A DNA stretch of 64,000 bases from Zobellia barbeyronii (GTDB lineage: Bacteria > Bacteroidota > Bacteroidia > Flavobacteriales > Flavobacteriaceae): positions 682,001 to 746,000 of the forward strand of contig NZ_JACATN010000003.1 in the NCBI RefSeq assembly GCF_018603515.1, read 5' to 3'. Under the pieces are notes generated by a model. It did not search any database. It saw only the letters and a program-made list of their open reading frames with translations, and was not told the DNA's origin. Position numbers and translations under genes: made by a program. Shown here piece after piece: positions 1 through 64,000 of this stretch (within the stretch, counting starts at the first letter, position 1; each line of letters opens with the position of its first letter).

Positions 1-1
1 C

Positions 2-430
2 GAAACTGCTACTAATGACAGGGATTGTACAACAGGTTACGAAATTACCAGAACGTGGATTGCTGTTGACAACAACGGTAACGAAACGGTTCATACCCAA
101 CTTATTATTGTTGAGGCAGATTTACCTTGTGATATTGAAAATCTAATTATCTCTAAAACTATTACAGCCAATGGAGATGGTATTAATGACATCTTTGAAA
201 TTACCGGATTAGAAGGATGTGATTATACCTATCACTTGAAAGTTTTTAACCGTTGGGGCAATATTGTCTATGACAATAACGATTATACTAATGATTGGAA
301 CGGAATAGCACCAAGTAATGCTTTGGGTAACTCAGGCATGCTTTCGTCAGGAACGTACTATTATATTATCGGTTTTGGTAATAATGAAATGAAACCAGTA
401 AACGGATATATTTATATCGGTTCAAACTAA
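2..430 (+). CDS. C-terminal end of a large secreted protein with T9SS type B (gliding-associated) sorting domain, 5' truncated
   Basis: The reading frame is open from the first bases of the window to a TAA at 428-430, so the gene begins outside. The last ~90 residues carry the hallmarks of the gliding motility-associated C-terminal (CHU_C, type B) domain: ITANGDGINDIFEI, then the strand KVFNRWGNIVYD, a WNG turn, GTYYYII and a final YIYIG. In this family the domain directs export through the type IX secretion system and attachment to the cell surface. Upstream residues include two cysteines in an Ig-like or HYR-like context, too short to classify. The porP-like gene starts 10 nt downstream, the usual sprB-sprF order, in which the PorP/SprF protein assists secretion of its type B partner. 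The passenger function cannot be told from this fragment. Confidence 0.9.
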   Translation, partial: ETATNDRDCTTGYEITRTWIAVDNNGNETVHTQLIIVEADLPCDIENLIISKTITANGDGINDIFEITGLEGCDYTYHLKVFNRWGNIVYDNNDYTNDWNGIAPSNALGNSGMLSSGTYYYIIGFGNNEMKPVNGYIYIGSN

Positions 431-440
431 AAAGGCAACC

Positions 441-1346
441 ATGACAGCACTTAGAAATTACCTAGCAATTTTGGCGGTAAGCTGTGCCTTTTTTTCAAAT
501 GCACAACAGCTTCCACAGTTTACACAATACGTTTATAACACTATGTCTATAAATCCGGCATATGCGGGCAGCAGACAAACATTGAATGCTACTGCATTGC
601 ACAGGAACCAATGGGCTGGTATAGAAGGAAACCCAACAACAAGTACGCTATCTGTACATACACCAATACGTTTTAGTAATATAGGTGTTGGTCTATCCTA
701 CATAAATGACCAATTAGGTTTTGAGAAAACAAATTATATCTACGCAGATATTTCATATACTGTTCCATTAAGCAGCGATGTAAATATGGCCCTGGGACTA
801 AAAGGTGGTGTTACTAATTATAAATTAGGAACACCGGACGAAGGTGACCCTTTCTTTTTTGATGGCTTCTCTAAATGGAATCCTAATATGGGTGCCGGTA
901 TTTATGTTAGTTCAGACAAATGGTACCTAGGTGCATCAGCTCCTAGAATATTAAATACAGATTTAAACAATGGCGAATTTGTAGCCCTTGAACGCAACAG
1001 CTATTATGCTATTGGTGGTTATGTTTTTGATATTGGACAAACTACAAAATTCAAACCAACGGCCATATTAAAATATACCAACGGTGCACCAGCGTCTTAT
1101 GATGTTACAGCCAATTTCCTTTTCTATGAGAAATTCTGGATTGGAGCTTCATACCGTTTTAATGATTCCGATAGTTTTGGTGTGTTGATGGATTATGCCA
1201 TTTCCGATTCTTTTAGAATTGGGTATGCTTACGACTTGCCTACCTCAAGCTTTAGACCTTATTCAGGAGGAACACATGAGGTTATTCTTATTTATGAATT
1301 ATTTAATAGAGGATTAAAGGCCATGAAATCTCCCCGTTACTTCTAA
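441..1346 (+). CDS. PorP/SprF family type IX secretion outer membrane protein
   Basis: The 301-aa protein has a signal peptide ending near ANAQQ and then the typical PorP/SprF opening: LPQFTQYVYNT, INPAYAGSR and HRNQWAGIEG. The remainder is alternating aromatic beta strands ending in a final strand (HEVILIYELF) consistent with an outer membrane barrel. Members of the family bind or escort type B C-terminal domains; SprF is needed for SprB export in Flavobacterium johnsoniae. The ATG lies 10 nt after the type B domain gene, so the two are almost certainly one operon and work as a substrate-helper pair. It is the only PorP/SprF-like gene in the window. Confidence 0.93.
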   Translation: MTALRNYLAILAVSCAFFSNAQQLPQFTQYVYNTMSINPAYAGSRQTLNATALHRNQWAGIEGNPTTSTLSVHTPIRFSNIGVGLSYINDQLGFEKTNYIYADISYTVPLSSDVNMALGLKGGVTNYKLGTPDEGDPFFFDGFSKWNPNMGAGIYVSSDKWYLGASAPRILNTDLNNGEFVALERNSYYAIGGYVFDIGQTTKFKPTAILKYTNGAPASYDVTANFLFYEKFWIGASYRFNDSDSFGVLMDYAISDSFRIGYAYDLPTSSFRPYSGGTHEVILIYELFNRGLKAMKSPRYF

Positions 1347-1419
1347 GAGATATTCTTTATTTTTCAGTAATTATTCCGTAATGATTTTTAGCCAAGTACT
1401 TGCTTTGAGTAAAAGCATT

Positions 1420-1427
1420 TATCTTTG
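1420..1427 (+). promoter_or_regulatory. Bacteroidota -7 promoter element TATCTTTG
   Basis: Exact match to TAnnTTTG, with a TTG at 1400-1402 placed 17 nt upstream as a possible -33 element. An in-frame TTG codon overlaps the element, so it should not be used as the start of the next gene; the ATG at 1443 is 15 nt downstream. Confidence 0.7.
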
Positions 1428-1442
1428 AGAAAAATTTCCGTT

Positions 1443-2123
1443 ATGGCAAAGTACTTTTCCGCATGTATTCTTTTTACAATTCTTTTTATTAGCTGTAAAG
1501 AGACAAAAAAAACAGAAGCACCTCAACCCGAAAAAGAGCTAACTATTTTAGAAAAAATAGCTTATGCCAACGGCTATGAAAACTGGAATAAAGTTGAAGA
1601 GCTAAAATTCACTTTTAACGTAGACCGAGATACTTCTCACTTTGAACGTACGTGGATTTGGAAACCGAAAATGAATCAGGTAACTGCCATATCCGCAAAA
1701 GACACCTTAGTCTATAACAGAAAGGATATGGACAGTACGGCCTACAAAACTAACGGCGGGTTCATTAATGATAAGTATTGGCTGATAGCACCCATCAATA
1801 TTCTTTGGGATAAAGACGGAAGTACAAACGAACTTACACCAAGTGCCGAAGCCCCTATTAGCAAAACATCCATGCAGAAACTAACGGTGGTTTACAAACA
1901 AGACGGCGGCTACACACCTGGTGATGCTTATGATTTTTATTTTGGCGATGATTACCTAATTAAAGAATGGGTATTTAGAAAAGGGAATCAAGCAGAACCT
2001 TCTATGAGCACTACTTGGGAAGATTATACCGATGTTGGCGGACTTAAAGTTGCAAAAATGCATCAAAATGAAGATGGTAGTTTTAAACTTTACTTTACCA
2101 ATCTTGAAGTAAAAACTAACTAA
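1443..2123 (+). CDS. DUF6503-like putative lipoprotein
   Basis: The ATG at 1443 was preferred over the in-frame TTG at 1425 because the TTG lies inside the promoter element. The 226-aa product begins with a short lipoprotein signal (ILFTILFISC, Cys18 as acceptor), then a charged linker. The body starts LEKIAYANGYENWNKVEELKFTFNVDRD and continues as beta strands with many Trp and Tyr (RTWIWKP, WEDYTDVGGLKV). This layout resembles the DUF6503 proteins of flavobacteria, beta-rich outer-membrane-associated proteins of unknown function; the assignment is from memory of the family. It ends 3 nt from the stop of the convergent MFS gene. Confidence 0.75.
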   Translation: MAKYFSACILFTILFISCKETKKTEAPQPEKELTILEKIAYANGYENWNKVEELKFTFNVDRDTSHFERTWIWKPKMNQVTAISAKDTLVYNRKDMDSTAYKTNGGFINDKYWLIAPINILWDKDGSTNELTPSAEAPISKTSMQKLTVVYKQDGGYTPGDAYDFYFGDDYLIKEWVFRKGNQAEPSMSTTWEDYTDVGGLKVAKMHQNEDGSFKLYFTNLEVKTN

Positions 2124-2126
2124 TCA

Positions 2127-3281
2127 TTAAGCTTTTTTCCAGTTTCGATTCAGTTTAAACGTTGCTGCCAATACCAAAAGAGCACAAGCAAACAGTACCA
2201 CAAAGCAAGTTTTTAGTGAAGAGCTATCGGCAATAAATCCCAAAATTGGAGGGGCCACTAAAAAGCCAGTATAGCCAGTACCTGCTATAAATGATACACT
2301 TTGTGAAGAATCCACACCCTTTACTTTGCCTCCAATACGAAATACCTCTGGTACCATTACTGAAAATCCGAGTCCACTTAACGCAAAACCAGAAATAGCC
2401 ATATACGTTTCCGTACTCAAGACCATTACATATCCCAGCAACACCAAGACAGTGGCGAACGTTACCATTTTCACCGATCCTATTTTTTCGCTGATACCAT
2501 CACCAAGAAAACGTCCCAAGGTCATAGTCACCTGAAAACCTAAAAATCCGGCGCCCCATAGCACTTCGGGCGCTAAACTTATTTCTTTTAAATAAAGTCC
2601 ACTCCAGTCTACGATGGCACCTTCGCTTCCCATGGCTACGAATGAAATCAACCCTAAAAATAACATCGGTTTAAAAAGTTTTAAACTGAATGCCTCTTTT
2701 TCCTCAACCGCTGCTACTATATTTTTATACTTTCCATGGAAAATAAAATTGACACCCAAAACTAATAAAACAGCAATTAGCATGTGTAATGGCGGATTAC
2801 CCAATGGACCGATAAGAAAACTACCTAGTCCCGCTAGCACACCTCCCAAACTGAAAAATCCATGGGAAGCACTCATAAAACTTGTCTTATCTTCTTTTTC
2901 TAGTTCTGTCACCAAGGTATTCATAGAAATATCTGTAAAACCATTAGCTGCCCCAAAAAGAAATAGCGCCGCCATAAGCGTATAATAATTAGGAGACAAT
3001 AAAGGTAAAAGTGCTGCCACGCTGCTTAATACCACTCCATACCAAGTTGCTCGCCCCACCCCTATTCTATTAATGATGGATGATGCCATGGGAAAAACCG
3101 TGAACACCCCAAGCGAAAGAAAAAATATAGCAAGCCCCAGTTGAGACTTATCTATTTGAAGCTGTTCTTTTACCGCTGGTATATAAATAGCCCATGTACC
3201 AAAAAGAATATTAATACTGGCAAACACCCAAGCCGCGCCAAAATAGCGGGAATTTGTTAGAATAAGACGAAGAGATTTCAT
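2127..3281 (-). CDS. MFS transporter, YbjJ-like
   Basis: The 384-aa product has about twelve hydrophobic segments of major facilitator type. The N-terminal half contains the loop GLAIFFLSLG...MASSIINRIGVGRA and the segment GAANGFTDISMNTL, typical of the YbjJ/fucose-permease-like branch. A longer frame starts at 3341, but its extra 20 residues are unlike a transporter N-terminus and run into the terminator hairpin at 3333-3359. The ATG at 3281 (MKSLRLILTNSRYFGAAW) is therefore chosen. The substrate cannot be predicted. The gene converges with the lipoprotein gene upstream of it on the map and stands alone. Confidence 0.88.
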   Translation of the reverse strand: MKSLRLILTNSRYFGAAWVFASINILFGTWAIYIPAVKEQLQIDKSQLGLAIFFLSLGVFTVFPMASSIINRIGVGRATWYGVVLSSVAALLPLLSPNYYTLMAALFLFGAANGFTDISMNTLVTELEKEDKTSFMSASHGFFSLGGVLAGLGSFLIGPLGNPPLHMLIAVLLVLGVNFIFHGKYKNIVAAVEEKEAFSLKLFKPMLFLGLISFVAMGSEGAIVDWSGLYLKEISLAPEVLWGAGFLGFQVTMTLGRFLGDGISEKIGSVKMVTFATVLVLLGYVMVLSTETYMAISGFALSGLGFSVMVPEVFRIGGKVKGVDSSQSVSFIAGTGYTGFLVAPPILGFIADSSSLKTCFVVLFACALLVLAATFKLNRNWKKA

Positions 3282-3332
3282 ATTGGGTATTTCATGCGAA
3301 GATAATTGAAATACTAGTGTCCAAAAACGAAA

Positions 3333-3359
3333 AAAGACCACCTTTTAAAGGTGGTCTTT
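3333..3359 (-). terminator. Rho-independent terminator behind the astacin gene
   Basis: Perfect inverted repeat AAAGACCACCTT / AAGGTGGTCTTT with a very short loop, flanked by A-runs on the left and T-runs on the right, so it could work in both directions. It lies 51 nt past the stop of the minus-strand astacin gene and just upstream of the MFS start. Confidence 0.85.
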
Positions 3360-3409
3360 CTTTTTATGTAACGGATAAAAATTTACCCTATTTTAGCCCC
3401 TGGTTGGTA

Positions 3410-4483
3410 TTAATTACAACTTTTTATGTAATTCCAACGTGTATAATCTCTTTGGTATACCCTTCCATAATACAATACATAATCACCTACGCTGTATGCT
3501 TTGTTGGAAGCATAAGTAGATGCTGTATCGCATAAATCTTCTTCTTTAGGTGCAGGATTATCTCCTCCACCATCTGTAGACGGATAAGCAGCATTCGTTC
3601 CTTGTATATCTAATGAGGATAAACGGGCTTGTCTTTGAGGCAATGTATTCCCACTACGATCAGTAATAGTTGGCTGTCCGTTTTTACTAAACGTATAGCT
3701 ACCGTACATCATAATTGAATTCACATCAAAAGAACCCGTAAGAAAAGTTGCCGAAGTACTCTTGTAAAACTGGTCTTGGGCATTAGATTGGATATTCTCT
3801 GTTTTAATAATAATATGATTATCTCTATCTGACCTATTCTGTTCGTGAATATACCCTAATGTATGACCAAGTTCATGAATGATAACCACTGCTGTAGCAC
3901 GAGTACCTAATTGAATATAGCCACCAGAATTATACATTCCTAAAGTTGCAACTCCAGAATTACTGTTAGATCCCGAAGAAGATATGGTTACATAATTAGA
4001 TTGGTTGGTGCGTTCTTTAAAAACAACATTGGTCTTGCTAGACCATTCATCAAAAGACTTTTGCAACTCACTTTTTACGCTAGAGCTTAAACCATTAATT
4101 ACATAATAAACGGTATTATTTGTCCATTTTCTAATTCCACCAGCCAAAGCCAGACCTGAAAGCTCTTCGCCCGGAACAGGATTTGGGTTATAGGCATCAG
4201 GAGAATTTGCGAGTTGATCTTCAAATAATCGTGCATCGGAACCAGCCAAACTGTAGGTGCCATCATCTTCTAAAGATACTTGCACGGCATCACCCATAAA
4301 ATATTTAGTGATAAATTCTGCATCTTGAATATCTTGATTTGCCGGAACTTCCGTTTGGGGAACTAGAGAAGTTTCGGCATCAAGTTCAGTAGTATCATCG
4401 GAACAGGAAATTACTGCCAATGTACTTACCGCCATTAAAAGCATAAGACGAGTAGGAAACGTTTTGTTTTTCATTTTTTTCAT
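3410..4483 (-). CDS. Astacin-family (M12A) zinc metalloprotease lipoprotein
   Basis: The 357-aa protein starts with a lipoprotein signal (STLAVISC, Cys27). Residues ~115-300 form an astacin catalytic domain: HELGHTLGYIHEQNRSDRD at 203-221 supplies the three zinc histidines, the catalytic Glu204 and the family-specific HExxRxDRD extension, and SIMMYGSYTF near 256-265 is the Met-turn with its Tyr ligand. A ~40-residue region at the end (CDTAS...YSVGDYVLYYGRVYQ...W) resembles a small chitin/cellulose-binding (CBM5/12-like) module. Residues 28-110 may be a propeptide. The protein is probably tethered at the cell surface or outer membrane and degrades peptide substrates. Two motif copies and a palindrome in its upstream region suggest specific regulation. 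Confidence 0.92.
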   Translation of the reverse strand: MKKMKNKTFPTRLMLLMAVSTLAVISCSDDTTELDAETSLVPQTEVPANQDIQDAEFITKYFMGDAVQVSLEDDGTYSLAGSDARLFEDQLANSPDAYNPNPVPGEELSGLALAGGIRKWTNNTVYYVINGLSSSVKSELQKSFDEWSSKTNVVFKERTNQSNYVTISSSGSNSNSGVATLGMYNSGGYIQLGTRATAVVIIHELGHTLGYIHEQNRSDRDNHIIIKTENIQSNAQDQFYKSTSATFLTGSFDVNSIMMYGSYTFSKNGQPTITDRSGNTLPQRQARLSSLDIQGTNAAYPSTDGGGDNPAPKEEDLCDTASTYASNKAYSVGDYVLYYGRVYQRDYTRWNYIKSCN

Positions 4484-4498
4484 TTAGTGTTCATTTTA

Positions 4499-4516
4499 AG
4501 TTTTGGGGCCAAAACT
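4499..4516 (-). promoter_or_regulatory. Perfect inverted repeat upstream of the astacin gene
   Basis: AGTTTTGG-GG-CCAAAACT, two 8-bp arms separated by 2 bp, 16 nt in front of the astacin ATG. It could be a repressor site or a hairpin in the 5' leader. There is no T-run, so a terminator is unlikely. Confidence 0.45.
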
Positions 4517-4549
4517 CACATTTTATGTACGGAAATAACCACCACTACG

Positions 4550-4583
4550 GTCGACGAATGGTAATTATTATCGATGAAATGCA
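4550..4583 (-). promoter_or_regulatory. Tandem TTCRTCGAY motif pair upstream of the astacin gene
   Basis: Read on the minus strand, TGCATTTCATCGAT (4583-4570) is followed 20 nt later by TACCATTCGTCGAC (4563-4550). The two 14-mers share the core TTCRTCGAY in the same orientation. Tandem sites two helical turns apart suit a dimeric activator binding one DNA face. Further copies occur at 18818, 18923, 49884, 51016 and 51060. The regulator is unknown; a LytTR-type response regulator is one possibility. Confidence 0.45.
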
Positions 4584-4666
4584 CTAATTAAAAATTTCAA
4601 AAAACGGAAACACCTCTCCTATCCCAATAGAATCAGGAGAAAATTAAGTGTTGGAAGAAATAGGAA

Positions 4667-5938
4667 TTAAACCGTTTTAATACCTTCTTTTAAGATTTGA
4701 CCAAAACGATACATATCTTCAAATGAACAATAAAAAGGTGCCGGAGCCAAACGAATCACATTGGGTTCACGCCAGTCCGTAATGACGCCATTTTTCATTA
4801 AGTAGTCAAAAAGTGGCTTTCCTTGCCCGTGAAGAAAAACGGACAACTGTGTACCTCTATCTTTAGGCGTAATAATTTCGAAAGAAGTCCCATCCATTTC
4901 CGCATCTATTTCTTGAAGAACAAACTCTAGATAAGCTACAATACGGTCTCTTTTGTCAATTAAAGCGTCCATACCTACCTCTTCAAACATCTCCAAAGAA
5001 GCTAAATAAGGTGCCACAGATAATACAGGAGGATTACTTAACTGCCAAGCATCTGCATTTGCCATGGGCTCAAATTCTGGTTTCATCAAGAAACGAGTTT
5101 CCTTTTTGGTTCCCCACCATCCTTCAAATCTTGGAATATCTTTTTTATTCAGATGACGTTCATGTATGTATACACCAGAAGCATTACCGGGACCACTATT
5201 CATATATTTATAGCTGCACCATGCAGCAAAATCTGCATCCCAATCGTGCAATTTCAATTCAATATTACCTGCACCATGAGCCAAATCCCAACCTACATTG
5301 GCACCAACAGCCTTACCGGCTTTGGTAATGGTTTCCATGTCAAAAACCTGACCGTTGTAATAATTTACTCCACCAATAAGCACTAGAGCTAGCTCATCAC
5401 CTACCTCATTTATCTTATCAATAACATCTTCGGTACGCCAGAAGTTTTCACCTTCTCTTTTCTTTACCTCAACCAAAGTATCGTCCGGATCAAGACCATG
5501 ATGCCTCACCTGACTTTGCAACATATATTGATCCGATGGAAATGCTTTTTCCTCGCAAAGTATTTTATAACGTTTGGTTGTAGGCCTGTAGAAAGTAACC
5601 ATCAAAAGATGCAGGTTTACCGTAAGCGTATTCATTACAGAAACCTCTTCCGTCTTTGCTCCTACTACTTTTGCTAAGGGAGCTGCTAATTGCTCATGAT
5701 AATCCCACCAAGGCTTTTCTGAATGAAAATGACCTTCCACAGCAAGATTTTCCCAATCTGTCATGACATCATCAACAAATTTCTTAGTCCGTTTAGGTTG
5801 TAATCCGAGAGAATTTCCTGTAAAATAGATAACCTGTTTTCCGTTCACTTTTGGAAAGTAAAATTCATCACGATAGCTTCGTAATTTATCTTCGCCATCT
5901 AGTTTTTGGGCAAACTCTAAGGTGTTCTCGAATTTCAT
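4667..5938 (-). CDS. kynU: Kynureninase
   Basis: The 423-aa protein is a fold-type I PLP enzyme of normal kynureninase length. It opens with FYFPKVNGKQVIYFTGNSLGLQP, the typical start of the family, and has the PLP-lysine loop WCSYKYMNSGPGNASG with Lys244 as the Schiff-base residue. GWDLAHGAGN contains the cofactor-nitrogen-binding Asp. The reaction is hydrolysis of L-kynurenine (or 3-hydroxykynurenine) to anthranilate (or 3-hydroxyanthranilate) and alanine, in the cytoplasm. No other tryptophan-catabolic or kynurenine-to-NAD gene is adjacent. The GNAT gene upstream is on the same strand, and kynU has its own -7 element at 5953-5960. Confidence 0.96.
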   Translation of the reverse strand: MKFENTLEFAQKLDGEDKLRSYRDEFYFPKVNGKQVIYFTGNSLGLQPKRTKKFVDDVMTDWENLAVEGHFHSEKPWWDYHEQLAAPLAKVVGAKTEEVSVMNTLTVNLHLLMVTFYRPTTKRYKILCEEKAFPSDQYMLQSQVRHHGLDPDDTLVEVKKREGENFWRTEDVIDKINEVGDELALVLIGGVNYYNGQVFDMETITKAGKAVGANVGWDLAHGAGNIELKLHDWDADFAAWCSYKYMNSGPGNASGVYIHERHLNKKDIPRFEGWWGTKKETRFLMKPEFEPMANADAWQLSNPPVLSVAPYLASLEMFEEVGMDALIDKRDRIVAYLEFVLQEIDAEMDGTSFEIITPKDRGTQLSVFLHGQGKPLFDYLMKNGVITDWREPNVIRLAPAPFYCSFEDMYRFGQILKEGIKTV

Positions 5939-5952
5939 AAGGCAGTTTTTAT

Positions 5953-5960
5953 CAAAAATA
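5953..5960 (-). promoter_or_regulatory. -7 element TATTTTTG for kynU
   Basis: Exact TAnnTTTG on the minus strand, ending 14 nt before the kynU ATG. No clear -33 element was recognised. Confidence 0.55.
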
Positions 5961-5994
5961 CAATTTAGGAAAGGATATTTAAACTATTGAAGCG

Positions 5995-6462
5995 CTACTT
6001 TGGGTTAACAATTCTCATCTCAACAATGTGTGCTTTAAAACCTACTTTCTCGTAAGCTCTAATAGCTCCTGCATTATCATCATAGACGGTAAGGCGTATC
6101 TCAGAAATACCTTTTGATTTGGACCAGTCCTTTAGTGCTTCTACCACCTTTTTATTTAGTCCTTGCCCTCTAAAACTAGCATCGGTATACATAAAACCTA
6201 GATAGCTATATAGTTCATGATCAAGATATGGCTTGCCTTTCTTAATTTGTGCATAGCCGGAAGCAACGAGTTGTCCTTCGTGTTCAATTACCACAACCTC
6301 TGCCTCATCACTTGTAATCAACTCACCCAAATCATAGTAACTGATAGGGTCTTCTTTTAGGGTTGGATCAAAAGGTCTTTCAAAAGTAATGATGCCTTGT
6401 TCAAATTCAAGTAAAGTATTTAAATCGTCTAGTACCGCACTTCGTGTTATAAATTCATTCAT
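5995..6462 (-). CDS. GNAT family N-acetyltransferase
   Basis: The 155-aa protein has the four-motif GNAT layout. The acetyl-CoA pyrophosphate loop is visible as TDASFRGQGLNKKVVEAL (RGQGLN matching Q/RxxGxG/A), and the last part DDNAGAIRAYEKVGFKAHIVEMRI is the usual YEKxGF ending. Before it, ASGYAQIKKGKPYLDHELYSYLGFMYT forms strands 4 and 5. It transfers an acetyl group from acetyl-CoA to an amine; the substrate is not predictable. The start is divergent from the O-methyltransferase gene, with 68 nt between the two ATGs. Confidence 0.9.
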   Translation of the reverse strand: MNEFITRSAVLDDLNTLLEFEQGIITFERPFDPTLKEDPISYYDLGELITSDEAEVVVIEHEGQLVASGYAQIKKGKPYLDHELYSYLGFMYTDASFRGQGLNKKVVEALKDWSKSKGISEIRLTVYDDNAGAIRAYEKVGFKAHIVEMRIVNPK

Positions 6463-6507
6463 AGTTTCTACGGGTCCGTTCTACAGTTAAGAAGTTCTAA
6501 AATACTA

Positions 6508-6515
6508 TATATTTG
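6508..6515 (+). promoter_or_regulatory. -7 element TATATTTG for the O-methyltransferase gene
   Basis: Exact TAnnTTTG, 15 nt before the ATG at 6531. It overlaps an in-frame TTG that would otherwise lengthen the gene. Confidence 0.65.
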
Positions 6516-6530
6516 CACAAATTACAGGTC

Positions 6531-7172
6531 ATGCATTTCTTATCTTCAGATTTAGAGGATTACATTCAAAATCACTCAGAGAACGAACCCAAATTGCTTC
6601 AAGAACTTACTAGGGAGACACATCTTAAAGTAGTGCGCCCTCGTATGCTTACAGGTCATTTTCAAGGAAGGGTATTGAGCGTACTATCTAAAATTATTTA
6701 TCCAAAAAATATTCTAGAAATAGGCACCTACACAGGCTACTCAGCCCTTTGTCTTGCAGAAGGCATGCAGAAAGACGGTCAATTGCACACCATAGACATT
6801 AACGAAGAACTACAAGATATTCAAGAGCGATATTTTTCACGAAGTGCCTATAAAGGTCAAATTATACAGCATATTGGCGATGCCAAAAATATCATACCTC
6901 AACTGGACACAACCTTTGACCTTGTTTTTATTGATGCCGAAAAAAAGGATTACCCCGATTATTTTGAACTGGTCATGCAAAAGACCCGACCAGGTAGTGT
7001 TATACTATCTGACAATGTACTATGGTCTGGTAAAGTAGTTGAACCTGTAGACAAAAAAGATAAGGTGACGCCAATTCTATTGGACTTCAATAAAAAATTA
7101 AAAGAAGACCCACGGATAGAAACAGTATTACTACCTATTAGGGACGGCTTAACCCTAAGTAGGGTGCGATAA
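6531..7172 (+). CDS. Class I SAM-dependent O-methyltransferase (caffeoyl-CoA/catechol type)
   Basis: The ATG at 6531 gives a 213-aa protein, normal for the metal-dependent O-methyltransferase family. SAM motif I is ILEIGTYTGYSALCLAEG, followed by the acidic ribose-binding residue in LHTIDIN. FDLVFIDAEKKDYPDYFE is the metal-binding DAEKxxY signature, and ILSDNVLWSGKVV with the late GLTLSRVR completes the fold. Members methylate catechol-like hydroxyls, but some act on small metabolites, so the substrate is open. The 3' end overlaps the convergent PAP2 gene by 35 nt. Confidence 0.93.
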   Translation: MHFLSSDLEDYIQNHSENEPKLLQELTRETHLKVVRPRMLTGHFQGRVLSVLSKIIYPKNILEIGTYTGYSALCLAEGMQKDGQLHTIDINEELQDIQERYFSRSAYKGQIIQHIGDAKNIIPQLDTTFDLVFIDAEKKDYPDYFELVMQKTRPGSVILSDNVLWSGKVVEPVDKKDKVTPILLDFNKKLKEDPRIETVLLPIRDGLTLSRVR

Positions 7173-7710
7173 GGCGAACGTAGAGCATATAGAAAAGCCA
7201 CGCCGAGAAAACACCTACTGATGATCCCACAATAATATCTATTGGAAAATGTACGCCAACAAAAATACGGCTAGACACAAATAATATTGGCCAAATATAG
7301 AACAGCCAGCACCATTTAAAACGTCTTCTTAAAAATAGCACTACAATAGTAGTTACCGAAAAAGAACTGGATGAATGACCGGAAAAGAAACTAAAGGTTG
7401 AAGAAGGTTTAAGAATACGAATTAACGTATTTATATTCTCGTTATTATTGGGCCTTGTACGTGCCACGACCTCTTTGGTCAAGTCTGTTATAGTTGATAC
7501 AAAAAACAACATCAATAAAATAGTGATGACTACAAAGACAGCTTCTTTCTTTGGGTATTTTAAAAAAATTAAAACGAGAAATAAAATAAAAAGGGGAATC
7601 CAAGTGGAGAAATGTGTAACTATAACCCAAAATTGATCATAGTCTTCAATGCCTAAATTATTGAGGTAAATAAAGGTTTCCTTATCCCATTCTAAAATAC
7701 GATCAAGCAA
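7138..7710 (-). CDS. PAP2 family membrane phosphatase
   Basis: The 190-aa polytopic membrane protein carries the three phosphatase motifs: KEVVARTRP (KxxxxxxRP), FFSGHSSSSF (the SGH motif with catalytic His) and SSRIFVGVHFPIDIIVG (SRxxxxxHxxxD). Five to six hydrophobic segments surround them. Enzymes of this group dephosphorylate undecaprenyl pyrophosphate, phosphatidate or lipid A at the periplasmic face; which applies here is not clear. It lies 2 nt after tatA, so the two are co-transcribed. The last 35 nt are antisense to the O-methyltransferase 3' end. Confidence 0.92.
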   Translation of the reverse strand: MLDRILEWDKETFIYLNNLGIEDYDQFWVIVTHFSTWIPLFILFLVLIFLKYPKKEAVFVVITILLMLFFVSTITDLTKEVVARTRPNNNENINTLIRILKPSSTFSFFSGHSSSSFSVTTIVVLFLRRRFKWCWLFYIWPILFVSSRIFVGVHFPIDIIVGSSVGVFSAWLFYMLYVRLIAPYLGLSRP

Positions 7711-7712
7711 AC

Positions 7713-8051
7713 CTAACTTCTTTTGATGCTTCCAGTAACATCATCAACGCTTTTCTTAACGTCGCTTACTCCTTTTTTAAGGTCGTTACCGATTCCCGAA
7801 GTAATATTATCTTTAACATCATCTATATCCTTTTTGATGTCAGTGATGAAGCTGGTATCTATACCCTGCTTATCGGCACTCTTTTGAATTTCTTGTTTAA
7901 TATCTTCTGTGGCATCTTTTAATTGACGCATACCCTTGCCGAGCCCCTTGGCTATGCCGGGAATCTTATCGGCGCCAAAAACCATTACCACGATGAACAT
8001 GATAAAGAATATTTCACCTCCGCTAATGAATAAAAAGTACAATGAATACAT
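7713..8051 (-). CDS. tatA: TatA/TatB-type twin-arginine translocase subunit
   Basis: The 112-aa protein has one N-terminal membrane helix (GEIFFIMFIVVMVFGADKIPGIA), the hinge with conserved Phe-Gly, then an amphipathic helix GLGKGMRQLKDATEDIKQEI and a charged tail. The FGADKIP hinge and GKGMRQ helix are typical for flavobacterial TatA. The acidic/lysine-rich C-terminal part (~60 aa) is longer than in proteobacterial TatA. It forms the pore for folded proteins in the inner membrane together with TatC, which is not in the window. The M15 peptidase at 30828 has a twin-arginine signal and could be a client. Confidence 0.87.
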   Translation of the reverse strand: MYSLYFLFISGGEIFFIMFIVVMVFGADKIPGIAKGLGKGMRQLKDATEDIKQEIQKSADKQGIDTSFITDIKKDIDDVKDNITSGIGNDLKKGVSDVKKSVDDVTGSIKRS

Positions 8052-8055
8052 ATCA

Positions 8056-8063
8056 CAAATATA
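8056..8063 (-). promoter_or_regulatory. -7 element TATATTTG for tatA
   Basis: Exact TAnnTTTG on the minus strand. The element ends only 4-5 nt before the tatA ATG, so the transcript would be leaderless or nearly so. Confidence 0.55.
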
Positions 8064-8077
8064 ATAAAGTTTACATA

Positions 8078-8117
8078 GAAAGACCTGTCAGGTTAAGAAA
8101 ACCTAACAGGTCTTTTT
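8078..8117 (-). terminator. Rho-independent terminator behind the M1 peptidase operon
   Basis: Inverted repeat AAAGACCTGT-AGGTT / AACCT-ACAGGTCTTT with one unpaired base per arm, with T-runs on the right and A-rich sequence on the left. It lies about 20 nt past the stop of the M1 peptidase gene and in front of tatA. Confidence 0.85.
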
Positions 8118-8134
8118 GTGATATTAACAAAAAT

Positions 8135-10447
8135 TTATTTGCCTTTAACGGCGTTTTCTTTCATCTTCTCGAAATCCGATTTCTCTTCTTTCTTAGGCCA
8201 TGAGTTATTAGACGTATCAATGTCTGCAGTTTCGGCCTTTGGATCAACAACAATACCAGTAAGTTCTGTCTGTGAAGATATCACCACACTTACTTCCTTA
8301 TCATTTTTTCTCCAAATTTCAGGTGGGTAAGTAATATTTTTAGTAGTTCCATCCGCATAGGTGTACTCTACAATTAATGGCATTGGTATACCACCTGGCT
8401 TATCGTAAGTAACCTCGTAGAAATATTTAGGCTCCTTAACAGCTGCTCTTTCGTCTGCTGTTAAATTATCCATCATAAATTCTTTAAGCGATTTTGAATT
8501 CTCAGAAGGTGCCTTACCCTTTAAGTTAGGATCTAAATCTTCACTTCCTTCTTCAGCCAAATAAACTAATGGAGGTAAATCTTCTTCAGTAATACCACGA
8601 ACAGCCATATACTCTTGCATTTTTTTGCTTGGCTTATCCGTTACATAGTATTTTTTAATTCCTTTTACACCTATATCTACAAAATCCGTAGTATAGAACC
8701 ATCCTCTCCAATACCAATCTAAATCTACTGCAGAAGCATCTTCCATAGTTCTAAAGAAATCTTCTGGCGTTGGGTGTTTGAACATCCAACGGTGAGAATA
8801 TGTTTTAAAAGCATGGTCAAAAAGCTCTCTCCCCATTACGGTCTCACGTAGAATATTCAAGGCTGTAGCTGGCTTACCATAAGCGTTAGGACCCAACTGA
8901 TAAACGTTTTCTGGATTTGACATGATCGGTGCAAGCGTGCTCTGATCTCCTGCCATGTAAGGAACAACTTTAGATGGGTCTCCTCTTCTTGAAGGATACT
9001 TATCGTTTGGCGCAATTGCTTCTGGAAATTTCTCACCAAATTCTTGTTCTGCCATGAATTGCATAAAAGTATCTAAACCTTCATCCATCCAACCCCACTG
9101 GCGTTCGTCAGAATTAACGATCATAGGAAAAAAGTTGTGACCTACTTCGTGAATAATTACACTGATCATACCATATTTTACACGATCGGAATAGGTACCG
9201 TCTTCATTAGGACGACCATAGTTCCAACAAATCATTGGGTACTCCATACCTTGTTGTTTGGCATGTACCGATATTGCTTTTGGATAAGGATAATCAAACG
9301 TATGTGACGAGTATGATTTTAATGTGTGTGCTACGGCTTTAGTAGAATACTCTTCCCATAATGGGTTACCTTCTTTTGGGTATAGCGAAACTGCCATAAC
9401 ATCTTTGCTGCCAACTTTAACTGCCTGCATGTCCCAAATAAATTTTCTTGAAGTAGCAAAACCATAATCTCTTACGTTCTCTGCTCTAAACTTCCATGTC
9501 TTTTTCTTTTCAGAAAAACCTTTCTCTGCCTCTTCTGCTTCGGCTTGGGTTACGATTACTACAGGTTTGTCATATGACTTTTTTGCTTTTTCGTAACGCT
9601 TCATCATATCTTTTGAAAAGATATCTTTTCTATTCTGAAGTGTTCCCGTAGCATCTAAAACGTGATCCGCAGGTACGGTAATATTTACATCATAATCACC
9701 AAAAGTGAGGGCAAATTCACCGCTACCCCAAAACTGATGGTTCTGCCAACCTTCTACATCACTATATACTGCCATTCTTGGAAAGAATTGTGCAATAACA
9801 TAGGCGCGGTTGCCATCTTTAGCGAAATATTCAAAACCAGAACGGGCTCTGTTTACGGTATGATCAGGAATGTTATAGTTCCATTTTATTGAAAATGATA
9901 TCTGTTCTTTACTTTTCAATGGCTTTGGAATATCAATACGCATCATAGTTTGGTTGATGGTATATTTTAAAGGTTTTCCGTTAGCATCTTTCACATAATC
10001 TATATTGAAACCGCCGTCAAAAGGCTCGGTCATATATTTCTGTGCGAAAGTACCGGCAGGCTCTGCCATTGGTACACCACCACCGTCACGCAAAGGAGAT
10101 TTTGAGGTCTTAGCACGTACGTTTTGATCTAATTGTAACCAAAGGTATTCAAGGTCATCTGGTGAGTTGTTGGTATAGGTTATGGTTTCTGTACCAAAGA
10201 TTTTTGCATTTTTATCGTCAAGCTCAATATCCATCTTGTAATCAGCTTTTTGCTGATAATACTCGGGACCAGGAGTACCCGATGCTGATCGATAATTGTT
10301 AGGAGTTGCGAACTCTTCGTATAATTGTTTGAATTTACTTTGATTGTAGTGGCCTGGTTCCTTGTCTGCGTTAACGCCTTCTTGTGCCATTAATGCGCTG
10401 GCGAATACAAAAAGTAACGAAGCTAGACAGTACTTTAATTTGTTCAT
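8135..10447 (-). CDS. M1 family zinc metallopeptidase (aminopeptidase-like), secreted
   Basis: The 770-aa protein has a Sec signal peptide ending near ASALMAQ, an N-terminal beta saddle domain, and a gluzincin catalytic domain. The zinc site is HEVGH at 433-437 with the third ligand Glu456 in GWMDEGLD, the exact 18-residue spacing of M1 peptidases. GMEYP at ~400-404 takes the place of the GxMEN substrate motif. A Lys-rich C-terminal stretch is probably a tail. It hydrolyses peptides in the periplasm or outside the cell. It is the last gene of a minus-strand cluster with a DUF6702-like protein (60 nt upstream) and the regulatory-like-domain proteins, and is followed by a strong terminator. Confidence 0.94.
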   Translation of the reverse strand: MNKLKYCLASLLFVFASALMAQEGVNADKEPGHYNQSKFKQLYEEFATPNNYRSASGTPGPEYYQQKADYKMDIELDDKNAKIFGTETITYTNNSPDDLEYLWLQLDQNVRAKTSKSPLRDGGGVPMAEPAGTFAQKYMTEPFDGGFNIDYVKDANGKPLKYTINQTMMRIDIPKPLKSKEQISFSIKWNYNIPDHTVNRARSGFEYFAKDGNRAYVIAQFFPRMAVYSDVEGWQNHQFWGSGEFALTFGDYDVNITVPADHVLDATGTLQNRKDIFSKDMMKRYEKAKKSYDKPVVIVTQAEAEEAEKGFSEKKKTWKFRAENVRDYGFATSRKFIWDMQAVKVGSKDVMAVSLYPKEGNPLWEEYSTKAVAHTLKSYSSHTFDYPYPKAISVHAKQQGMEYPMICWNYGRPNEDGTYSDRVKYGMISVIIHEVGHNFFPMIVNSDERQWGWMDEGLDTFMQFMAEQEFGEKFPEAIAPNDKYPSRRGDPSKVVPYMAGDQSTLAPIMSNPENVYQLGPNAYGKPATALNILRETVMGRELFDHAFKTYSHRWMFKHPTPEDFFRTMEDASAVDLDWYWRGWFYTTDFVDIGVKGIKKYYVTDKPSKKMQEYMAVRGITEEDLPPLVYLAEEGSEDLDPNLKGKAPSENSKSLKEFMMDNLTADERAAVKEPKYFYEVTYDKPGGIPMPLIVEYTYADGTTKNITYPPEIWRKNDKEVSVVISSQTELTGIVVDPKAETADIDTSNNSWPKKEEKSDFEKMKENAVKGK

Positions 10448-10507
10448 ATATGTTTGTGGTTTTAATCGCTGAAAATTAAAATAATTTAAGGAATAGTTAC
10501 CTAGATG

Positions 10508-11014
10508 TTATAGTTTTAACATTCCTTTAGTACGAGATTTGACTAAAACAAAGCTCTTTTTATCTTTTCCTACCTTAAAGTGCACTACGTTTTGTTGTTC
10601 ATCAAACAAATCGGTCAAAACTTCATTTTCAATCTGAATGGTTTTTAATGTTGCTAAATCAACATTGGGCACCTCAATATAAAAGATGACTACATCTGCA
10701 TCGTATTTCTTTCCTATATAATTATAAGAGGCATTTGCACCGTTTACTTCCACTACAAATTTGGCCCGCAGGTATTTCTCCAGGTATTCATCGGCCAATG
10801 GCGATTCTTCCTCTGTAGCTAATTTAGATTTCACATCATACCGTTCTTGAAGTAATTTATCTAGATCATCTATAAAAACACGAGAAGTGATTTGTAACGC
10901 CTTGTCTTTTTCTGAATAATTGACATTCGTTACGCTTACATAAAACTTATGAGCTGCCGTAAAGGCAACCAATGGAAGTACTAGTATTACAAGAAACTTT
11001 TTTAAAGATTTCAT
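10508..11014 (-). CDS. DUF6702-like exported protein
   Basis: The ATG at 11014 (MKSLKKFLVILVLPLVAFTA) gives a signal peptide and a ~168-aa product; a TTG further upstream overlaps the -7 element and was not used. After cleavage near AAHKF, the body starts HKFYVSVTNVNYSEKDKALQI and continues with RVFIDDLDKLLQERY and YLEKYLRAKFVVEVNG, features of the DUF6702 group, whose members are often encoded near M1 peptidases in flavobacteria. Function is unknown. HKFYVS resembles starts of proteins that interact with the periplasmic face, but nothing catalytic is visible. Confidence 0.8.
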   Translation of the reverse strand: MKSLKKFLVILVLPLVAFTAAHKFYVSVTNVNYSEKDKALQITSRVFIDDLDKLLQERYDVKSKLATEEESPLADEYLEKYLRAKFVVEVNGANASYNYIGKKYDADVVIFYIEVPNVDLATLKTIQIENEVLTDLFDEQQNVVHFKVGKDKKSFVLVKSRTKGMLKL

Positions 11015-11031
11015 AAACTCATTTTCTACTA

Positions 11032-11039
11032 CAAAAATA
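11032..11039 (-). promoter_or_regulatory. -7 element TATTTTTG inside the cluster, upstream of the DUF6702-like gene
   Basis: Exact TAnnTTTG on the minus strand, 17 nt before the chosen ATG. It suggests that the DUF6702-like gene and the M1 peptidase gene can be transcribed separately from the three genes ahead of them. Confidence 0.5.
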
Positions 11040-11064
11040 GGCAAATGTTATGCCAAAAACAGTA

Positions 11065-11886
11065 TTAGTCCAACCCGTTGTTTTTTCTGTAAACGAGACT
11101 TTTCTGTGACATTAACTTATATAACGAAGCCATGTCACCTGCGTTTGCATGTTCCTTAAAATCAGCATCAATCATACAGTAGTTCAAGAAATCATTAATT
11201 TGTTCTTCTTGAATATTTAGAGTATTTACAAAAACAAAGTCCGTAAAAAATAACCGTATCTCATCTATTTGCCGAACCTCTTTTTCTAAAGTCGCATACT
11301 TTTTTAAATCTTTGGTCTTTCCTGAGATATCTTCGGATAGTTTCACAATTTTCAAATCGAATCGGACCTTCATCGCTAAAGTAATGGTATCATAACCCGT
11401 AACTAGGTTTAGGTATTTATTTAATCTAAAAGTTTCACCCATTCCTTTACGGTTAATTGCCCTTTTGTTTTCTAAACCCAATGAGCGCGCCGTAATTATT
11501 GAACCAACAGGAACTCTATTTAAATCCCTATTCATATCTCCTGTTAAACTATATGGGGTTACCACTACCTCCTCTAACTGAGTCAAAACTTCCTCTAGGG
11601 GAACTACCAGTAATTTACTTCCTAAAATAGCTGTTGTAACTACTATTTCTTTCTTTTTGAATTGCACAGCCGAAAAAACCAAGGTGTCATTAAGCTGGAC
11701 TTCAATATCAAAAAAACCATCGGTAGTTGTAATTGTGGCTCTATTTGAGGTTGTATTCAACACATGTGTGGCAGAAACATCACCATTCTTGCTATATACA
11801 CGACCTTCTAATGAAACTTGGGCTTGAGACATGGTTCCCACCATTGCCAAAACACTTACAGAAAATAATTTTTGCAATGGTTTCAT
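11065..11886 (-). CDS. Carboxypeptidase-regulatory-like domain protein, paralogue 3
   Basis: The 273-aa exported protein has a signal peptide (SVLAMVGTMSQAQ) and then a CarboxypepD_reg-like beta sandwich: LEGRVYSKNGDVSATHVLNTT, TTDGFFDIEV, DTLVFSAVQFKKKEIVV. This ends in LEEVVVTPYSLTGD, which resembles the segment that leads into the plug of SusC/RagA receptors, yet no barrel follows. The rest is helical and charged. It is a clear paralogue of the product of 11947-12723 (GRVxSKxGDVxATHVLNTT conserved). The function is unknown; exported domains of this kind often bind proteins or assist TonB-dependent systems. Confidence 0.82.
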   Translation of the reverse strand: MKPLQKLFSVSVLAMVGTMSQAQVSLEGRVYSKNGDVSATHVLNTTSNRATITTTDGFFDIEVQLNDTLVFSAVQFKKKEIVVTTAILGSKLLVVPLEEVLTQLEEVVVTPYSLTGDMNRDLNRVPVGSIITARSLGLENKRAINRKGMGETFRLNKYLNLVTGYDTITLAMKVRFDLKIVKLSEDISGKTKDLKKYATLEKEVRQIDEIRLFFTDFVFVNTLNIQEEQINDFLNYCMIDADFKEHANAGDMASLYKLMSQKSLVYRKNNGLD

Positions 11887-11946
11887 ATGATACTATTTTA
11901 GCAAATAACTACAACCTTAATTGCTTTTTATCACCTACATCATCAT

Positions 11947-12723
11947 CTACTCTTCATAATTCTTAAGGTACACAATACTCTTCTTCCTCATATAACCCCA
12001 TATTTTTATTCTATCATGGGTATCTACAATTTGTTGAAAAGCGGCATCTACTTCACAGAAGTACATAAATTCTTCAATCTTATCTTGGGGAATTTTTAGC
12101 TCGGTAGTATAAAGGGAATCCACATAAAATTCTCGTACCCGTTGGGTTCGGGCATATTTCTCATTCCGCTTTAGGCGAGCTTTCAACATTTTCTTACGAC
12201 CGGTAATCATATTAATTAACGGGTCAAAACTCATGTATGGGTTTGCGGTAGCAGCCTGAAATTCGCGCTCTGTTTTAGTCATGGGAACCACATAAGCATT
12301 AGGTAACCCTAAAGTAGAAGCGGTAATGACAGGCTCCGTTCTCAAGGTTTTAAGGTCACTTGCTATATTTCCCGAAAGATTATAGGGCATAACCACCACC
12401 TCATCCAATTCTGTCAGAGATTCTTCTAGTGGTATCATTAGAAGTTTGCTTTCAAGAAGACTAGGCGTAATTACAATTTCCTTGCGTTTATATTGCACAG
12501 CAGAAAACACCAAGGTATCATTAAGCTTAGCGACAATAGTAAAAAAACCATCAATGTTCGTAATTGTGGCTTTTTTAGTGGTTGTATTCAAAACGTGAGT
12601 TGCGGCCACATCACCATCCTTACTAAAAACGCGGCCCTGAAGTTCATCAGAAAAGAAATCTTGAGCGGATAGACCCGTCAAGAGAAAGAAAAAAAATATA
12701 AAAAGAAGTTTATTTCTCTTCAT
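11947..12723 (-). CDS. Carboxypeptidase-regulatory-like domain protein, paralogue 2
   Basis: The 258-aa product has a signal peptide (LLFIFFFFLLTGLSAQ) and the same layout as its downstream neighbour: LQGRVFSKDGDVAATHVLNTT, NIDGFFTIVA, DTLVFSAVQYKRKEIVI, then LDEVVVMPYNLSGN and a charged helical C-terminal half. The ATG overlaps the end of the preceding gene by 14 nt, a sign of translational coupling. The similarity to the next gene is strong across the first 130 residues and weak afterwards, so the duplication is followed by divergence of the tail. Confidence 0.82.
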   Translation of the reverse strand: MKRNKLLFIFFFFLLTGLSAQDFFSDELQGRVFSKDGDVAATHVLNTTTKKATITNIDGFFTIVAKLNDTLVFSAVQYKRKEIVITPSLLESKLLMIPLEESLTELDEVVVMPYNLSGNIASDLKTLRTEPVITASTLGLPNAYVVPMTKTEREFQAATANPYMSFDPLINMITGRKKMLKARLKRNEKYARTQRVREFYVDSLYTTELKIPQDKIEEFMYFCEVDAAFQQIVDTHDRIKIWGYMRKKSIVYLKNYEE

Positions 12724-13459
12724 TCATTAGTTCTCGGTACGCCTTGCTTTTGTTGACCAAAAAATCGATTAGCTCAAATTCGTTTTTCTTTAAAAGCAAT
12801 GCATATTCAGGTTCGTGGGTATCTAAATATATTAGAAAATCATCTATAGAAGCTTGAGGTAATTTAAGATCGGCTACAAAAAACTCATCATCATATACCT
12901 GTCTTAATACTTGACTCATTTTCATACGTGGCTTCTTATCAGCGGTATCTCCTTTACTTGCTTTAGCCAGCGCCTTAAATATATTTACAAAATTAAGTCC
13001 GTCTTTCATTCCCCTTTCAGATTCACTTAGGGCTATATTTTCTACTTCGGTAGAGCGATCAATATCATACTCAACCTTTTTAAATTCTTCATTCTGCAAT
13101 TGTAGGAACTTCTCCTCGTTTTCAGGGCTTACGACCACCTCATCCAATTCAGTAACCTTTTCGTTCACTTCAACTACCAAACGGCCATTTTCAATAATTT
13201 CTTCGGTAACTTTAAGCACTTCCAAATTATAGTTTACTGCTGTAAAGGCCAATTCATCACCAGCTTTAACCATTATAGCAAACTGTCCTTCTTCATTAGA
13301 TATCACTGCAGTTTCTGTAGTAATATTTATAACGTTCTCATTAGGTACACTTATATTTCTGTACAATACCGTACCACGTAATAATTGGCGATCATCATCT
13401 TGGGCGGTTACAGATAAGAAAGTAAAAAGAACACATATTAGGGTAGGGATAATCTTCAT
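12710..13459 (-). CDS. Carboxypeptidase-regulatory-like domain protein, paralogue 1
   Basis: The 249-aa product is the first gene of the minus-strand cluster. Its signal peptide ends at SVTAQ; the domain follows as LLRGTVLYRNISVPNENVINITT, SNEEGQFAIMV, DELAFTAVNYNLEVLKV and LDEVVVSPENEE. It is the most divergent of the three. The C-terminal half contains QVYDDEFFVADLKLPQASIDDFLIYLD, which matches ELKIPQDKIEEFMYF and TLNIQEEQINDFLNY in the other two, so all three share a second helical module as well. Function unknown. Confidence 0.82.
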   Translation of the reverse strand: MKIIPTLICVLFTFLSVTAQDDDRQLLRGTVLYRNISVPNENVINITTETAVISNEEGQFAIMVKAGDELAFTAVNYNLEVLKVTEEIIENGRLVVEVNEKVTELDEVVVSPENEEKFLQLQNEEFKKVEYDIDRSTEVENIALSESERGMKDGLNFVNIFKALAKASKGDTADKKPRMKMSQVLRQVYDDEFFVADLKLPQASIDDFLIYLDTHEPEYALLLKKNEFELIDFLVNKSKAYRELMNEEK

Positions 13460-13789
13460 TTGGTTGTTTTATAAGTAGTCTTGTAAAAGACGTGGTTTTT
13501 TAAAATCAATTTCAGGGCAACTTTATAAGGAGTACTTTCGTACAATAAAATAGAGTTACCAGTTTTTTAAATTAAGTGGTTAAAGGAAATACATGTTTTG
13601 GTCTTAAAAAAACCACGGTGGCTAAACTTTTGTTAATTCGTAAAATAACTAAAATCTATGTTGTAACTACCTCATTACTAATAACCATAATCCTTTTAGC
13701 TAGACTTACACGTAGTTTGTCTTGTTAATTTAGATAAGTTCCAATATAATTTTATTTTTGTTTACCCTAAAATTTTAAATCGCAATTGT
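13460..13789. other. Divergent intergenic region with imperfect inverted repeat
   Basis: This 330-nt AT-rich stretch separates the regulatory-like-domain cluster (minus) from fibre cassette 1 (plus). CGTGGTTTTTTAA at 13491-13503 is repeated in inverted form as TTAAAAAAACCACGG at 13604-13618, with one extra base in the A-run and 100 nt between the arms. The -7 element for the fibre gene lies at 13753-13760. No ORF of any length was supported here. Confidence 0.5.
13753..13760 (+). promoter_or_regulatory. -7 element TATTTTTG for fibre cassette 1
   Basis: Exact TAnnTTTG, 29 nt before the ATG at 13790. No -33 TTG at standard spacing was recognised. Confidence 0.6.
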
Positions 13790-16700
13790 ATGCAAAAGCG
13801 CATCTCGATACCGTTATTCTTTATCGGTTTTTTCCTCATCAGTTTTGCTCAAGCTCAAGTAAAAATAGGTGATAACCCCCAAGTTATTGACCCAAGCTCT
13901 ATTCTAGAACTCGAAAGTTCAGATAAGGTATTGGTCATTACCAGGGTAGATTCAGAACAAATGGCAACCATTGTACCCAACCGTGGTGCCTTGGTCTATA
14001 ACACTACAGCAGATTGTGTCTATTATTATGATGGTACAGCGTGGATTAGTATGTGTGAAGGTGTTGATGGCGGTGCTCTCACGGCTTTACCTATCGAAAA
14101 TGACGAAAGTACTATTGTAATTACCCCTACTGCGGATGGTAACAATATAGAAATAGCTCCTAATAGTATCTCTAGTGATCAAATATTAAATGGAGGTATT
14201 AATGGTGTAGATATACAAGATGGATCTATTGGCAGAGGAAAATTAGCTCCTAATGCCGTAGATAAGGCTAGAATTGCTGAAAATGCAGTTGGCCCATATG
14301 CCATTGATCGGGATAGTCTTGGTTTAAGCTTCTTTAACAATGATGCTGGTTTTATTACCGGTGCCAATATAGTAAGTGCCGATGCGGACAATGCTATTGT
14401 AATTGGAAGTGATGGCGGTGCTCTTTTTGATGCTACTACAATAGAAACTAGTATTGCGACCAATGCTGCTGCGATTGCTGCGGATAATGATAATAGTCCT
14501 ACCAACGAATTACAAACCTTAAACCTTACTGGATCCCAACTTTCTATAAGTGGTGTTCCTGGTTCTGTTAATTTGCCTACGGCAACTGGATCGGATACCA
14601 AAATAAATGCAGGAAACAATGTAACCATACAAGGAAATGGAACTACTGCCACTCCATATGTAATAAACGCGAACAACGAGATTGACGGAAGCGTTACGAA
14701 CGAATTACAAGACTTGGATTTCGATCCTGCTACAAACATATTAACAATAACCAATGCCGCAACTGCTACTAATGAAGTTAACCTTAGTGCTTTAGCTGGT
14801 GGCGGCGGTACAACTGCACAAATTAACTCAACTCCAAGTATAACAGTGGCAGGAAATGGCTCTGCACTAACACCTTATGAATTAACAGCTGTTGGTGGTG
14901 GAGGTACTGGAACAACAGAAGTAGCAGACGGAACAACTATTACAGGTGTTGGTACGGCTGGCGATCCTTTCAAAATAGAACCCTCAGCAACTACTGGAAG
15001 ATATTTAAGTACTGATGCCACTGGCGTTGTATGGTCTGATCTTCCACCAAGTGGAGCTTCTGCTCTTTTTGATGCGAATACGATTTCAGGTACTGGTCTT
15101 ATTGGCAATGAATATACAGTAGCTGATGACGCTATTAATTCTGCTAAAATAGAAGATGGTACTATTGACTTAGCTGACCTAAGTCCTATGGGAGCCACTG
15201 CAAATGGAGAAATTATACAATGGGATATTACTGCCAACGCTGGGGCAGGTGGCTGGACAATTGCTGATAATTCAGGAGGTCATACAGGAACTCCTAATTC
15301 AATCTTTTTTGCAGATGATAGTAATGCACCTACCGACGCTGGAAATGAATTTTTCTGGGATCCTAATGTTAGAGAAGAGAATGGCGGTAATTTTGGAGCT
15401 TTAGGTATTGGACTAGACGGAGGCGTAATGTCCACTAAAGTAAAAATTCATGTTGCCGAGCAATTAAATGGTAAACTTACGTACCCAATAGAGATGCAGA
15501 ATAGAACGAATCAGAACGAGAATAATTCAGCTGTAGGTATGTTGTTTTCTGTGGATTTAGATAATGCCCACGGTAAGGGTGCTTTATCTTACGAAAGAAC
15601 AGGTGCTTGGGGTGTGGGAGATTTTCATTTCCTTCAAAATACCGTTGCAACGGCAACCAATCCAACTCTTGCTGACAAAAGCTTTAGTATATTAAGTAAT
15701 AAAGACATACAACTATACGGAAACCTTATCGCCAGAAATGGCGCTGGTACGGACGGTCAAGTTTTGACTACAAACGCAGCCGGAGAAACTGTTTGGGGTA
15801 CTGGTGGAACTGGTACAAGCACTACGAACACTACATTTGAAACAACAGATACCGATGCGGACGGAATCGATGATTCACTTACCATAACTGATTCTGAAAG
15901 TGCAACTGTGTCTATACTCCTATCTGAAATCAACACAACTAACGCATCTTTTGCAGTTACGGATGCAGATGCAGATGGTACCGACGACTCGCTTACTATT
16001 ACAGATTCAGATGGTACGGAATTTTCTGTTCCCCTTGCCGATATTAGCAGTGGTGCAAACACTACTAACTCAACGTTCGAAATTACCGATACAGATTTAG
16101 ATGGTACTGATGATTCGATTACTATTACTGATTCAGATGGTACGGCATTGTCTATTTCCCTTGCAGATATTAGCAGTAATACTAACACCACTAACTCAAC
16201 GTTTGAAATTACCGATGCAGATGCAGATGGTACAGACGATTCGCTTACTATTACTGATTCAGATGGTACGGCGTTATCTGTTGCGCTTGCAGATATTGGA
16301 AGTGGTGCAAACACTACTAACTCAACGTTCGAAATTACCGATACAGATTTAGATGGTACTGATGATTCGATTACTATTACTGATTCAGATGGTACGGCAT
16401 TGTCTATTTCCCTTGCAGATATTAGCAGTAATACTAACACCACTAACTCAACGTTTGAAATTACCGATGCAGATGCAGATGGTACAGACGATTCGCTTAC
16501 TATTACTGATTCAGATGGTACGGCGTTATCTGTTGCGCTTGCAGATATTGGAAGTGGTGCAAACACTACTAACTCAACGTTCGAAATTACCGATACAGAT
16601 GCAGATGGTACTGACGATTCACTTACTATTACAGATTCAGATGGTACAGCATTGTCAGTTCCACTTGCGGATATTAGTGGACCAGTTTCTAGCGATGGAA

Positions 16701-17602
16701 TAACAATAACAGGAGACGGAGGTGCAACGACACCATTAACAGTAGCTCCTTTAGGAATTAATACCGCTCAATTAGCGGACGATGCTGTAACAGTAGGGAA
16801 AATTGCAGCAGGTGTTGACGGTGAAGTTTTAAGTACCAATGCAGCAGGTGAAACAGTTTGGGCTGTTCCAGAAAATCTGGAAAACGAAGATGTTACTTTA
16901 GCTGAAGATAGAACTATTAATCTTGGTGGAAATGATTTTGCTTTTGATGGCAGTGGAAATGTTGGTATTGGTACTGACACTCCTTCCAATAAATTAGAAG
17001 TTGATGGTGCAATAAGAGCTCAAGGAATTCTCAATTCTGATGGTACCGTAGGTGAACCTTCTTTCCGTTTTAATGGTGACACAAATACAGGTATGTATCA
17101 GGGGGGATTGGTAGACTACTTAAGATTCACCACAGGAGGAATTGAAGCAATGACAATTGACCCTTCTCAAAACGTAGGAATCGGTACAGCTACTCCAGCA
17201 CAAAAACTTCATGTGGCGGGTAGCATACAAGCTGATGGTAGTTTTATTTCCAACGACCCCGTAATCCAAATACCAGATTACGTTTTCCAAAAATATTTCT
17301 TAGGAAACTCAGAACTAAAAGAAAGCTATAACTTTAATACTCTTAGCGAAGTAGAAGCGTTCATTAAAAAGAACCACCACTTACCAGGGGTAACGTCTGC
17401 TATTAAAGCTAAAGAAGAAGGTCATTGGAACTTAAGTAATTCAAACTTGCAAAACCTTGAAAAAATAGAAGAACTTTTTCTTCACACTATTGAACAAGAA
17501 AAAGAAATCAATAGACTTAAAGCAGAAAAAGAAGCCATGGCAAACGAGTTGAAAACCATGAAAAACGACATTGAAGAAATCAAAGCGCTTCTAAATAAAT
17601 AA
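13790..17602 (+). CDS. Surface fibre protein 1, tail-fibre-like with calcium-type DxDxDG repeats and coiled-coil end
   Basis: The 1270-aa protein has a Sec signal (cleavage near AQA/Q, residue 22). Residues ~23-92 form a module also found in three other proteins here: VKIGDN, LELESSDKVLVITRV, GALVYNT, YYYDGTAWISMC. Residues ~93-680 are Ser/Thr/Asn-rich beta sequence of tail-fibre character. Residues 682-965 are seven 42-aa repeats with a DxDxDGxxD loop, a calcium-binding pattern. NVGIGTxTPxxKLxVxG strands, seen in many bacteroidotal fibre proteins, follow at ~1057-1150. The end has IPDYVFQKYF, HHLPGVTSA and a ~50-residue coiled coil. No T9SS sorting domain is present. The partner with such a domain starts 30 nt downstream. 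The likely role is a surface adhesin or filament, which is inference. Confidence 0.88.
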   Translation: MQKRISIPLFFIGFFLISFAQAQVKIGDNPQVIDPSSILELESSDKVLVITRVDSEQMATIVPNRGALVYNTTADCVYYYDGTAWISMCEGVDGGALTALPIENDESTIVITPTADGNNIEIAPNSISSDQILNGGINGVDIQDGSIGRGKLAPNAVDKARIAENAVGPYAIDRDSLGLSFFNNDAGFITGANIVSADADNAIVIGSDGGALFDATTIETSIATNAAAIAADNDNSPTNELQTLNLTGSQLSISGVPGSVNLPTATGSDTKINAGNNVTIQGNGTTATPYVINANNEIDGSVTNELQDLDFDPATNILTITNAATATNEVNLSALAGGGGTTAQINSTPSITVAGNGSALTPYELTAVGGGGTGTTEVADGTTITGVGTAGDPFKIEPSATTGRYLSTDATGVVWSDLPPSGASALFDANTISGTGLIGNEYTVADDAINSAKIEDGTIDLADLSPMGATANGEIIQWDITANAGAGGWTIADNSGGHTGTPNSIFFADDSNAPTDAGNEFFWDPNVREENGGNFGALGIGLDGGVMSTKVKIHVAEQLNGKLTYPIEMQNRTNQNENNSAVGMLFSVDLDNAHGKGALSYERTGAWGVGDFHFLQNTVATATNPTLADKSFSILSNKDIQLYGNLIARNGAGTDGQVLTTNAAGETVWGTGGTGTSTTNTTFETTDTDADGIDDSLTITDSESATVSILLSEINTTNASFAVTDADADGTDDSLTITDSDGTEFSVPLADISSGANTTNSTFEITDTDLDGTDDSITITDSDGTALSISLADISSNTNTTNSTFEITDADADGTDDSLTITDSDGTALSVALADIGSGANTTNSTFEITDTDLDGTDDSITITDSDGTALSISLADISSNTNTTNSTFEITDADADGTDDSLTITDSDGTALSVALADIGSGANTTNSTFEITDTDADGTDDSLTITDSDGTALSVPLADISGPVSSDGITITGDGGATTPLTVAPLGINTAQLADDAVTVGKIAAGVDGEVLSTNAAGETVWAVPENLENEDVTLAEDRTINLGGNDFAFDGSGNVGIGTDTPSNKLEVDGAIRAQGILNSDGTVGEPSFRFNGDTNTGMYQGGLVDYLRFTTGGIEAMTIDPSQNVGIGTATPAQKLHVAGSIQADGSFISNDPVIQIPDYVFQKYFLGNSELKESYNFNTLSEVEAFIKKNHHLPGVTSAIKAKEEGHWNLSNSNLQNLEKIEELFLHTIEQEKEINRLKAEKEAMANELKTMKNDIEEIKALLNK
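15833..16683 (+). repeat. Seven tandem 126-bp repeats (42 aa) with a perfect 252-bp duplication
   Basis: Seven units of the pattern NTTNSTFEITDxDxDGTDDS-(I/L)TITDSDGTALS-ADI follow one another. Units alternate between DTDLDG and DADADG forms. Units 3-4 (about 16101-16352) and 5-6 (about 16353-16604) appear identical base for base, which points to a recent duplication of a two-unit block. The first two units are the most divergent. Confidence 0.92.
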
Positions 17603-17632
17603 AAAGACCAACAGATTCAATCTGCATTGAAC

Positions 17633-18784
17633 ATGAAAAAACATCTATACATAGCGGCTCTAATTTTGGCATCGGGCGTACAGGCACAAGAAGCATTGTA
17701 CAATACCGGTAACCTCCGTATTCATGAAGGTGGTGTCATGGGCTTTCATACCGATCTAATTAATGATGGTAGTTTTGATGAAAATCTGGGCTTAGTCGGT
17801 TTCTACGGAGATAACCTTCGCAGCATTAGTGGTAGCTTTCCTGCTACGCTATATGATGTAGAGTTTGTAACAGGGTCAGGAACAGTTTTACAGAACGCTT
17901 TAAACGTATTGAACAATGCCAACTTTGTTACCGGAGATGTCATTACCGATCGGGCACAACCTGCTTTATCACTTAACTTCTTGGCAAATGCTTTTCCCAA
18001 TGGGCAAAGTAATATTAGTAAGGTAAACGGTTATGCGAGTGTAAACGATCAGCAGAATTTTATTTTCCCCGTAGGAGATGATGCGCAATTACGTCCGTTA
18101 ATATTAAGCTCAGAAGGCATTAATACTTTAGCCAGATGTGCCTATTTTATAGAAGACGCTAATAACCCTACTACCCTACCGGGTTCATATAATACAAATA
18201 ATAAAGATACCCAGATTGGCGATATCAGTATAATAGAATTTTGGCACTTAGAAGGTTCCGTACCTTCTAGTATACAACTCTCTTGGAACGAACGTAGCAA
18301 CATTGGCCTTCTAACTAGTGATGTTAACGAGGTTGCCATTGTAGGTTACAGTAAAGCTACCAATCGTTGGGAAAGCCTTAATGGTTCAGCACCTGCAGGA
18401 GATTTAAACGAAGGCGTTGTAGCTTCCGGTTCTTTTATTCCGGATGACTACGAAGTACTTACGTTTGCTGCCATGGGTGAACCTAGAGATTTTTTAAAAC
18501 TAGAAAACTATTTTGTTTCTCCTAACGGAGATGGCATTAATGATTTTCTTGAGATTCCAGAATTGGCGTTATCACCTAACAACTTTGTACAGATTTATAA
18601 CCGTGAGGGACTCAAGGTTTTTGAAAAACAAAACTACACAAATGAGTTCAACGGACTTTCCACACAAAATAATTTTGTCATAACAAGAGACCAAGGCCTT
18701 CCTTCTGGGGTGTATTTCTATATTGTTACACTAGACGATTTGGACCTTGAATTCCAAGGATTTTTATATTTGGCGAACGATTAA
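17633..18784 (+). CDS. Fibre partner 1 with T9SS type B sorting domain
   Basis: The ATG at 17633 gives 383 aa and a clean signal peptide (MKKHLYIAALILASGVQAQ); a TTG two codons upstream is less likely. Residues 20-280 form a domain shared only with the gene at 29429: NTGNLRIHEGGVMGF, DLINDGSFDENLGLVGFYG, SISGSFPATLYDVEF, QNFIFPVGDDAQLRPL, EFWHLEG and FIPDDYEVLTF. The last ~90 residues are a gliding-associated type B domain (FVSPNGDGINDFLEI, VQIYNREGLKVFE, NEFNGLS, GVYFYIVTLDD, GFLYL). It probably travels through the T9SS and sits on the surface with the fibre encoded 30 nt upstream, possibly as its anchor. The operon ends at the terminator just after the stop. Confidence 0.9.
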   Translation: MKKHLYIAALILASGVQAQEALYNTGNLRIHEGGVMGFHTDLINDGSFDENLGLVGFYGDNLRSISGSFPATLYDVEFVTGSGTVLQNALNVLNNANFVTGDVITDRAQPALSLNFLANAFPNGQSNISKVNGYASVNDQQNFIFPVGDDAQLRPLILSSEGINTLARCAYFIEDANNPTTLPGSYNTNNKDTQIGDISIIEFWHLEGSVPSSIQLSWNERSNIGLLTSDVNEVAIVGYSKATNRWESLNGSAPAGDLNEGVVASGSFIPDDYEVLTFAAMGEPRDFLKLENYFVSPNGDGINDFLEIPELALSPNNFVQIYNREGLKVFEKQNYTNEFNGLSTQNNFVITRDQGLPSGVYFYIVTLDDLDLEFQGFLYLAND

Positions 18785-18787
18785 TTA

Positions 18788-18818
18788 AAAAAGAGACCAC
18801 TTAGGTCTCTTTTTTTTT
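18788..18818 (+). terminator. Rho-independent terminator of fibre cassette 1
   Basis: Stem AAAGAGACC / GGTCTCTTT with a 5-nt loop (ACTTA) and an eight-T run, beginning 4 nt after the stop codon. Confidence 0.92.
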
Positions 18819-18936
18819 ACCGTTCATCGATCTTTTATACTTCATTTTACTTTTACAGAATTTACCTACAACTATTTTCCCTTGTAACACTACAACTTCA
18901 CTTCACTTCACAACAAATAGTGTGCATTTCATCGAT
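18818..18936 (+). promoter_or_regulatory. Two TTCRTCGAY motifs upstream of fibre cassette 2
   Basis: TACCGTTCATCGAT at 18818-18831 and TGCATTTCATCGAT at 18923-18936 lie in the same orientation, 105 nt apart (about ten helical turns), 290-400 nt before the fibre 2 ATG. The rest of the 440-nt gap (18785-19224) is AT-rich; TATTTTTTG near 19137-19145 is one base too long for an exact -7 element. No further ORF is supported. Confidence 0.4.
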
Positions 18937-19224
18937 CTGACTCTAACTTTACTTAAAAAAAGTTAAAGAGGCTCTGATTTATAATGACACGTCAGGGATT
19001 TACATTTTAAGTTTAAAACATATTTCTAAGCTTAAGCTGTAATTTAATTGGATTCTAAAATTGAACATTAGACTACTTGCCCCCACAAGGAACCCTTTCA
19101 CACGAATCTGAAATTTTCTTTAAAGCTATTTGAGCTTATTTTTTGAATGTCATTTTCAAAGAATAATTATAACTGACCTGCCATTTGTTCTCAAAAATAA
19201 ATGGTTATAAAATTGAAAATTAAT

Positions 19225-22200
19225 ATGAAAAACGTTCCCCTCGTCGTTCTCTTGTTTTTAACGCAACTCGCGTTTTCACAAGTAAAAATTGGAGATAACA
19301 TTAATCAGATTGATGCGGCCTCGTTAATGGAACTAGAAAGTTCCACTAAAGTATTTGTGGTTACGCGGGTTACCAATGCCCAAATGAACAGTATTACTCC
19401 ATTAAATGGGGCACTGGTCTTTAACACCGATCAGAATTGCCTGTTTCAATACAAAGGTAATATTTGGTCCAGTCTATGTGTAAACATTGCTGCTGGGGAA
19501 ACCATTACCGCCTTATTGGATAATAATGATGGTACGGTAACCTATACGAATGAAGCGGGTATTTCTGCTCTAATTTCAAAAGCAAACTTAGTAGACAATC
19601 TAGATGGTAGCTATACTTTTAGTAATGGTACTAACGCAATAAACTTTGTTGGCACGGACAACCAAAATTTGGAAAATGCCAATTTAGACGCTACTACATC
19701 TATTTTAAATATTGATATCGAGAACGGAAATAGTACCACTGCAAACCTTTCAGCTTTGGAAGAATCTGCAGATATCACTGCAGTTCAAGACGATGTTGAT
19801 GCAAATGAAGCGGATGCAGATTCCGCACTACTTGCTGAAATTAACAGAGCTACAGCTGCCGAAACAAATTTACAAGCTGATGTTGACACAAACGAAGCTG
19901 ACGCCGATGCTGCAATTTTAGCCGAAACAACTAGAGCTACTGCCGCTGAAACTACTATCCAGAATGATGTAAACCAAAATGAGGCAGATGCAGATGCAGC
20001 CATCGCTTTAAAAGAAGATACCGCAAACAAATCGACTGACGTTACCCTTGCCGATGCTACCGATACCAAGTTCCCAACGGAACTTGCCGTTAAGACCTAT
20101 GTGGACGGACAAATTGCCGCAACTGCAGATGACGATATTACTGCAGCGACTATAGATGCTGCCAGTGTTTTGAAAATTGATGAAGGTACTACCTCGGTTA
20201 CCGTTGACCTGTCCGATTTGGAAGAATCTGCAGACATTACTGCCGAAACAAATAGAGCAACTGCTGCCGAAACCGCTATTCAGAATGATGTTGACCAGAA
20301 CGAAGCAGATGCCGATGCTGCAATTTTAGCCGAAACAACCAGAGCTACTGCCGCTGAAACTGCTATCCAGAATGATGTAAATCAAAATGAGGCAGATGCA
20401 GATGCTGCGATCGCATTAAAAGAAGATACCGCAAACAAGTCGACCGACATTACCCTTGCCGACGCTACCGATACCAAGTTCCCAACGGAACTTGCCGTAA
20501 AAACCTATGTGGACGGACAAATTGCCGCCACTGCCGATGACGATATTACAGCAGCGACTATAGATGCTGCAAGTGTTTTGAAAATTGACGAAGGTGCTAC
20601 TTCAGTTACCGTTGACCTTTCCGATTTGGAAGAATCTGCCGACATTATTGCTGTTCAAGACGATGTTGATGCAAATGAAGCCGACGCTGATGCAGCAATA
20701 CTCGCAGAAACAAACAGAGCAACTGCTGCCGAAACTGCTATCCAGAATGATGTTGACCAGAACGAAGCTGACGCCGATGCTGCAATTTTAGCAGAAGCAA
20801 CTAGAGCTACTGCTGCTGAAACTGTTATCCAAAATGATGTAAACCAAAATGAAGCAGATGCCGATGCTGCCATCTCTCTTAAAGAAGATGCCGCAAACAA
20901 ATCGACTGACGTTACCCTTGCCGATGCTACCGATACCAAGTTCCCAACGGAACTTGCCGTTAAGACCTATGTGGACGGACAAATTGCCGCAACTGCAGAT
21001 GACGATATTACAGCTGCGACTATCGATGCTGCCAGCTTATTAAAAATAGATGAAGGTGCTACTTCCGTAACCGTTGACCTTTCCGATTTGGAAGAATCTG
21101 CAGATATTATTGCTGTTCAAGACGATGTTGATGCAAATGAAGCCGACGCTGATGCCGCAATACTGGCAGAAACAAACAGAGCAACTGCTGCCGAAACTGC
21201 TATCCAGAATGATGTTGACCAGAACGAAGCTGACGCCGATGCTGCAATTTTAGCCGAAACAACTAGAGCTACTGCCGCTGAAACTGCTATCCAGAATGAT
21301 GTAAATCAAAACGAAGCGGACGCGGACGCGGCCATCTCATTAAAAGAAGATACCGCAAACAAGTCAACCGACGTTACCCTTGCCGACCCAACCGATACAA
21401 AGTTCCCAACAGAATTGGCCGTAAAAACTTATGTGGACGGACAAATTGCCGCAACTGCAGATGACGATATTACTGCAGCGACTATCGATGCTGCCAGTGT
21501 TTTGAAAATTGACGAAGGTGCTACCTCGGTTACCGTTGACCTTTCCGATTTGGAAGAATCTGCCGACATTACTGCCGTTCAAGACGATGTTGATGCAAAT
21601 GAAGCCGACGCTGATGCAGCAATACTCGCAGAAACAAACAGAGCAACTGCTGCCGAAACTGCTATCCAGAATGATGTAAATCAAAACGAAGCAGATGCCG
21701 ATGCTGCCATCGCTTTAAAGGAAGATGCCGCAAACAAATCGACAGATGTAACCCTTGCCGATGCTACCGATACCAAGTTCCCAACGGAACTTGCAGTTAA
21801 GACCTATGTGGACGGACAAATTGCCGCAACTGCAGATGACGATATTACTGCAGCGACTATAGATGCCGCCAGTGTTTTGAAAATTGACGAAGGTGCTACT
21901 TCCATTACCGTTGACCTTTCTGATTTGGAAGAGTCCGCAGATATCACTGCCGTTCAAAATGATGTGGACCAGAACGAAGCTGACGCCGATGCTGCAATTT
22001 TAGCGGAAACAACTAGAGCTACTGCTGCTGAAACTGCTATTCAGAATGATGTAAACCAAAATGAAGCAGATGCAGATGCTGCCATCGCTTTAAAAGAAGA
22101 TGCCGCAAACAAATCGACTGACGTAACTCTTGCCGACCCAACCGATACCAAGTTCCCAACGGAACTTGCCGTTAAGACCTATGTGGACGGACAAATTGCC

Positions 22201-25200
22201 GCCACTGCAGATGACGATATTACTGCAGCGACTATAGATGCTGCCAGCGTTTTGAAAATTGACGAAGGTGCTACCTCCGTTACCGTTGACCTTTCCGATT
22301 TGGAAGAATCTGCGGACATTACTGCCGAAACAAATAGAGCAACTGCTGCCGAAACCGCTATTCAGAATGATGTTGACCAAAACGAAGCTGACGCCGATGC
22401 TGCAATTTTAGCCGAAACAACCAGAGCTACTGCTGCTGAAACTGCTATCCAAAATGATGTAAATCAAAATGAGGCTGATGCAGATGCAGCAATCGCATTA
22501 AAAGAAGATGCCGCAAACAAATCGACAGATGTTACTCTTGCCGACCCAACCGATACCAAGTTCCCAACGGAACTTGCCGTTAAGACCTATGTGGACGGAC
22601 AAATTGCCGCAACTGCAGATGACGATATTACTGCAGCGACTATAGATGCCGCCAGTGTTTTGAAAATTGACGAAGGTGCTACCTCCGTTACCGTTGACCT
22701 TTCCGATTTGGAAGAATCTGCCGACATTACTGCCGTTCAAAACGATGTAGACCAAAACGAGTCCGACGCGGACACCGCTATTACTGCAGTTCAAGACGAT
22801 GTAGACCAAAACGAAACCGATGCTGATGCAGCAATACTTGCAGAAACCAACAGGGCAACAGCAGCTGAAACCGCTATCCAGAATGATGTAAATCAAAATG
22901 AGGCAGATGCCGATGCTGCCATCGCATTAAAAGAAGATGCCGCAAACAAATCGACTGACATTACCCTTGCCGACGCTACCGATACCAAGTTCCCAACGGA
23001 ACTTGCCGTCAAGACCTATGTGGACGGACAAATTGCCGCTACCGCAGATGACGATATTACAGCAGCGACTATAGATGCTGCCAGTGTTTTGAAAATTGAT
23101 GAAGGTGCTACTTCCGTTACCGTTGACCTTTCCGATTTGGAAGAATCTGCAGATATAATTGCCGTTCAAGACGATGTTGACCAAAACGAGTCCGACGCGG
23201 ACGCTGCAATACTCGCAGAAACAAACAGAGCAACTGCTGCCGAAACTGCTATCCAGAATGATGTTGACCAGAACGAAGCTGACGCCGATGCTGCAATTTT
23301 AGCCGAAACAACTAGAGCAACTGCCGCTGAAACTGCTATCCAGAATGATGTAAATCAAAATGAGGCAGATGCAGACGCAGCCATCGCTTTAAAAGAAGAT
23401 ACCGCAAACAAGTCGACCGACATTACCCTTGCCGATGCTACCGATACCAAGTTCCCAACGGAACTTGCCGTTAAGACCTATGTGGACGGACAAATTGCCG
23501 CTACCGCCGATGACGATATTACAGCTGCTACTATAGATGCTGCAAGTGTTTTGAAAATTGACGAAGGTGCTACTTCAGTTACCGTTGACCTTTCCGCTTT
23601 GGAAGAATCTGCCGACATTATTGCTGTTCAAGACGATGTTGATGCAAATGAAGCCGACGCTGATGCAGCAATACTCGCAGAAACAAACAGAGCAACTGCT
23701 TCCGAAACTGCTATCCAGAATGATGTTAACCAGAACGAAGCTGACGCCGATGCTGCAATTTTAGCCGAAACAACTAGAGCTACTGCTGCTGAAACTGCTA
23801 TCCAAAATGATGTAAATCAAAATGAGGCAGATGCAGACGCAGCCATCGCTTTAAAAGAAGATGCCGCAAACAAATCAACCGACGTTACCCTTGCCGACCC
23901 AACCGATACCAAGTTCCCAACAGAACTTGCCGTAAAAACTTATGTGGACGGACAAATTGCCGCTACCGCAGATGACGATATTACAGCAGCGACTATAGAT
24001 GCTGCCAGTGTTTTGAAAATTGACGAAGGTGCTACTTCAGTTACCGTTGACCTTTCCGATTTGGAAGAATCTGCCGACATTACTGCCGTTCAAGACGATG
24101 TGGACCAAAACGAGTCCGACGCGGACGCTGCAATACTCGCAGAAACAAACAGAGCAACTGCTGCCGAAACTGCTATCCAGAATGATGTTGACCAGAACGA
24201 AGTTGACGCCGATGCTGCAATTTTAGCCGAAACAACTAGAGCTACTGCTGCTGAAACTGTTATCCAAAATGATGTAAACCAAAATGAAGCAGATGCCGAT
24301 GCTGCCATCGCTCTTAAAGAAGATGCCGCAAATAAATCTACTGACGTTACCCTTGCCGATGCTACCGATACCAAGTTCCCAACGGAACTTGCCGTTAAGA
24401 CCTATGTGGACGGACAAATAGCAGCAACTGCCGATGACGATATTACAGCTGCGACTATAGATGCTGCCAGTGTTTTGAAAATTGATGAAGGCGCTACTTC
24501 AGTTACAGTTGACCTTTCAGCTTTGGAAGAGTCTGCCGATATCACTGCAGTTCAAAATGATGTTGACACAAACGAGGCTGACGCAGATGCAGCTATACTC
24601 GCAGAAACAAACAGAGCAACTGCTGCCGAAACCGCTATTCAGAATGATGTTGACCAGAACGAAGCTGACGCCGATGCCGCTATCGCGTTAAAAGAAAATG
24701 CCGCCAATAAATCAACTGATGCAACTCTTTCAGATGCTACCAATACTAAGTTCCCAACAGCACTTGCCGTTAAAACTTATATTGATGGACAAATAACACT
24801 CTCAGCTGATGATGATATTACAGGAGCTTCTATAGATGCTGCCAGTCTTTTAAAAATAGATGAAGGTGCCACCTCAGTAACCGTTGACCTTTCCGCTTTG
24901 GAAGAGTCCGACGATATTACTGCCGTTCAAGACGATGTTGACTTGAACGAAGCCGATGCCGATGTCGCCATCGCATTAAAAGAAGATGCCGCAAACAAAT
25001 CGACTGACGTAACTCTTGCCGATGTTACGGACACAAAGTTCCCAACAGAACTTGCCGTTAAGACTTATGTAGACGGACAAATTACGGCTACTGCCGATGA
25101 CGATATTACTGGAGTAACCATAAATACATCAAGTATATTAACAATTAGTGAAGGTGGAACTTCAGTAACAGCTAACCTTTCAGCTTTGGAAGAATCAGCT

Positions 25201-27204
25201 GATATTACCGCAGTTCAGAATGATGTAAATCAAAATGAAGCCGATGCCGATGCCGCTATTTTAGCGGAACAACTAAGAGCTACTGCAGCAGAAACCACGC
25301 TTCAAAACAATATCAACTTAAAAGAAGATGCCAATAATAAATCTACGGACGTAAATCTTGCTGACGCCTCTAATACGAAGTTCCCAACTGAACTTGCTGT
25401 AAAAACGTATGTTGACAGTCAAGTTGGAAGTGTAAATAGCCTCACAAACAGCAATATTTTTGTTGGAGATAATAGTAATATTGCACAAGGAGTTGCGATG
25501 AGCGGAGACGCCACCCTATCCAACACCGGTGCTTTAACTATTGAAACCGATGCAGTTACCGCTACCAAAATAAATGTTGATGTTGCAGGAAATGGTTTAT
25601 CACAGAATGCTACAACTGGAGCACTAGAAGTTGATGCCTTAGGTATTTCAGATTTAGTTACGGGGAATAAGATTGCAACCATAACGCAACCTGATGCCTC
25701 TACAGTGGTTATTAATGAAACTATAACCTCATTTGCAGAAGTTTCTGGAAATAGAAGTATTCTACGCTTTACTAATGAGGCAAATGGAACAGATGATGTT
25801 ACCAGTGTAGTAAGAAGTGTAAACGGTGTTGTGCCGGCCGCAAATGGTAATGTTGCCGTAATCCTTTCAAGTACCTCAACAGGTCTTGAAGCAGATTTAC
25901 CGACAATGGGATTAGATTCAGATATTTATATAGTAACCGGAGAATCTGGCTTAACGGCAGATAGAAATGGAGTTGCCTTTATTTATGATGATGTTACAGG
26001 ATGGCAAGAAGTAACTACCGACCTTTCTACAAACGATGCTCGGTATTTGAATGTAAACGGAGATGCCATGGCAGGCACATTGTCTATGGCCAGTCATCCT
26101 TTAACCAATTTATTAGACCCTTCCAACGCGCAAGATGCAGCTACTAAAAATTATGTTGATGGTTTAGCTACTGGAGATATAACTTCTACAGACTTAACGG
26201 TTACCAACGGAACTGATTCTGCTTTTAAGGATGTCACCTTAACCATTGCCAACGGTGCCGTAACTCCCTTAAAAATAGCTGCGGGAGCCAATAACCAATC
26301 ACTCGTTACGGACAATACAGGAACAGTTTCTTGGATAGATTCTAGCACTTTTAACCACTCTGGAACGACAGGTTCTGTTTTCTTTGCAGGTGCTACAGGA
26401 ACTCCTAGTGAAGATAACGACCAACTATTTTGGGATAGCACACTTAACAGGTTAGGCATTGGTACCGATACCCCTACTCATAAACTACAAGTTAGCGGAC
26501 AAGTTAGGGCTACTTCATTTGCCAATGCAGACGGTACTGCCAATGCTCCTTCTTATCGCTTTAATAGTGATGCGGACATGGGTATGTACAGACTAGCCGC
26601 CAATCAATTAGGCTTCTCCACCAACGGAACAAGTGCTATGTTAATTGATGCCTCTCAAAATGTAGGTATTGGTACAGTTACACCAGACGAAAGTCTTCAT
26701 ATAGCTAATAACATGAGACTAGATGGTAGTTTTGAAGACAAGGATGGCGAAGCTGGAACAGCTGGCCAAGTATTGTCATCAACAGCAACTGGAACAGATT
26801 GGATAGACGCTCCTTCAGCAGACCCAAAGATTAGCACTGATGCCGGAAATAGCGTGACCGCAGGTACAGACGCAGGAGTTTTCTATAACAGCCCTATCAA
26901 AGCTTTTGGTAAAATTTCTTCAGCGGGAACGGTTATTAAATCAACTCCCGGAGTTACTGTCACAAAACTGGCTGGTTTAGGTCACTACCAAGTTACTTTG
27001 GCCGCAGGTACAACAGCAGATTCAGATTACATTATTCAACTATCACAACCAGGAAGAGGTGGTGCTGGAAATGATGACCCAGGAATATCATACAGTAGCC
27101 AAACCACTACAACATTTGACGTAATCATAGGAGATAACGATAATGGAGGTACGGACCGTACTAGATTTGATTCTGAATTTATGTTCACCATTTTAGACCT
27201 GTAA
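19225..27204 (+). CDS. Giant surface fibre protein 2 with long acidic repeat stalk
   Basis: The ATG at 19225 puts the signal peptide (MKNVPLVVLLFLTQLAFSQ) at the start; an ATG eight codons upstream would spoil it. The product is 2659 aa. Residues ~19-95 are the shared module (VKIGDNINQIDAASLMELES, TRVTNAQM, GALVFNT, FQYKGNIWSSLC). Residues ~179-2067 are a stalk of thirteen repeats plus a degenerate fourteenth, rich in Ala, Asp, Glu and Thr, with predicted coiled-coil segments (AETNRATAAETAIQNDVDQ) alternating with KFPTELAVKTYVDGQI, a motif family typical of phage-tail-like fibres. After the stalk come beta-rich regions with NVGIGTxTP strands and a compact C-terminal domain (~2531-2659) rich in Gly, Thr and Asp. 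No sorting domain is visible. It heads a five-gene operon and the next ATG is 4 nt away. Confidence 0.9.
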   Translation: MKNVPLVVLLFLTQLAFSQVKIGDNINQIDAASLMELESSTKVFVVTRVTNAQMNSITPLNGALVFNTDQNCLFQYKGNIWSSLCVNIAAGETITALLDNNDGTVTYTNEAGISALISKANLVDNLDGSYTFSNGTNAINFVGTDNQNLENANLDATTSILNIDIENGNSTTANLSALEESADITAVQDDVDANEADADSALLAEINRATAAETNLQADVDTNEADADAAILAETTRATAAETTIQNDVNQNEADADAAIALKEDTANKSTDVTLADATDTKFPTELAVKTYVDGQIAATADDDITAATIDAASVLKIDEGTTSVTVDLSDLEESADITAETNRATAAETAIQNDVDQNEADADAAILAETTRATAAETAIQNDVNQNEADADAAIALKEDTANKSTDITLADATDTKFPTELAVKTYVDGQIAATADDDITAATIDAASVLKIDEGATSVTVDLSDLEESADIIAVQDDVDANEADADAAILAETNRATAAETAIQNDVDQNEADADAAILAEATRATAAETVIQNDVNQNEADADAAISLKEDAANKSTDVTLADATDTKFPTELAVKTYVDGQIAATADDDITAATIDAASLLKIDEGATSVTVDLSDLEESADIIAVQDDVDANEADADAAILAETNRATAAETAIQNDVDQNEADADAAILAETTRATAAETAIQNDVNQNEADADAAISLKEDTANKSTDVTLADPTDTKFPTELAVKTYVDGQIAATADDDITAATIDAASVLKIDEGATSVTVDLSDLEESADITAVQDDVDANEADADAAILAETNRATAAETAIQNDVNQNEADADAAIALKEDAANKSTDVTLADATDTKFPTELAVKTYVDGQIAATADDDITAATIDAASVLKIDEGATSITVDLSDLEESADITAVQNDVDQNEADADAAILAETTRATAAETAIQNDVNQNEADADAAIALKEDAANKSTDVTLADPTDTKFPTELAVKTYVDGQIAATADDDITAATIDAASVLKIDEGATSVTVDLSDLEESADITAETNRATAAETAIQNDVDQNEADADAAILAETTRATAAETAIQNDVNQNEADADAAIALKEDAANKSTDVTLADPTDTKFPTELAVKTYVDGQIAATADDDITAATIDAASVLKIDEGATSVTVDLSDLEESADITAVQNDVDQNESDADTAITAVQDDVDQNETDADAAILAETNRATAAETAIQNDVNQNEADADAAIALKEDAANKSTDITLADATDTKFPTELAVKTYVDGQIAATADDDITAATIDAASVLKIDEGATSVTVDLSDLEESADIIAVQDDVDQNESDADAAILAETNRATAAETAIQNDVDQNEADADAAILAETTRATAAETAIQNDVNQNEADADAAIALKEDTANKSTDITLADATDTKFPTELAVKTYVDGQIAATADDDITAATIDAASVLKIDEGATSVTVDLSALEESADIIAVQDDVDANEADADAAILAETNRATASETAIQNDVNQNEADADAAILAETTRATAAETAIQNDVNQNEADADAAIALKEDAANKSTDVTLADPTDTKFPTELAVKTYVDGQIAATADDDITAATIDAASVLKIDEGATSVTVDLSDLEESADITAVQDDVDQNESDADAAILAETNRATAAETAIQNDVDQNEVDADAAILAETTRATAAETVIQNDVNQNEADADAAIALKEDAANKSTDVTLADATDTKFPTELAVKTYVDGQIAATADDDITAATIDAASVLKIDEGATSVTVDLSALEESADITAVQNDVDTNEADADAAILAETNRATAAETAIQNDVDQNEADADAAIALKENAANKSTDATLSDATNTKFPTALAVKTYIDGQITLSADDDITGASIDAASLLKIDEGATSVTVDLSALEESDDITAVQDDVDLNEADADVAIALKEDAANKSTDVTLADVTDTKFPTELAVKTYVDGQITATADDDITGVTINTSSILTISEGGTSVTANLSALEESADITAVQNDVNQNEADADAAILAEQLRATAAETTLQNNINLKEDANNKSTDVNLADASNTKFPTELAVKTYVDSQVGSVNSLTNSNIFVGDNSNIAQGVAMSGDATLSNTGALTIETDAVTATKINVDVAGNGLSQNATTGALEVDALGISDLVTGNKIATITQPDASTVVINETITSFAEVSGNRSILRFTNEANGTDDVTSVVRSVNGVVPAANGNVAVILSSTSTGLEADLPTMGLDSDIYIVTGESGLTADRNGVAFIYDDVTGWQEVTTDLSTNDARYLNVNGDAMAGTLSMASHPLTNLLDPSNAQDAATKNYVDGLATGDITSTDLTVTNGTDSAFKDVTLTIANGAVTPLKIAAGANNQSLVTDNTGTVSWIDSSTFNHSGTTGSVFFAGATGTPSEDNDQLFWDSTLNRLGIGTDTPTHKLQVSGQVRATSFANADGTANAPSYRFNSDADMGMYRLAANQLGFSTNGTSAMLIDASQNVGIGTVTPDESLHIANNMRLDGSFEDKDGEAGTAGQVLSSTATGTDWIDAPSADPKISTDAGNSVTAGTDAGVFYNSPIKAFGKISSAGTVIKSTPGVTVTKLAGLGHYQVTLAAGTTADSDYIIQLSQPGRGGAGNDDPGISYSSQTTTTFDVIIGDNDNGGTDRTRFDSEFMFTILDL
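19759..25425 (+). repeat. Tandem coding repeats of 288-462 bp forming the fibre 2 stalk
   Basis: Thirteen units, each from EESADI to KIDEGATSVTVDLS, plus a partial fourteenth. Full units are 154 codons (462 bp; for example the start points near 23558 and 24020 are exactly one unit apart). Shorter units mainly lack one or two copies of a 29-codon subunit (AETNRATAAETAIQNDVDQ + NEADADAAIL). Units 1-11 are nearly identical; units 12-14 diverge strongly toward the distal end. Confidence 0.93.
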
Positions 27205-27208
27205 GCAA

Positions 27209-28369
27209 ATGAAGAAATTACTATATATAGTTTTGCTTTTAGTGATAAAAGTAACATGGGCCCAAGCCCCTACTGCTAATGAACTAGTAAGTATACACTC
27301 TGCTACCCTAGCAGAAATTACTGCAATGGCAAGTCCTATTGAAGGTTCTCTAATCTACAATACTAATGATAAATTTTTATACCAATTTAATGGTACTCTT
27401 TGGCAGAAACTGACGCCTGAGGGCAATGAAACAAAAATTGTTGCTAACGATAATGTTAGTATAAGCGGAACCGGAACAACGGCAGACCCATATGTAGTTT
27501 CTTCCATTAAATCTACATTTACCACCAATCCAGACGGATCTTTTACTTTTTCCAATGGTATTGACCCTGATGTGAATTTTAGCCCTACTGTACCCGGCAA
27601 CACACCTATTGTTTCAAATTCTAATGCCGGAATAGGTAACTGTTCTCAATTTGGACTGAGTGAAACCAGAGACTTAATCATTCAAGGTGCTTACTTTGAC
27701 GGTGCATCTACAGTTGCAATTACAGGACAAACAGTAAATTCTGTAGTAATCAATAGTTCTTCTCAAATAACTGCTAATGTAACCACTGGAGGAGCTTATG
27801 GAAATTTTGATATTTCCGTTACCAATAATGCAGGTTTAAGCACCTTAGCTGGTGGCTTTGTATTACAAGCATCATCCCCACTTACAACTAATAGTATAAC
27901 CGCTACAGATATGGTCCTTACAGGCTCAATGACCTATGATGGTAACATCCTGACTAAAACTGCAACAGCAGGTTGGAACGCGCAAGGTTACTCACTTAAC
28001 CATGAAATAAGTAATATAAAAGGTGGTAGATTAGATTTTACACCCAACCAAACAAATCTATTAGCGATGATAGGGCTAAGTTATGACCCTTCTTCAAGTG
28101 CCTCCTACCCTAACCTTAATTATGCCATGTATATAGTTTCAAATTCTCAAATACAGATTCGAGAAAGTGGGGCCAGTCTAGGTTATGTTTCAAGTTACGC
28201 AGCTGGAGATGTTCTAAGTATTGATGTGGATTGTTTGGGTAATGTAACTTACTTACGAAATGACAACATTATTTTCACTTCCTCTAGAAAAGCTGTGAGC
28301 CCATTATATTTTGATTCTTCTTTCTACCATATAGGTATGAAAATCTCAAACATACTAATGAAATACTAA
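27209..28369 (+). CDS. Exported protein with shared fibre module, IPT/TIG-like and lectin-like domains
   Basis: The 386-aa protein starts 4 nt after the fibre 2 stop. A signal peptide (LLYIVLLLVIKVTWAQ) precedes a reduced version of the shared module (HSATLAEITAM, EGSLIYNTNDKFLYQFNGTLWQKL). Residues ~140-225 look like an IPT/TIG immunoglobulin-type fold (LIIQGAYFDGASTVAITGQ, GGAYGNFDISVTNNAG). Residues ~250-386 resemble a concanavalin-like jelly roll seen in bacteroidotal surface proteins: GWNAQGYS, GGRLDFTP, LLAMIGLS, NYAMYIV, IQIRESG, YAAGDVLSIDV, VTYLRNDNIIFTS. A glycan-binding or tip role on the fibre is plausible but is inference. The stop codon shares one base with the following 55-codon ORF. 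Confidence 0.85.
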   Translation: MKKLLYIVLLLVIKVTWAQAPTANELVSIHSATLAEITAMASPIEGSLIYNTNDKFLYQFNGTLWQKLTPEGNETKIVANDNVSISGTGTTADPYVVSSIKSTFTTNPDGSFTFSNGIDPDVNFSPTVPGNTPIVSNSNAGIGNCSQFGLSETRDLIIQGAYFDGASTVAITGQTVNSVVINSSSQITANVTTGGAYGNFDISVTNNAGLSTLAGGFVLQASSPLTTNSITATDMVLTGSMTYDGNILTKTATAGWNAQGYSLNHEISNIKGGRLDFTPNQTNLLAMIGLSYDPSSSASYPNLNYAMYIVSNSQIQIRESGASLGYVSSYAAGDVLSIDVDCLGNVTYLRNDNIIFTSSRKAVSPLYFDSSFYHIGMKISNILMKY

Positions 28370-28536
28370 TGACAATAGAAAAACGTATATTCTTTATTTT
28401 CAATAAATTAGGTATCCACGCTGATAGAAATCAAGATGCTATTCTTTATTTTCTTAAACCTACTTACACCAAATCGCTTCAATCAGCAACAATAAATATA
28501 TCCCCCACTAAACCATTAATTGCAAACCAATTATGA
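28369..28536 (+). CDS. Small 55-aa ORF coupled to both neighbours, function unknown
   Basis: ATG at 28369 shares its A with the TAA of the preceding gene (TAATG), and the TGA at 28534-28536 overlaps the next ATG by four bases (ATGA). The frame is open for exactly 55 codons, so it fills what would otherwise be a 163-nt gap in a tight operon. The product begins MTIEKRIFFIFNKLGI and continues with polar residues; it lacks a convincing signal peptide, cysteines or known motifs. Two TTCTTTATTTTC-like stretches recur within it. It could be a real small protein or a translational bridge; without homologues this remains uncertain. Confidence 0.42.
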   Translation: MTIEKRIFFIFNKLGIHADRNQDAILYFLKPTYTKSLQSATINISPTKPLIANQL

Positions 28537-29417
28537 AACGATTAATAGTAATGTCTTTATCACTTATTGCACTATACCCTAGCGAGGTCGTAGCGCAAGT
28601 AGATGGCAACTATTTACTGGGGCTTACTAATGCAACAACCTTAGAAATGAATACCGGTATAAATCCTGTAGCCGGCTCACTTTTATATAATACCGACGAG
28701 GAAAAAATGTACTTGAACACTGCTTCAGGTTTTAAAAAAATACCTTCAATAGATACAAATTCAGTAGATTTCTGGGGAGCTACAGGAAATACTGGCTCTA
28801 ATGCTACCACTCATTTTTTAGGAACTACGGACCTTCAGGATTTCGTGATGAAAACGGATAATAGTGAAAGAATTAGAATATCCTCTACCGGAAACGTAGG
28901 TATAAATAATCCTACGCCTAACGCTCAAATAGATATTGAAAGTGCAGGTGTGCCTTTACGAATTCAACCCAGCACCACTACTCCAACCGGAACCGAAAGT
29001 GGGCAAATTTTTATGGGAAACGATGGTATTCTATATGCTTACGACGGATCTAGAACAAAATGGCTGAGCGTTGACCGTACTATGGTAGGTTGGGGAGTCA
29101 ACAATCCTGCAACCACATTAGCCTACATGAGACAGTTTAATGGTGCAGAATCTGATAAAAACGGTTGGCGTATGCTTAGAGATGGTACAATTACAGGAAT
29201 TACGGTCCAAACTGAAAACGCCAACACCTGGACATTGGAAATCAGAAAAAATGATGGCCTTATACCAATAGCTGTTTTAGCAATTGCAGCTACAGAAGGT
29301 GGCCAAGATGACACTATAAATATCGATTTTAACCAAGGTGATTTTTTACAAGCTTATTGTAATGGAACTGCTGTGGAATATCCAGAAACTTTAATTGAAA
29401 TAGCCTGGAGAAAGTAA
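28533..29417 (+). CDS. Exported protein with shared fibre module and C-terminal head-like domain
   Basis: The 294-aa protein has a signal peptide (LIVMSLSLIALYPSEVVAQ) and a short form of the shared module (NATTLEMNTGINPVAGSLLYNTD). The middle has fibre-type strands (RIRISSTGNVGINNPTPNAQIDI) and YDGSRTKWLSVD. Residues ~180-294 make a compact beta domain ending WTLEIRKN, INIDFNQGDFLQAYCNG and LIEIAWRK, reminiscent of trimeric jelly-roll heads at the ends of collagen-like or tail-fibre proteins. It may be a minor fibre or tip subunit. It lies between the lectin-like protein and the type B partner, which starts 11 nt later. Confidence 0.82.
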   Translation: MKRLIVMSLSLIALYPSEVVAQVDGNYLLGLTNATTLEMNTGINPVAGSLLYNTDEEKMYLNTASGFKKIPSIDTNSVDFWGATGNTGSNATTHFLGTTDLQDFVMKTDNSERIRISSTGNVGINNPTPNAQIDIESAGVPLRIQPSTTTPTGTESGQIFMGNDGILYAYDGSRTKWLSVDRTMVGWGVNNPATTLAYMRQFNGAESDKNGWRMLRDGTITGITVQTENANTWTLEIRKNDGLIPIAVLAIAATEGGQDDTINIDFNQGDFLQAYCNGTAVEYPETLIEIAWRK

Positions 29418-29428
29418 CCCTAAAAACG

Positions 29429-30586
29429 ATGAAGAAATACGCAATTATTATTGGTAGCCTAGTCTTGAGCATGTATAGTAATAACATGGTCGCACAAGAC
29501 TCATTTCATAATTTTGGAAACATGAAAATGCATGAAGATGCACAGATTGGTTTTTACCAAAATTTAATCAATGACGGCTCCTTTGATGATAATAAAGGTC
29601 TAGCCGGTTTTTATAATGAAGACATAGCCTATATAAGCGGAGCTTTCAGGCCCGTTTTTAAGGACTTAGAAATAGTTGTAGATAAAGACCTTATTTTAGA
29701 AGTTGGTATAGGAATAAAGAACAACAGCAATTTTATTTCGGGAGACCTGGTTACCCCCAAATTTTTAATTGACACGAACATTGAATATATTAATGATGCC
29801 TTTTATAATGGTGATACTAATTTTACCAAAGTAGATGGATATTCAGCTGTAAGAAACCAACAAGATTTTATTTTCCCCATAGGTCATTTTGATAAATTAA
29901 GACCTTTAAAACTATCTTCCAACCAAATTAACGAGAATGCCAAGTCGGCTTACTTTTTCGAAGACCCTAATCACCCATCTACCTTTCATACTACGTTTAA
30001 TACAGAAAATAGAACTGATATTTTAGTATCCATAAGCAATGAAGAGTTTTGGGATTTAGACACAGAGGTATCTTCCAAAGTTACCTTAGGATGGGATACG
30101 GACAGTAGTCTATCTACTTTTATGGATAAAGTTGAAAACTTAAGAGTGGTTGGTTGGCATACAGAACACAGCATTTGGGAGGATTTAGGTAATACCGCCA
30201 TGGAAGGAGATTTTAATCAAGGTGAAATAACATCGGACACTTTTACACCGGACGACTATACTATTATCACTTTTGGTGGAAGCCTTAGTAGACAAAGTGT
30301 TGATTTGGGTAATTACCTAATGACACCAAACGGGGATGGAAAAGCTGATTTTCTTGTTTTGGATGCCGTTTCTTTATCGCCTAACAATCAACTTACCATT
30401 TACAACAGATGGGGACGGGCCGTTTACGAAGCTACTAACTACGACAATAGCTTTGGAGGTACAGCCAACGTTAGTAGTGTAGTTGCTACCTCAAAAAAAC
30501 TACCTGCTGGAGTTTATTTTTATATTATTGATTTGAAAGATATTGATGTTAAACATCAAGGATTCTTGTATATAAATCAAGAGTAA
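29429..30586 (+). CDS. Fibre partner 2 with T9SS type B sorting domain, paralogue of partner 1
   Basis: At 385 aa this matches partner 1 in length and order. Shared features are NFGNMKMHEDAQIGF, NLINDGSFDDNKGLAGFYN, YISGAFRPVFKDLEI, QQDFIFPIGHFDKLRPL, EEFWDLD and FTPDDYTIITFGG. The type B domain at the end has YLMTPNGDGKADFLVL, LTIYNRWGRAVYE, GVYFYIIDLKD and GFLYI. A signal peptide is present (MKKYAIIIGSLVLSMYSNNMVAQ). The protein is the last of the fibre 2 operon. By the family, it is exported by the T9SS and held at the surface. The pairing of a fibre with such a partner in both cassettes implies a functional link. Confidence 0.9.
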   Translation: MKKYAIIIGSLVLSMYSNNMVAQDSFHNFGNMKMHEDAQIGFYQNLINDGSFDDNKGLAGFYNEDIAYISGAFRPVFKDLEIVVDKDLILEVGIGIKNNSNFISGDLVTPKFLIDTNIEYINDAFYNGDTNFTKVDGYSAVRNQQDFIFPIGHFDKLRPLKLSSNQINENAKSAYFFEDPNHPSTFHTTFNTENRTDILVSISNEEFWDLDTEVSSKVTLGWDTDSSLSTFMDKVENLRVVGWHTEHSIWEDLGNTAMEGDFNQGEITSDTFTPDDYTIITFGGSLSRQSVDLGNYLMTPNGDGKADFLVLDAVSLSPNNQLTIYNRWGRAVYEATNYDNSFGGTANVSSVVATSKKLPAGVYFYIIDLKDIDVKHQGFLYINQE

Positions 30587-30784
30587 TCCTCTAAATAAAC
30601 AAAGCTACTTTACACCGGGCCAACTGGTTTTTTTTACTATAAACAAGCACATTGAATAAAAAGCTTCCTTTAAAATATAGTACTCGTTTAATTTATTTTA
30701 AAGATACAAGCCTACTTTACAAGATTTGTACCTTCATAAACGTTATCAATATAACCACAATCTATTCTTGGCATCAAATTTGAA

Positions 30785-30792
30785 TATCTTTG
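30785..30792 (+). promoter_or_regulatory. -7 element TATCTTTG for the M15 peptidase gene
   Basis: Exact TAnnTTTG in the 241-nt gap after the fibre 2 operon. A GTG at 30801 follows 8 nt later, and the preferred ATG is at 30828. No strong terminator hairpin was seen after the fibre operon; only a T-run at 30628-30636. Confidence 0.6.
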
Positions 30793-30827
30793 CTTAGATT
30801 GTGAACACGATTAAATTCAACAATGGT

Positions 30828-31565
30828 ATGATGGAACGACGAGCATTCATAAAAAAAAGTGGTGTTGCTGGCCTTGCTTTGGCAGCTTTACCCAATTTGG
30901 CATTTTCTAAAGATTTTGAATATAGCATCTTAGAGTTAATGGGTAAAACCGATATTAAACTCTACGGAGAAGGTATTAATTTACGTAAAGAGGCACATGA
31001 TGCGTTTGTAGAAATGAAGAAGGCTGCATATAGCGATGGTATTAATTTAAAAGTAGTATCTAGCTATCGTAATTTTGAACGTCAACGTTCTATTTGGGAA
31101 CGTAAATACTTAAAATACACAGACGATAATGGCATGACTCCTCAAAATGCCATTGATAAAATTATAGAATACTCTACCATACCGGGAACTAGTCGTCATC
31201 ATTGGGGAACCGATATTGATATTGTTGACGGAAACAGAAATGTAAAAGGAGATATGCTCGTACCTTCCAAATTCTCAGAAGGAGAACCCTATGGCGATTT
31301 TAAGAAGTGGATGGATGAAAATTCAAAAAGTTTTGATTTTCATTTAGTATATACAGATGTACCTGGCCGCAGAGGATTTAAATATGAGCCATGGCATTTT
31401 AGCTACGCACCTATTTCTGTGCCTATGTTGACTGAATTTCGCAGAAAAAACATCATGCAATTGCTAAAAGACGAAGATTTCTACGGTAGTGAACACTTCA
31501 CAGAAGGCTTCTTAACCAATTATATACAAGACAATATCCTAGATATCAATACAGAACTTCTGTAA
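30828..31565 (+). CDS. M15 family D-Ala-D-Ala carboxypeptidase-like metallopeptidase with Tat signal
   Basis: The chosen ATG leaves a twin-arginine signal right at the N-terminus (MERRAFIKKSG followed by GLALAALPNLAFS); a GTG nine codons upstream is possible. The 245-aa protein has the M15 zinc site: SRHHWGTDIDIV (HxxxxxxD) and EPWHFSYAP for the second His. SSYRNFERQRSIW is the usual upstream substrate-pocket motif. Such enzymes (DacY/VanY-like) trim peptidoglycan stem peptides in the periplasm. Export in folded form by Tat would fit metal loading in the cytoplasm. TatA is encoded at 7713-8051. An M48 peptidase follows 37 nt later. Confidence 0.92.
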   Translation: MMERRAFIKKSGVAGLALAALPNLAFSKDFEYSILELMGKTDIKLYGEGINLRKEAHDAFVEMKKAAYSDGINLKVVSSYRNFERQRSIWERKYLKYTDDNGMTPQNAIDKIIEYSTIPGTSRHHWGTDIDIVDGNRNVKGDMLVPSKFSEGEPYGDFKKWMDENSKSFDFHLVYTDVPGRRGFKYEPWHFSYAPISVPMLTEFRRKNIMQLLKDEDFYGSEHFTEGFLTNYIQDNILDINTELL

Positions 31566-31602
31566 GTCTTTTGTATATTGAGCTGATAAATAACACTATA
31601 CC

Positions 31603-32367
31603 ATGCGAGGAGGAAGTTGGAAAATAAGAATATTCATTGGCTTGGCCATTGTAGCATTTGCTTTTATTAAGCGCTGCAGTAGTAAAGAAGAAAACCAATA
31701 TACCGGAAGAGTACAGACCATTAATATGAGTGCCGAACAAGAAATTGCTATAGGCCTACAAAGTACTCCAGAAATTGCACAACAATATGGTGGGCTATAT
31801 CCAGATGAAAAGTTACAAGCCTATGTAGACCAGATTGGCAATAAGCTCGTTCAAAATAGTATTGCAAGAGAAACTCCGTATGCATATGACTTTCACCTTT
31901 TGGCAGATGACCAAACTATTAATGCTTTTGCATTACCTGGAGGTCCCGTTTTCATTACCTATGCCCTATTCAGACAATTAAATGAAGCACAATTGGCAGG
32001 TGTACTTGGTCATGAAATAGGCCATGTAATTGGTAGACACTCCGCAGAGCGTATTGCAGAAGGAGAATTTTGGCAAACCTTATCGACTGGAGCTTCTGTA
32101 GGAGGTGATATGGGAGGCTTAGTTGGCGGAATTGGCCAAAACACGCTACTTAAAAATGGTCGTGGGGATGAATTGGAAAGTGATGACCTTGGAGTTCTCT
32201 TTATGATAAACTCTGGTTATCAACCTGAAGAAATGATTCACGTTATGGAGATTTTAAAGTCTGCAGCAGGACCTGATCGTGCTCCAGAATTTCAAAGTAC
32301 GCATCCAGATCCCGAGAATAGAATCGAAAAAATACAAGAATCTATAGAGAAGTACCGTAACCAATAA
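31603..32367 (+). CDS. M48 family metalloprotease, periplasmic (Oma1/BepA-like)
   Basis: The 254-aa protein has an N-terminal hydrophobic stretch ending IKRCSS, either a lipoprotein signal or a membrane anchor. The catalytic core reads GVLGHEIGHVIGRHSAERIAEG with the HEIGH zinc site, then DELESDDLGVLFMINSGYQPE for the downstream Glu ligand (ExxxD pattern), and STHPDPENRIEKIQ at the end, typical of M48 peptidases of the BepA/LoiP type. The family acts in quality control of outer membrane proteins. It probably shares a transcript with the M15 gene, and a terminator follows. Confidence 0.92.
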   Translation: MRGGSWKIRIFIGLAIVAFAFIKRCSSKEENQYTGRVQTINMSAEQEIAIGLQSTPEIAQQYGGLYPDEKLQAYVDQIGNKLVQNSIARETPYAYDFHLLADDQTINAFALPGGPVFITYALFRQLNEAQLAGVLGHEIGHVIGRHSAERIAEGEFWQTLSTGASVGGDMGGLVGGIGQNTLLKNGRGDELESDDLGVLFMINSGYQPEEMIHVMEILKSAAGPDRAPEFQSTHPDPENRIEKIQESIEKYRNQ

Positions 32368-32385
32368 TGCTTCTTAAAACATATT

Positions 32386-32430
32386 AAAAAGGCGCTTAAA
32401 CGGATATAGATTCGATTTAAGCGCCTTTTG
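32386..32430 (+). terminator. Rho-independent terminator after the M48 gene
   Basis: AAAAGGCGCTTAAA / TTTAAGCGCCTTTT, a perfect 14-bp stem with a 15-nt loop, followed by a T-rich tract. Confidence 0.92.
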
Positions 32431-32607
32431 CTTTTTATTTTATAAATGGCATGAATGGTTGTTAAATTCGTTGAAATGCAGCCTGTTGTGTCCTTATTTA
32501 TCTATCTTTACACCTCCCAAATACTACCGTTGCTAACGCAGCAATTTAACCATTATAGCTTTTACAATAATCAATGCCCCTAGACAAGGCATTTAAAATA
32601 AAACTAT

Positions 32608-32775
32608 ATGGGAACACTATCGCACTTTAAAAATTTATATACCGAAGCATTTGAGAACTGCAAGCCTGAACTAGTAGTAATACTTCTAAAGGCATATTCG
32701 GTATTTTGTGGATTAATGCTGTTTATGGCTGTTTACGCGTTTGTAGACAGAGCCGTTAACGGGTTTGAATTTTAA
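32608..32775 (+). CDS. Small single-span membrane protein (DUF6747-like), 55 aa
   Basis: ATG at 32608 to TAA at 32773-32775 encodes MGTLSHFKNLYTEAFENC..., one membrane helix (VFCGLMLFMAVYAFV) and the end DRAVNGFEF. The pattern of ~20 amphipathic residues, a YxF/YSVFC turn, one helix and a V(T/N)GFxF ending recalls the DUF6747 small proteins of flavobacteria, a recollection I cannot verify here. The gene stands alone between two strong terminators (32386-32430 and 32821-32850), which supports an independent short transcript. Function unknown. Confidence 0.78.
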   Translation: MGTLSHFKNLYTEAFENCKPELVVILLKAYSVFCGLMLFMAVYAFVDRAVNGFEF

Positions 32776-32820
32776 TTCACAGCGCTTTACCGCTCTTTTA
32801 CGAGAAACTATATGAAAAAA

Positions 32821-32850
32821 AGCCCGACCATATTAATATGGTCGGGTTTC
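32821..32850 (+). terminator. Rho-independent terminator between the small membrane protein and ankyrin genes
   Basis: A perfect 24-nt palindrome at 32823-32846 (arms CCCGACCATATT) with A-run before and T-rich sequence after. It can serve both the plus-strand small gene and the convergent ankyrin gene. Confidence 0.9.
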
Positions 32851-32884
32851 TTGTTTTTCATAGCAATCGGACTAATTCAAATTT

Positions 32885-33277
32885 TTAGCTTCCCATTGCT
32901 GTTTCAATTACCCTAAGGGCTTCAGAAGCATTAGAAAGCTCTGCATATTTTGAAATGGAATACCCTTTATCACTTTTAATTTTCAGGTTAGCTCCATTGT
33001 CTATTAATAATTCTAAAATCTCGGCCTTGTTATAACGGGCAGCAAAAATAGCCGGCGTCATACCTAAAGACTTTTTGTTGACATCCTCGCCAAGCTCTAT
33101 CAGTTTTTTTACAACATCTATATCTCCCTGCATAATTGCTTTGCAAAAAGAATTTAGCTCTACCGTGTCATACATTTCAAATGCAGAAGCATCTGTAGTA
33201 GTAATTGTGTCATTGGCCATTACGGCTGAAGTTCCGACCAAACAGGCCATTGCGAAAGTTAATAACGTTTTTCTCAT
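32885..33277 (-). CDS. Exported ankyrin-repeat protein
   Basis: The ATG at 33277 gives a 130-aa protein with a signal peptide (MRKTLLTFAMACLVGTSAVMAN); the upstream extension of the frame to 33382 has no such feature. The mature part has about three ankyrin repeats: NSFCKAIMQGDIDVVKKLIELGEDVN, GMTPAIFAARYNKAEILELLIDNGANL and KGYSISKYAELSNASEALRVIE. Small periplasmic ankyrin proteins bind partner proteins. In some bacteria they are linked with catalase, but nothing comparable is adjacent here. Stand-alone gene. Confidence 0.88.
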   Translation of the reverse strand: MRKTLLTFAMACLVGTSAVMANDTITTTDASAFEMYDTVELNSFCKAIMQGDIDVVKKLIELGEDVNKKSLGMTPAIFAARYNKAEILELLIDNGANLKIKSDKGYSISKYAELSNASEALRVIETAMGS

Positions 33278-33621
33278 GATGAATGATTTAAATTGATGAA
33301 TGAATAATTGATTGTTTAATAATAGACTGGAATTTTGCGAAGTTGTTACAGCCGTAGGCTCATAATAACTAAATTTTAACATTTACGAATATTTGACAAC
33401 ACTCAAATAAAGCCCCATAATCAATCAATAAAATCATTCCACCATACTTTTTACAAGTACATAAAAAATTGAAAACTTTTCAGCTAAGGTTTAAAAAACC
33501 TCGTTGAAACCAATAAAATGTGGAATCTCTAACAATGCTAAAATCCCATTAAAAAAGCACCGTTATAATTGGCATTTCCTCTTAGATCACAGTACTTTTG
33601 AAAATCTAATTTATCATAGCC
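33278..33621. other. Divergent intergenic region, ankyrin gene / gpmI
   Basis: A 344-nt AT-rich region carrying the 5' sides of both genes. Apart from the gpmI -7 element at 33593-33600, no hairpin, ORF or repeat was recognised. Confidence 0.5.
33593..33600 (+). promoter_or_regulatory. -7 element TACTTTTG for gpmI
   Basis: Exact TAnnTTTG with TTG at 33569-33571 as a possible -33 element (21-nt spacer); 21 nt before the gpmI ATG. Confidence 0.7.
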
Positions 33622-35139
33622 ATGAACAAAAAAGTAATACTTATGATTCTTGATGGTTGGGGCAAATCTCCCAATCCCAAGGTCTCCGCAGTAGACAATG
33701 CAAATACTCCATTTGTTGACTCACTTTATAAAAACTATCCAAACGCAAACCTTCTTACAGACGGTATGAATGTTGGTCTTCCTGAAGGCCAGATGGGTAA
33801 TAGTGAAGTAGGCCATATGAACCTTGGTGCCGGACGTATCGTATACCAAGATTTAGCTAAAATAAACCTGGCAGTAAAAGAGAATACCCTAAAAGACGAG
33901 AAAGTCTTGAAAGATGCTTTTGCTTATGCCAAGAAAAATAACAAGCCTGTACACTTTTTAGGTTTGGTTAGTAACGGTGGGGTTCATAGCCACATTAACC
34001 ATATTAAAGGACTTATTGAGGCAGGGAATGATTCTGGCGTAAAAAATATGTTCGTTCACGCCTTTACCGATGGTAGAGATGTTGACCCTAAAAGCGGAAA
34101 AGGTTTCTTGACCGATCTTAGTGATTTTTGCACCGATAAAAATACAAAATTAGCTTCTGTAATAGGAAGATATTTTGCTATGGACCGTGACAAACGTTGG
34201 GAACGAGTGAAAAAAGCCTACGATGTCATGGTAAATGCCGAGGGCGAAAAAACTACTGACATTGGTGCCAAAATGCAGGAGAATTATGATAATGGGGTTA
34301 CTGATGAATTTATTGAGCCTATCGTAATGACTGATAGCAACGGAAATCCTCTTGCTAAAATTTCAGAAGATGATGTGGTTATTTTCTTCAACTTCAGAAC
34401 TGATCGTGGCCGTGAACTTACTGAAGTATTGAACCAAGTAGATATGCATGAGCAAAACATGCATAAATTAAATTTATACTACGTTACGCTAACAAACTAT
34501 GACGCATCTTACAATGGTGTTCATGTAGTTTATGATAAAGCAAATATTGAGGATACCCTTGGTGAGGTTTTAGAGAGAGCACATAAAAAGCAGATTCGTA
34601 TTGCGGAAACGGAAAAATATCCACACGTTACTTTTTTCTTTAATGGTGGACGAGAAGAGCCTTTTGAAGGCGAACAGCGTCTTTTATGCCCTTCTCCTAA
34701 AGTTGCCACTTATGATTTGCAACCAGAAATGAGCGCTTATGAAATTAGAGATGCCATTATTCCTGAATTGAAAAAAGGAGAGGTTGATTTTGTTTGTTTA
34801 AACTTCGCAAATCCAGATATGGTAGGTCATACAGGAGTTATGTCTGCTGCAATAAAAGCTTGTGAAGTTGTTGATGAATGTGCCAAAGCTGTGGTAACCG
34901 CAGGTTTAGAAAACGGGTATACTTCTATTGTAATTGCCGATCACGGTAACTGTGAAACCATGGTTAATCCAGATGGTAGTCCAAATACAGCACATACCAC
35001 TAACCCTGTTCCGTTAATCTTGGTAGACAAGGACATTAAAGCAATTAAAGATGGTGTTTTAGGCGATATTGCTCCAACCATTTTAAAATTACTAGGTGTT
35101 CCACAACCTAAATTAATGACAAGAGAAGCTCTTGTATAA
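33622..35139 (+). CDS. gpmI: 2,3-bisphosphoglycerate-independent phosphoglycerate mutase
   Basis: The 505-aa protein has the full length and layout of GpmI. The alkaline-phosphatase-type metal site begins with MILDGWGKSP, and the phosphorylated Ser61 sits in EGQMGNSEVGHMNLGAGR. The transferase insert (HVFGRDVDP-like HAFTDGRDVDPKSG) is followed by the second metal cluster in FANPDMVGHTG and IADHGNCETM. It interconverts 3-phosphoglycerate and 2-phosphoglycerate in glycolysis and gluconeogenesis, using two Mn2+ ions. Monocistronic by position, with map starting 33 nt later from its own promoter. Confidence 0.97.
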   Translation: MNKKVILMILDGWGKSPNPKVSAVDNANTPFVDSLYKNYPNANLLTDGMNVGLPEGQMGNSEVGHMNLGAGRIVYQDLAKINLAVKENTLKDEKVLKDAFAYAKKNNKPVHFLGLVSNGGVHSHINHIKGLIEAGNDSGVKNMFVHAFTDGRDVDPKSGKGFLTDLSDFCTDKNTKLASVIGRYFAMDRDKRWERVKKAYDVMVNAEGEKTTDIGAKMQENYDNGVTDEFIEPIVMTDSNGNPLAKISEDDVVIFFNFRTDRGRELTEVLNQVDMHEQNMHKLNLYYVTLTNYDASYNGVHVVYDKANIEDTLGEVLERAHKKQIRIAETEKYPHVTFFFNGGREEPFEGEQRLLCPSPKVATYDLQPEMSAYEIRDAIIPELKKGEVDFVCLNFANPDMVGHTGVMSAAIKACEVVDECAKAVVTAGLENGYTSIVIADHGNCETMVNPDGSPNTAHTTNPVPLILVDKDIKAIKDGVLGDIAPTILKLLGVPQPKLMTREALV

Positions 35140-35159
35140 AGAATAACATCAATTATTTT

Positions 35160-35167
35160 TACCTTTG
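35160..35167 (+). promoter_or_regulatory. -7 element TACCTTTG for map
   Basis: Exact TAnnTTTG ending 5 nt before the map ATG, so transcription would start at or next to the ATG. Confidence 0.55.
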
Positions 35168-35172
35168 CCACT

Positions 35173-35991
35173 ATGATTAAATTAAAAACACCCGAGGAAA
35201 TAGAACTAATGCGCGAAAGCGCCCTAGTAGTATCAAAAACTTTGGGCATGCTGGCATCGGAGATAAAACCAGGTGTCAACGCTCTATTTCTTGATAAGTT
35301 AGCAGAAGAATTCATACGGGAACAGGGCGCTGAACCAGGTTTCTTAGGCATGTACGACTTTCCGAATACATTGAATATGAGCCCTAATGCTCAAGTGGTA
35401 CATGGTATCCCAAACAATGAACCATTGAAAGATGGTGACATTATTTCTGTGGATTGTGGTTCTCTTAAAAATGGTTATTACGGTGATCATGCCTATACTT
35501 TTCCCGTAGGAGAAGTATCTGAAGAAACTAAAAAACTATTAAAAGTAGCCAAAGAGTCATTGTACTTGGGGATTTCAGAATTCAAAACTGGAAACCGAGT
35601 TGGAGATGTTGGTTTTGCCATCCAGAATTACTGTGAAAACCATGGTTACGGAGTTGTGCGTGAATTGGTTGGTCATGGATTGGGCAAAAAACTACATGAA
35701 GGACCAGAAATGCCAAACTACGGAAAACGTGGTCGAGGAAAACAGTTTAAAGAAGGTCTTGTTGTTGCCATTGAACCTATGATCAATATGGGAACAAAAC
35801 GCATAAAACAACTTAAGGATGGTTGGACAATCTTAACTGCAGATGGAAAACCAAGTGCACACTTTGAGCACAATGTAGCCATTGTTAACGGTAAGCCTCA
35901 ATTACTATCTACGTTTCAGTACATTTACGATGCTTTGGGTATCGAAACTGATGAAGAAGACAATTTCCGCAAGGAAAATTTTGTTCTTTAA
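35173..35991 (+). CDS. map: Methionine aminopeptidase, type I
   Basis: The 272-aa protein has all five metal ligands of the pita-bread fold: Asp94 (VDCGS), Asp105 (YGDHAYTF), His168 (GHGLGKKLHE), Glu201 (AIEPMIN) and Glu232 (FEHNVAI), plus the substrate His77 (VVHGIPN). It removes the initiator methionine from nascent proteins in the cytoplasm. Length and start agree with type Ia enzymes lacking the N-terminal zinc finger. It lies between gpmI and a methyltransferase gene on the same strand. Confidence 0.97.
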   Translation: MIKLKTPEEIELMRESALVVSKTLGMLASEIKPGVNALFLDKLAEEFIREQGAEPGFLGMYDFPNTLNMSPNAQVVHGIPNNEPLKDGDIISVDCGSLKNGYYGDHAYTFPVGEVSEETKKLLKVAKESLYLGISEFKTGNRVGDVGFAIQNYCENHGYGVVRELVGHGLGKKLHEGPEMPNYGKRGRGKQFKEGLVVAIEPMINMGTKRIKQLKDGWTILTADGKPSAHFEHNVAIVNGKPQLLSTFQYIYDALGIETDEEDNFRKENFVL

Positions 35992-36033
35992 GTTAGGGCG
36001 AACAGAGGTAATTTGTGCAAATAGATGTAATAC

Positions 36034-36804
36034 GTGTCCAAAATTTTCAAGTTTATTCTGAATGCTGTTCCCAGGCCCTTACTTATTAAACTAAGTTACG
36101 TGGTACGGCCTATATTAGGGCTATGGATGCGCGGCAATCGTTACGAGGACCCTATTGACGGTAAAACATTTAAGAGCTTCTTACCTTACGGCTATGAAAG
36201 CCCAAGAGAAAATGTACTTTCGCCTTTTACCTTATCTCTAGAAAGGCATCGTTTGTTATGGCTTTACTTAAAAAATGAGACTAACTTCTTTACCGAAAAA
36301 CTAAAGGTGCTTCATTTTGCTCCCGAACAGGCATTCTACAAGCGTTTTAGAAATCTTAAAAATCTAGAATATATAACCACTGATCTTTTATCTCCACTAG
36401 CGGATGTAAAGGCAGATATTTGCAATTTACCTTTTGAAGACAACTCTTTTGATGTTATTTTCTGTAACCATGTTCTTGAGCATATTCCGGATGACACCAA
36501 AGCAATGCAGGAACTATATCGTGTTCTTAGAAAGGGTGGTTGGGCTATTTTACAAATTCCTCAAGACCTTGAGCGTAAAACTACTTTTGAAGACGATTCT
36601 ATTACAGACAAGAAAGAACGCGCCAAAATATTTGGTCAGTATGACCATGTACGAATCTATGGTTGGGATTATTTTGATAAACTAAGAAGCATAGGTTTCA
36701 TAGTGAATGAAGTGGACTATACCGCTACTCTTTCTTCAGAAGACATAGACAAATACCGCTTGGCTAAAGGTGAAATAATACCTTTTGTAAAGAAACCGCT
36801 TTAG
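36034..36804 (+). CDS. Class I SAM-dependent methyltransferase (Methyltransf_11 type)
   Basis: The 256-aa product probably starts with GTG at 36034, since no ATG occurs until residue 32 and the residues before that are basic and hydrophobic as in relatives. KVLHFAPEQAFYKRF is an unusual motif I (hydrophobic strand, then APE instead of GxGxG), LEYITTDLLSP gives the acidic residue, and DVIFCNHVLEHIPDD with VLRKGGWAILQIP are the motifs of the Methyltransf_11 group. YDHVRIYGWDYFDKL near the end is typical of one flavobacterial clade. The substrate is unknown. The stop codon overlaps that of the convergent apbE by four bases. Confidence 0.85.
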   Translation: MSKIFKFILNAVPRPLLIKLSYVVRPILGLWMRGNRYEDPIDGKTFKSFLPYGYESPRENVLSPFTLSLERHRLLWLYLKNETNFFTEKLKVLHFAPEQAFYKRFRNLKNLEYITTDLLSPLADVKADICNLPFEDNSFDVIFCNHVLEHIPDDTKAMQELYRVLRKGGWAILQIPQDLERKTTFEDDSITDKKERAKIFGQYDHVRIYGWDYFDKLRSIGFIVNEVDYTATLSSEDIDKYRLAKGEIIPFVKKPL

Positions 36805-37811
36805 TTTTTTACTATTAAAGCTTCAAAACCGGGCGTCATGAATTCATGCGTTTCTCCCTTTTCGTCTATAAAAATAATATAAGCTTCCAGTTCCCGTTTT
36901 ACGGTCAATAGCTTCAGCACCTTATCCAAGTCCATTGCCATAAAAGAAGTGGCATACGCGTCTGCCTTTGCACAATTATCTGCCAAAACAGTAGCTGCCA
37001 ATGTATTTGCATTTTTTGTATACCCTGTAGTTGGATCAATAGTATGAACATATTTGAGCCCCGTTACCGGGTCCTCCCTAAAATGTCTATAATTTCCCGA
37101 TGAAGCCAAAGCCCTATCCTCAAGACGAATGGTTGCTTTTAATTTTCGCTCATTTTCCATGGTAGGATCGTCTATACCTACAATCCATGGTTTTTGTTTG
37201 ATTTGGTTTTGACCCTTTGCTACAAGCTCCCCTCCTACTTCCAATAAATAATTTTCGATACCCTTGCTATCCATAAGCTTTGCCAGCCTATCTATGGAGT
37301 ATCCTTTGGCAATGGCATTAAAATCAAAATAGATATTAGGATTGGATTTACGTATCGTATTTTCTTCCGTAAGCTCTACTTTGTTAAAACCTACGTATTG
37401 CAACAAGCTATCTACACGAGTGCTATCCATCTGTATCTGCTTTTCTGGACCAAACCCCCAAGCATTTACCAATATGCCAACAGTAGGGTCAAAATACCCT
37501 TCAGTAGCTCCGTATACTTCTTGAGACAATTGAAAAACCTCTTGAAACATTTCATCCACGACTACTGTAGAATCACCTTGATTAATCTTAGAAATATCCG
37601 ATGCAGGAATATAAGTGGATAATGAGTGATTGATAGCATCAAAAACAGAATCTACCTGTTTTTGAAGATCCAATTTATCCTGAGACAAATAAATAAGATT
37701 ATAAGAGGTACCCAAAGCACCTCCAGAAGTTTCATTGCGCACCATACCTGATGGGTTACTACCACATGAGAGTAAAAACAAAACACTAAAAAAAGCTAAA
37801 AATCTATTCAT
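36801..37811 (-). CDS. apbE: FAD:protein FMN transferase, lipoprotein
   Basis: The 336-aa protein has a lipoprotein signal (FFSVLFLLSC, Cys16) and the ApbE fold. FDFNAIAKGYSIDRLAKLM is the flavin-binding region, LLEVGGELVAKG the Gly-rich turn, and YVHTIDPTTGYTKN the metal site. ApbE uses FAD to attach FMN covalently to a threonine in target proteins; known targets include NqrB and NqrC, both encoded 3.2-6.2 kb upstream on the same strand. The gene overlaps the preceding 121-aa protein gene by ATGA, and this pair follows the nqr operon after a terminator. A role in maturing the NQR complex is well supported by this context. Confidence 0.95.
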   Translation of the reverse strand: MNRFLAFFSVLFLLSCGSNPSGMVRNETSGGALGTSYNLIYLSQDKLDLQKQVDSVFDAINHSLSTYIPASDISKINQGDSTVVVDEMFQEVFQLSQEVYGATEGYFDPTVGILVNAWGFGPEKQIQMDSTRVDSLLQYVGFNKVELTEENTIRKSNPNIYFDFNAIAKGYSIDRLAKLMDSKGIENYLLEVGGELVAKGQNQIKQKPWIVGIDDPTMENERKLKATIRLEDRALASSGNYRHFREDPVTGLKYVHTIDPTTGYTKNANTLAATVLADNCAKADAYATSFMAMDLDKVLKLLTVKRELEAYIIFIDEKGETHEFMTPGFEALIVKN

Positions 37812-38173
37812 TCTTTAATTTCGATTAAACCAATGTAATCTACTACGTAGGCTTCATTTAGATACACTGGTAGGTCTTGATTTTCGGCGTTTGAAAGTCC
37901 AACTCCCGCATAATACGTTCGTGCTTCCTGTTTATCTGCATGATTTTTCATCTTTTTCATAAAAGCCTCATCATATTTATGAGGATTCTCTGGATAAGCT
38001 ACGTAACGAACAACAATAAAATGTAATAATTTATCTTTTAGACATACAAATTGCGGATTCCTTTTAGGCTCGCTATTTACACCCATAAATTCAAAACCTT
38101 CGGCCTCGAGTTCCTTACCCACTATATTCATAGCTAAGTTATGCAGTTCTCGCTCAGATAATGGTTTGCCCAT
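37808..38173 (-). CDS. Conserved small protein linked to nqr/apbE, function unknown
   Basis: The ATG at 38173 (MGKPLSERELHNLAMNIVGKELE) gives 121 aa; an in-frame TTG three codons upstream is less likely. It is soluble, with an alpha-beta composition: GFEFMGVNSEPKRNPQFVCLKD, LLHFIVVRYVAYPENPHKYD and ARTYYAGVGLSNAEN. In flavobacteria this protein often stands between nqrF and apbE and is sometimes mislabelled as an NQR subunit. It lacks cofactor motifs. The ATGA overlap with apbE implies coupled translation, so a chaperone or accessory role in flavinylation or NQR assembly is possible (inference). Confidence 0.8.
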   Translation of the reverse strand: MGKPLSERELHNLAMNIVGKELEAEGFEFMGVNSEPKRNPQFVCLKDKLLHFIVVRYVAYPENPHKYDEAFMKKMKNHADKQEARTYYAGVGLSNAENQDLPVYLNEAYVVDYIGLIEIKE

Positions 38174-38194
38174 GATACTCAAAAATTAGGTCAA

Positions 38195-38224
38195 AAAAAA
38201 CCGATGCGTAAACATCGGTTTTTT
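38195..38224 (-). terminator. Rho-independent terminator of the nqr operon
   Basis: AAAAAACCGATG / CATCGGTTTTTT with a 6-nt loop, about 65 nt past the nqrF stop; A- and T-runs on both sides. It separates nqrABCDEF from the small gene-apbE pair. Confidence 0.9.
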
Positions 38225-38287
38225 TTATTTATTTGATTTATCAAAGAATAAAACTTAACTCTTATTTCCTTGACAATAAAAATCTTA

Positions 38288-39595
38288 TTATCCACCGAAA
38301 TCATCAAAGCGGATGTGCTCATCAGGGATACCGTAATCTTCTCCCATTTTTTGCACAGCTTTGTTCATCAATGGTGGTCCACAGAAGTAAAGCTCAATAT
38401 CTTCTGGAGACTCATGAAGGCTCAAGTAGTTATCAATAACACAATTGTGTATGAAACCTACAAAACCATCGCCAGGAGCGTCTATATTCTCTTTAACCTT
38501 CCAATTATCTTCCTCTGCAGGCTCTGAAAGTGCTAAATAGAATTTAAAGTTAGGAAAGTTTCTTTCTAATTCTCTAAAGTGCTCAAGATAGAAAAGTTCT
38601 CTTTTAGAACGACCACCGTACCAGTAAGTTACTTTTCTGTTAGTCTTTAATGTATTAAACAAGTGATACAAATGCGAACGCATTGGCGCCATACCTGCTC
38701 CACCACCAACGTAAAGCATTTCTGAATCAGATTCGTTGATGAAGAACTCACCGTAAGGACCTGAAATAATAACGTCATCACCCGGTTTTAAATTGAAAAT
38801 ATAAGATGAAGCAACACCAGGGTTAACATCCATCCAACCATTCTTAGCACGATCCCATGGTGGAGTCGCAATACGAACATTCAACATAATCTCTCTTCCT
38901 TCTGCTGGGTAAGAAGCCATAGAATAAGCTCTTTCAACAGTTTCAGGGTTTTTCATTACCAATGGCCAAAGATTAAACTTGTCCCATTCAGCTTTAAATT
39001 TATCTGGAGTTTCGTGTTCCTCTGGGTGAGCAGTAATATCTATATCTGCATATTTAATCTCACATTGAGGAATTTCAATCTGAATATAGCCACCAGCTTT
39101 ATAACCCATATCCTCAGGAATCTCAACAACGAATTCCTTAATAAAAGATGCTACGTTATAATTACGAACAACTTTACCAGGCCATTTCTTAATACCAAAT
39201 ACCTCTTCTGGTATAGTAATGTCCATATCTTGCTTCACCTTAACCTGACAGGCCAAACGTGCACCTGAATTCAATTCTCTTTTAGAGAAATGAGGTGTTT
39301 CAGTAGGAAGTGCTTCACCACCACCAGCAAGTACATGACACTCGCATTGTATACAAGTACCACCACCGCCACATGCAGATGGTAAGAATATTTTTTGGTT
39401 ACCTAACGTAGTAAGTAAGGAACTACCCGAACCAACTTCAATTTTCTTTTCTCCGTTAATTGTAATGGTAACCGGCCCCGATGGAGATAGTTTTTCTTTA
39501 GTGAACAATAAAAGGGCCACCAAGACCATCAATAGTATCATAAAGGCGACAACGGTGATTAAAATCGTTCCTCCAGTACTTGTAGCTAATAGCAT
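38288..39595 (-). CDS. nqrF: Na+-translocating NADH:quinone reductase subunit F
   Basis: The 435-aa NADH-oxidising subunit has one N-terminal membrane helix (ILITVVAFMILLMVLVALLLF), a [2Fe-2S] ferredoxin domain with Cys75, Cys81, Cys84 and Cys116 (SACGGGGTCIQCECHVL and RLACQV), and a ferredoxin reductase domain with the FAD motif RAYSMASYP and the NADH-binding GGGAGMAPMRSHLYHLF. The end IRFDDFGG is standard. It takes electrons from NADH and passes them into the complex. It is the last gene of the operon, 2 nt after nqrE. Confidence 0.97.
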   Translation of the reverse strand: MLLATSTGGTILITVVAFMILLMVLVALLLFTKEKLSPSGPVTITINGEKKIEVGSGSSLLTTLGNQKIFLPSACGGGGTCIQCECHVLAGGGEALPTETPHFSKRELNSGARLACQVKVKQDMDITIPEEVFGIKKWPGKVVRNYNVASFIKEFVVEIPEDMGYKAGGYIQIEIPQCEIKYADIDITAHPEEHETPDKFKAEWDKFNLWPLVMKNPETVERAYSMASYPAEGREIMLNVRIATPPWDRAKNGWMDVNPGVASSYIFNLKPGDDVIISGPYGEFFINESDSEMLYVGGGAGMAPMRSHLYHLFNTLKTNRKVTYWYGGRSKRELFYLEHFRELERNFPNFKFYLALSEPAEEDNWKVKENIDAPGDGFVGFIHNCVIDNYLSLHESPEDIELYFCGPPLMNKAVQKMGEDYGIPDEHIRFDDFGG

Positions 39596-39597
39596 AT

Positions 39598-40335
39598 CTA
39601 TTTATTTATGGCGTCGTTATAAGAGACTTCTTTAGTATCTATCTCTTCTTTAATTTCTTTCTTCTCTATTACTTTCTCAGCTGTTGTTTCTTCAACTGGT
39701 GCCGGTGCATCATCACCACCTGTTAACATACCTCCAAAACTCTGAAAACCAATACCCATTAAACCAGTAATGATAAATGTAATACCCAAGCCTCTTAACG
39801 GAGCAGGTACATTTGAATATCTAATTTTCTCACGAATTGCAGCAATAGCCAAAATAGCCAAGAACCAACCAATACCAGAGCTAACTCCATAATTAAAGGC
39901 TAATCCCAACGATTGAATATCTCTAGCTTGCATAAAAAGTGAGCCTCCTAATATAGCACAGTTCACAGCAATTAAAGGCAAGAAAATACCCAATGAATTA
40001 TATAATGAAGGTGAAAACTTCTCTACTACAATCTCTACCAACTGAACCATTGTTGCAATGGTAGCGATAAAAAGAATAAACGAAAGAAAGCTTAAATTGT
40101 AATCTGCATACTCAGGTCCTAACCAGACCAAAGCACCATCTCTTAAGAGATACTGATCCAACAACCAGTTTAACGGTACGGTAACAGCAAGTACAAAAAT
40201 TACAGCCGCTCCTAAACCTACAGCAGTAGCCACTTTTTTGGAGACCGCTAGGTAAGAACACATCCCCAAGAACACGGCAAATACCATGTTATCTATAAAG
40301 ATGGATTTAAAAAATAATTCAATATGCTCTAACAT
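39598..40335 (-). CDS. nqrE: Na+-translocating NADH:quinone reductase subunit E, with charged C-terminal extension
   Basis: The first ~205 residues match the six-helix NqrE: MVFAVFLGMCSYLAVSKK carries one of the two iron-ligand cysteines, and FLPLIAVNCAILGGSLF the other. The protein then continues for about 40 residues of Glu/Lys-rich sequence (GGDDAPAPVEETTAEKVIEK and beyond), which is absent from proteobacterial NqrE of about 198 aa. NqrE and NqrD form the membrane pair that holds the intramembrane iron centre. It is 21 nt downstream of nqrD. Confidence 0.96.
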   Translation of the reverse strand: MLEHIELFFKSIFIDNMVFAVFLGMCSYLAVSKKVATAVGLGAAVIFVLAVTVPLNWLLDQYLLRDGALVWLGPEYADYNLSFLSFILFIATIATMVQLVEIVVEKFSPSLYNSLGIFLPLIAVNCAILGGSLFMQARDIQSLGLAFNYGVSSGIGWFLAILAIAAIREKIRYSNVPAPLRGLGITFIITGLMGIGFQSFGGMLTGGDDAPAPVEETTAEKVIEKKEIKEEIDTKEVSYNDAINK

Positions 40336-40356
40336 AATTCTATCTTTTTACCTTAA

Positions 40357-41004
40357 TTAATTATCTTCTACCAGTGCTGGGTTTCTTGAGCGCTGTACCC
40401 ATATGATAATACCAACCACAATAAGTGCTGCTGGTGGAATAATCATAAACCCGTTATTCTCGTAACCAATAGAATAAAGTCCGGTTTTCTCAATTGGATT
40501 TCCCAAAACAGGATATCCAAATAAAGTACCAGAACCTAAAAGTTCTCTAAAGAAACCGACAATTATCAGAATTAATCCGTACCCAAGTGAATTACCTATT
40601 CCATCTAGAAAAGACTTCCAAGGACCATTAGCTAAAGCGAAAGCTTCAAAACGACCCATAATAATACAGTTGGTAATTATAAGACCAACGAATACCGAAA
40701 GTGTTTTACTGAGTTCATAAGCAAAAGCTTTCAGAACCTGATCCACAATAATCACCAAAGTAGCAACGACGATCAACTGAACGATAATTCTAATTTTTGA
40801 TGGAATAATGTTTCTCATCAAAGAGATAACAACATTACCTATTGCAAGAACAAAAAGTACAGAAACAGCCATTACTACAGAAGCTTTTAATTCTGCTGTA
40901 ATCGCCAAAGCGGAACATATACCCAATACTTGAATAGTAATAGGGTTGTTATCTGCTAACGGATCCGTTATTAAACTTGCATCTTTTTTTGTTAATAGTG
41001 CCAT
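40357..41004 (-). CDS. nqrD: Na+-translocating NADH:quinone reductase subunit D
   Basis: The 215-aa six-helix membrane protein is homologous to NqrE. Iron-ligand cysteines are in ITIQVLGICSALAITAEL and GLIITNCIIMGRFEAFA. The N-terminal TKKDASLITDPLADNNPITIQ is characteristic of NqrD. It forms the iron centre with NqrE, between the FeS cluster of NqrF and the FMN of NqrC. It starts 1 nt after the nqrC stop region, in a continuous operon. Confidence 0.97.
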   Translation of the reverse strand: MALLTKKDASLITDPLADNNPITIQVLGICSALAITAELKASVVMAVSVLFVLAIGNVVISLMRNIIPSKIRIIVQLIVVATLVIIVDQVLKAFAYELSKTLSVFVGLIITNCIIMGRFEAFALANGPWKSFLDGIGNSLGYGLILIIVGFFRELLGSGTLFGYPVLGNPIEKTGLYSIGYENNGFMIIPPAALIVVGIIIWVQRSRNPALVEDN

Positions 41005-41005
41005 A

Positions 41006-41755
41006 TTATTTTGCGCTAACGGTTTGTAAATAGTCTTTATAGAGTTGTAAACTCTCCTTGATCATAGCAGAAACACCGTTACCAGTAATGGTGGCTCCAG
41101 CTAAAGCATCTACTTCATTATCATCCTTAATATTGTTCAAAGGGTCGTTATTCCCCTTTGCAACAGCAATACCAGCATATTCCGTTCCTTTAAGAATACT
41201 TTCTCCTGTGAAATCATCCATAAAGTAACGTTGCTTGATGTTTGCACCCAAACCTGGAGTTTCCCCCTTGTGATCAAAGTAAACACCTTGTACAACCATT
41301 TTATCATCTAGTGCAATAAAGCCCCAAATAGCATCCCAAAGTCCTTTTCCATACATTGGAATGATATAATATTTCTTACCATCTTTCTCTCCTATCATAA
41401 GAGGAAGTTTAGGCGTTTCACCTTTTGAAGCGAGTGCCATTTGCTTTTTCATATCTATCAAATAGGCCTCATCATTTTCGGTGATTTTATCACCTTCTAT
41501 GATCAACTGTTCTTTAATGAAAGTTTTAAACTCCCCTTCTACCTTATCGGTAGAAACAAAATTTACACTACCCTCATCAACATTATCATCTACGCCCATG
41601 GCATAAAGAATATTCTGTTGTTTCTCGAACCGTTCGTTCTCAGTTATTCTGTCTTTTAAGCTTGAAGACATAAAAGCAAGAATAGACCCTACAATTACCA
41701 CCATAACGGCAGCAAAAATAATGGTATATGAATTTTTATCTGTATTGACTGCCAT
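41006..41755 (-). CDS. nqrC: Na+-translocating NADH:quinone reductase subunit C
   Basis: The 249-aa protein has one N-terminal helix (YTIIFAAVMVVIVGSILAFM) and a periplasmic FMN-binding domain. EVDALAGATITGNGV contains the covalent FMN site with Thr222 (the SGAT motif appears here as AGAT). GETPGLGANI is the second family motif. ApbE, encoded downstream of the operon, is the enzyme expected to attach FMN. Electron carrier between the intramembrane iron and NqrB. Confidence 0.97.
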   Translation of the reverse strand: MAVNTDKNSYTIIFAAVMVVIVGSILAFMSSSLKDRITENERFEKQQNILYAMGVDDNVDEGSVNFVSTDKVEGEFKTFIKEQLIIEGDKITENDEAYLIDMKKQMALASKGETPKLPLMIGEKDGKKYYIIPMYGKGLWDAIWGFIALDDKMVVQGVYFDHKGETPGLGANIKQRYFMDDFTGESILKGTEYAGIAVAKGNNDPLNNIKDDNEVDALAGATITGNGVSAMIKESLQLYKDYLQTVSAK

Positions 41756-41757
41756 AA

Positions 41758-43032
41758 CTATGCGGTTTCTGCGTGAAGTTCATTTGCCTTGCCAGCTGAA
41801 TCTTTTGGCAAGATAGTTGCATTTTTCAATCGTTTCAATCTACGTTTTACGTTTCCACGAACCACATAATGGTCAATTGTCGGTGCAAACACGTTCATTA
41901 GAAGTATAGCCAAGAAAACACCTTCTGGATATGCCGGGTTGAATACACGAATCATTACCGAAAGGAAACCAATGAAGAAACCGTAGAACCATTTACCACG
42001 ATTTGTCTGAGCTCCTGTAACAGGATCGGTTGCCATATAGACTATACCAAAAGCTAGACCACCAACAATAAGATGTTGCCAGAAATCAAAGCTCATTAAA
42101 CCATAAAATTTACTTGTTTCACCAATCCATCCTTGATCAACAACTCCGTTAAAGATTAAGCCCATTACTAAAGAACCTATTACAGCACTTAGCATAATAC
42201 GCCAGCTAGCAATCTTACTAAAGATTAAGAACAGCCCTCCTAAAAGGATTAAGAATGTTGACGTTTCACCAACTGAACCTGGAATAAAACCAAAGAACAT
42301 ATCCGAAACTGAATATGACATTTCTGCACCTTTATTCTGTGCCAAATACCCTAAGATAGTCTCACCAGAAATAGCATCAGGACCACCAGCGCGTTCTACA
42401 GCTTGGTAAACCCAAACCTTATCACCACTCATCCAAGTAGGATAAGCGAAGAATAAGAATGCTCTAATTGTCAAGGCTGGGTTAAGAATGTTCATTCCTG
42501 TACCACCAAATACCTCTTTACCTATAACTACACCAAAGACAACGGCTACGGATAACATCCAGAGTGGCGTATCTATTGGCACAATTAATGGAACTAACAT
42601 ACCTGTCACCAAGTATCCTTCTTCTACTTCATGCCCTTTAATAACGGCAAAAATAAATTCTACCAAAAGTCCTACCCCATAGGATACAACTACCAACGGA
42701 AGTACTTTTATAATACCGATCCAGAAATTGTCCCAAGTAAGAAAATCATTCACTAAAGAGAATTCCTGCGGAAACCCGTTAATGGCAGAAAAATGCTGAT
42801 ACCCTGCATTGAACATAGAAAAAAGTAATACAGGAACCAAGGCCATAATAACCGTGTTCATCGTACGCTTTAAATCATCTGCTGCTCTAACATGAGAACC
42901 ATTATGTGTGGTTTCATCAGGAGCAAACAAAAATGTGTGCAGTGCATTAAATGCAGGTGCCATTTTTTTACCGCGATAATGGTGCTTTAAAATGTGCAGC
43001 CTTTTCTTGAAAGTCAGTTTTTTATCACTCAT
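41758..43032 (-). CDS. nqrB: Na+-translocating NADH:quinone reductase subunit B
   Basis: The 424-aa polytopic protein has ten or so membrane helices. The covalent FMN site is DAISGETILGYL with Thr225 (S-G-x-T). VFGGTGMNILNPALTIRAFLFF and DPVTGAQTNRGKWFYGFFIG are conserved family segments. It carries riboflavin and FMN, contains the main Na+ path and the quinone site close to the NqrA interface. 3 nt from nqrA. Confidence 0.97.
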   Translation of the reverse strand: MSDKKLTFKKRLHILKHHYRGKKMAPAFNALHTFLFAPDETTHNGSHVRAADDLKRTMNTVIMALVPVLLFSMFNAGYQHFSAINGFPQEFSLVNDFLTWDNFWIGIIKVLPLVVVSYGVGLLVEFIFAVIKGHEVEEGYLVTGMLVPLIVPIDTPLWMLSVAVVFGVVIGKEVFGGTGMNILNPALTIRAFLFFAYPTWMSGDKVWVYQAVERAGGPDAISGETILGYLAQNKGAEMSYSVSDMFFGFIPGSVGETSTFLILLGGLFLIFSKIASWRIMLSAVIGSLVMGLIFNGVVDQGWIGETSKFYGLMSFDFWQHLIVGGLAFGIVYMATDPVTGAQTNRGKWFYGFFIGFLSVMIRVFNPAYPEGVFLAILLMNVFAPTIDHYVVRGNVKRRLKRLKNATILPKDSAGKANELHAETA

Positions 43033-43035
43033 CTT

Positions 43036-44388
43036 TTATCCTATTTCTTTATGCAATAGATCTAATCCTTCTCTAATAATCTGTTGATGTGGTTGTTTTG
43101 AAACACAAACAAACTCAGTCAACGAGAAATCCTCCGGTGCTACTTCATAAAGCCCCAGTTGCTCCATCTCATCCAAATCTTTTATCATACATGCTTTTAG
43201 CAACTGCATAGGAAAGATATCCAATGGAAATACTTTTTCATACATACCCGTTACCACAAACGCACGATGCTCTCCGTTTGTATTTGTAGTAAGGTCATAT
43301 TTTTTATTTGGTTGCATCCAAGAGAATGTTAACGCTCTTGTAGCCGATATTTTATTGAAGACAGGCTTGTTCCATCCAAACAATTCATAATCATCTCCTT
43401 CTGGAATAGCAGTTACCGTATTATTATAATACCCTAAATGACCATCTGGAGCAGATTTTGATCCCGTAAGAACATCACCATTTATTACCCTAAAATTATC
43501 ACCTTCAACGCCACTAGCGTATAAAAAGGTAGAAATTTCAGTTCCAATCTTAGTTGTATAATATTTTGGAGCCTTTACTGAAGAACCTACCAAAGCAACA
43601 GTACGTTCAGCATTAAACTTACCGGTCAATAGCAACTCACCAATTATCACCAAATCCTGAGGCGTAACCGTCCAAACTGTTTCTCCTTTATTAATAGGGT
43701 TTATCCTATTAATCTGCGTACCAACCAAACCAGCTGGGTGCGGACCAGAAACCTTATGCAATTCAACCCCTTTTAAACCGGCCAATGGCGAGTTATCAGA
43801 TTTCCCAACGGAAACATGAACCTTACCTGGCGTTAATTTATCCAAAGCGGTTATTGCAGCTTGAAGCTCTTTCTCCTTACCTTGCAAAACGTAGTTTAAG
43901 TCTGCCGCCAAAGGTGCCGTAACATAACCTGAAACGAAAATTGCTTTTGGATTTACATCCGGGTCAGCAACTATATCGTACGGACGTTGTTTTATAAAAG
44001 GCCAGCACCCTCCTTTTAAAAGGTATGCTTTAACCTCTTCCTTAGAAGCACTTTCTACATTCAACAAATCATGCACAACAGCTGCCTGTTCTTTATCTGC
44101 CAAAATCTTAAGTGAGAGAATGCGTCTTCGCGCTCCTCTTACAATCTCAACAAGCTCACCACTTACCGGTGATACGAAAAGCATGCTTTCTTTGTTTTTA
44201 TTGTAAAAAAGTGGTTCTCCCGCTTTGACTTCAGCACCCTGTTTTACCAACATTTTGGGTGTGACTCCGTGAAAATCGCTTAAGCCAATAGCATAAACGT
44301 TACTTAAAACGGCTTTTGATGTAGTTTGCTCTGCAGCTCCAACAAGTTTTATGTTCAAGCCCTTTTTAATCCTGATGTCTTTAGACAT
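43036..44388 (-). CDS. nqrA: Na+-translocating NADH:quinone reductase subunit A
   Basis: The 450-aa cytoplasmic subunit starts with MSKDIRIKKGLNIKLVGAA, the usual NqrA opening, and has GVTPKMLVKQGAEVKAGEPLF, KLTPGKVHVSVGKSD and LHKVSGPHPAGLVGTQINRINP. The end (EFVCVSKQPHQQIIREGLDLLHKE) also fits the family. NqrA contributes to ubiquinone/menaquinone binding with NqrB. It is the first gene of nqrABCDEF and has its own -7 element upstream. Confidence 0.97.
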   Translation of the reverse strand: MSKDIRIKKGLNIKLVGAAEQTTSKAVLSNVYAIGLSDFHGVTPKMLVKQGAEVKAGEPLFYNKNKESMLFVSPVSGELVEIVRGARRRILSLKILADKEQAAVVHDLLNVESASKEEVKAYLLKGGCWPFIKQRPYDIVADPDVNPKAIFVSGYVTAPLAADLNYVLQGKEKELQAAITALDKLTPGKVHVSVGKSDNSPLAGLKGVELHKVSGPHPAGLVGTQINRINPINKGETVWTVTPQDLVIIGELLLTGKFNAERTVALVGSSVKAPKYYTTKIGTEISTFLYASGVEGDNFRVINGDVLTGSKSAPDGHLGYYNNTVTAIPEGDDYELFGWNKPVFNKISATRALTFSWMQPNKKYDLTTNTNGEHRAFVVTGMYEKVFPLDIFPMQLLKACMIKDLDEMEQLGLYEVAPEDFSLTEFVCVSKQPHQQIIREGLDLLHKEIG

Positions 44389-44422
44389 ATTGTTCTAGAC
44401 CTTAGGTTAACAAAATTTGCAG

Positions 44423-44430
44423 CAAAAATA
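44423..44430 (-). promoter_or_regulatory. -7 element TATTTTTG for the nqr operon
   Basis: Exact TAnnTTTG on the minus strand, 34 nt before nqrA. The divergent plug gene has a near match, TACCTTTA at 44514-44521. Confidence 0.6.
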
Positions 44431-44540
44431 ATACTAAAAGGATTGTTTTCATAATAAATGCCTAGAAATTTAGACATCATACCGATCAAAATTTTTTAGG
44501 TACGCTTTTTGTTTACCTTTACCTCAAAAAATAGCTGGTA

Positions 44541-45785
44541 ATGCGCTTGAATATTATACCAATTTTTTTCTTCTTTCTGATATCTTCATTAGGTGCTCAG
44601 GTTCAATTAGAGGTCAACCCACCCGAGAACATTAAAACCGTAATTTTTGGAGGACCTACAGAGGATCAATTTCCTGTTATAGAGCTTGGAGAGACCATGA
44701 AACTGGAGTTTGATGACATTACCGCCTCTGAAAGTGACTACTACTACAAAATAATTCACTGCAACTACGATTGGCAACCTTCTCAACTTTTAAAATCACA
44801 ATACCTTAGTGGTGTAGACAACCAACGTATTGTTAATTATGAGAACAGCTATTCTACTTTACAATCCTATTCTAATTACAAATTATCCATTCCTAACGAA
44901 AATGTAGGGCTAAAAGTTAGCGGTAATTTCATATTAGAAATTTATAATGACAATTATGAACTTCAATTCTCAAGACGTTTTGTTGTATATAAAGATGCAG
45001 TAACCGTAGGCGGAACCGTTAAACGTTCTCGCGATTTTAATTTTATAAATGAAAAACAAGTAGTTCAGTTCAACATTAATGCTGGCAATTTTCAACTTGT
45101 AAATCCAAAAAAAGAGGTTAAAGTGGCAATTTTACAGAATTACCAATGGGAAACGGCACTTTATGATGTAGCACCTCAATATACTATAGGAACGGAGTTG
45201 GTTTACAAATATGACCAAGAAACCAGTTTTTACGGAGGAAATGAATTCCTGAACTTTGATACTAGCGATCTTAGGGCTCCTACTTCGCAAATATCAAGAA
45301 TAGAAGTTGATGAACTTTACAACCATTATTTATTTACCAATAGCTACAGAGCAGACAACCCATACTCTTATTACCCGGATATAAATGGCGATTTTGTAGT
45401 TCGTACTTTACAAGGAGAAGATAACTCCAGAGAAGCAGAATACACTAAAGTACACTTTTCCTTACCCTATGACGAGCGATTAGCACTGGATGAAGTTTAT
45501 GTTTTTGGAAAGCATAATAACTACGCCCTGTCTGAAGAGAACAAAATGATTTACAATGAGGATAATGGCATGATGGAAGCCACAATTAAACTCAAGCAAG
45601 GCTTCTACAACTATAAGTTTGTTATTAAACGTGAAGATGGCACATTAGAAATTAATACCGTTTGCGGTAATTTTCACTTTACCGAAAACAACTATTTAAT
45701 TTTGGTATACTATAGGAATTTTGGCGATTTGTACGACAGCATCATTGGTGTTGGTTCTGCAAACTCTAGAAATATCAGTAATTAG
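44541..45785 (+). CDS. Type IX secretion system Plug protein (DUF5103 family)
   Basis: The 414-aa exported protein (signal IIPIFFFFLISSLGAQ) shows the DUF5103 pattern: KTVIFGGPTEDQFPVIELG, YYYKIIHCNYDWQPSQLLKSQYLSG (split by a conserved HCNxDWxPS), YENSYSTLQSYSNYKLSIPNE and FRRFVVY-like FSRRFVVYKD. In Flavobacterium johnsoniae a protein of this family closes the periplasmic side of the SprA translocon when the PorV-bound exit is not engaged. The C-terminal half ends in beta repeats (FYNYKFVIKREDG, NNYLILVYYRNFGD). Divergent from nqrA. Confidence 0.9.
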   Translation: MRLNIIPIFFFFLISSLGAQVQLEVNPPENIKTVIFGGPTEDQFPVIELGETMKLEFDDITASESDYYYKIIHCNYDWQPSQLLKSQYLSGVDNQRIVNYENSYSTLQSYSNYKLSIPNENVGLKVSGNFILEIYNDNYELQFSRRFVVYKDAVTVGGTVKRSRDFNFINEKQVVQFNINAGNFQLVNPKKEVKVAILQNYQWETALYDVAPQYTIGTELVYKYDQETSFYGGNEFLNFDTSDLRAPTSQISRIEVDELYNHYLFTNSYRADNPYSYYPDINGDFVVRTLQGEDNSREAEYTKVHFSLPYDERLALDEVYVFGKHNNYALSEENKMIYNEDNGMMEATIKLKQGFYNYKFVIKREDGTLEINTVCGNFHFTENNYLILVYYRNFGDLYDSIIGVGSANSRNISN

Positions 45786-45815
45786 ATTATATTTATCCTT
45801 AATTCTCTTGGATAA

Positions 45816-46946
45816 ATGACCAACAAGCTCGCCCACTCCGAAAAAGGAAGGTACAAATTGAACTACAGAGGTACCGAATGCCTTAATTGTGGGCACCCTT
45901 TGGACATGAGCGACAAATATTGCCCGAATTGCGCGCAAGCTAATAGCACCAAGAAAATTACCATCAAAGATTATTTAGATGAGTTTTTCGGAACTATAAT
46001 TTCGTATGATTCACGGTTACTTCGCACACTATCTACCTTATTAATCAAACCTGGTAAAATTACCAAAAGCTATATAGACGGCAAACGTATTTCCTACACC
46101 AATCCTTTTCGGTTTTTATTAAGCCTTGCTATAATCTACTTTTTGATTATCAATTTTAGCGGTAATTTTTCAAAATATGACAAATACGGAGCGAATGATA
46201 TTTCTGATGTAGAAAATATGGTTGATGAATGGAATAAAAACTCAACTAATGATGATATTGTTCAACTTTCAACAAAAATAGATTCTATTAAAAAATCGGC
46301 CGTGTATTATGAGGATTACAAAGAGCAAAAAAACGTACGTGATTCTGCAATATTACTCGATCCAAAAGCAAATTTTAAAAAGATAGAGCAAACTTCATTT
46401 TTTGATCGTTACTCCCAAAAGCTCACTTTTTTTACTACTATTTTAGAACATGATACTATTTATGATTTTCAAGATTTAAAAAATAAATATACACTTCCAG
46501 AATCTTTTGAAAACAAAATGGCATTCAACACTTCAAACGGGTTTTTAAAATTCCAGAAGTCGCCAGGGAGTTTTCTTACTGCATTAATTTCAAAATTACC
46601 GTTCGTCGTATTTTTCTTTTTACCGGTCTTTACAGTGTTCATTTGGCTGATATATATCAGAAAAAAATATAGTTATACCGATCATTTGATCTTTAGCTTT
46701 CACAACACTGCATTATTATTTATCTTGCTCATTATTAGCTATTTGATTAATTCAATATTTGAGACTCAGACTAATAAGTATTTTATTACAATTTTTTCGA
46801 TATACCTTTTTATAGCTATGCGAAATTTTTACGGTCAAGGCATATTTAAAACTATTGTTAAATATCTTTTTCTGAACACTATTTTTTTTATATTGGCTAT
46901 ATTATCTACGGTACTACTTTTTACCGGTAACATAATTACCTTTTAG
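45816..46946 (+). CDS. DUF3667 family membrane protein with N-terminal zinc ribbon
   Basis: The 376-aa protein begins with a zinc ribbon, CLNCGHPLDMSDKYCPNCAQ, then ITIKDYLDEFFGTIISYDSRLLRTLSTLLIKPGKITKSYIDGKR in two parts, the core of DUF3667. The C-terminal half has four to five membrane helices (FFFLPVFTVFIWLIY, LLFILLIISYLI, LNTIFFILAILSTVLLF). The middle is a ~130-residue periplasmic or cytoplasmic loop. The function of the family is unknown. It follows the Plug gene by 30 nt and apaG comes 11 nt later. Confidence 0.9.
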   Translation: MTNKLAHSEKGRYKLNYRGTECLNCGHPLDMSDKYCPNCAQANSTKKITIKDYLDEFFGTIISYDSRLLRTLSTLLIKPGKITKSYIDGKRISYTNPFRFLLSLAIIYFLIINFSGNFSKYDKYGANDISDVENMVDEWNKNSTNDDIVQLSTKIDSIKKSAVYYEDYKEQKNVRDSAILLDPKANFKKIEQTSFFDRYSQKLTFFTTILEHDTIYDFQDLKNKYTLPESFENKMAFNTSNGFLKFQKSPGSFLTALISKLPFVVFFFLPVFTVFIWLIYIRKKYSYTDHLIFSFHNTALLFILLIISYLINSIFETQTNKYFITIFSIYLFIAMRNFYGQGIFKTIVKYLFLNTIFFILAILSTVLLFTGNIITF

Positions 46947-46957
46947 AAGGAAAACAT

Positions 46958-47344
46958 ATGATCACACAAGTAACTAAAGGCATTAAGATTTCAGTAAATA
47001 CTAGTTTTGAAGGAACCTTCTTCAAGAACTATAAGATGCACTTTGCTTTTGGCTACACGATTACTATAGAGAACCAAAGTAAAGACTCTGTTCAACTTAC
47101 TTCTCGCCATTGGAAAATATACGATGCTCTTAACGAATTAGAAGTATTAGATGGCGAAGGCGTTATTGGCAAAAAACCGGTCATAAAACCTGGAGAATCA
47201 CATACCTATACATCTGGATGTCTTTTAACTTCGCCTATTGGAGCAATGAAAGGTCATTATAATATGGTCAACTTTAGTTCTACCGAAAAATTTAGGGTCT
47301 ATATCCCTACGTTTAAATTTCATGCACCTTTCGCATTAAATTAG
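46958..47344 (+). CDS. apaG: ApaG-like protein
   Basis: The 128-aa protein is a full-length ApaG domain, a fibronectin-III-like beta sandwich: TKGIKISVNTSFEG, FGYTITIENQSKDSVQLTSRHWKIYDA, VIGKKPVIKPGESHTYTSGC and GAMKGHYNMV. ApaG is linked to Co2+ resistance and Mg2+ efflux in enterobacteria, but its biochemical function is not settled. It lies 11 nt after the DUF3667 gene. Confidence 0.93.
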   Translation: MITQVTKGIKISVNTSFEGTFFKNYKMHFAFGYTITIENQSKDSVQLTSRHWKIYDALNELEVLDGEGVIGKKPVIKPGESHTYTSGCLLTSPIGAMKGHYNMVNFSSTEKFRVYIPTFKFHAPFALN

Positions 47345-47516
47345 ACCATTCTCTTTCAATTTCCATAGCTTTTTACGCTTTAACCTAGCAATCTGGTAGC
47401 ATATAGTCCCCTATGTGGTTTCATTTCACATATGAATTTATTTCATTAAGGTTTTTTTAGCATAATCCTTTTGCGTCATTAGTGCTTAGGCAGTTTTTTA
47501 TTCGCACTAAGAATCC

Positions 47517-47524
47517 TACCTTTG
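47517..47524 (+). promoter_or_regulatory. -7 element TACCTTTG for pruA
   Basis: Exact TAnnTTTG, 29 nt before the ATG at 47554. An in-frame TTG lies further upstream at 47482 and was not used. Confidence 0.6.
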
Positions 47525-47553
47525 CGCTCTATTTTAAACTTAATAAAAGCATT

Positions 47554-49182
47554 ATGGGCAAAGGTTTTTTTCATGTACCGACAGCGATTAACGAACCAAT
47601 AAAGAGTTATGCGCCGGGCACTTCTGAAAGAGAAGAAGTTCTTGAACAGTACCGTTCTTATTTTAACGGTAGCGTAGATGTACCATTATATATAGGTAGC
47701 GAAGAAATTAAGACAGGGAATACCAAGCCTATGTCTCCTCCACATGACCACAAACATATTGTAGGCCAGTATCACGTTGCTGAAAAGGCACATGTTACAA
47801 AAGCTATTGACAATTGTTTAGCATCAAGGTCTGCTTGGGCAGATTTAACCTGGGAGCAACGCGCTGCCGTGTTCTTGAAAGCTGCAGAATTGATTGCAGG
47901 GCCATACCGTGCCAAGATCAATGCAGCAACTATGATTGCACAATCAAAAAACATTTACCAAGCTGAAATTGATGCAGCCTGTGAGTTGATTGATTTTCTA
48001 CGTTTTAATGTAGAATACATGTCACAGATCTACGATCAGCAGCCAGATTCTGCAGAAGGTATTTGGAACCGTGTAGAATACAGACCTCTTGAAGGTTTCA
48101 TATACGCTATTACTCCTTTTAACTTTACAGCTATTGCCGGAAACCTTCCTGCAAGTGCTGCAATGATGGGTAACGTAGTTGTTTGGAAACCTAGTGATAG
48201 TCAAGTTTTCTCTGCAAAGGTTATTGTTGACATTTTTAAAGAAGCTGGTCTTCCTGATGGCGTTATTAACGTAGTTTACGGAGATCCAGTAATGATTACT
48301 GAAACTGTTTTGGCTAGCCCAGACTTTGCAGGTATTCACTTTACAGGTTCAACACATGTTTTCAAAGAATTATGGAAACAAATAGGAAACAACATTCACA
48401 CCTATAAAACATATCCAAAAATAGTTGGTGAGACAGGTGGAAAAGATTTTATCGTTGCACACCCATCAGCAAAACCTCAACAAGTAGCTACGGCAATTGT
48501 TCGTGGTAGTTTTGAATTTCAAGGACAAAAATGTAGCGCAGCTTCTCGTGTTTACCTTCCAAAATCACTTTCAGAGGAAATTCTTGAGTCTGTTAAGAAA
48601 GACATAGCATCTTTCAACAAACCAGGTAGTCCAGAAGATATGTCTAACTTTATAACAGCAGTTATTCACGAAGGCTCTTTTGATAAATTGGCTAAGTATA
48701 TTGACCAGGCTAAGAAAGATGACAATGCAGAAGTTATTGCAGGTGGAAACTATGATAAATCTAAAGGGTACTTTATAGAACCAACAGTTATTCTTACTAC
48801 AGACCCAAAATACACTACAATGGAGACTGAATTGTTCGGCCCTGTAGTTACTATTTATGTTTACGAAGACAAGGACTGGTCAGAAACCTTGAAATTGGTT
48901 GACGGAACTTCTGAATACGCATTAACAGGTGCAATTCTTGCAACAGACAGATATGCTATTGACGAAGCTACAGTAGCATTACAAAATTGCGCAGGTAACT
49001 TCTATATCAATGACAAGCCTACTGGTGCCGTAGTTGGTCAGCAGCCATTTGGAGGAGCTAGAGCTTCAGGAACAAATGACAAGGCCGGTTCTGCACAGAA
49101 CTTGTTAAGATGGGTTTCTCCGCGTCTTATTAAAGAGACTTTTGTAACTCCAATAGACTACAGATACCCTTTCTTAGGTTAA
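47554..49182 (+). CDS. pruA: L-glutamate gamma-semialdehyde (1-pyrroline-5-carboxylate) dehydrogenase
   Basis: The ATG at 47554 (MGKGFFHVPTAINEPIKSYAPG) gives 542 aa, the usual size for the stand-alone P5C dehydrogenase. ALDH motifs: KPSDSQVFSAKV for cofactor, HFTGSTHVFKELW, VGETGGKDFIV with the general base Glu, and FQGQKCSAASRVY with the catalytic Cys. QQPFGGARASGTNDKAG near the end is typical of P5CDH. The enzyme oxidises glutamate semialdehyde to glutamate with NAD+, the second step of proline catabolism. Proline dehydrogenase is not in the window. Confidence 0.96.
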   Translation: MGKGFFHVPTAINEPIKSYAPGTSEREEVLEQYRSYFNGSVDVPLYIGSEEIKTGNTKPMSPPHDHKHIVGQYHVAEKAHVTKAIDNCLASRSAWADLTWEQRAAVFLKAAELIAGPYRAKINAATMIAQSKNIYQAEIDAACELIDFLRFNVEYMSQIYDQQPDSAEGIWNRVEYRPLEGFIYAITPFNFTAIAGNLPASAAMMGNVVVWKPSDSQVFSAKVIVDIFKEAGLPDGVINVVYGDPVMITETVLASPDFAGIHFTGSTHVFKELWKQIGNNIHTYKTYPKIVGETGGKDFIVAHPSAKPQQVATAIVRGSFEFQGQKCSAASRVYLPKSLSEEILESVKKDIASFNKPGSPEDMSNFITAVIHEGSFDKLAKYIDQAKKDDNAEVIAGGNYDKSKGYFIEPTVILTTDPKYTTMETELFGPVVTIYVYEDKDWSETLKLVDGTSEYALTGAILATDRYAIDEATVALQNCAGNFYINDKPTGAVVGQQPFGGARASGTNDKAGSAQNLLRWVSPRLIKETFVTPIDYRYPFLG

Positions 49183-49234
49183 AATAAGCAACATTTTACA
49201 CTGATAATCAGCGTTTTATTATCAATTTTTACTA

Positions 49235-49278
49235 GATTCCCCAATTCCTTGATTCAAAAATTACGGATTGGGGAATTT
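49235..49278 (+). terminator. Probable terminator after pruA
   Basis: Hairpin ATTCCCCAAT / ATTGGGGAAT with a loop of about 20 nt, followed only by a short T-rich stretch (TTTATTTAA). Confidence 0.65.
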
Positions 49279-49301
49279 ATTTAACCACTAAAACTAAGAA
49301 A

Positions 49302-49814
49302 ATGAAAAAACTAGTAGTAGCGGCATTCGTAATGGTAACGGCCATGACGTTTGCACAAGAAAAATTAACACAGAACACAATTCAAGGTGTTTTACAAGGA
49401 AATCAAGGACAAGTAGTTGCTTTGGCAGAAGCTTTTTCAGAAGAGCAATATGACTGGCGCCCTACAGAAGGCGTAAACTCCGTTGCAGAAGCATTGTTAC
49501 ATGTTGCAGGAGGCAACTATTACTTAGCTTCTAAAATGGGTTTTGCTCCACCAGAAGGTGTAGATGTAATGAATCTATCGAAAATTACAGGAAAAGAGAA
49601 CATCATTGCTGCTCTTAAGCAATCTAATGAATTTGTTCTGGAAAAGATAGTCTTAGTAGAAGATGCCCAGTTTGCAGAAGAGGTTGATTTTGGTTTTGCC
49701 AAAATGAATATGCTTGGCGGCCTATTAGCCATAATGGAGCACAACGGAGAGCATAAAGGGCAACTAATAGCCTACGCTCGTTCTAACGGAGTTACTCCGC
49801 CTTGGAGTAAGTAA
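49302..49814 (+). CDS. Exported DinB/YfiT-like protein
   Basis: The 170-aa protein has a signal peptide (MKKLVVAAFVMVTAMTFAQE) and a DinB four-helix bundle. The three likely metal histidines are in LLHVAGGNYYLAS and MEHNGEHKGQLIAYAR (last helix). EEQYDWRPTEGVNSVAEALLH is the typical first core segment of DinB_2. Family members include thiol-dependent transferases and uncharacterised metal proteins; the exported position is unusual but common in flavobacteria. A terminator follows. Confidence 0.9.
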   Translation: MKKLVVAAFVMVTAMTFAQEKLTQNTIQGVLQGNQGQVVALAEAFSEEQYDWRPTEGVNSVAEALLHVAGGNYYLASKMGFAPPEGVDVMNLSKITGKENIIAALKQSNEFVLEKIVLVEDAQFAEEVDFGFAKMNMLGGLLAIMEHNGEHKGQLIAYARSNGVTPPWSK

Positions 49815-49831
49815 TTCACTAAAAAAGGACT

Positions 49832-49873
49832 AAAAAGTCCCCTGATGCATATTGTGTCAGGGGACTTTTTTTT
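49832..49873 (+). terminator. Rho-independent terminator after the DinB gene
   Basis: AAAAAGTCCCCTGA / TCAGGGGACTTTTT with an 11-nt loop and a long T-run. Confidence 0.93.
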
Positions 49874-49883
49874 GACTGAATTT

Positions 49884-49905
49884 CAAATTTCATCGATGAA
49901 CTACA
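49884..49905. promoter_or_regulatory. Palindromic copy of the TTCRTCGAY motif
   Basis: AAATTTCATCGAT on the plus strand and TGTAGTTCATCGAT on the minus strand meet in a shared ATCGAT centre, so both strands match the core. The rest of the 340-nt stretch to 50213 is AT-rich, with TTAACGTTAA-like sequence near 50155-50163 and no supported gene. Confidence 0.4.
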
Positions 49906-50213
49906 CAATTTAAGCACTTGGTTAACGTTATGTTTACATTAAAATAACATTACAAAACAATTACCATTTTTTAATGATTTAAAATTCAGGCATAAGAATA
50001 TAAAATACTGATTTATAGATTGTTAAAAATAAATTAATTGAAAAAGTTTCAACTTACATTATTAACAAAATATGTCGAACACCTAACGTACAAGCTTGAT
50101 TTTCAGCTAAAAACTAGAAGAAAATCAAAATAAACATACTTTTAATGTAAATTTAACGTTAAGTAATTGTAAATTGAAGGTGAAAATTACAAACTTTATA
50201 CTAACTGTAAAAA

Positions 50214-50351
50214 ATGGAGATTATGGATATGCAGAAAACATACAGTAAACCGCAAAATATAGTAGACTACCTAACCATAAATGTGTGGGATCGTTTAAAA
50301 AATTACGCAAAGAGATATAGAAGGTCATATTACCAACTATTGAGCTTATAG
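50214..50351 (+). CDS. Possible small basic protein, 45 aa
   Basis: ATG at 50214, TAG at 50349-50351. The product MEIMDMQKTYSKPQN... ends with a basic stretch, WDRLKNYAKRYRRSYYQ. It has no signal peptide or helix long enough for a membrane. It stops 1 nt before the stop of convergent rsmG, and a GAAGG-like sequence about 35 nt upstream is too far to be a ribosome site. In favour: the open frame and the gap of 400 nt in an otherwise dense region. Against: no recognised homologue. Confidence 0.3.
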   Translation: MEIMDMQKTYSKPQNIVDYLTINVWDRLKNYAKRYRRSYYQLLSL

Positions 50352-50352
50352 C

Positions 50353-50988
50353 TTATCCCTTATATTTCATAGGTAAGTATACTACCTTTTTAGTTTCAAA
50401 GAAAGGATCATCAAAATAGTCGGTAAGGTCATACATTTCTATGGCCTTGTACCCTTCTAGCTCCTCAGCCAAATCCCCTCCTTTTAGATAAAGAATCCCA
50501 TTTCGTCTCTCGTGTTGTGACTCTTTCTTTATTTTCCCTTTCACCCAGTGTACAAAAGTTGGCATTGCGGCAACTGCCCTACTTACGATAAAATCATATT
50601 CCCCTTTGGTTTCCTCCACTCTGGCATTAATAGCTGTCACGTTATCAAGCTCTAAGCCTTCAATAACCTCCTTAACCACCTTTATTTTCTTCCCGATAGA
50701 ATCTACTAAGGTAAATTGTACTTCAGGAAATAATATAGCTAGAGGAATACCTGGAAAACCACCACCAGTACCCACATCAAGAATAGAAGAACCATCTTTA
50801 AACTGCTGAACCTTAGCTATTCCGGTTGAATGTAGAACGTGCCTCAGATAGAGTTCATCTATATCTTTACGAGAAACCACGTTTATTTTTTGATTCCAGT
50901 CTTTATATAACTCTTCTAGTAATATGAAGTGTTTTTGTTGAAGATCTGATAAATTGGGAAAATATTTAAAAACTAATTCGGCAGTCAT
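50353..50988 (-). CDS. rsmG: 16S rRNA (guanine(527)-N(7))-methyltransferase
   Basis: The 211-aa protein matches RsmG in length and sequence: WNQKINVVSRKDIDELYLRHVLHS in two parts, the SAM loop ILDVGTGGGFPGIPLAILFPE, LVDSIGKKIKVVKEV and VSRAVAAMPTFVHWVKG. It methylates N7 of G527 in 16S rRNA; loss gives low-level streptomycin resistance in other bacteria. Divergent from the desaturase gene, with 107 nt between the starts. Confidence 0.96.
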   Translation of the reverse strand: MTAELVFKYFPNLSDLQQKHFILLEELYKDWNQKINVVSRKDIDELYLRHVLHSTGIAKVQQFKDGSSILDVGTGGGFPGIPLAILFPEVQFTLVDSIGKKIKVVKEVIEGLELDNVTAINARVEETKGEYDFIVSRAVAAMPTFVHWVKGKIKKESQHERRNGILYLKGGDLAEELEGYKAIEMYDLTDYFDDPFFETKKVVYLPMKYKG

Positions 50989-50991
50989 GCG

Positions 50992-50999
50992 TATATTTG
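50992..50999 (+). promoter_or_regulatory. Possible -7 element TATATTTG for the desaturase gene
   Basis: Exact TAnnTTTG just upstream of the rsmG start on the other strand. If used, it leaves a leader of about 90 nt containing the TTCRTCGAY-like copies, which would then act as operators downstream of the start site. Confidence 0.45.
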
Positions 51000-51015
51000 T
51001 ATAGTTACAAAACTA

Positions 51016-51073
51016 CTATTTTCATCGATGAAATAGCATTTTCTCGACATTTAAAGCTGTGCATTTCTTCGAT
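51016..51073 (+). promoter_or_regulatory. Cluster of TTCRTCGAY-like motifs upstream of the desaturase gene
   Basis: CTATTTTCATCGAT at 51016-51029 and TGCATTTCTTCGAT at 51060-51073 flank a weaker copy, GCATTTTCTCGACATTTA at 51036-51053, itself a near repeat of GCATTTCTTCGATATTTA at 51061-51078. The CGA steps are 19 and 25 nt apart. The first copy is part of the palindrome TTTCATCGATGAAA. Confidence 0.45.
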
Positions 51074-51095
51074 ATTTATTTATAATACTACTTAT

Positions 51096-52199
51096 ATGGA
51101 CCAAAAAACAATACGATTCTCCAGAAAAGACTCTGCTCAATTCTTCAGAACGTTGAATAAGCGTGTCAACGATTATTTTAAAGACAATAAATTAAAAAAG
51201 ACAGGTAACTGGCGCTTGCACGTTAAAACGGTAATTATGTTCGCCCTTTTCCTGACGCCGTATTTCTTGATTTTAACCTTAGGACTACCTATTTGGGCCA
51301 ATCTTATCCTTACTATCGTTATGGGTGTTGGTATGGCCGGTGTTGGCATGAACGTTATGCATGACGGTAACCATGGCGCCTATTCCAACAAAAAATGGGT
51401 AAACAAAATCATGGGAGGCAGTATTTATATCTTAGCCGGTAATGTTTACAATTGGCAAGTTCAGCACAATGTACTGCATCATACATACACCAACATTCAC
51501 GAGCACGATGAAGACATGGAAGCAGGACGTATTCTGCGTTTTTCGAAACATGCGGAATGGCAAAAGCACCATAAATTTCAACATTTCTATTCTGTTTTGC
51601 TTTATGGACTGTTAACTTTCAATTGGGCTATTACTACAGATTTCCAGCAGATGTACCGTTACATGAAACGCAAACTTGCTTATGGAAAACTACCAAGTGC
51701 GGCAGTAAACTGGAGCACCCTTGTTATTACAAAAATTCTATACATAACTATATGGATTGTCCTACCCCTTATTTTTGTTGATATGGCTTGGTGGATGATT
51801 CTTATAGGTTTCTTTATTATGCACTATGTAGCTGGTGTTATTTTAAGTATGGTGTTTCAATTAGCTCATATTGTTGATGACGCGGATACGCCACTACCTG
51901 ATGCATCTGGCACCATGAAAAATACCTGGGCTATACATCAATTATTTACAACGGTAAATTTCGGCACTAAAAATAGGATAGTAAATTGGTTTACAGGCGG
52001 TTTAAATCACCAGGTAGAGCATCATATTTTCCCTAATATTAGCCATGTACATTACACAAAAATTGCAGAAATTGTGAAAGAAACAGCAAAAGAATTTAAT
52101 TTGCCATACAACGAGTATGAAACTACTCGAAAAGCTATAATTTCGCACTTTAAACATTTGAAGGAACTTGGTAAAAGACCTACCATGAACCTGCAATAG
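51096..52199 (+). CDS. Membrane fatty acid desaturase (acyl-CoA or acyl-lipid type)
   Basis: The ATG at 51096 (MDQKTIRFSRKDSAQFFRTL) gives 367 aa; the frame continues upstream through the motif region to a TTG in the -7 element, which is unlikely to be coding. The three histidine boxes are HDGNHGA, HNVLHHTYTNIHEHD and HQVEHHIFP, the pattern of front-end/linoleoyl-type desaturases. Four membrane helices are visible (IMFALFLTPYFLILTLGL, LILTIVMGVGMAGVG, ITIWIVLPLIFV, WMILIGFFIMHYVAGV). It inserts a double bond in membrane lipid acyl chains using O2. No cytochrome b5 domain is fused. Motifs upstream suggest regulation, perhaps by temperature or lipid state (inference). Confidence 0.93.
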   Translation: MDQKTIRFSRKDSAQFFRTLNKRVNDYFKDNKLKKTGNWRLHVKTVIMFALFLTPYFLILTLGLPIWANLILTIVMGVGMAGVGMNVMHDGNHGAYSNKKWVNKIMGGSIYILAGNVYNWQVQHNVLHHTYTNIHEHDEDMEAGRILRFSKHAEWQKHHKFQHFYSVLLYGLLTFNWAITTDFQQMYRYMKRKLAYGKLPSAAVNWSTLVITKILYITIWIVLPLIFVDMAWWMILIGFFIMHYVAGVILSMVFQLAHIVDDADTPLPDASGTMKNTWAIHQLFTTVNFGTKNRIVNWFTGGLNHQVEHHIFPNISHVHYTKIAEIVKETAKEFNLPYNEYETTRKAIISHFKHLKELGKRPTMNLQ

Positions 52200-52291
52200 A
52201 CGCAATTAAAGAAATTTTATTAACACGAATAGTTTAAGATAACTGTCAACTATTTATTTGAGTTATTCAGTGTACAAACCTTAGCTTTATT

Positions 52292-53500
52292 ATGACATCA
52301 TCAACTGCTACAAAAAATCAACTATCTGACCGCATAAACAGCCTTACGCCGTCGGCTACTTTGGAAATGGCTGCCAAGGCACGAGAATTACGTGCAGCGG
52401 GAAAAGACATTATCGGTTTGAGTTTAGGTGAACCGGATTTTAACACACCTGATTACATTAAAGAAGCCGCAATAAAAGCGATAAACGAAGATTACAATTC
52501 ATACACACCCGTAGATGGATATGTAGATTTAAAGGCCGCTGTTATTACTAAATTTAAGAGAGATAACGGCATTAGTTATGAGCCTTCTCAAATTGTAGTA
52601 TCAACTGGGGCAAAACAAGCACTATACAATATCGCACAAGTTATTTTAAATGAAGGCGATGAAGTTATTTTACCTTGTCCTTACTGGGTAAGTTATAGTG
52701 ATATCGTTAAACTGGCAGATGGTGTACCTGTAGAGGTCGCTACAAGCCTAGAAAGCGATTTTAAAATGACGCCTGAACAATTGGAAGCTGCAATTACACC
52801 AAAAACTAAAATGCTTTGGTACAGCTCTCCTTGTAACCCAAGTGGTTCTATTTATAGTAAAGCAGAATTACGTGCTTTGGCAGACGTTTTACAAAAATAC
52901 CCACAGATTATTGTGGTTAGTGATGAGATATACGAACACATCAACTACGGTGTAACCGAGCATGCTTCTATGGCTGCTTTTGACGATATGTTTGACCGTA
53001 CCGTTACCGTAAACGGAGTTGCGAAAGCATTTGCAATGACCGGTTGGCGTATTGGTTATATTGGTGGACCAGCATATATAGCACGTGCTTGTAACAAATT
53101 ACAAGGGCAGGTTACTAGTGGTGCCAACTGTATAGCACAACGTGCAGTAATTACTGCATTACTTGAATCTCCAGACCGCATTAAATACATGGTAGACGAG
53201 TTTAAAGAACGTAGAACAATCATTCTTGAGCTTTTGAATGCTATAGACGGATTTAAATGTAACGAGCCAGATGGTGCTTTTTACGTATATCCTGATGTAA
53301 CTGCTTATTTTGGAAAAACCTTGAATGGCGTTACTATAAACAACGCTTCTGATTTTGCCTTATATCTTTTAGAATATGCCAATGTAGCTACCGTTACCGG
53401 TGATGCTTTTGGAAATGGAAACTGTATTCGTATTTCTTACGCTGCAGCGGAAAAGGAAATTAGAGAGGCTATTTCTCGAATTGAAAAGGCATTGAAATAA
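52292..53500 (+). CDS. Aspartate aminotransferase-like PLP enzyme (class I/II)
   Basis: The 402-aa protein belongs to the aspartate aminotransferase Ib group. SLGEPDFNTPDYIKEAA and YNSYTPVDGYVDLKAA are typical of this clade. STGAKQALYNIAQ, WYSSPCNPSGSIYSK (with the Asn contacting PLP), VVSDEIYEHINY and the PLP lysine in VNGVAKAFAMTGWRIGYIGG follow in order. The final RISYAAAEKEI holds the substrate-carboxylate Arg. It transfers the amino group between aspartate (and possibly prephenate) and 2-oxoglutarate. It follows the desaturase by 92 nt and ends at a terminator. Confidence 0.94.
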   Translation: MTSSTATKNQLSDRINSLTPSATLEMAAKARELRAAGKDIIGLSLGEPDFNTPDYIKEAAIKAINEDYNSYTPVDGYVDLKAAVITKFKRDNGISYEPSQIVVSTGAKQALYNIAQVILNEGDEVILPCPYWVSYSDIVKLADGVPVEVATSLESDFKMTPEQLEAAITPKTKMLWYSSPCNPSGSIYSKAELRALADVLQKYPQIIVVSDEIYEHINYGVTEHASMAAFDDMFDRTVTVNGVAKAFAMTGWRIGYIGGPAYIARACNKLQGQVTSGANCIAQRAVITALLESPDRIKYMVDEFKERRTIILELLNAIDGFKCNEPDGAFYVYPDVTAYFGKTLNGVTINNASDFALYLLEYANVATVTGDAFGNGNCIRISYAAAEKEIREAISRIEKALK

Positions 53501-53518
53501 AGACACCTAACAATAATT

Positions 53519-53563
53519 AAAATCCCCCTGAAGGTTATGAATTAACTTGTAGGGGGATTTTTT
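53519..53563 (+). terminator. Rho-independent terminator after the aminotransferase gene
   Basis: AAAATCCCCCT / AGGGGGATTTT with further inner pairing (AGGTTA with TAACTT) and a T-run. It faces the convergent trkH end. Confidence 0.9.
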
Positions 53564-53632
53564 ATGTTCGAATTTTAGACAAAAGTCACTCTTGCCCAAT
53601 ATTGAAATATTTGTTCATTAGCGAAACGGAAA

Positions 53633-55123
53633 TTAAGTACGCTTCCAGAAATATGGAGTAAGCAGAATAAGCACGGTAAAGAGCTCCAATCTACCTGCTA
53701 GCATAAGAAAGCCACACCACCATTTTGCAGCGTCAGGTAGGCCGTTAAAATTGCTTAGGGGATAAAGTCCACCAAACGCTGGACCTACATTACCCAAAGA
53801 AGAAGCTGAACCACCTATTGCGGTTACAAAATCGATACCCATTGCCCCAAGTACCATAGCTCCTATTATAAACAACAGCATATAAAGCACGAAAAAGGCA
53901 ATGATATTATAGACAATCTGCTCTTTAACAGTTTTGTTGTTATACCGTACGGGAATGATTGCATTTGGATGCAAGGTTCGTTTAAACTCCAACAGTCCGT
54001 TTTTAATAATAAGAACATGGCGCATTACTTTAATACCACCTGAAGTAGAACCAGCCGATCCTCCTAAAAACATTAACCCGAAGAAGAAAACGGTCATAAA
54101 AGGCGTCCAACTTGTAAAATCCGCAGAAACAAAACCTGTAGTAGTTATTACTGAAATCACCTGAAACAAGGTATGTCTAAAAGCACTTTCCCCGCTACCA
54201 AATACCATTGGGTGGTAATCGCTAATAGGAACTTCCGCTTTTAAATAAACTACCAATGCCGCAACAATAGTAAATATCACAACAAAACCAGTGTAGTATC
54301 TAAACTCTTCGTCATGAAGTACCCTTTGCACCTTGCCCTTAAAGGCAAAATAACTGAGTACAAAATTGCTTCCTGCAAGAAACATAAACAAGATAATGAT
54401 ATACTGTATTAAAGGTTGGTCGTTCCAGTAAGCCACACTTAAATTCTTGGTTGAAAAACCACCTGTAGATAACGTAGCTAGTGAATGGTTTATAGCATCA
54501 AAAAAGCTCATACCCGCTAATTTTAAAAGCACGGTTTCAGCCAAAGTGTACCCCACATATATCAACCAAAGACGTTTGGCCGTATCCGTAATTCTTGGAT
54601 GAAGTTTATCTGCACTAGGACCAGGAGCTTCGGCTGCGAACAATTGCATACCACCAATACCTAGCAAGGGTAAAATGGCAATGGCCAAAACAATAATACC
54701 CATACCTCCTATCCAATGCGTAAGACTACGCCAAAAAAGTATGCCTTCGGGCATAACCTCTATATCATCTAAAATAGATGCTCCTGTGGTAGTGTATCCT
54801 GATACGGTTTCAAAAAAAGCGTTGGTAACCGTAGGTATAGATCCTGAAAACAGATAAGGCAACATCCCTGAAAAGGACATTACCAACCAGCCAAAAGTTA
54901 CAATAATATACCCTTCCCTCCGCTTTACTTCTTTTTTATGACCCCGTGTGTAGAACATAGCAAATGTACCTACGAACATGGTTGTAATTGCCGCAAGAGC
55001 AATGCTTAGCGTTGCGCCATCATTATAGATACCACTAACTAAGGTTGCCAATAGCATAAAGCCTCCGTTACAAAGTAACAGCAGCCCCATGATATGAAAG
55101 ATTATTTTTGAATTTAACTTCAT
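53633..55123 (-). CDS. trkH: Potassium uptake protein TrkH
   Basis: The 496-aa membrane protein has the four-fold P-loop architecture of Trk/Ktr channels. Filter loops include GYTTTGASIL (P1), ATLSTGGFSTKN (P2), VISVITTTGFVSADF (P3) and GGSASSLGNVGPAFGG (P4). LTHWIGGMGIIVLAIAILP and FLGGSAGSTSGGIKVMRH are other family segments. It forms the K+ channel part of the uptake system, gated by TrkA. The ATG shares one base with the trkA stop (TAATG), so they are translationally coupled. Confidence 0.96.
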   Translation of the reverse strand: MKLNSKIIFHIMGLLLLCNGGFMLLATLVSGIYNDGATLSIALAAITTMFVGTFAMFYTRGHKKEVKRREGYIIVTFGWLVMSFSGMLPYLFSGSIPTVTNAFFETVSGYTTTGASILDDIEVMPEGILFWRSLTHWIGGMGIIVLAIAILPLLGIGGMQLFAAEAPGPSADKLHPRITDTAKRLWLIYVGYTLAETVLLKLAGMSFFDAINHSLATLSTGGFSTKNLSVAYWNDQPLIQYIIILFMFLAGSNFVLSYFAFKGKVQRVLHDEEFRYYTGFVVIFTIVAALVVYLKAEVPISDYHPMVFGSGESAFRHTLFQVISVITTTGFVSADFTSWTPFMTVFFFGLMFLGGSAGSTSGGIKVMRHVLIIKNGLLEFKRTLHPNAIIPVRYNNKTVKEQIVYNIIAFFVLYMLLFIIGAMVLGAMGIDFVTAIGGSASSLGNVGPAFGGLYPLSNFNGLPDAAKWWCGFLMLAGRLELFTVLILLTPYFWKRT

Positions 55124-56472
55124 TAAAGAAACAGTCGTTCAATTTTAGGAATGGCTTCTGGCAGACAACAAACCACAACCCGGTCTCCTGCTCTTATTTC
55201 AAAGCCCCCTAAGGCAATGATTCCCTCTTCACCACGAATAACCCCACCTATGGTGGCAGCTCTTGGAAATTTCAGTTCACGAATAACGCTACCTGTTACC
55301 CTTGAGTTAGGTTTAACTATAAATTCCAGAATCTCTGCATTTAAGTTGTTCAAGCGCATTAATGCAACTACCTCACCTTTACGAATATGTCTAAAGATAT
55401 TATTCGCTGCAAGTAGTTTTTTATTTATCAACGTATCAATACCTATGGAATGTGATAATTGAAAATAGTCCATATTCTCAACCAAAGCAATGGTTTTCTT
55501 AATATGCTTTGATTTCGCTACAAGACACGACATGATGTTCGTCTCAGAGTTTCCTGTAACAGCTATAAAAGCATCCATAGATTCCAGACTTTCCTCTTCC
55601 AACAATTCAACATTTCGTCCATCGCCATTAATAACTAATGCGTTTGGAAGATCATCTGCTAAATCAAAGGCTTTTTCCTTATCCTTTTCTATAAGCTTTA
55701 CGTTAAACTTACTTGCGCAAAGGTCTCTAGCCGCTTTAAAACCGACTTTACTACCCCCTAGAATCATTACATTTCTAATAGATTCTTTCTTTTTTCCGGT
55801 AAGTTTATACAACTGCTCTACACCTTCTTTAGTTGTAATAAAGTAAACCTGATCACCATGTTTAAAGACGGTATCACCTCTAGGCACCACCGTATACTGG
55901 GTTCCGGTTCGCTGTAAGGCTATTGGCATAAAATTCAACTCAGGAAATACCTTTGCAGCTTCTTTTACCATTTTACCCACAAAAGGAGCAGAAGCAGGTA
56001 GAGAAACCCCTACCATAATTAGTTTCCCATCGTCAAACTCGTATGTATCGTTAAAAGCTGACTTATTCAACAGAAGTTGAATTTCCGCCGCAGCCAATTC
56101 TTCAGGAGATATCAATTCATCTATACCAAGTGCAGGAAAATTTATTTCCTCTTGGTTCTCAATAAATTCTGTATTTGATATTCTCGCAATAGTTCGTTTA
56201 CACCCTAACTGTTTGGCCAACATACATAGAGTAATATTGGTCGTTTCCGAAGATGTCACCCCTATAACCAACCTAGAATTTTGCACATCGGCATCTCTAA
56301 GTACAGAAATAGAAGTTGCGTCACCACGCAATACTCGTATATCCAAGTGAGTATCGGCATAAGCCAAGCTCTCTTTTCTCGTATCGATGAGCGTAATATC
56401 CTGAGATTCGTAAGAAAGCAGTTTAGCTAGGTGAAAACCTACTTCACCAGCGCCTGCAATTATGATTTTCAT
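55123..56472 (-). CDS. trkA: Trk potassium transport regulator TrkA
   Basis: The 449-aa protein has two RCK-N/RCK-C tandem units. The first Rossmann fold begins MKIIIAGAGEVGFHLAKLLS, with acidic residue in DITLIDTRKE; the second is NVMILGGSKVGFKAARDLC with VKLIEKDKEKA. Each is followed by a TrkA-C domain (DDGKLIMVGVSLP..., GEVVALMRLNNLNAEILEFIV...). It binds NAD(H)/ATP and gates TrkH on the cytoplasmic face. Confidence 0.96.
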   Translation of the reverse strand: MKIIIAGAGEVGFHLAKLLSYESQDITLIDTRKESLAYADTHLDIRVLRGDATSISVLRDADVQNSRLVIGVTSSETTNITLCMLAKQLGCKRTIARISNTEFIENQEEINFPALGIDELISPEELAAAEIQLLLNKSAFNDTYEFDDGKLIMVGVSLPASAPFVGKMVKEAAKVFPELNFMPIALQRTGTQYTVVPRGDTVFKHGDQVYFITTKEGVEQLYKLTGKKKESIRNVMILGGSKVGFKAARDLCASKFNVKLIEKDKEKAFDLADDLPNALVINGDGRNVELLEEESLESMDAFIAVTGNSETNIMSCLVAKSKHIKKTIALVENMDYFQLSHSIGIDTLINKKLLAANNIFRHIRKGEVVALMRLNNLNAEILEFIVKPNSRVTGSVIRELKFPRAATIGGVIRGEEGIIALGGFEIRAGDRVVVCCLPEAIPKIERLFL

Positions 56473-56554
56473 GTATTTGCAACTTAGTTCGGGTCTGCGG
56501 TTTATAAACCCTCTATGAATGTAAAAACCACTTCGTAGTTTATATTTTGCTGCG

Positions 56555-56562
56555 CAAAATTA
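56555..56562 (-). promoter_or_regulatory. Possible -7 element TAATTTTG for trkA-trkH
   Basis: Exact TAnnTTTG on the minus strand, 82 nt before the trkA ATG; placement is less tight than at other genes here. Confidence 0.35.
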
Positions 56563-56661
56563 CGTAATATTTTGGTTGACTATTTAAAATGAAGCTAAAA
56601 TGCACTTTACCTCTAAAATGCATTCATTACTTTGCTTAAACGTTTACTTAAAACGATATTG

Positions 56662-56669
56662 TATCTTTG
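56662..56669 (+). promoter_or_regulatory. -7 element TATCTTTG for ubiE-porT
   Basis: Exact TAnnTTTG, 18 nt before the ATG at 56688; overlaps an in-frame TTG that should not be taken as the start. Confidence 0.65.
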
Positions 56670-56687
56670 CCCAAAAAATTGCCCACT

Positions 56688-57416
56688 ATGGCTAAAAAGG
56701 TTACGCCCTACAAAGATTCTGAGCTTGGCAAGAAGGACCAAGTCACCCAAATGTTCGATAATATATCGGAAAATTACGATGGCCTTAATAGGGTTATTTC
56801 TTTTGGTATTGACATTAAATGGCGTAAACGGGTCGTAGCCATTCTAACTGCCCAGCAACCAAAGAATATATTGGATATTGCTACTGGCACAGGCGATTTA
56901 GCCATAAATTTAGTAGAAACCGGAGCTAAAAAAATAGTAGGTCTGGATATTTCCCCTGGAATGCTAGAGGTTGGCAAGAAAAAAATAATACATAAAAAGC
57001 TAGATGGCACTATTGAAATGATTGTTGGAGATAGTGAAAACCTTCCTTTTGAAGCCAACAGTTTTGATGCTATTACCGTTGCTTTTGGGGTTCGTAATTT
57101 TGAAACATTAGAGAAAGGCCTTGACGAAATATATAGAGTTCTTGCCCCTGGCGGTACTTTTGTAGTTCTTGAAACTTCCGTTCCCACAAAAACACCTTTT
57201 AAACAAGGATATAATCTTTACATTAAATATATGTTGCCTGCTATTGGGAAACTCTTTTCTAAAGACAAATCTGCCTACACGTATTTAAGCGAATCGGCTT
57301 CGGTTTTTCCTCACGGAAATGCCTTCAACAATATTTTACGGAAAATCGGGTTTATAGAGGTAGAGAACAAGCCTCAAACATTTGGGGTTGCATCTATATA
57401 TGTTGCTACTAAATAA
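56688..57416 (+). CDS. ubiE: Demethylmenaquinone/2-polyprenyl-benzoquinol methyltransferase
   Basis: The ATG at 56688 (MAKKVTPYKDSELGKKDQV) gives 242 aa. The UbiE/MenG signature is complete: MFDNISENYDGLNRVISFGID, ILDIATGTGDLAINL for SAM, DISPGMLEVG, VGDSENLPFEANSFDAITVAFGVRNF (in two parts) and LAPGGTFVVLE. It methylates demethylmenaquinone to menaquinone-7-type quinone, the electron acceptor used by the Na+-NQR encoded elsewhere in the window. The order ubiE-porT is conserved in flavobacteria; porT starts 80 nt later. Confidence 0.95.
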   Translation: MAKKVTPYKDSELGKKDQVTQMFDNISENYDGLNRVISFGIDIKWRKRVVAILTAQQPKNILDIATGTGDLAINLVETGAKKIVGLDISPGMLEVGKKKIIHKKLDGTIEMIVGDSENLPFEANSFDAITVAFGVRNFETLEKGLDEIYRVLAPGGTFVVLETSVPTKTPFKQGYNLYIKYMLPAIGKLFSKDKSAYTYLSESASVFPHGNAFNNILRKIGFIEVENKPQTFGVASIYVATK

Positions 57417-57496
57417 TTTCACAGCCGATAAAGCTAATAAGAATAGCGGTTCGACATTTTTGAACAAAAAAAGCGAACGGATAATATTTTTTTTGA

Positions 57497-58216
57497 ATGA
57501 AAAGATTTTTTTTGCTTTTGGGAGGTATTTTATTTCTATCCCTACCGGCCAATGCCCAATTTAACCCAAACCCCGTTCTAAATATTGAGAACAAGGATAA
57601 AAAATTGCTGAACTACGGTTATTTTTTGGGCTTTAACAGATACGGTTTTAAGTTTGACTATAAGCAGGACAAGGGCAACCAAAATACTGATATCCAGGTT
57701 CTGGAATCTACAGGTTTTAATGTAGGTCTTATTGGCGAACTGCGTCTGAATGAATTTCTAGATGTTCGTTTTGAACCAGGACTGTATTATAATGCACGAA
57801 CTTTAGGTTTCCCAGGCTTCGTCGCCACAGAAGAAGGAGAAAGAGATGCTATTACAGAGGTAAAATCTACTTATATTAATTTTCCGATTTTACTAAAAAT
57901 AGGAACACGGCGTTATGGCAATTTTAAACCATTCATAGTGGCCGGCCCGTCTGCTTCTCTTAATCTTGGAAGTAACGAAAAGAGTCTTGACGACAATAGT
58001 AGTGGTACTTTTAGAATGAATAAATGGTCTTACAATTACGAGCTTGGATTTGGAATAGATTTCTATCTAGAGTATTTCAAATTCACTCCTTCCATTCGTG
58101 GAGTATTTGGATTGACGGACGAAATTGTGCGAGACAATGACCCCAATAGTCAATGGACAGGAAACATAGAGTCCATGAAGACCAGAGGGCTTTTTATTAA
58201 CTTTACTTTTGAGTAA
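57497..58216 (+). CDS. porT: T9SS/gliding motility protein PorT (SprT)
   Basis: The 239-aa protein has a signal peptide (FFLLLGGILFLSLPANAQ) and an eight-stranded barrel-like body: NYGYFLGFNRYGFKFDY, FNVGLIGELRLNEFLDVRFEPGL (two parts), VKSTYINFPILLKIGTRR, KPFIVAGPSASLNLG and the end GLFINFTFE. PorT/SprT is an outer-membrane T9SS component needed for secretion and gliding. Position directly after ubiE supports the call. It ends 6 nt from convergent trmH. Confidence 0.92.
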   Translation: MKRFFLLLGGILFLSLPANAQFNPNPVLNIENKDKKLLNYGYFLGFNRYGFKFDYKQDKGNQNTDIQVLESTGFNVGLIGELRLNEFLDVRFEPGLYYNARTLGFPGFVATEEGERDAITEVKSTYINFPILLKIGTRRYGNFKPFIVAGPSASLNLGSNEKSLDDNSSGTFRMNKWSYNYELGFGIDFYLEYFKFTPSIRGVFGLTDEIVRDNDPNSQWTGNIESMKTRGLFINFTFE

Positions 58217-58222
58217 AGCTAT

Positions 58223-58945
58223 TTAGCCTCTTCTAATTTCGTTTAATAAAATAGCAGTGGCGGTAGCCACGTTAAGGCTCTCAGCTGTACTTTTTACAAA
58301 CTGAGGGATGCTTATTTTTTGAGTCACTAAAGCTTCCACTTCTTCTGAAATACCGTTGGCCTCATTACCCATCACCAAAATTCCTGTTTTAGGTATAGTT
58401 GCATCATACACAACATCACCTTCCATAAAAGCGCCAAAAACTGCAACCGGAGCATCCTCTAAAAAGGTCTGTAAATCTGTGTAACCAATATTTACTCTTG
58501 AAATTGAACCCATTGTAGCTTGTAGCGTCTTAGGATTGTAACAATCTACCGTATTATAAGAACAAACCAGATGTTCAATTCCAAACCAATCACACAACCT
58601 AATAATGGTACCAAGATTTCCTGGATCACGAATATCATCTAACACAACTACCCACCCATCAAAATTTGGCTTTCTGGTATCAGGAATCTCAAACACACCT
58701 ATAATTTTATTAGGTGCAGTAAGCGCGCTCATCTTTTTGAGCTCGGCTTCAGTAACATGTTCTACAACATCTGTAGTCCCTAAACTTATTTCCGAATCCG
58801 AACTGAATATAGCATTCACCTTAAAATCCGAGTTAACTAGCTCCCGAACCACCTTAATACCTTCTGCAACAAAAAGGTTATGAAGATTTCGGTACTTTTT
58901 TTGATGTAGACTTTTTATAAGTTTGATTTGATTTTTTGAAACCAT
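58223..58945 (-). CDS. TrmH/SpoU family rRNA/tRNA 2'-O-methyltransferase
   Basis: The 240-aa protein has an N-terminal substrate-binding part (NQIKLIKSLHQKKYRNLHNLFVAEG in two parts) and the SpoU knot: DDIRDPGNLGTIIRLCDWFG, LQATMGSISRVNIGY, VMGNEANGISEEV and IPQFVKSTAESLNVATATAILL. These are motifs 1-3 of SPOUT methyltransferases. It methylates ribose 2'-OH in rRNA or tRNA; the exact site is not predictable. Divergent from tamL, a common arrangement in flavobacteria. Confidence 0.94.
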   Translation of the reverse strand: MVSKNQIKLIKSLHQKKYRNLHNLFVAEGIKVVRELVNSDFKVNAIFSSDSEISLGTTDVVEHVTEAELKKMSALTAPNKIIGVFEIPDTRKPNFDGWVVVLDDIRDPGNLGTIIRLCDWFGIEHLVCSYNTVDCYNPKTLQATMGSISRVNIGYTDLQTFLEDAPVAVFGAFMEGDVVYDATIPKTGILVMGNEANGISEEVEALVTQKISIPQFVKSTAESLNVATATAILLNEIRRG

Positions 58946-59115
58946 AGCAATCTATACTTCTATCAATGATTTTTATTCGTGCAAAAATGCTATTTTACCT
59001 GTATCATTCAACTTATACTAGAAAAATAAGCTCTTGGGATTACACAAAATGGCTCATCCCTTTAGAAAAACTTATATTTTCAGCTTCAAATAAAAAAGTT
59101 TAAATGAAATCAATG

Positions 59116-59123
59116 TATTTTTG
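59116..59123 (+). promoter_or_regulatory. -7 element TATTTTTG for tamL
   Basis: Exact TAnnTTTG ending 6 nt before the ATG at 59130; overlaps an in-frame TTG. The transcript would be almost leaderless. Confidence 0.6.
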
Positions 59124-59129
59124 ATCTCT

Positions 59130-61742
59130 ATGGGCAAAACGTTACGCTATATTAATACCGCTGCTAAAATAAGCCTATTATTTGTAGTTCTGGTAATCAA
59201 CTCGTGTAACACGCTTAAACGGGTTAGCGAAGATGAATTATTGCTTAAAAAAAATACCATCTACGCGGATAGTGCAGAAGTAAAGAGCGAAGACATAGAA
59301 AGCCTAATCGTTCAAGAACCTAACACCACAATTTTAGGTTACCCGTTACGCTTAAATCTCTATAACCTGGCAAAAAAGAATCCCGATTCGTCATACAACG
59401 CTTGGTTAGACCGCAATGAAAAACGGGAACGAAAACTTATCAACTTCCTTTCTAAAAAACAAGTTGACCGTTTGGGAGAATCATTTCTAGTAAGCGGTCT
59501 TAGCGAATGGCTTAAAAAAGTTGGCGAGGCGCCATCTACTCTTGACACCACAAAAACAAAACGCACCTTAGAAAGGCTGAGCGCTTATTACGGCAGTAAA
59601 GGCTATTTTAACAACAATACGAGCTATGAAATAGATACTATAGTTGCGAAAAGAAGAGCTTCCGTTTCTTATAAAATAAACCTCGGTGAGCCTTTTATGA
59701 TTGATTCCGTATCAAGAAAAATAGCATCAAACGCTATAGATTCTATTTACATGCTTCATAAGAGCGAAGCATTTGTTCAAGATGGTGAGCAATTTGACCT
59801 TTCTAAATTTGCCAGTGAAAGGGAACGCTTGAGCAATATTTTTAGAAACTCAGGTATTTATAATTTTCAAGAGAGCTCTATTTCTTACGACATCGCTACG
59901 GATACCACCAAACTTGCCAATGATCAAAAAATGAACATTGAGCTGAATATAGATAATTTTAAAAGACGAGGAGATAGTGCAGTAACCAGTTCTGAATATA
60001 AGGTGTACAAGTTTGACAAAATTAATATTTACACAGATTTTCTCTACGATGAAAACGATAGCGAGCAGAAATTTATTCGCTATGGAGACTACACCATCTA
60101 TTACAGAAATAAACTACGGTTTAAACCTAAGACTTTGGCCAATGCCGTGTTTTATGAAAAAGACAGCATTTATAAAGATATAGATCGTACGCGTACTTAC
60201 AGGCAGATAACAAACTTAGGGGTTTTTAAATATCCTACAATTACATCAACTCCTAATGATAGTTCTGCCACCTTGGATGCCAATATCTATTTAGCCGCAA
60301 GGCCAAAATATTCTTTAGGTACATCATTCGAAGTTACGCGCTCCAACATTCAACAATTTGGATTAGCCCTAAGCCCTTCATTGCAAGCAAGAAATCTGTT
60401 TGGTGGAGCTGAAAATTTAAATCTATCCGGTAGACTAAGCATTGGCTCATCTAACGACCCTAGTATCATAGATAGCCGATTTTTTAATATTCAAGAATTT
60501 GGTGCGGACCTTACCTTAGATATCCCTAGAATCTGGCTACCTTTTATTAATACCTCTAAAATTATACCTAGCTATACCCTACCAAGAACCCGTATTTCTA
60601 TTGGTACAAGTTTCCAAAAAAATATAGGTTTGGACAAGCAGGCTTTCAATACCGTTTTGGGTTATAACTGGGTTCCTTCAGATTTTATAAAACATGATGT
60701 TGAATTACTGAACATTCAGTTTGTTAGAAATGTTAACCCCGATCGGTTTTTTAATGTTTATGGAAACTCATTCAGTCAGTTAGATGATGTTGCGGATAAT
60801 TTTGACAGCTATAATGATACAGTATTATATCCTGAGCTAACAAGTTATTTTGAAACTACTGAAGACTCAGAGGACCCTAGTCTTCGTATTCCAACAGGAA
60901 CTACCGATTTTACGCAAGCAATACTCGATAGAACGGTACCAAGCACTACTGACGAATACCAAACCGTAAGCCGTATTGAAGAGAGAAGGCAACGTCTAAC
61001 TGAAGACAATCTTATATTCGCAAGTAACTACACATTCAATCTAAACAATCGTAAAGGTATTACTGATAACACTTTTTTTCAGTTTAGATTCAAAGTAGAA
61101 AGTGCTGGTAATGCCTTATCCCTGCTTTCAAAAGTAATTCCCTTTAACACAAATACGGATGAAGACAAATTAGTCTTTAGCGTTCCTTTTAGTCAATACA
61201 TAAAAACAGAATTTGACTATGTAAAATACTGGGCTACATCAAGAACTAACGTTTTGGCATTTAGAAGCTTTTTTGGTATTGCCATTCCTTATGGAAACTC
61301 AGACAACATTCCGTTTGTACGCAGTTACTTTGCAGGTGGTGCAAATGACATTAGGGCTTGGTCTCCTTACTCACTTGGACCAGGACGTACAGATGCTATT
61401 AATGACTTTAACGAAGCAAACCTAAAAATAAGCCTTAACCTAGAATATCGTTTCCCTGTTATAGGAAACCTTAAAGGTGCTCTTTTTGCCGATGCTGGAA
61501 ACATTTGGAATGTTTTTGATAACGTAGAAGACCCTGAGGCTACCTTTACAAGTCTTAAATCACTTGAGGATATTGCTTTAGGTACTGGTTTTGGACTCCG
61601 ATACGATTTTACCTATTTTGTACTACGTGCAGATTTAGGTTTTAAAACTTATAATCCTGCTGAAGAAATTTCAAAAAGATGGTTCAGAGACTATAATTTT
61701 GCTAATTCCGTGTTACAAATTGGTATTAACTACCCTTTCTAA
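59130..61742 (+). CDS. tamL: TamL, BamA/Omp85-family outer membrane lipoprotein
   Basis: The ATG at 59130 gives 870 aa. A lipoprotein signal (LLFVVLVINSC) is followed by LKRVSEDELLLKKNTIY, the conserved TamL start. POTRA-type domains cover ~30-390 (LERLSAYYGSKGYFNN, FRNSGIYNFQESSISYD, YRQITNLGVFKYP), and the C-terminal half is a 16-strand barrel ending VLQIGINYPF with a terminal Phe. The YFAGGANDIRAWSPYSLGPGR segment is the L6 motif region (GGxxxRGW-like) of Omp85 proteins. TamL is the Bacteroidota lipoprotein counterpart of TamA, involved in outer membrane assembly; tamB often follows, but here fbaA does. Confidence 0.93.
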   Translation: MGKTLRYINTAAKISLLFVVLVINSCNTLKRVSEDELLLKKNTIYADSAEVKSEDIESLIVQEPNTTILGYPLRLNLYNLAKKNPDSSYNAWLDRNEKRERKLINFLSKKQVDRLGESFLVSGLSEWLKKVGEAPSTLDTTKTKRTLERLSAYYGSKGYFNNNTSYEIDTIVAKRRASVSYKINLGEPFMIDSVSRKIASNAIDSIYMLHKSEAFVQDGEQFDLSKFASERERLSNIFRNSGIYNFQESSISYDIATDTTKLANDQKMNIELNIDNFKRRGDSAVTSSEYKVYKFDKINIYTDFLYDENDSEQKFIRYGDYTIYYRNKLRFKPKTLANAVFYEKDSIYKDIDRTRTYRQITNLGVFKYPTITSTPNDSSATLDANIYLAARPKYSLGTSFEVTRSNIQQFGLALSPSLQARNLFGGAENLNLSGRLSIGSSNDPSIIDSRFFNIQEFGADLTLDIPRIWLPFINTSKIIPSYTLPRTRISIGTSFQKNIGLDKQAFNTVLGYNWVPSDFIKHDVELLNIQFVRNVNPDRFFNVYGNSFSQLDDVADNFDSYNDTVLYPELTSYFETTEDSEDPSLRIPTGTTDFTQAILDRTVPSTTDEYQTVSRIEERRQRLTEDNLIFASNYTFNLNNRKGITDNTFFQFRFKVESAGNALSLLSKVIPFNTNTDEDKLVFSVPFSQYIKTEFDYVKYWATSRTNVLAFRSFFGIAIPYGNSDNIPFVRSYFAGGANDIRAWSPYSLGPGRTDAINDFNEANLKISLNLEYRFPVIGNLKGALFADAGNIWNVFDNVEDPEATFTSLKSLEDIALGTGFGLRYDFTYFVLRADLGFKTYNPAEEISKRWFRDYNFANSVLQIGINYPF

Positions 61743-61901
61743 TGCAAGGGTAAGTGACTTCTTCCCTATAAAGGGCCATAAACCCAAACGCTCATAAATT
61801 TTTTATAGAATAAGCCTCCAAAACACCCTTTTTATAACAATATTGAGCCACAAACTTGATAAACTTATAAAAACCAATCTTTTTAGACCTATTTATTTTA
61901 T

Positions 61902-61909
61902 TACATTTG
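61902..61909 (+). promoter_or_regulatory. -7 element TACATTTG for fbaA-accD
   Basis: Exact TAnnTTTG, 39 nt before the fbaA ATG, in the 206-nt gap after tamL. Confidence 0.6.
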
Positions 61910-61948
61910 TCCTATTGATTTTACACATATAATTTAGACAAGAACATT

Positions 61949-63016
61949 ATGGCTCACAGTATAAAACCAGGTGTCGCAACAGGTGACGAAGTACAAGCAA
62001 TCTTTAACTATGCTAAAGAAAAGGGGTTCGCTCTTCCAGCAGTAAACGTTATTGGTTCTGACACAATTAATGGTGTCCTAGAAACAGCAGCAAGTTTAAA
62101 TGCTCCTGTAATCATTCAATTTTCTAATGGCGGTGCTCAGTTTAACGCTGGTAAAGGTCTATCTAACGATGGTCAAAAAGCAGCTGTTCTTGGTGCTGTA
62201 GCCGGTGCAAAACATGTACACCAATTAGCAGAAGCTTATGGTGCTACGGTTATTCTTCATACAGATCATTGTGCTAAAAAATTATTGCCTTGGATAGACG
62301 GACTGTTAGATGCTAGTGAAAAGCATTTCGCCGAGACTGGAAAACCTCTTTACAGCTCACATATGATCGATCTTTCGGAAGAGCCTCTTGAGGAAAACAT
62401 CGAGATCTGTAAAGGTTACTTGGAGCGCATGAGCAAAATGAACATGACATTAGAGATCGAACTTGGTATTACAGGTGGTGAAGAAGATGGCGTTGACAAC
62501 TCTGATGTAGATGATTCTAAATTATACACACAACCAGAAGAAGTAGCTTACGCTTATGAAGAACTTTCTAAAGTAAGCCCAAGATTTACAATTGCAGCTG
62601 CTTTTGGTAATGTTCACGGTGTATATAAGCCAGGTAACGTTAAGTTGACTCCAAAAATCTTAAAAAACTCCCAAGAATATATTTCTAAAAAATACAATGT
62701 AGAGCACAATCATATTGATTTTGTTTTTCACGGAGGTTCAGGTTCTACAGTTGAAGAAATCAGAGAAGGTATTAGCTACGGAGTTATCAAAATGAACATT
62801 GACACTGATTTACAGTACGCATTTTTAGCTGGTGTTCGTGACTATGTACAAGACAACAAAGACTACCTTCAAGCTCAAATTGGTAACCCAAAAGGTGCTG
62901 ATGAGCCTAACAAGAAGTTCTACGACCCAAGAGTTTGGTTACGTGCAGGAGAAAATACTTTTGTAGAGCGTTTGAAGAAAGCTTTCGAAGATTTAAACAA
63001 TGTTAATACCTTATAA
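61949..63016 (+). CDS. fbaA: Class II fructose-bisphosphate aldolase
   Basis: The 355-aa protein is a class IIA aldolase of E. coli FbaA length. Zinc ligands are in VILHTDHCAKK (His and Asp), GNVHGVYKPG (second His) and DFVFHGGSGS (third His); LEIELGITGGEEDGVDNS is the typical class IIA loop. It cleaves fructose 1,6-bisphosphate to DHAP and glyceraldehyde 3-phosphate and runs in reverse in gluconeogenesis. accD follows 27 nt later. Confidence 0.97.
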   Translation: MAHSIKPGVATGDEVQAIFNYAKEKGFALPAVNVIGSDTINGVLETAASLNAPVIIQFSNGGAQFNAGKGLSNDGQKAAVLGAVAGAKHVHQLAEAYGATVILHTDHCAKKLLPWIDGLLDASEKHFAETGKPLYSSHMIDLSEEPLEENIEICKGYLERMSKMNMTLEIELGITGGEEDGVDNSDVDDSKLYTQPEEVAYAYEELSKVSPRFTIAAAFGNVHGVYKPGNVKLTPKILKNSQEYISKKYNVEHNHIDFVFHGGSGSTVEEIREGISYGVIKMNIDTDLQYAFLAGVRDYVQDNKDYLQAQIGNPKGADEPNKKFYDPRVWLRAGENTFVERLKKAFEDLNNVNTL

Positions 63017-63043
63017 TAGGTACTAAACATCCCTAAAACTAAT

Positions 63044-63928
63044 ATGGAAGATATGACGGCTTGGTTTAGAAGAAAAGAAAAGGGAATACAAACGGCTACC
63101 GAAGAGAAAAAAGACACCCCAAAAGGGTTGTGGTACAAATCTCCAACGGGAAAAATTGTTGAATCAGAAGTACTTGCAAAAAACTATTACGTAAGCCCAG
63201 AAGATGATTATCATGTTCGTGTAGGCAGTAAAGAGTATTTTGAAATACTTTTTGACAACAATAAATTCAGGGAACTGGATGCCAAGTTAACCTCAAAAGA
63301 TCCTTTAAAGTTCGAGGATACCAAAAAATATTCTGACCGCTTAAAGGCCGCCCAAAAGAAAACAGGACTCAATGATGCTGTAAGAACCGGTTTTGGAAAG
63401 TCTTTGGATAAAGATGTGGTTATAGCATGTATGGATTTTAATTTCATTGGTGGATCAATGGGTAGCGTTGTAGGAGAAAAAATTGCACGCGCCATAGATT
63501 ATGCCATAAAGAGAAAAGTTCCGTTTGTAATGATTTCAAAATCTGGTGGCGCTCGTATGATGGAAGCTGCCCTGTCTCTGATGCAATTGGCCAAAACATC
63601 GGCTAAATTGGCTCAATTGGCAGAAGCTAAACTTCCTTACATATCACTTTGTACAGATCCTACTACAGGAGGTACGACGGCTTCTTATGCAATGCTAGGG
63701 GATATTAACATATCAGAACCTGGTGCATTAATAGGTTTTGCGGGTCCAAGAGTTGTAAAAGAGGCTACAGGAAAAGAACTTCCTGATGGTTTCCAAACGG
63801 CAGAATTCGTAATGGAACATGGTTTTCTAGATTTCATCTCACACAGAAGAGACTTAAAAAAGAAAATCAACCTTTATATTGATTTAATTCAGAACATTCC
63901 AGTAAGGACTGAAAAGGCTTCGGCATGA
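63044..63928 (+). CDS. accD: Acetyl-CoA carboxylase carboxyltransferase subunit beta, lacking zinc-ribbon cysteines
   Basis: The 294-aa protein matches AccD over the crotonase-like core: [58 protein letters not shown] and [12 protein letters not shown]. The N-terminal region that normally holds a four-cysteine zinc ribbon is present in outline ([20 protein letters not shown], then [15 protein letters not shown]) but all four cysteines are replaced. The enzyme transfers carboxyl from biotin to acetyl-CoA to make malonyl-CoA, with AccA. The ATGA overlap joins it to the next gene. Confidence 0.96.
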
Positions 63929-64000
63929 AACCGTTAGTTATTACACTAATTTCGTTTTGGTTTTTATGTTGTTCAACTGATAAAGAAAAAATGCTTGCCG
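63925..64000 (+). CDS. Start of a putative lipoprotein, 3' truncated
   Basis: The ATG overlaps the accD stop (ATGA). The visible 25 residues are a lipoprotein signal ([20 protein letters not shown]) with cysteines at 15 and 16. The rest lies beyond the window. Confidence 0.7.

Follow-up and report, generated by a model that had tools for sequence, protein, structure and literature searches.

A stretch of the Zobellia barbeyronii genome (the window: 64,000 nucleotides of contig NZ_JACATN010000003.1, positions 682,001 to 746,000) encodes long fibre-type proteins in which no sorting domain is found, followed by small proteins that possess one. The locus raises the question of how such fibres might reach the cell surface and be held there. 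An earlier note, made from the letters alone, had described two adjacent fibre cassettes that each end in a partner of the same family, and had proposed that the partner provides the export signal or anchor that the fibre lacks.

Layout of the two cassettes

All open reading frames of the earlier note were recovered in place, and the two partners are 42% identical, which confirms the adjacent cassettes and their common ending. The features, all on the forward (+) strand and numbered within the window, are as follows.

13790-18784 (+): cassette 1; one fibre-type protein, partner last
13790-17602 (+): fibre 1, 1270 aa; signal peptide, head, repeats, MAT-like shaft, coiled-coil-like C-terminus
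13853-14059 (+): class I head domain of fibre 1
15932-16677 (+): tandem repeat in fibre 1; unit of 126 bases, 5.9 copies
17633-18784 (+): partner 1; 383 aa from ATG 17633, 385 aa from TTG 17627
17684-18481 (+): front domain of partner 1
18497-18772 (+): type B sorting domain (CHU_C) of partner 1; PF13585, 86 bits
18787-18815 (+): strong terminator-like hairpin with T-run, 3' of cassette 1; -14.8 kcal/mol, z -6.19
19201-30586 (+): cassette 2; three fibre-type proteins, partner last
19225-27204 (+): fibre 2; 2659 aa from the second ATG at 19225, 2667 aa from 19201
19276-19482 (+): class I head domain of fibre 2
19878-25256 (+): tandem repeats in fibre 2; units of 87 to 462 bases
27209-28369 (+): 386-aa short fibre-type protein; short head and lectin-like C-terminal domain
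28369-28536 (+): 55-aa open reading frame, probably not a gene; its only relative is itself
28533-29417 (+): 294-aa short MAT-like fibre; MAT shaft and PHROG tail fibre matches
29429-30586 (+): partner 2, 385 aa
29486-30283 (+): front domain of partner 2
30311-30574 (+): type B sorting domain (CHU_C) of partner 2; PF13585, 87.7 bits
30614-30628 (+): terminator-like site 3' of cassette 2

Since a terminator-like hairpin or site follows each of them, the cassettes look like two transcription units; a promoter scan was uninformative (45 sites versus 44.9 expected). The 55-aa frame, listed earlier as part of cassette 2, is probably not a gene, having no relative except itself among the open reading frames of the searched loci.

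The four fibre-type proteins, one in cassette 1 and three in cassette 2, begin with a signal peptide, as judged by eye, and continue with a head domain, the profile of which matches nothing in the PDB at E<=1. Fibre 1 (residues 1111-1150, E=9.9e-5) and the 294-aa protein (E=6.1e-5) match the solved shaft of a Bdellovibrio MAT fibre (PDB 8ond); the match of fibre 2 is weak (E=0.012, residues 2468-2522 of the 2667-aa form), and none was obtained with the 386-aa protein. The 294-aa product, previously described as a head-like protein, is instead another short fibre, which also matches a PHROG tail fibre at E=1.1e-7. The label "lectin-like" given to the 386-aa protein is supported by the fold of its C-terminal domain, which is similar to SPRY/ConA-type beta-sandwiches. 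A Peptidase_S74 tip, present in one relative (locus L132), is absent from the window's fibres by Pfam. Matches to the Pfam families LolA, Zn_protease, DASH_Hsk3 and Imm33 fell below their own cut-offs, mostly within repeats, and were ignored. No sorting domain, which the earlier note had already missed in the fibre, was found on any of the four proteins; likewise, a type B C-terminal domain (CTD) occurs on 0 of 206 head-bearing reading frames, and a T9SS sorting model matched 0 of the 93 fibre C-termini scanned (179 available) at E<=0.001.

Both partners consist of a front domain of about 260 aa followed by a T9SS type B sorting domain. The latter, claimed earlier as a gliding-associated domain, is borne out by PF13585 scores of 86 and 87.7 bits (cut-off 27); with TIGR04131, partner 2 scores above the cut-off of 35 (37.5 bits) and partner 1 just below it (34.7 bits). 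Their N-termini look by eye like typical signal peptides, and in the AF2 model residues 2-17 form a helix. The front domain received no Pfam or NCBIfam assignment, its matches in PHROG appear only at E>=0.07, and Foldseek with the partner returned no solved fold at E<=0.001.

The neighbouring genes and the window's list of open reading frames hold no PorP gene linked to the partners, nor do PorP and PorE genes lie directly 3' of either partner. Elsewhere in the genome, 12 of 16 PorP genes adjoin a CHU_C gene and 4 do not; SprA is present. The genome has 23 other CHU_C loci.

Conservation of the pairing

Flanking genes were collected for front-domain matches with E<1e-40 and for seven weaker ones, the remaining weaker matches being left out deliberately; two partner frames, one cut at a locus end and one a duplicate, were dropped from the count of short partners (the window's type). 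The test proposed earlier, whether the partner usually lacks a fibre, yielded no refutation: of 101 short partners, 76 share their operon with a head-bearing fibre, 20 follow a frame that is cut by the end of the contig or locus, and for 5 none was found. The head-bearing frame lies directly upstream in 68, further upstream in 2, and was recognized by a looser, variant-head motif in 6. The gap between fibre and partner has a median of 3 nt and is at most 50 nt in 91 of 98 cases. This cassette is found repeatedly in many genera, and the fibre-partner pairing is conserved in related bacteria. In G143, one of the five cases in which no head was found upstream, a fibre lies downstream of the partner.

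Among 26 hand-picked genomes, mostly with few contigs, strong class I heads occur in 14/14 with a short partner, 0/9 without a partner and 0/3 with only a long partner. Class I heads with no partner nearby were seen twice in this genome and once in G236.

Partners of the longer class belong to operons in the order fibre, partner, PorP and a PorE-like gene. PorP lies downstream of 69 of 80 long partners, and PorP together with a PorE-like gene of 65; 25 of the 80 have no head fibre by the automatic rule. At locus L203 the PorP scores 308 bits with TIGR03519 (cut-off 90.55), and the third gene matches T9SS_PorE and CHU_0125_OmpA, both below cut-off.

By the simple motifs that define the classes, head class follows partner class: short partners accompany 62 class I, no class II and 14 unclassified heads, and long partners 33 class II, 7 class I and 21 unclassified heads. 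The figures for covariation and tip diversity come from 62 short cassettes whose class I head is about 50 aa or longer. In genomes with at least two cassettes, head and partner front covary with r=0.517, a value that none of 2000 within-genome swaps attained. Covariation of the head with the partner's CTD is equally strong (r=0.532); the 70 residues that follow the head also show it (0.415), as does, slightly, the fibre tip (0.157; 0 of 1000 swaps as high). Part of the covariation thus reflects inheritance of the cassette as a unit. Tips are far more diverse than heads (mean similarity 0.117 versus 0.631), giving the fibres a mosaic build.

The partner as a candidate surface adaptor

On balance, we think it somewhat more likely than not that the partner acts as an adaptor dedicated to surface display, by which MAT-like fibres without a CTD are attached to an outer-membrane barrel of PorP type. 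The proposal that the partner provides what is missing from the fibre is consistent with all genomic tests made, among them linkage, the CTD-less fibres and the PorP/PorE-like neighbours of the long class, PorP and PorE being known to anchor type B proteins. Each cassette would then serve to display adhesive fibres of MAT type. These would enter the periplasm by their signal peptides, and the partner, as a T9SS type B substrate, would be taken by its CTD through SprA and onto a barrel of the PorP/SprF family, a path that has been demonstrated elsewhere for different type B proteins. The linkage, the agreement of classes and the covariation suggest that the front domain grips the conserved N-terminal head of the fibre; the shaft and variable tip would thereby face outward, and exchange of tips may change the surfaces to which the cell sticks. 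In the operons of long partners, genes for the barrel and for a PorE-like protein, which presumably binds peptidoglycan, adjoin the partner gene; the barrel for the window's short form would have its gene elsewhere. The fibre may cross the outer membrane on the partner, or exit otherwise and be caught at the surface; either fits.

A stronger form of the adaptor reading, in which the fibre is bound to the partner by its head while still in the periplasm and is translocated with it through SprA by one type B CTD, is possible, if doubtful. It would account for fibres that carry a signal peptide and no sorting domain, and for a partner that is nearly always in one operon with its fibre. Additionally, in three other loci a front-bearing protein next to head proteins has a type A-like domain at its C-terminus; some T9SS tag is thus kept while its type changes. 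Against co-export, carriage of a CTD-less cargo by a CTD protein was not found in the PMC open-access papers searched, and fibres of up to 3839 aa would need to pass with the partner. Moreover, Bdellovibrio, which is not known as a T9SS organism, displays MAT fibres, and another route to the surface is therefore possible for such fibres.

The adaptor might also be reusable, one small type B protein exporting and docking several CTD-less cargoes: MAT-like fibres through their N-terminal head, and further large adhesins through short tails at the C-terminus (of the ITNPM..K or MRHGKYF type, motifs discovered by eye in the same loci later used for counting). This reading is speculative and rather improbable; if true, it would amount to adaptor-based T9SS secretion of several proteins and would explain the purpose of many type B-PorP-PorE operons.

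Partner and fibres could instead be separate surface adhesins, made together under common regulation with no contact between them. Unit inheritance accounts for part of the covariation, some heads stand without a partner, and in other families front-like modules lie within large proteins whose displayed neighbours include no head protein. We consider this unlikely, as head class tracks partner class and strong class I heads are missing from all nine partner-less genomes examined; furthermore, with neither a type B CTD in the 206 head frames nor a sorting match in the 93 C-termini, the fibres would need another means of export and anchoring. A prophage or tailocin remnant, suggested by PHROG tail-fibre and virion matches and by the likeness of the lectin-like domain to phage structural proteins, including one of Cellulophaga phage phi13:1, is highly improbable given the signal peptides seen by eye, the absence of phage proteins among 12 neighbouring proteins scanned (0/12), only three weak matches to the head in 50,697 phage records, and the recurrence of the cassette in many genera. 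PADLOC gave no anti-phage defence match for the five proteins submitted.

Relation to known systems

Trimeric autotransporter adhesins combine a trimeric fibre with a peptidoglycan-bound companion, TpgA. The pairing of fibre and companion is alike here and the export route differs; a trimeric autotransporter identity was rejected, as Pfam matched no YadA-type C-terminal membrane anchor in the window's four fibre-type proteins.

Bdellovibrio MAT fibres resemble the present ones in architecture: they too possess a signal peptide, a conserved N-terminal domain, a long shaft and variable tips, S74 or other (PMC10769870). The likeness consists of this architecture and the sequence match to the solved Bd2133 shaft, which is weak for fibre 2. 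What holds the N-terminal domain at the Bdellovibrio surface is left unidentified in the sections cited here (PMC10769870), whereas in the window a dedicated partner gene follows the fibre.

Operons of the long partner class contain the same genes as PG1035-PorP-PorE (PMC9143113) and Fjoh_3952/3951/3950 (PMC12618676), for a type B protein, a PorP-like barrel and a PorE-like protein; the likeness is one of gene set. The portions of these two reports that we cite mention no fibre gene in either operon, whereas here CTD-less fibres precede the type B protein; PG1035 was speculated by its authors to be a cap (PMC9143113). Fjoh_1123, Fjoh_1720 and Fjoh_4934 are described, in the cited part, as orphan type B substrates that share the shuttle Fjoh_1677 (PMC12618676); the window's partners likewise have no linked PorP/SprF but differ from these orphans in their front domain and fibre partner. 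The gliding adhesin SprB, in the portion cited, is held on the PorP/SprF-type barrel SprF by a type B CTD, with adhesin and CTD in one chain (PMC12635249), whereas here they are split between two genes.

Such a fibre-adaptor system was not found in the PMC open-access literature searched for T9SS with tail fibre proteins (titles and abstract starts). The long-class operon is present and complete in Flavobacterium johnsoniae CI04, a strain of a species with published T9SS genetics, and the idea is thus directly testable. The same pairing in many related bacteria suggests a widespread way to mount fibres on the cell surface. The arrangement of fibre, adaptor, barrel and anchor suggests a role for those small type B proteins of the T9SS that PorP and PorE hold, and is a possible model for how Bdellovibrio MAT fibres are held at the surface. 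Lists of T9SS surface proteins built on sorting-domain searches would miss a class of adhesins that carries no such domain.

Two fibre-partner cassettes in the host genome

The 4.98-Mb genome of Zobellia barbeyronii encodes SprA, the T9SS translocon, and contains 16 PorP/SprF-family matches. The features of the window are the following.

~146-418: a match to the type B sorting domain (CHU_C)
441-1343: PorP/SprF gene (PF11751), just 3' of that match
11065-13459, minus strand: CarboxypepD_reg-like matches (two below cut-off) in three consecutive genes that are divergent from cassette 1
13790-18784: cassette 1, one fibre gene and then the partner gene, with a strong hairpin and T-run 3' of it
19201-30586: cassette 2, a giant fibre gene, two short fibre-type genes and then the partner gene, with a terminator-like site 3' of it
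30801-31565, plus strand: VanY-type D-Ala-D-Ala carboxypeptidase domain with a twin-arginine signal model match

Together, the first two of these are an ordinary type B substrate-shuttle pair. Each fibre-type protein carries an N-terminal signal peptide, judged by eye, followed by a conserved head, which has the full class I form in the two large fibres and a shorter form in the two small proteins. The solved Bdellovibrio fibre Bd2133 is matched by fibre 1 (E=9.9e-5) and the 294-aa fibre (E=6.1e-5), weakly by the giant fibre (E=0.012) and not by the 386-aa protein. The last ~155 residues of the latter are predicted well (block pLDDT 71-92) and the rest poorly (mean 63.2). Structure comparison likens this C-terminal domain to SPRY/ConA-type beta-sandwiches; the best PDB match is a levan utilisome subunit (E=4.1e-7), followed by SPRY domains and carbohydrate recognition domains, and phage structural proteins also resemble it, for example in Cellulophaga phage phi13:1 (E=4.8e-12). 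For the 55-aa ORF that separates the two short fibre-type genes of cassette 2, the searched loci yielded only the ORF itself.

The partner joins a front domain to a C-terminal type B sorting domain (CTD). Its model is all-beta behind a signal helix, with high confidence (pLDDT 93.9, pTM 0.76), and no solved fold resembled it at E<=0.001. The front domain occurs twice in the host genome, in the window's two cassettes, and of the genome's 25 CHU_C matches the two near a class I head are, by coordinates, the window's partners.

Conservation of the head-partner pairing

The front domain is matched at E<=1e-5 in 79 of 299 Flavobacteriaceae genomes. We surveyed 101 partners of the window's short type, from 100 fetched regions and the window, which contributes two. 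A head is encoded by the ORF immediately upstream of 68 of them, a variant-head motif by that of 6, and for 2 more the head lies further up the operon; 20 have an upstream ORF truncated by the end of the contig or locus. An upstream ORF in which no head was found precedes 2 partners, and 3 have no upstream ORF within 500 nt; of these three, one has a contig end 265 bases away, and one, in genome G143, has a fibre downstream instead. Contig ends lie within 3 kb upstream of 29/101 partners and downstream of 12/101, a bias that assemblies broken at repetitive fibre genes would produce. Among 206 distinct head ORFs whose C-terminus is complete, no type B CTD was found, and none of 93 scanned fibre C-termini matched a T9SS sorting model at E<=0.001.

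By our own motif classes, the heads beside short partners are class I in 62 cases, class II in none and unclassified in 14, and those beside the related long partners are class II in 33, class I in 7 and unclassified in 21; the two pairings stand side by side in G211 only. Among 26 chosen genomes scanned at E<1e-25, class I heads occurred in all 14 with short partners, in none of 9 without a partner and in none of 3 with long partners only, and 22 of the 25 heads sit at partner loci. The exceptions are one in G236 and two in the host genome (contig positions C35:40185 and C11:190616); neither host head has a partner within the 8.5 kb examined around it. Of these two host genes (L322:715-4449 and L323:4051-4884), one belongs to a three-gene set with variant-head proteins and the other stands alone; both might rely on a partner gene at another locus. 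Weak class I head matches (E=8e-5 to 5e-3) also occur in very large phage genomes of 385 and 735 kb (LR756501.1, LR756503.1 and AP018399.1).

Head and front distances between genomes are correlated in the short class (r=0.506 over 62 cassettes from 45 genomes). Restricting the comparison to the 16 genomes that have two or more cassettes gave r=0.517, and partner swaps within genomes gave a mean of 0.114, with 0/2000 as high; for head and CTD r was 0.532, again with no swap as high. With a similarity measure, the values were 0.580 for the head, 0.415 for the 70 residues that follow it and 0.157 for the tip, the variable fibre C-terminus, each above all 1000 swaps. Head covariation with the partner is thus not specific to the front domain, and since the CTD, post-head residues and tip also covary, part of the signal comes from the cassette being inherited as a whole. 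Within the fibre, diversity is greatest in the tips (mean similarity 0.117, compared with 0.631 in the heads), whose rank correlation with the front domain is 0.037 where that of the heads is 0.410.

In a sample of the phylum, 60/395 genomes matched the front domain. At loci L220, L221 and L239 head proteins are accompanied by a front-bearing protein that hits the type A sorting model with 25.4, 20.3 and 37.5 bits, respectively (L221 falls below the cut-off of 23), a sequence pattern that reads as if the export tag had been swapped and the pairing kept. L236 and L238 encode a type B partner with two head fibres upstream, and L226 alternates front-bearing and head-bearing ORFs. At L222-L225, L229-L231, L233, L234 and L237 a front-like stretch lies inside a larger protein, and the neighbours listed include no head protein; this relates the front domain to a wider module. 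The strict cassette is seen mainly in Flavobacteriaceae.

Long partners and candidate docking tails

Long partners (~405-450 aa) stand in operons ordered fibre(s), partner, PorP, PorE-like. A complete example in Flavobacterium johnsoniae CI04 (L300) encodes a 661-aa fibre, a 72-aa ORF, a 418-aa partner, a 305-aa PorP and a 646-aa PorE-like protein. The best 79 loci of a named-genome scan, from at least 13 named genera and mostly Flavobacterium, yielded 80 partners: PorP lies downstream in 69 and both PorP and PorE-like in 65, a head fibre lies within 6 kb upstream in 47, and the upstream ORF is cut by an end in 8. The automatic rule found neither head fibre nor cut ORF in 25; on manual reading, 16 of these have a protein with an ITNPM-type tail directly before the partner.

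The short C-terminal tail ITNPM..K is common to otherwise different large, secreted-looking proteins. It ends 22 of 3610 distinct ORFs of the fetched loci (23 with a slightly wider motif), all 22 directly upstream of a partner, which is PorP-linked in 21. The tail is a candidate for docking these proteins to the partner. A second tail, MRHGKYF...PMEFG, ends four different proteins, at L167 (360, 509 and 777 aa) and L169 (2782 aa), two of them directly upstream of a long partner.

Loci with the ITNPM..K tail
L213, L215, L270, L271, L282, L283, L289, L290, L293-L298, L307, L308, L311, L312, L314, L315, L318, L319

A proposed surface arrangement

The partner's front domain would bind the fibre head, and the fibre would point outward from the cell. 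The sequence-level basis is a CTD on the partner only, a conserved head, variable tips, gene order and matching classes. As described in PMC9143113, PorP/SprF-like barrels collect and hold type B proteins, and PorE can link the type B-PorP complex to peptidoglycan. PMC12618676 reports that one barrel can be common to several orphan type B proteins and that Fjoh_3952, whose gene neighbours are PorP- and PorE-like, is static at the cell surface. For the mosaic adhesive trimer (MAT) fibres of Bdellovibrio, the surface element bound by the N-terminal domain awaits identification, according to PMC10769870. Every kind of component is already known, and the fibre-partner combination was not found in the open-access literature searched. 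The finding of two fibre-partner cassettes is real, conserved and coherent.
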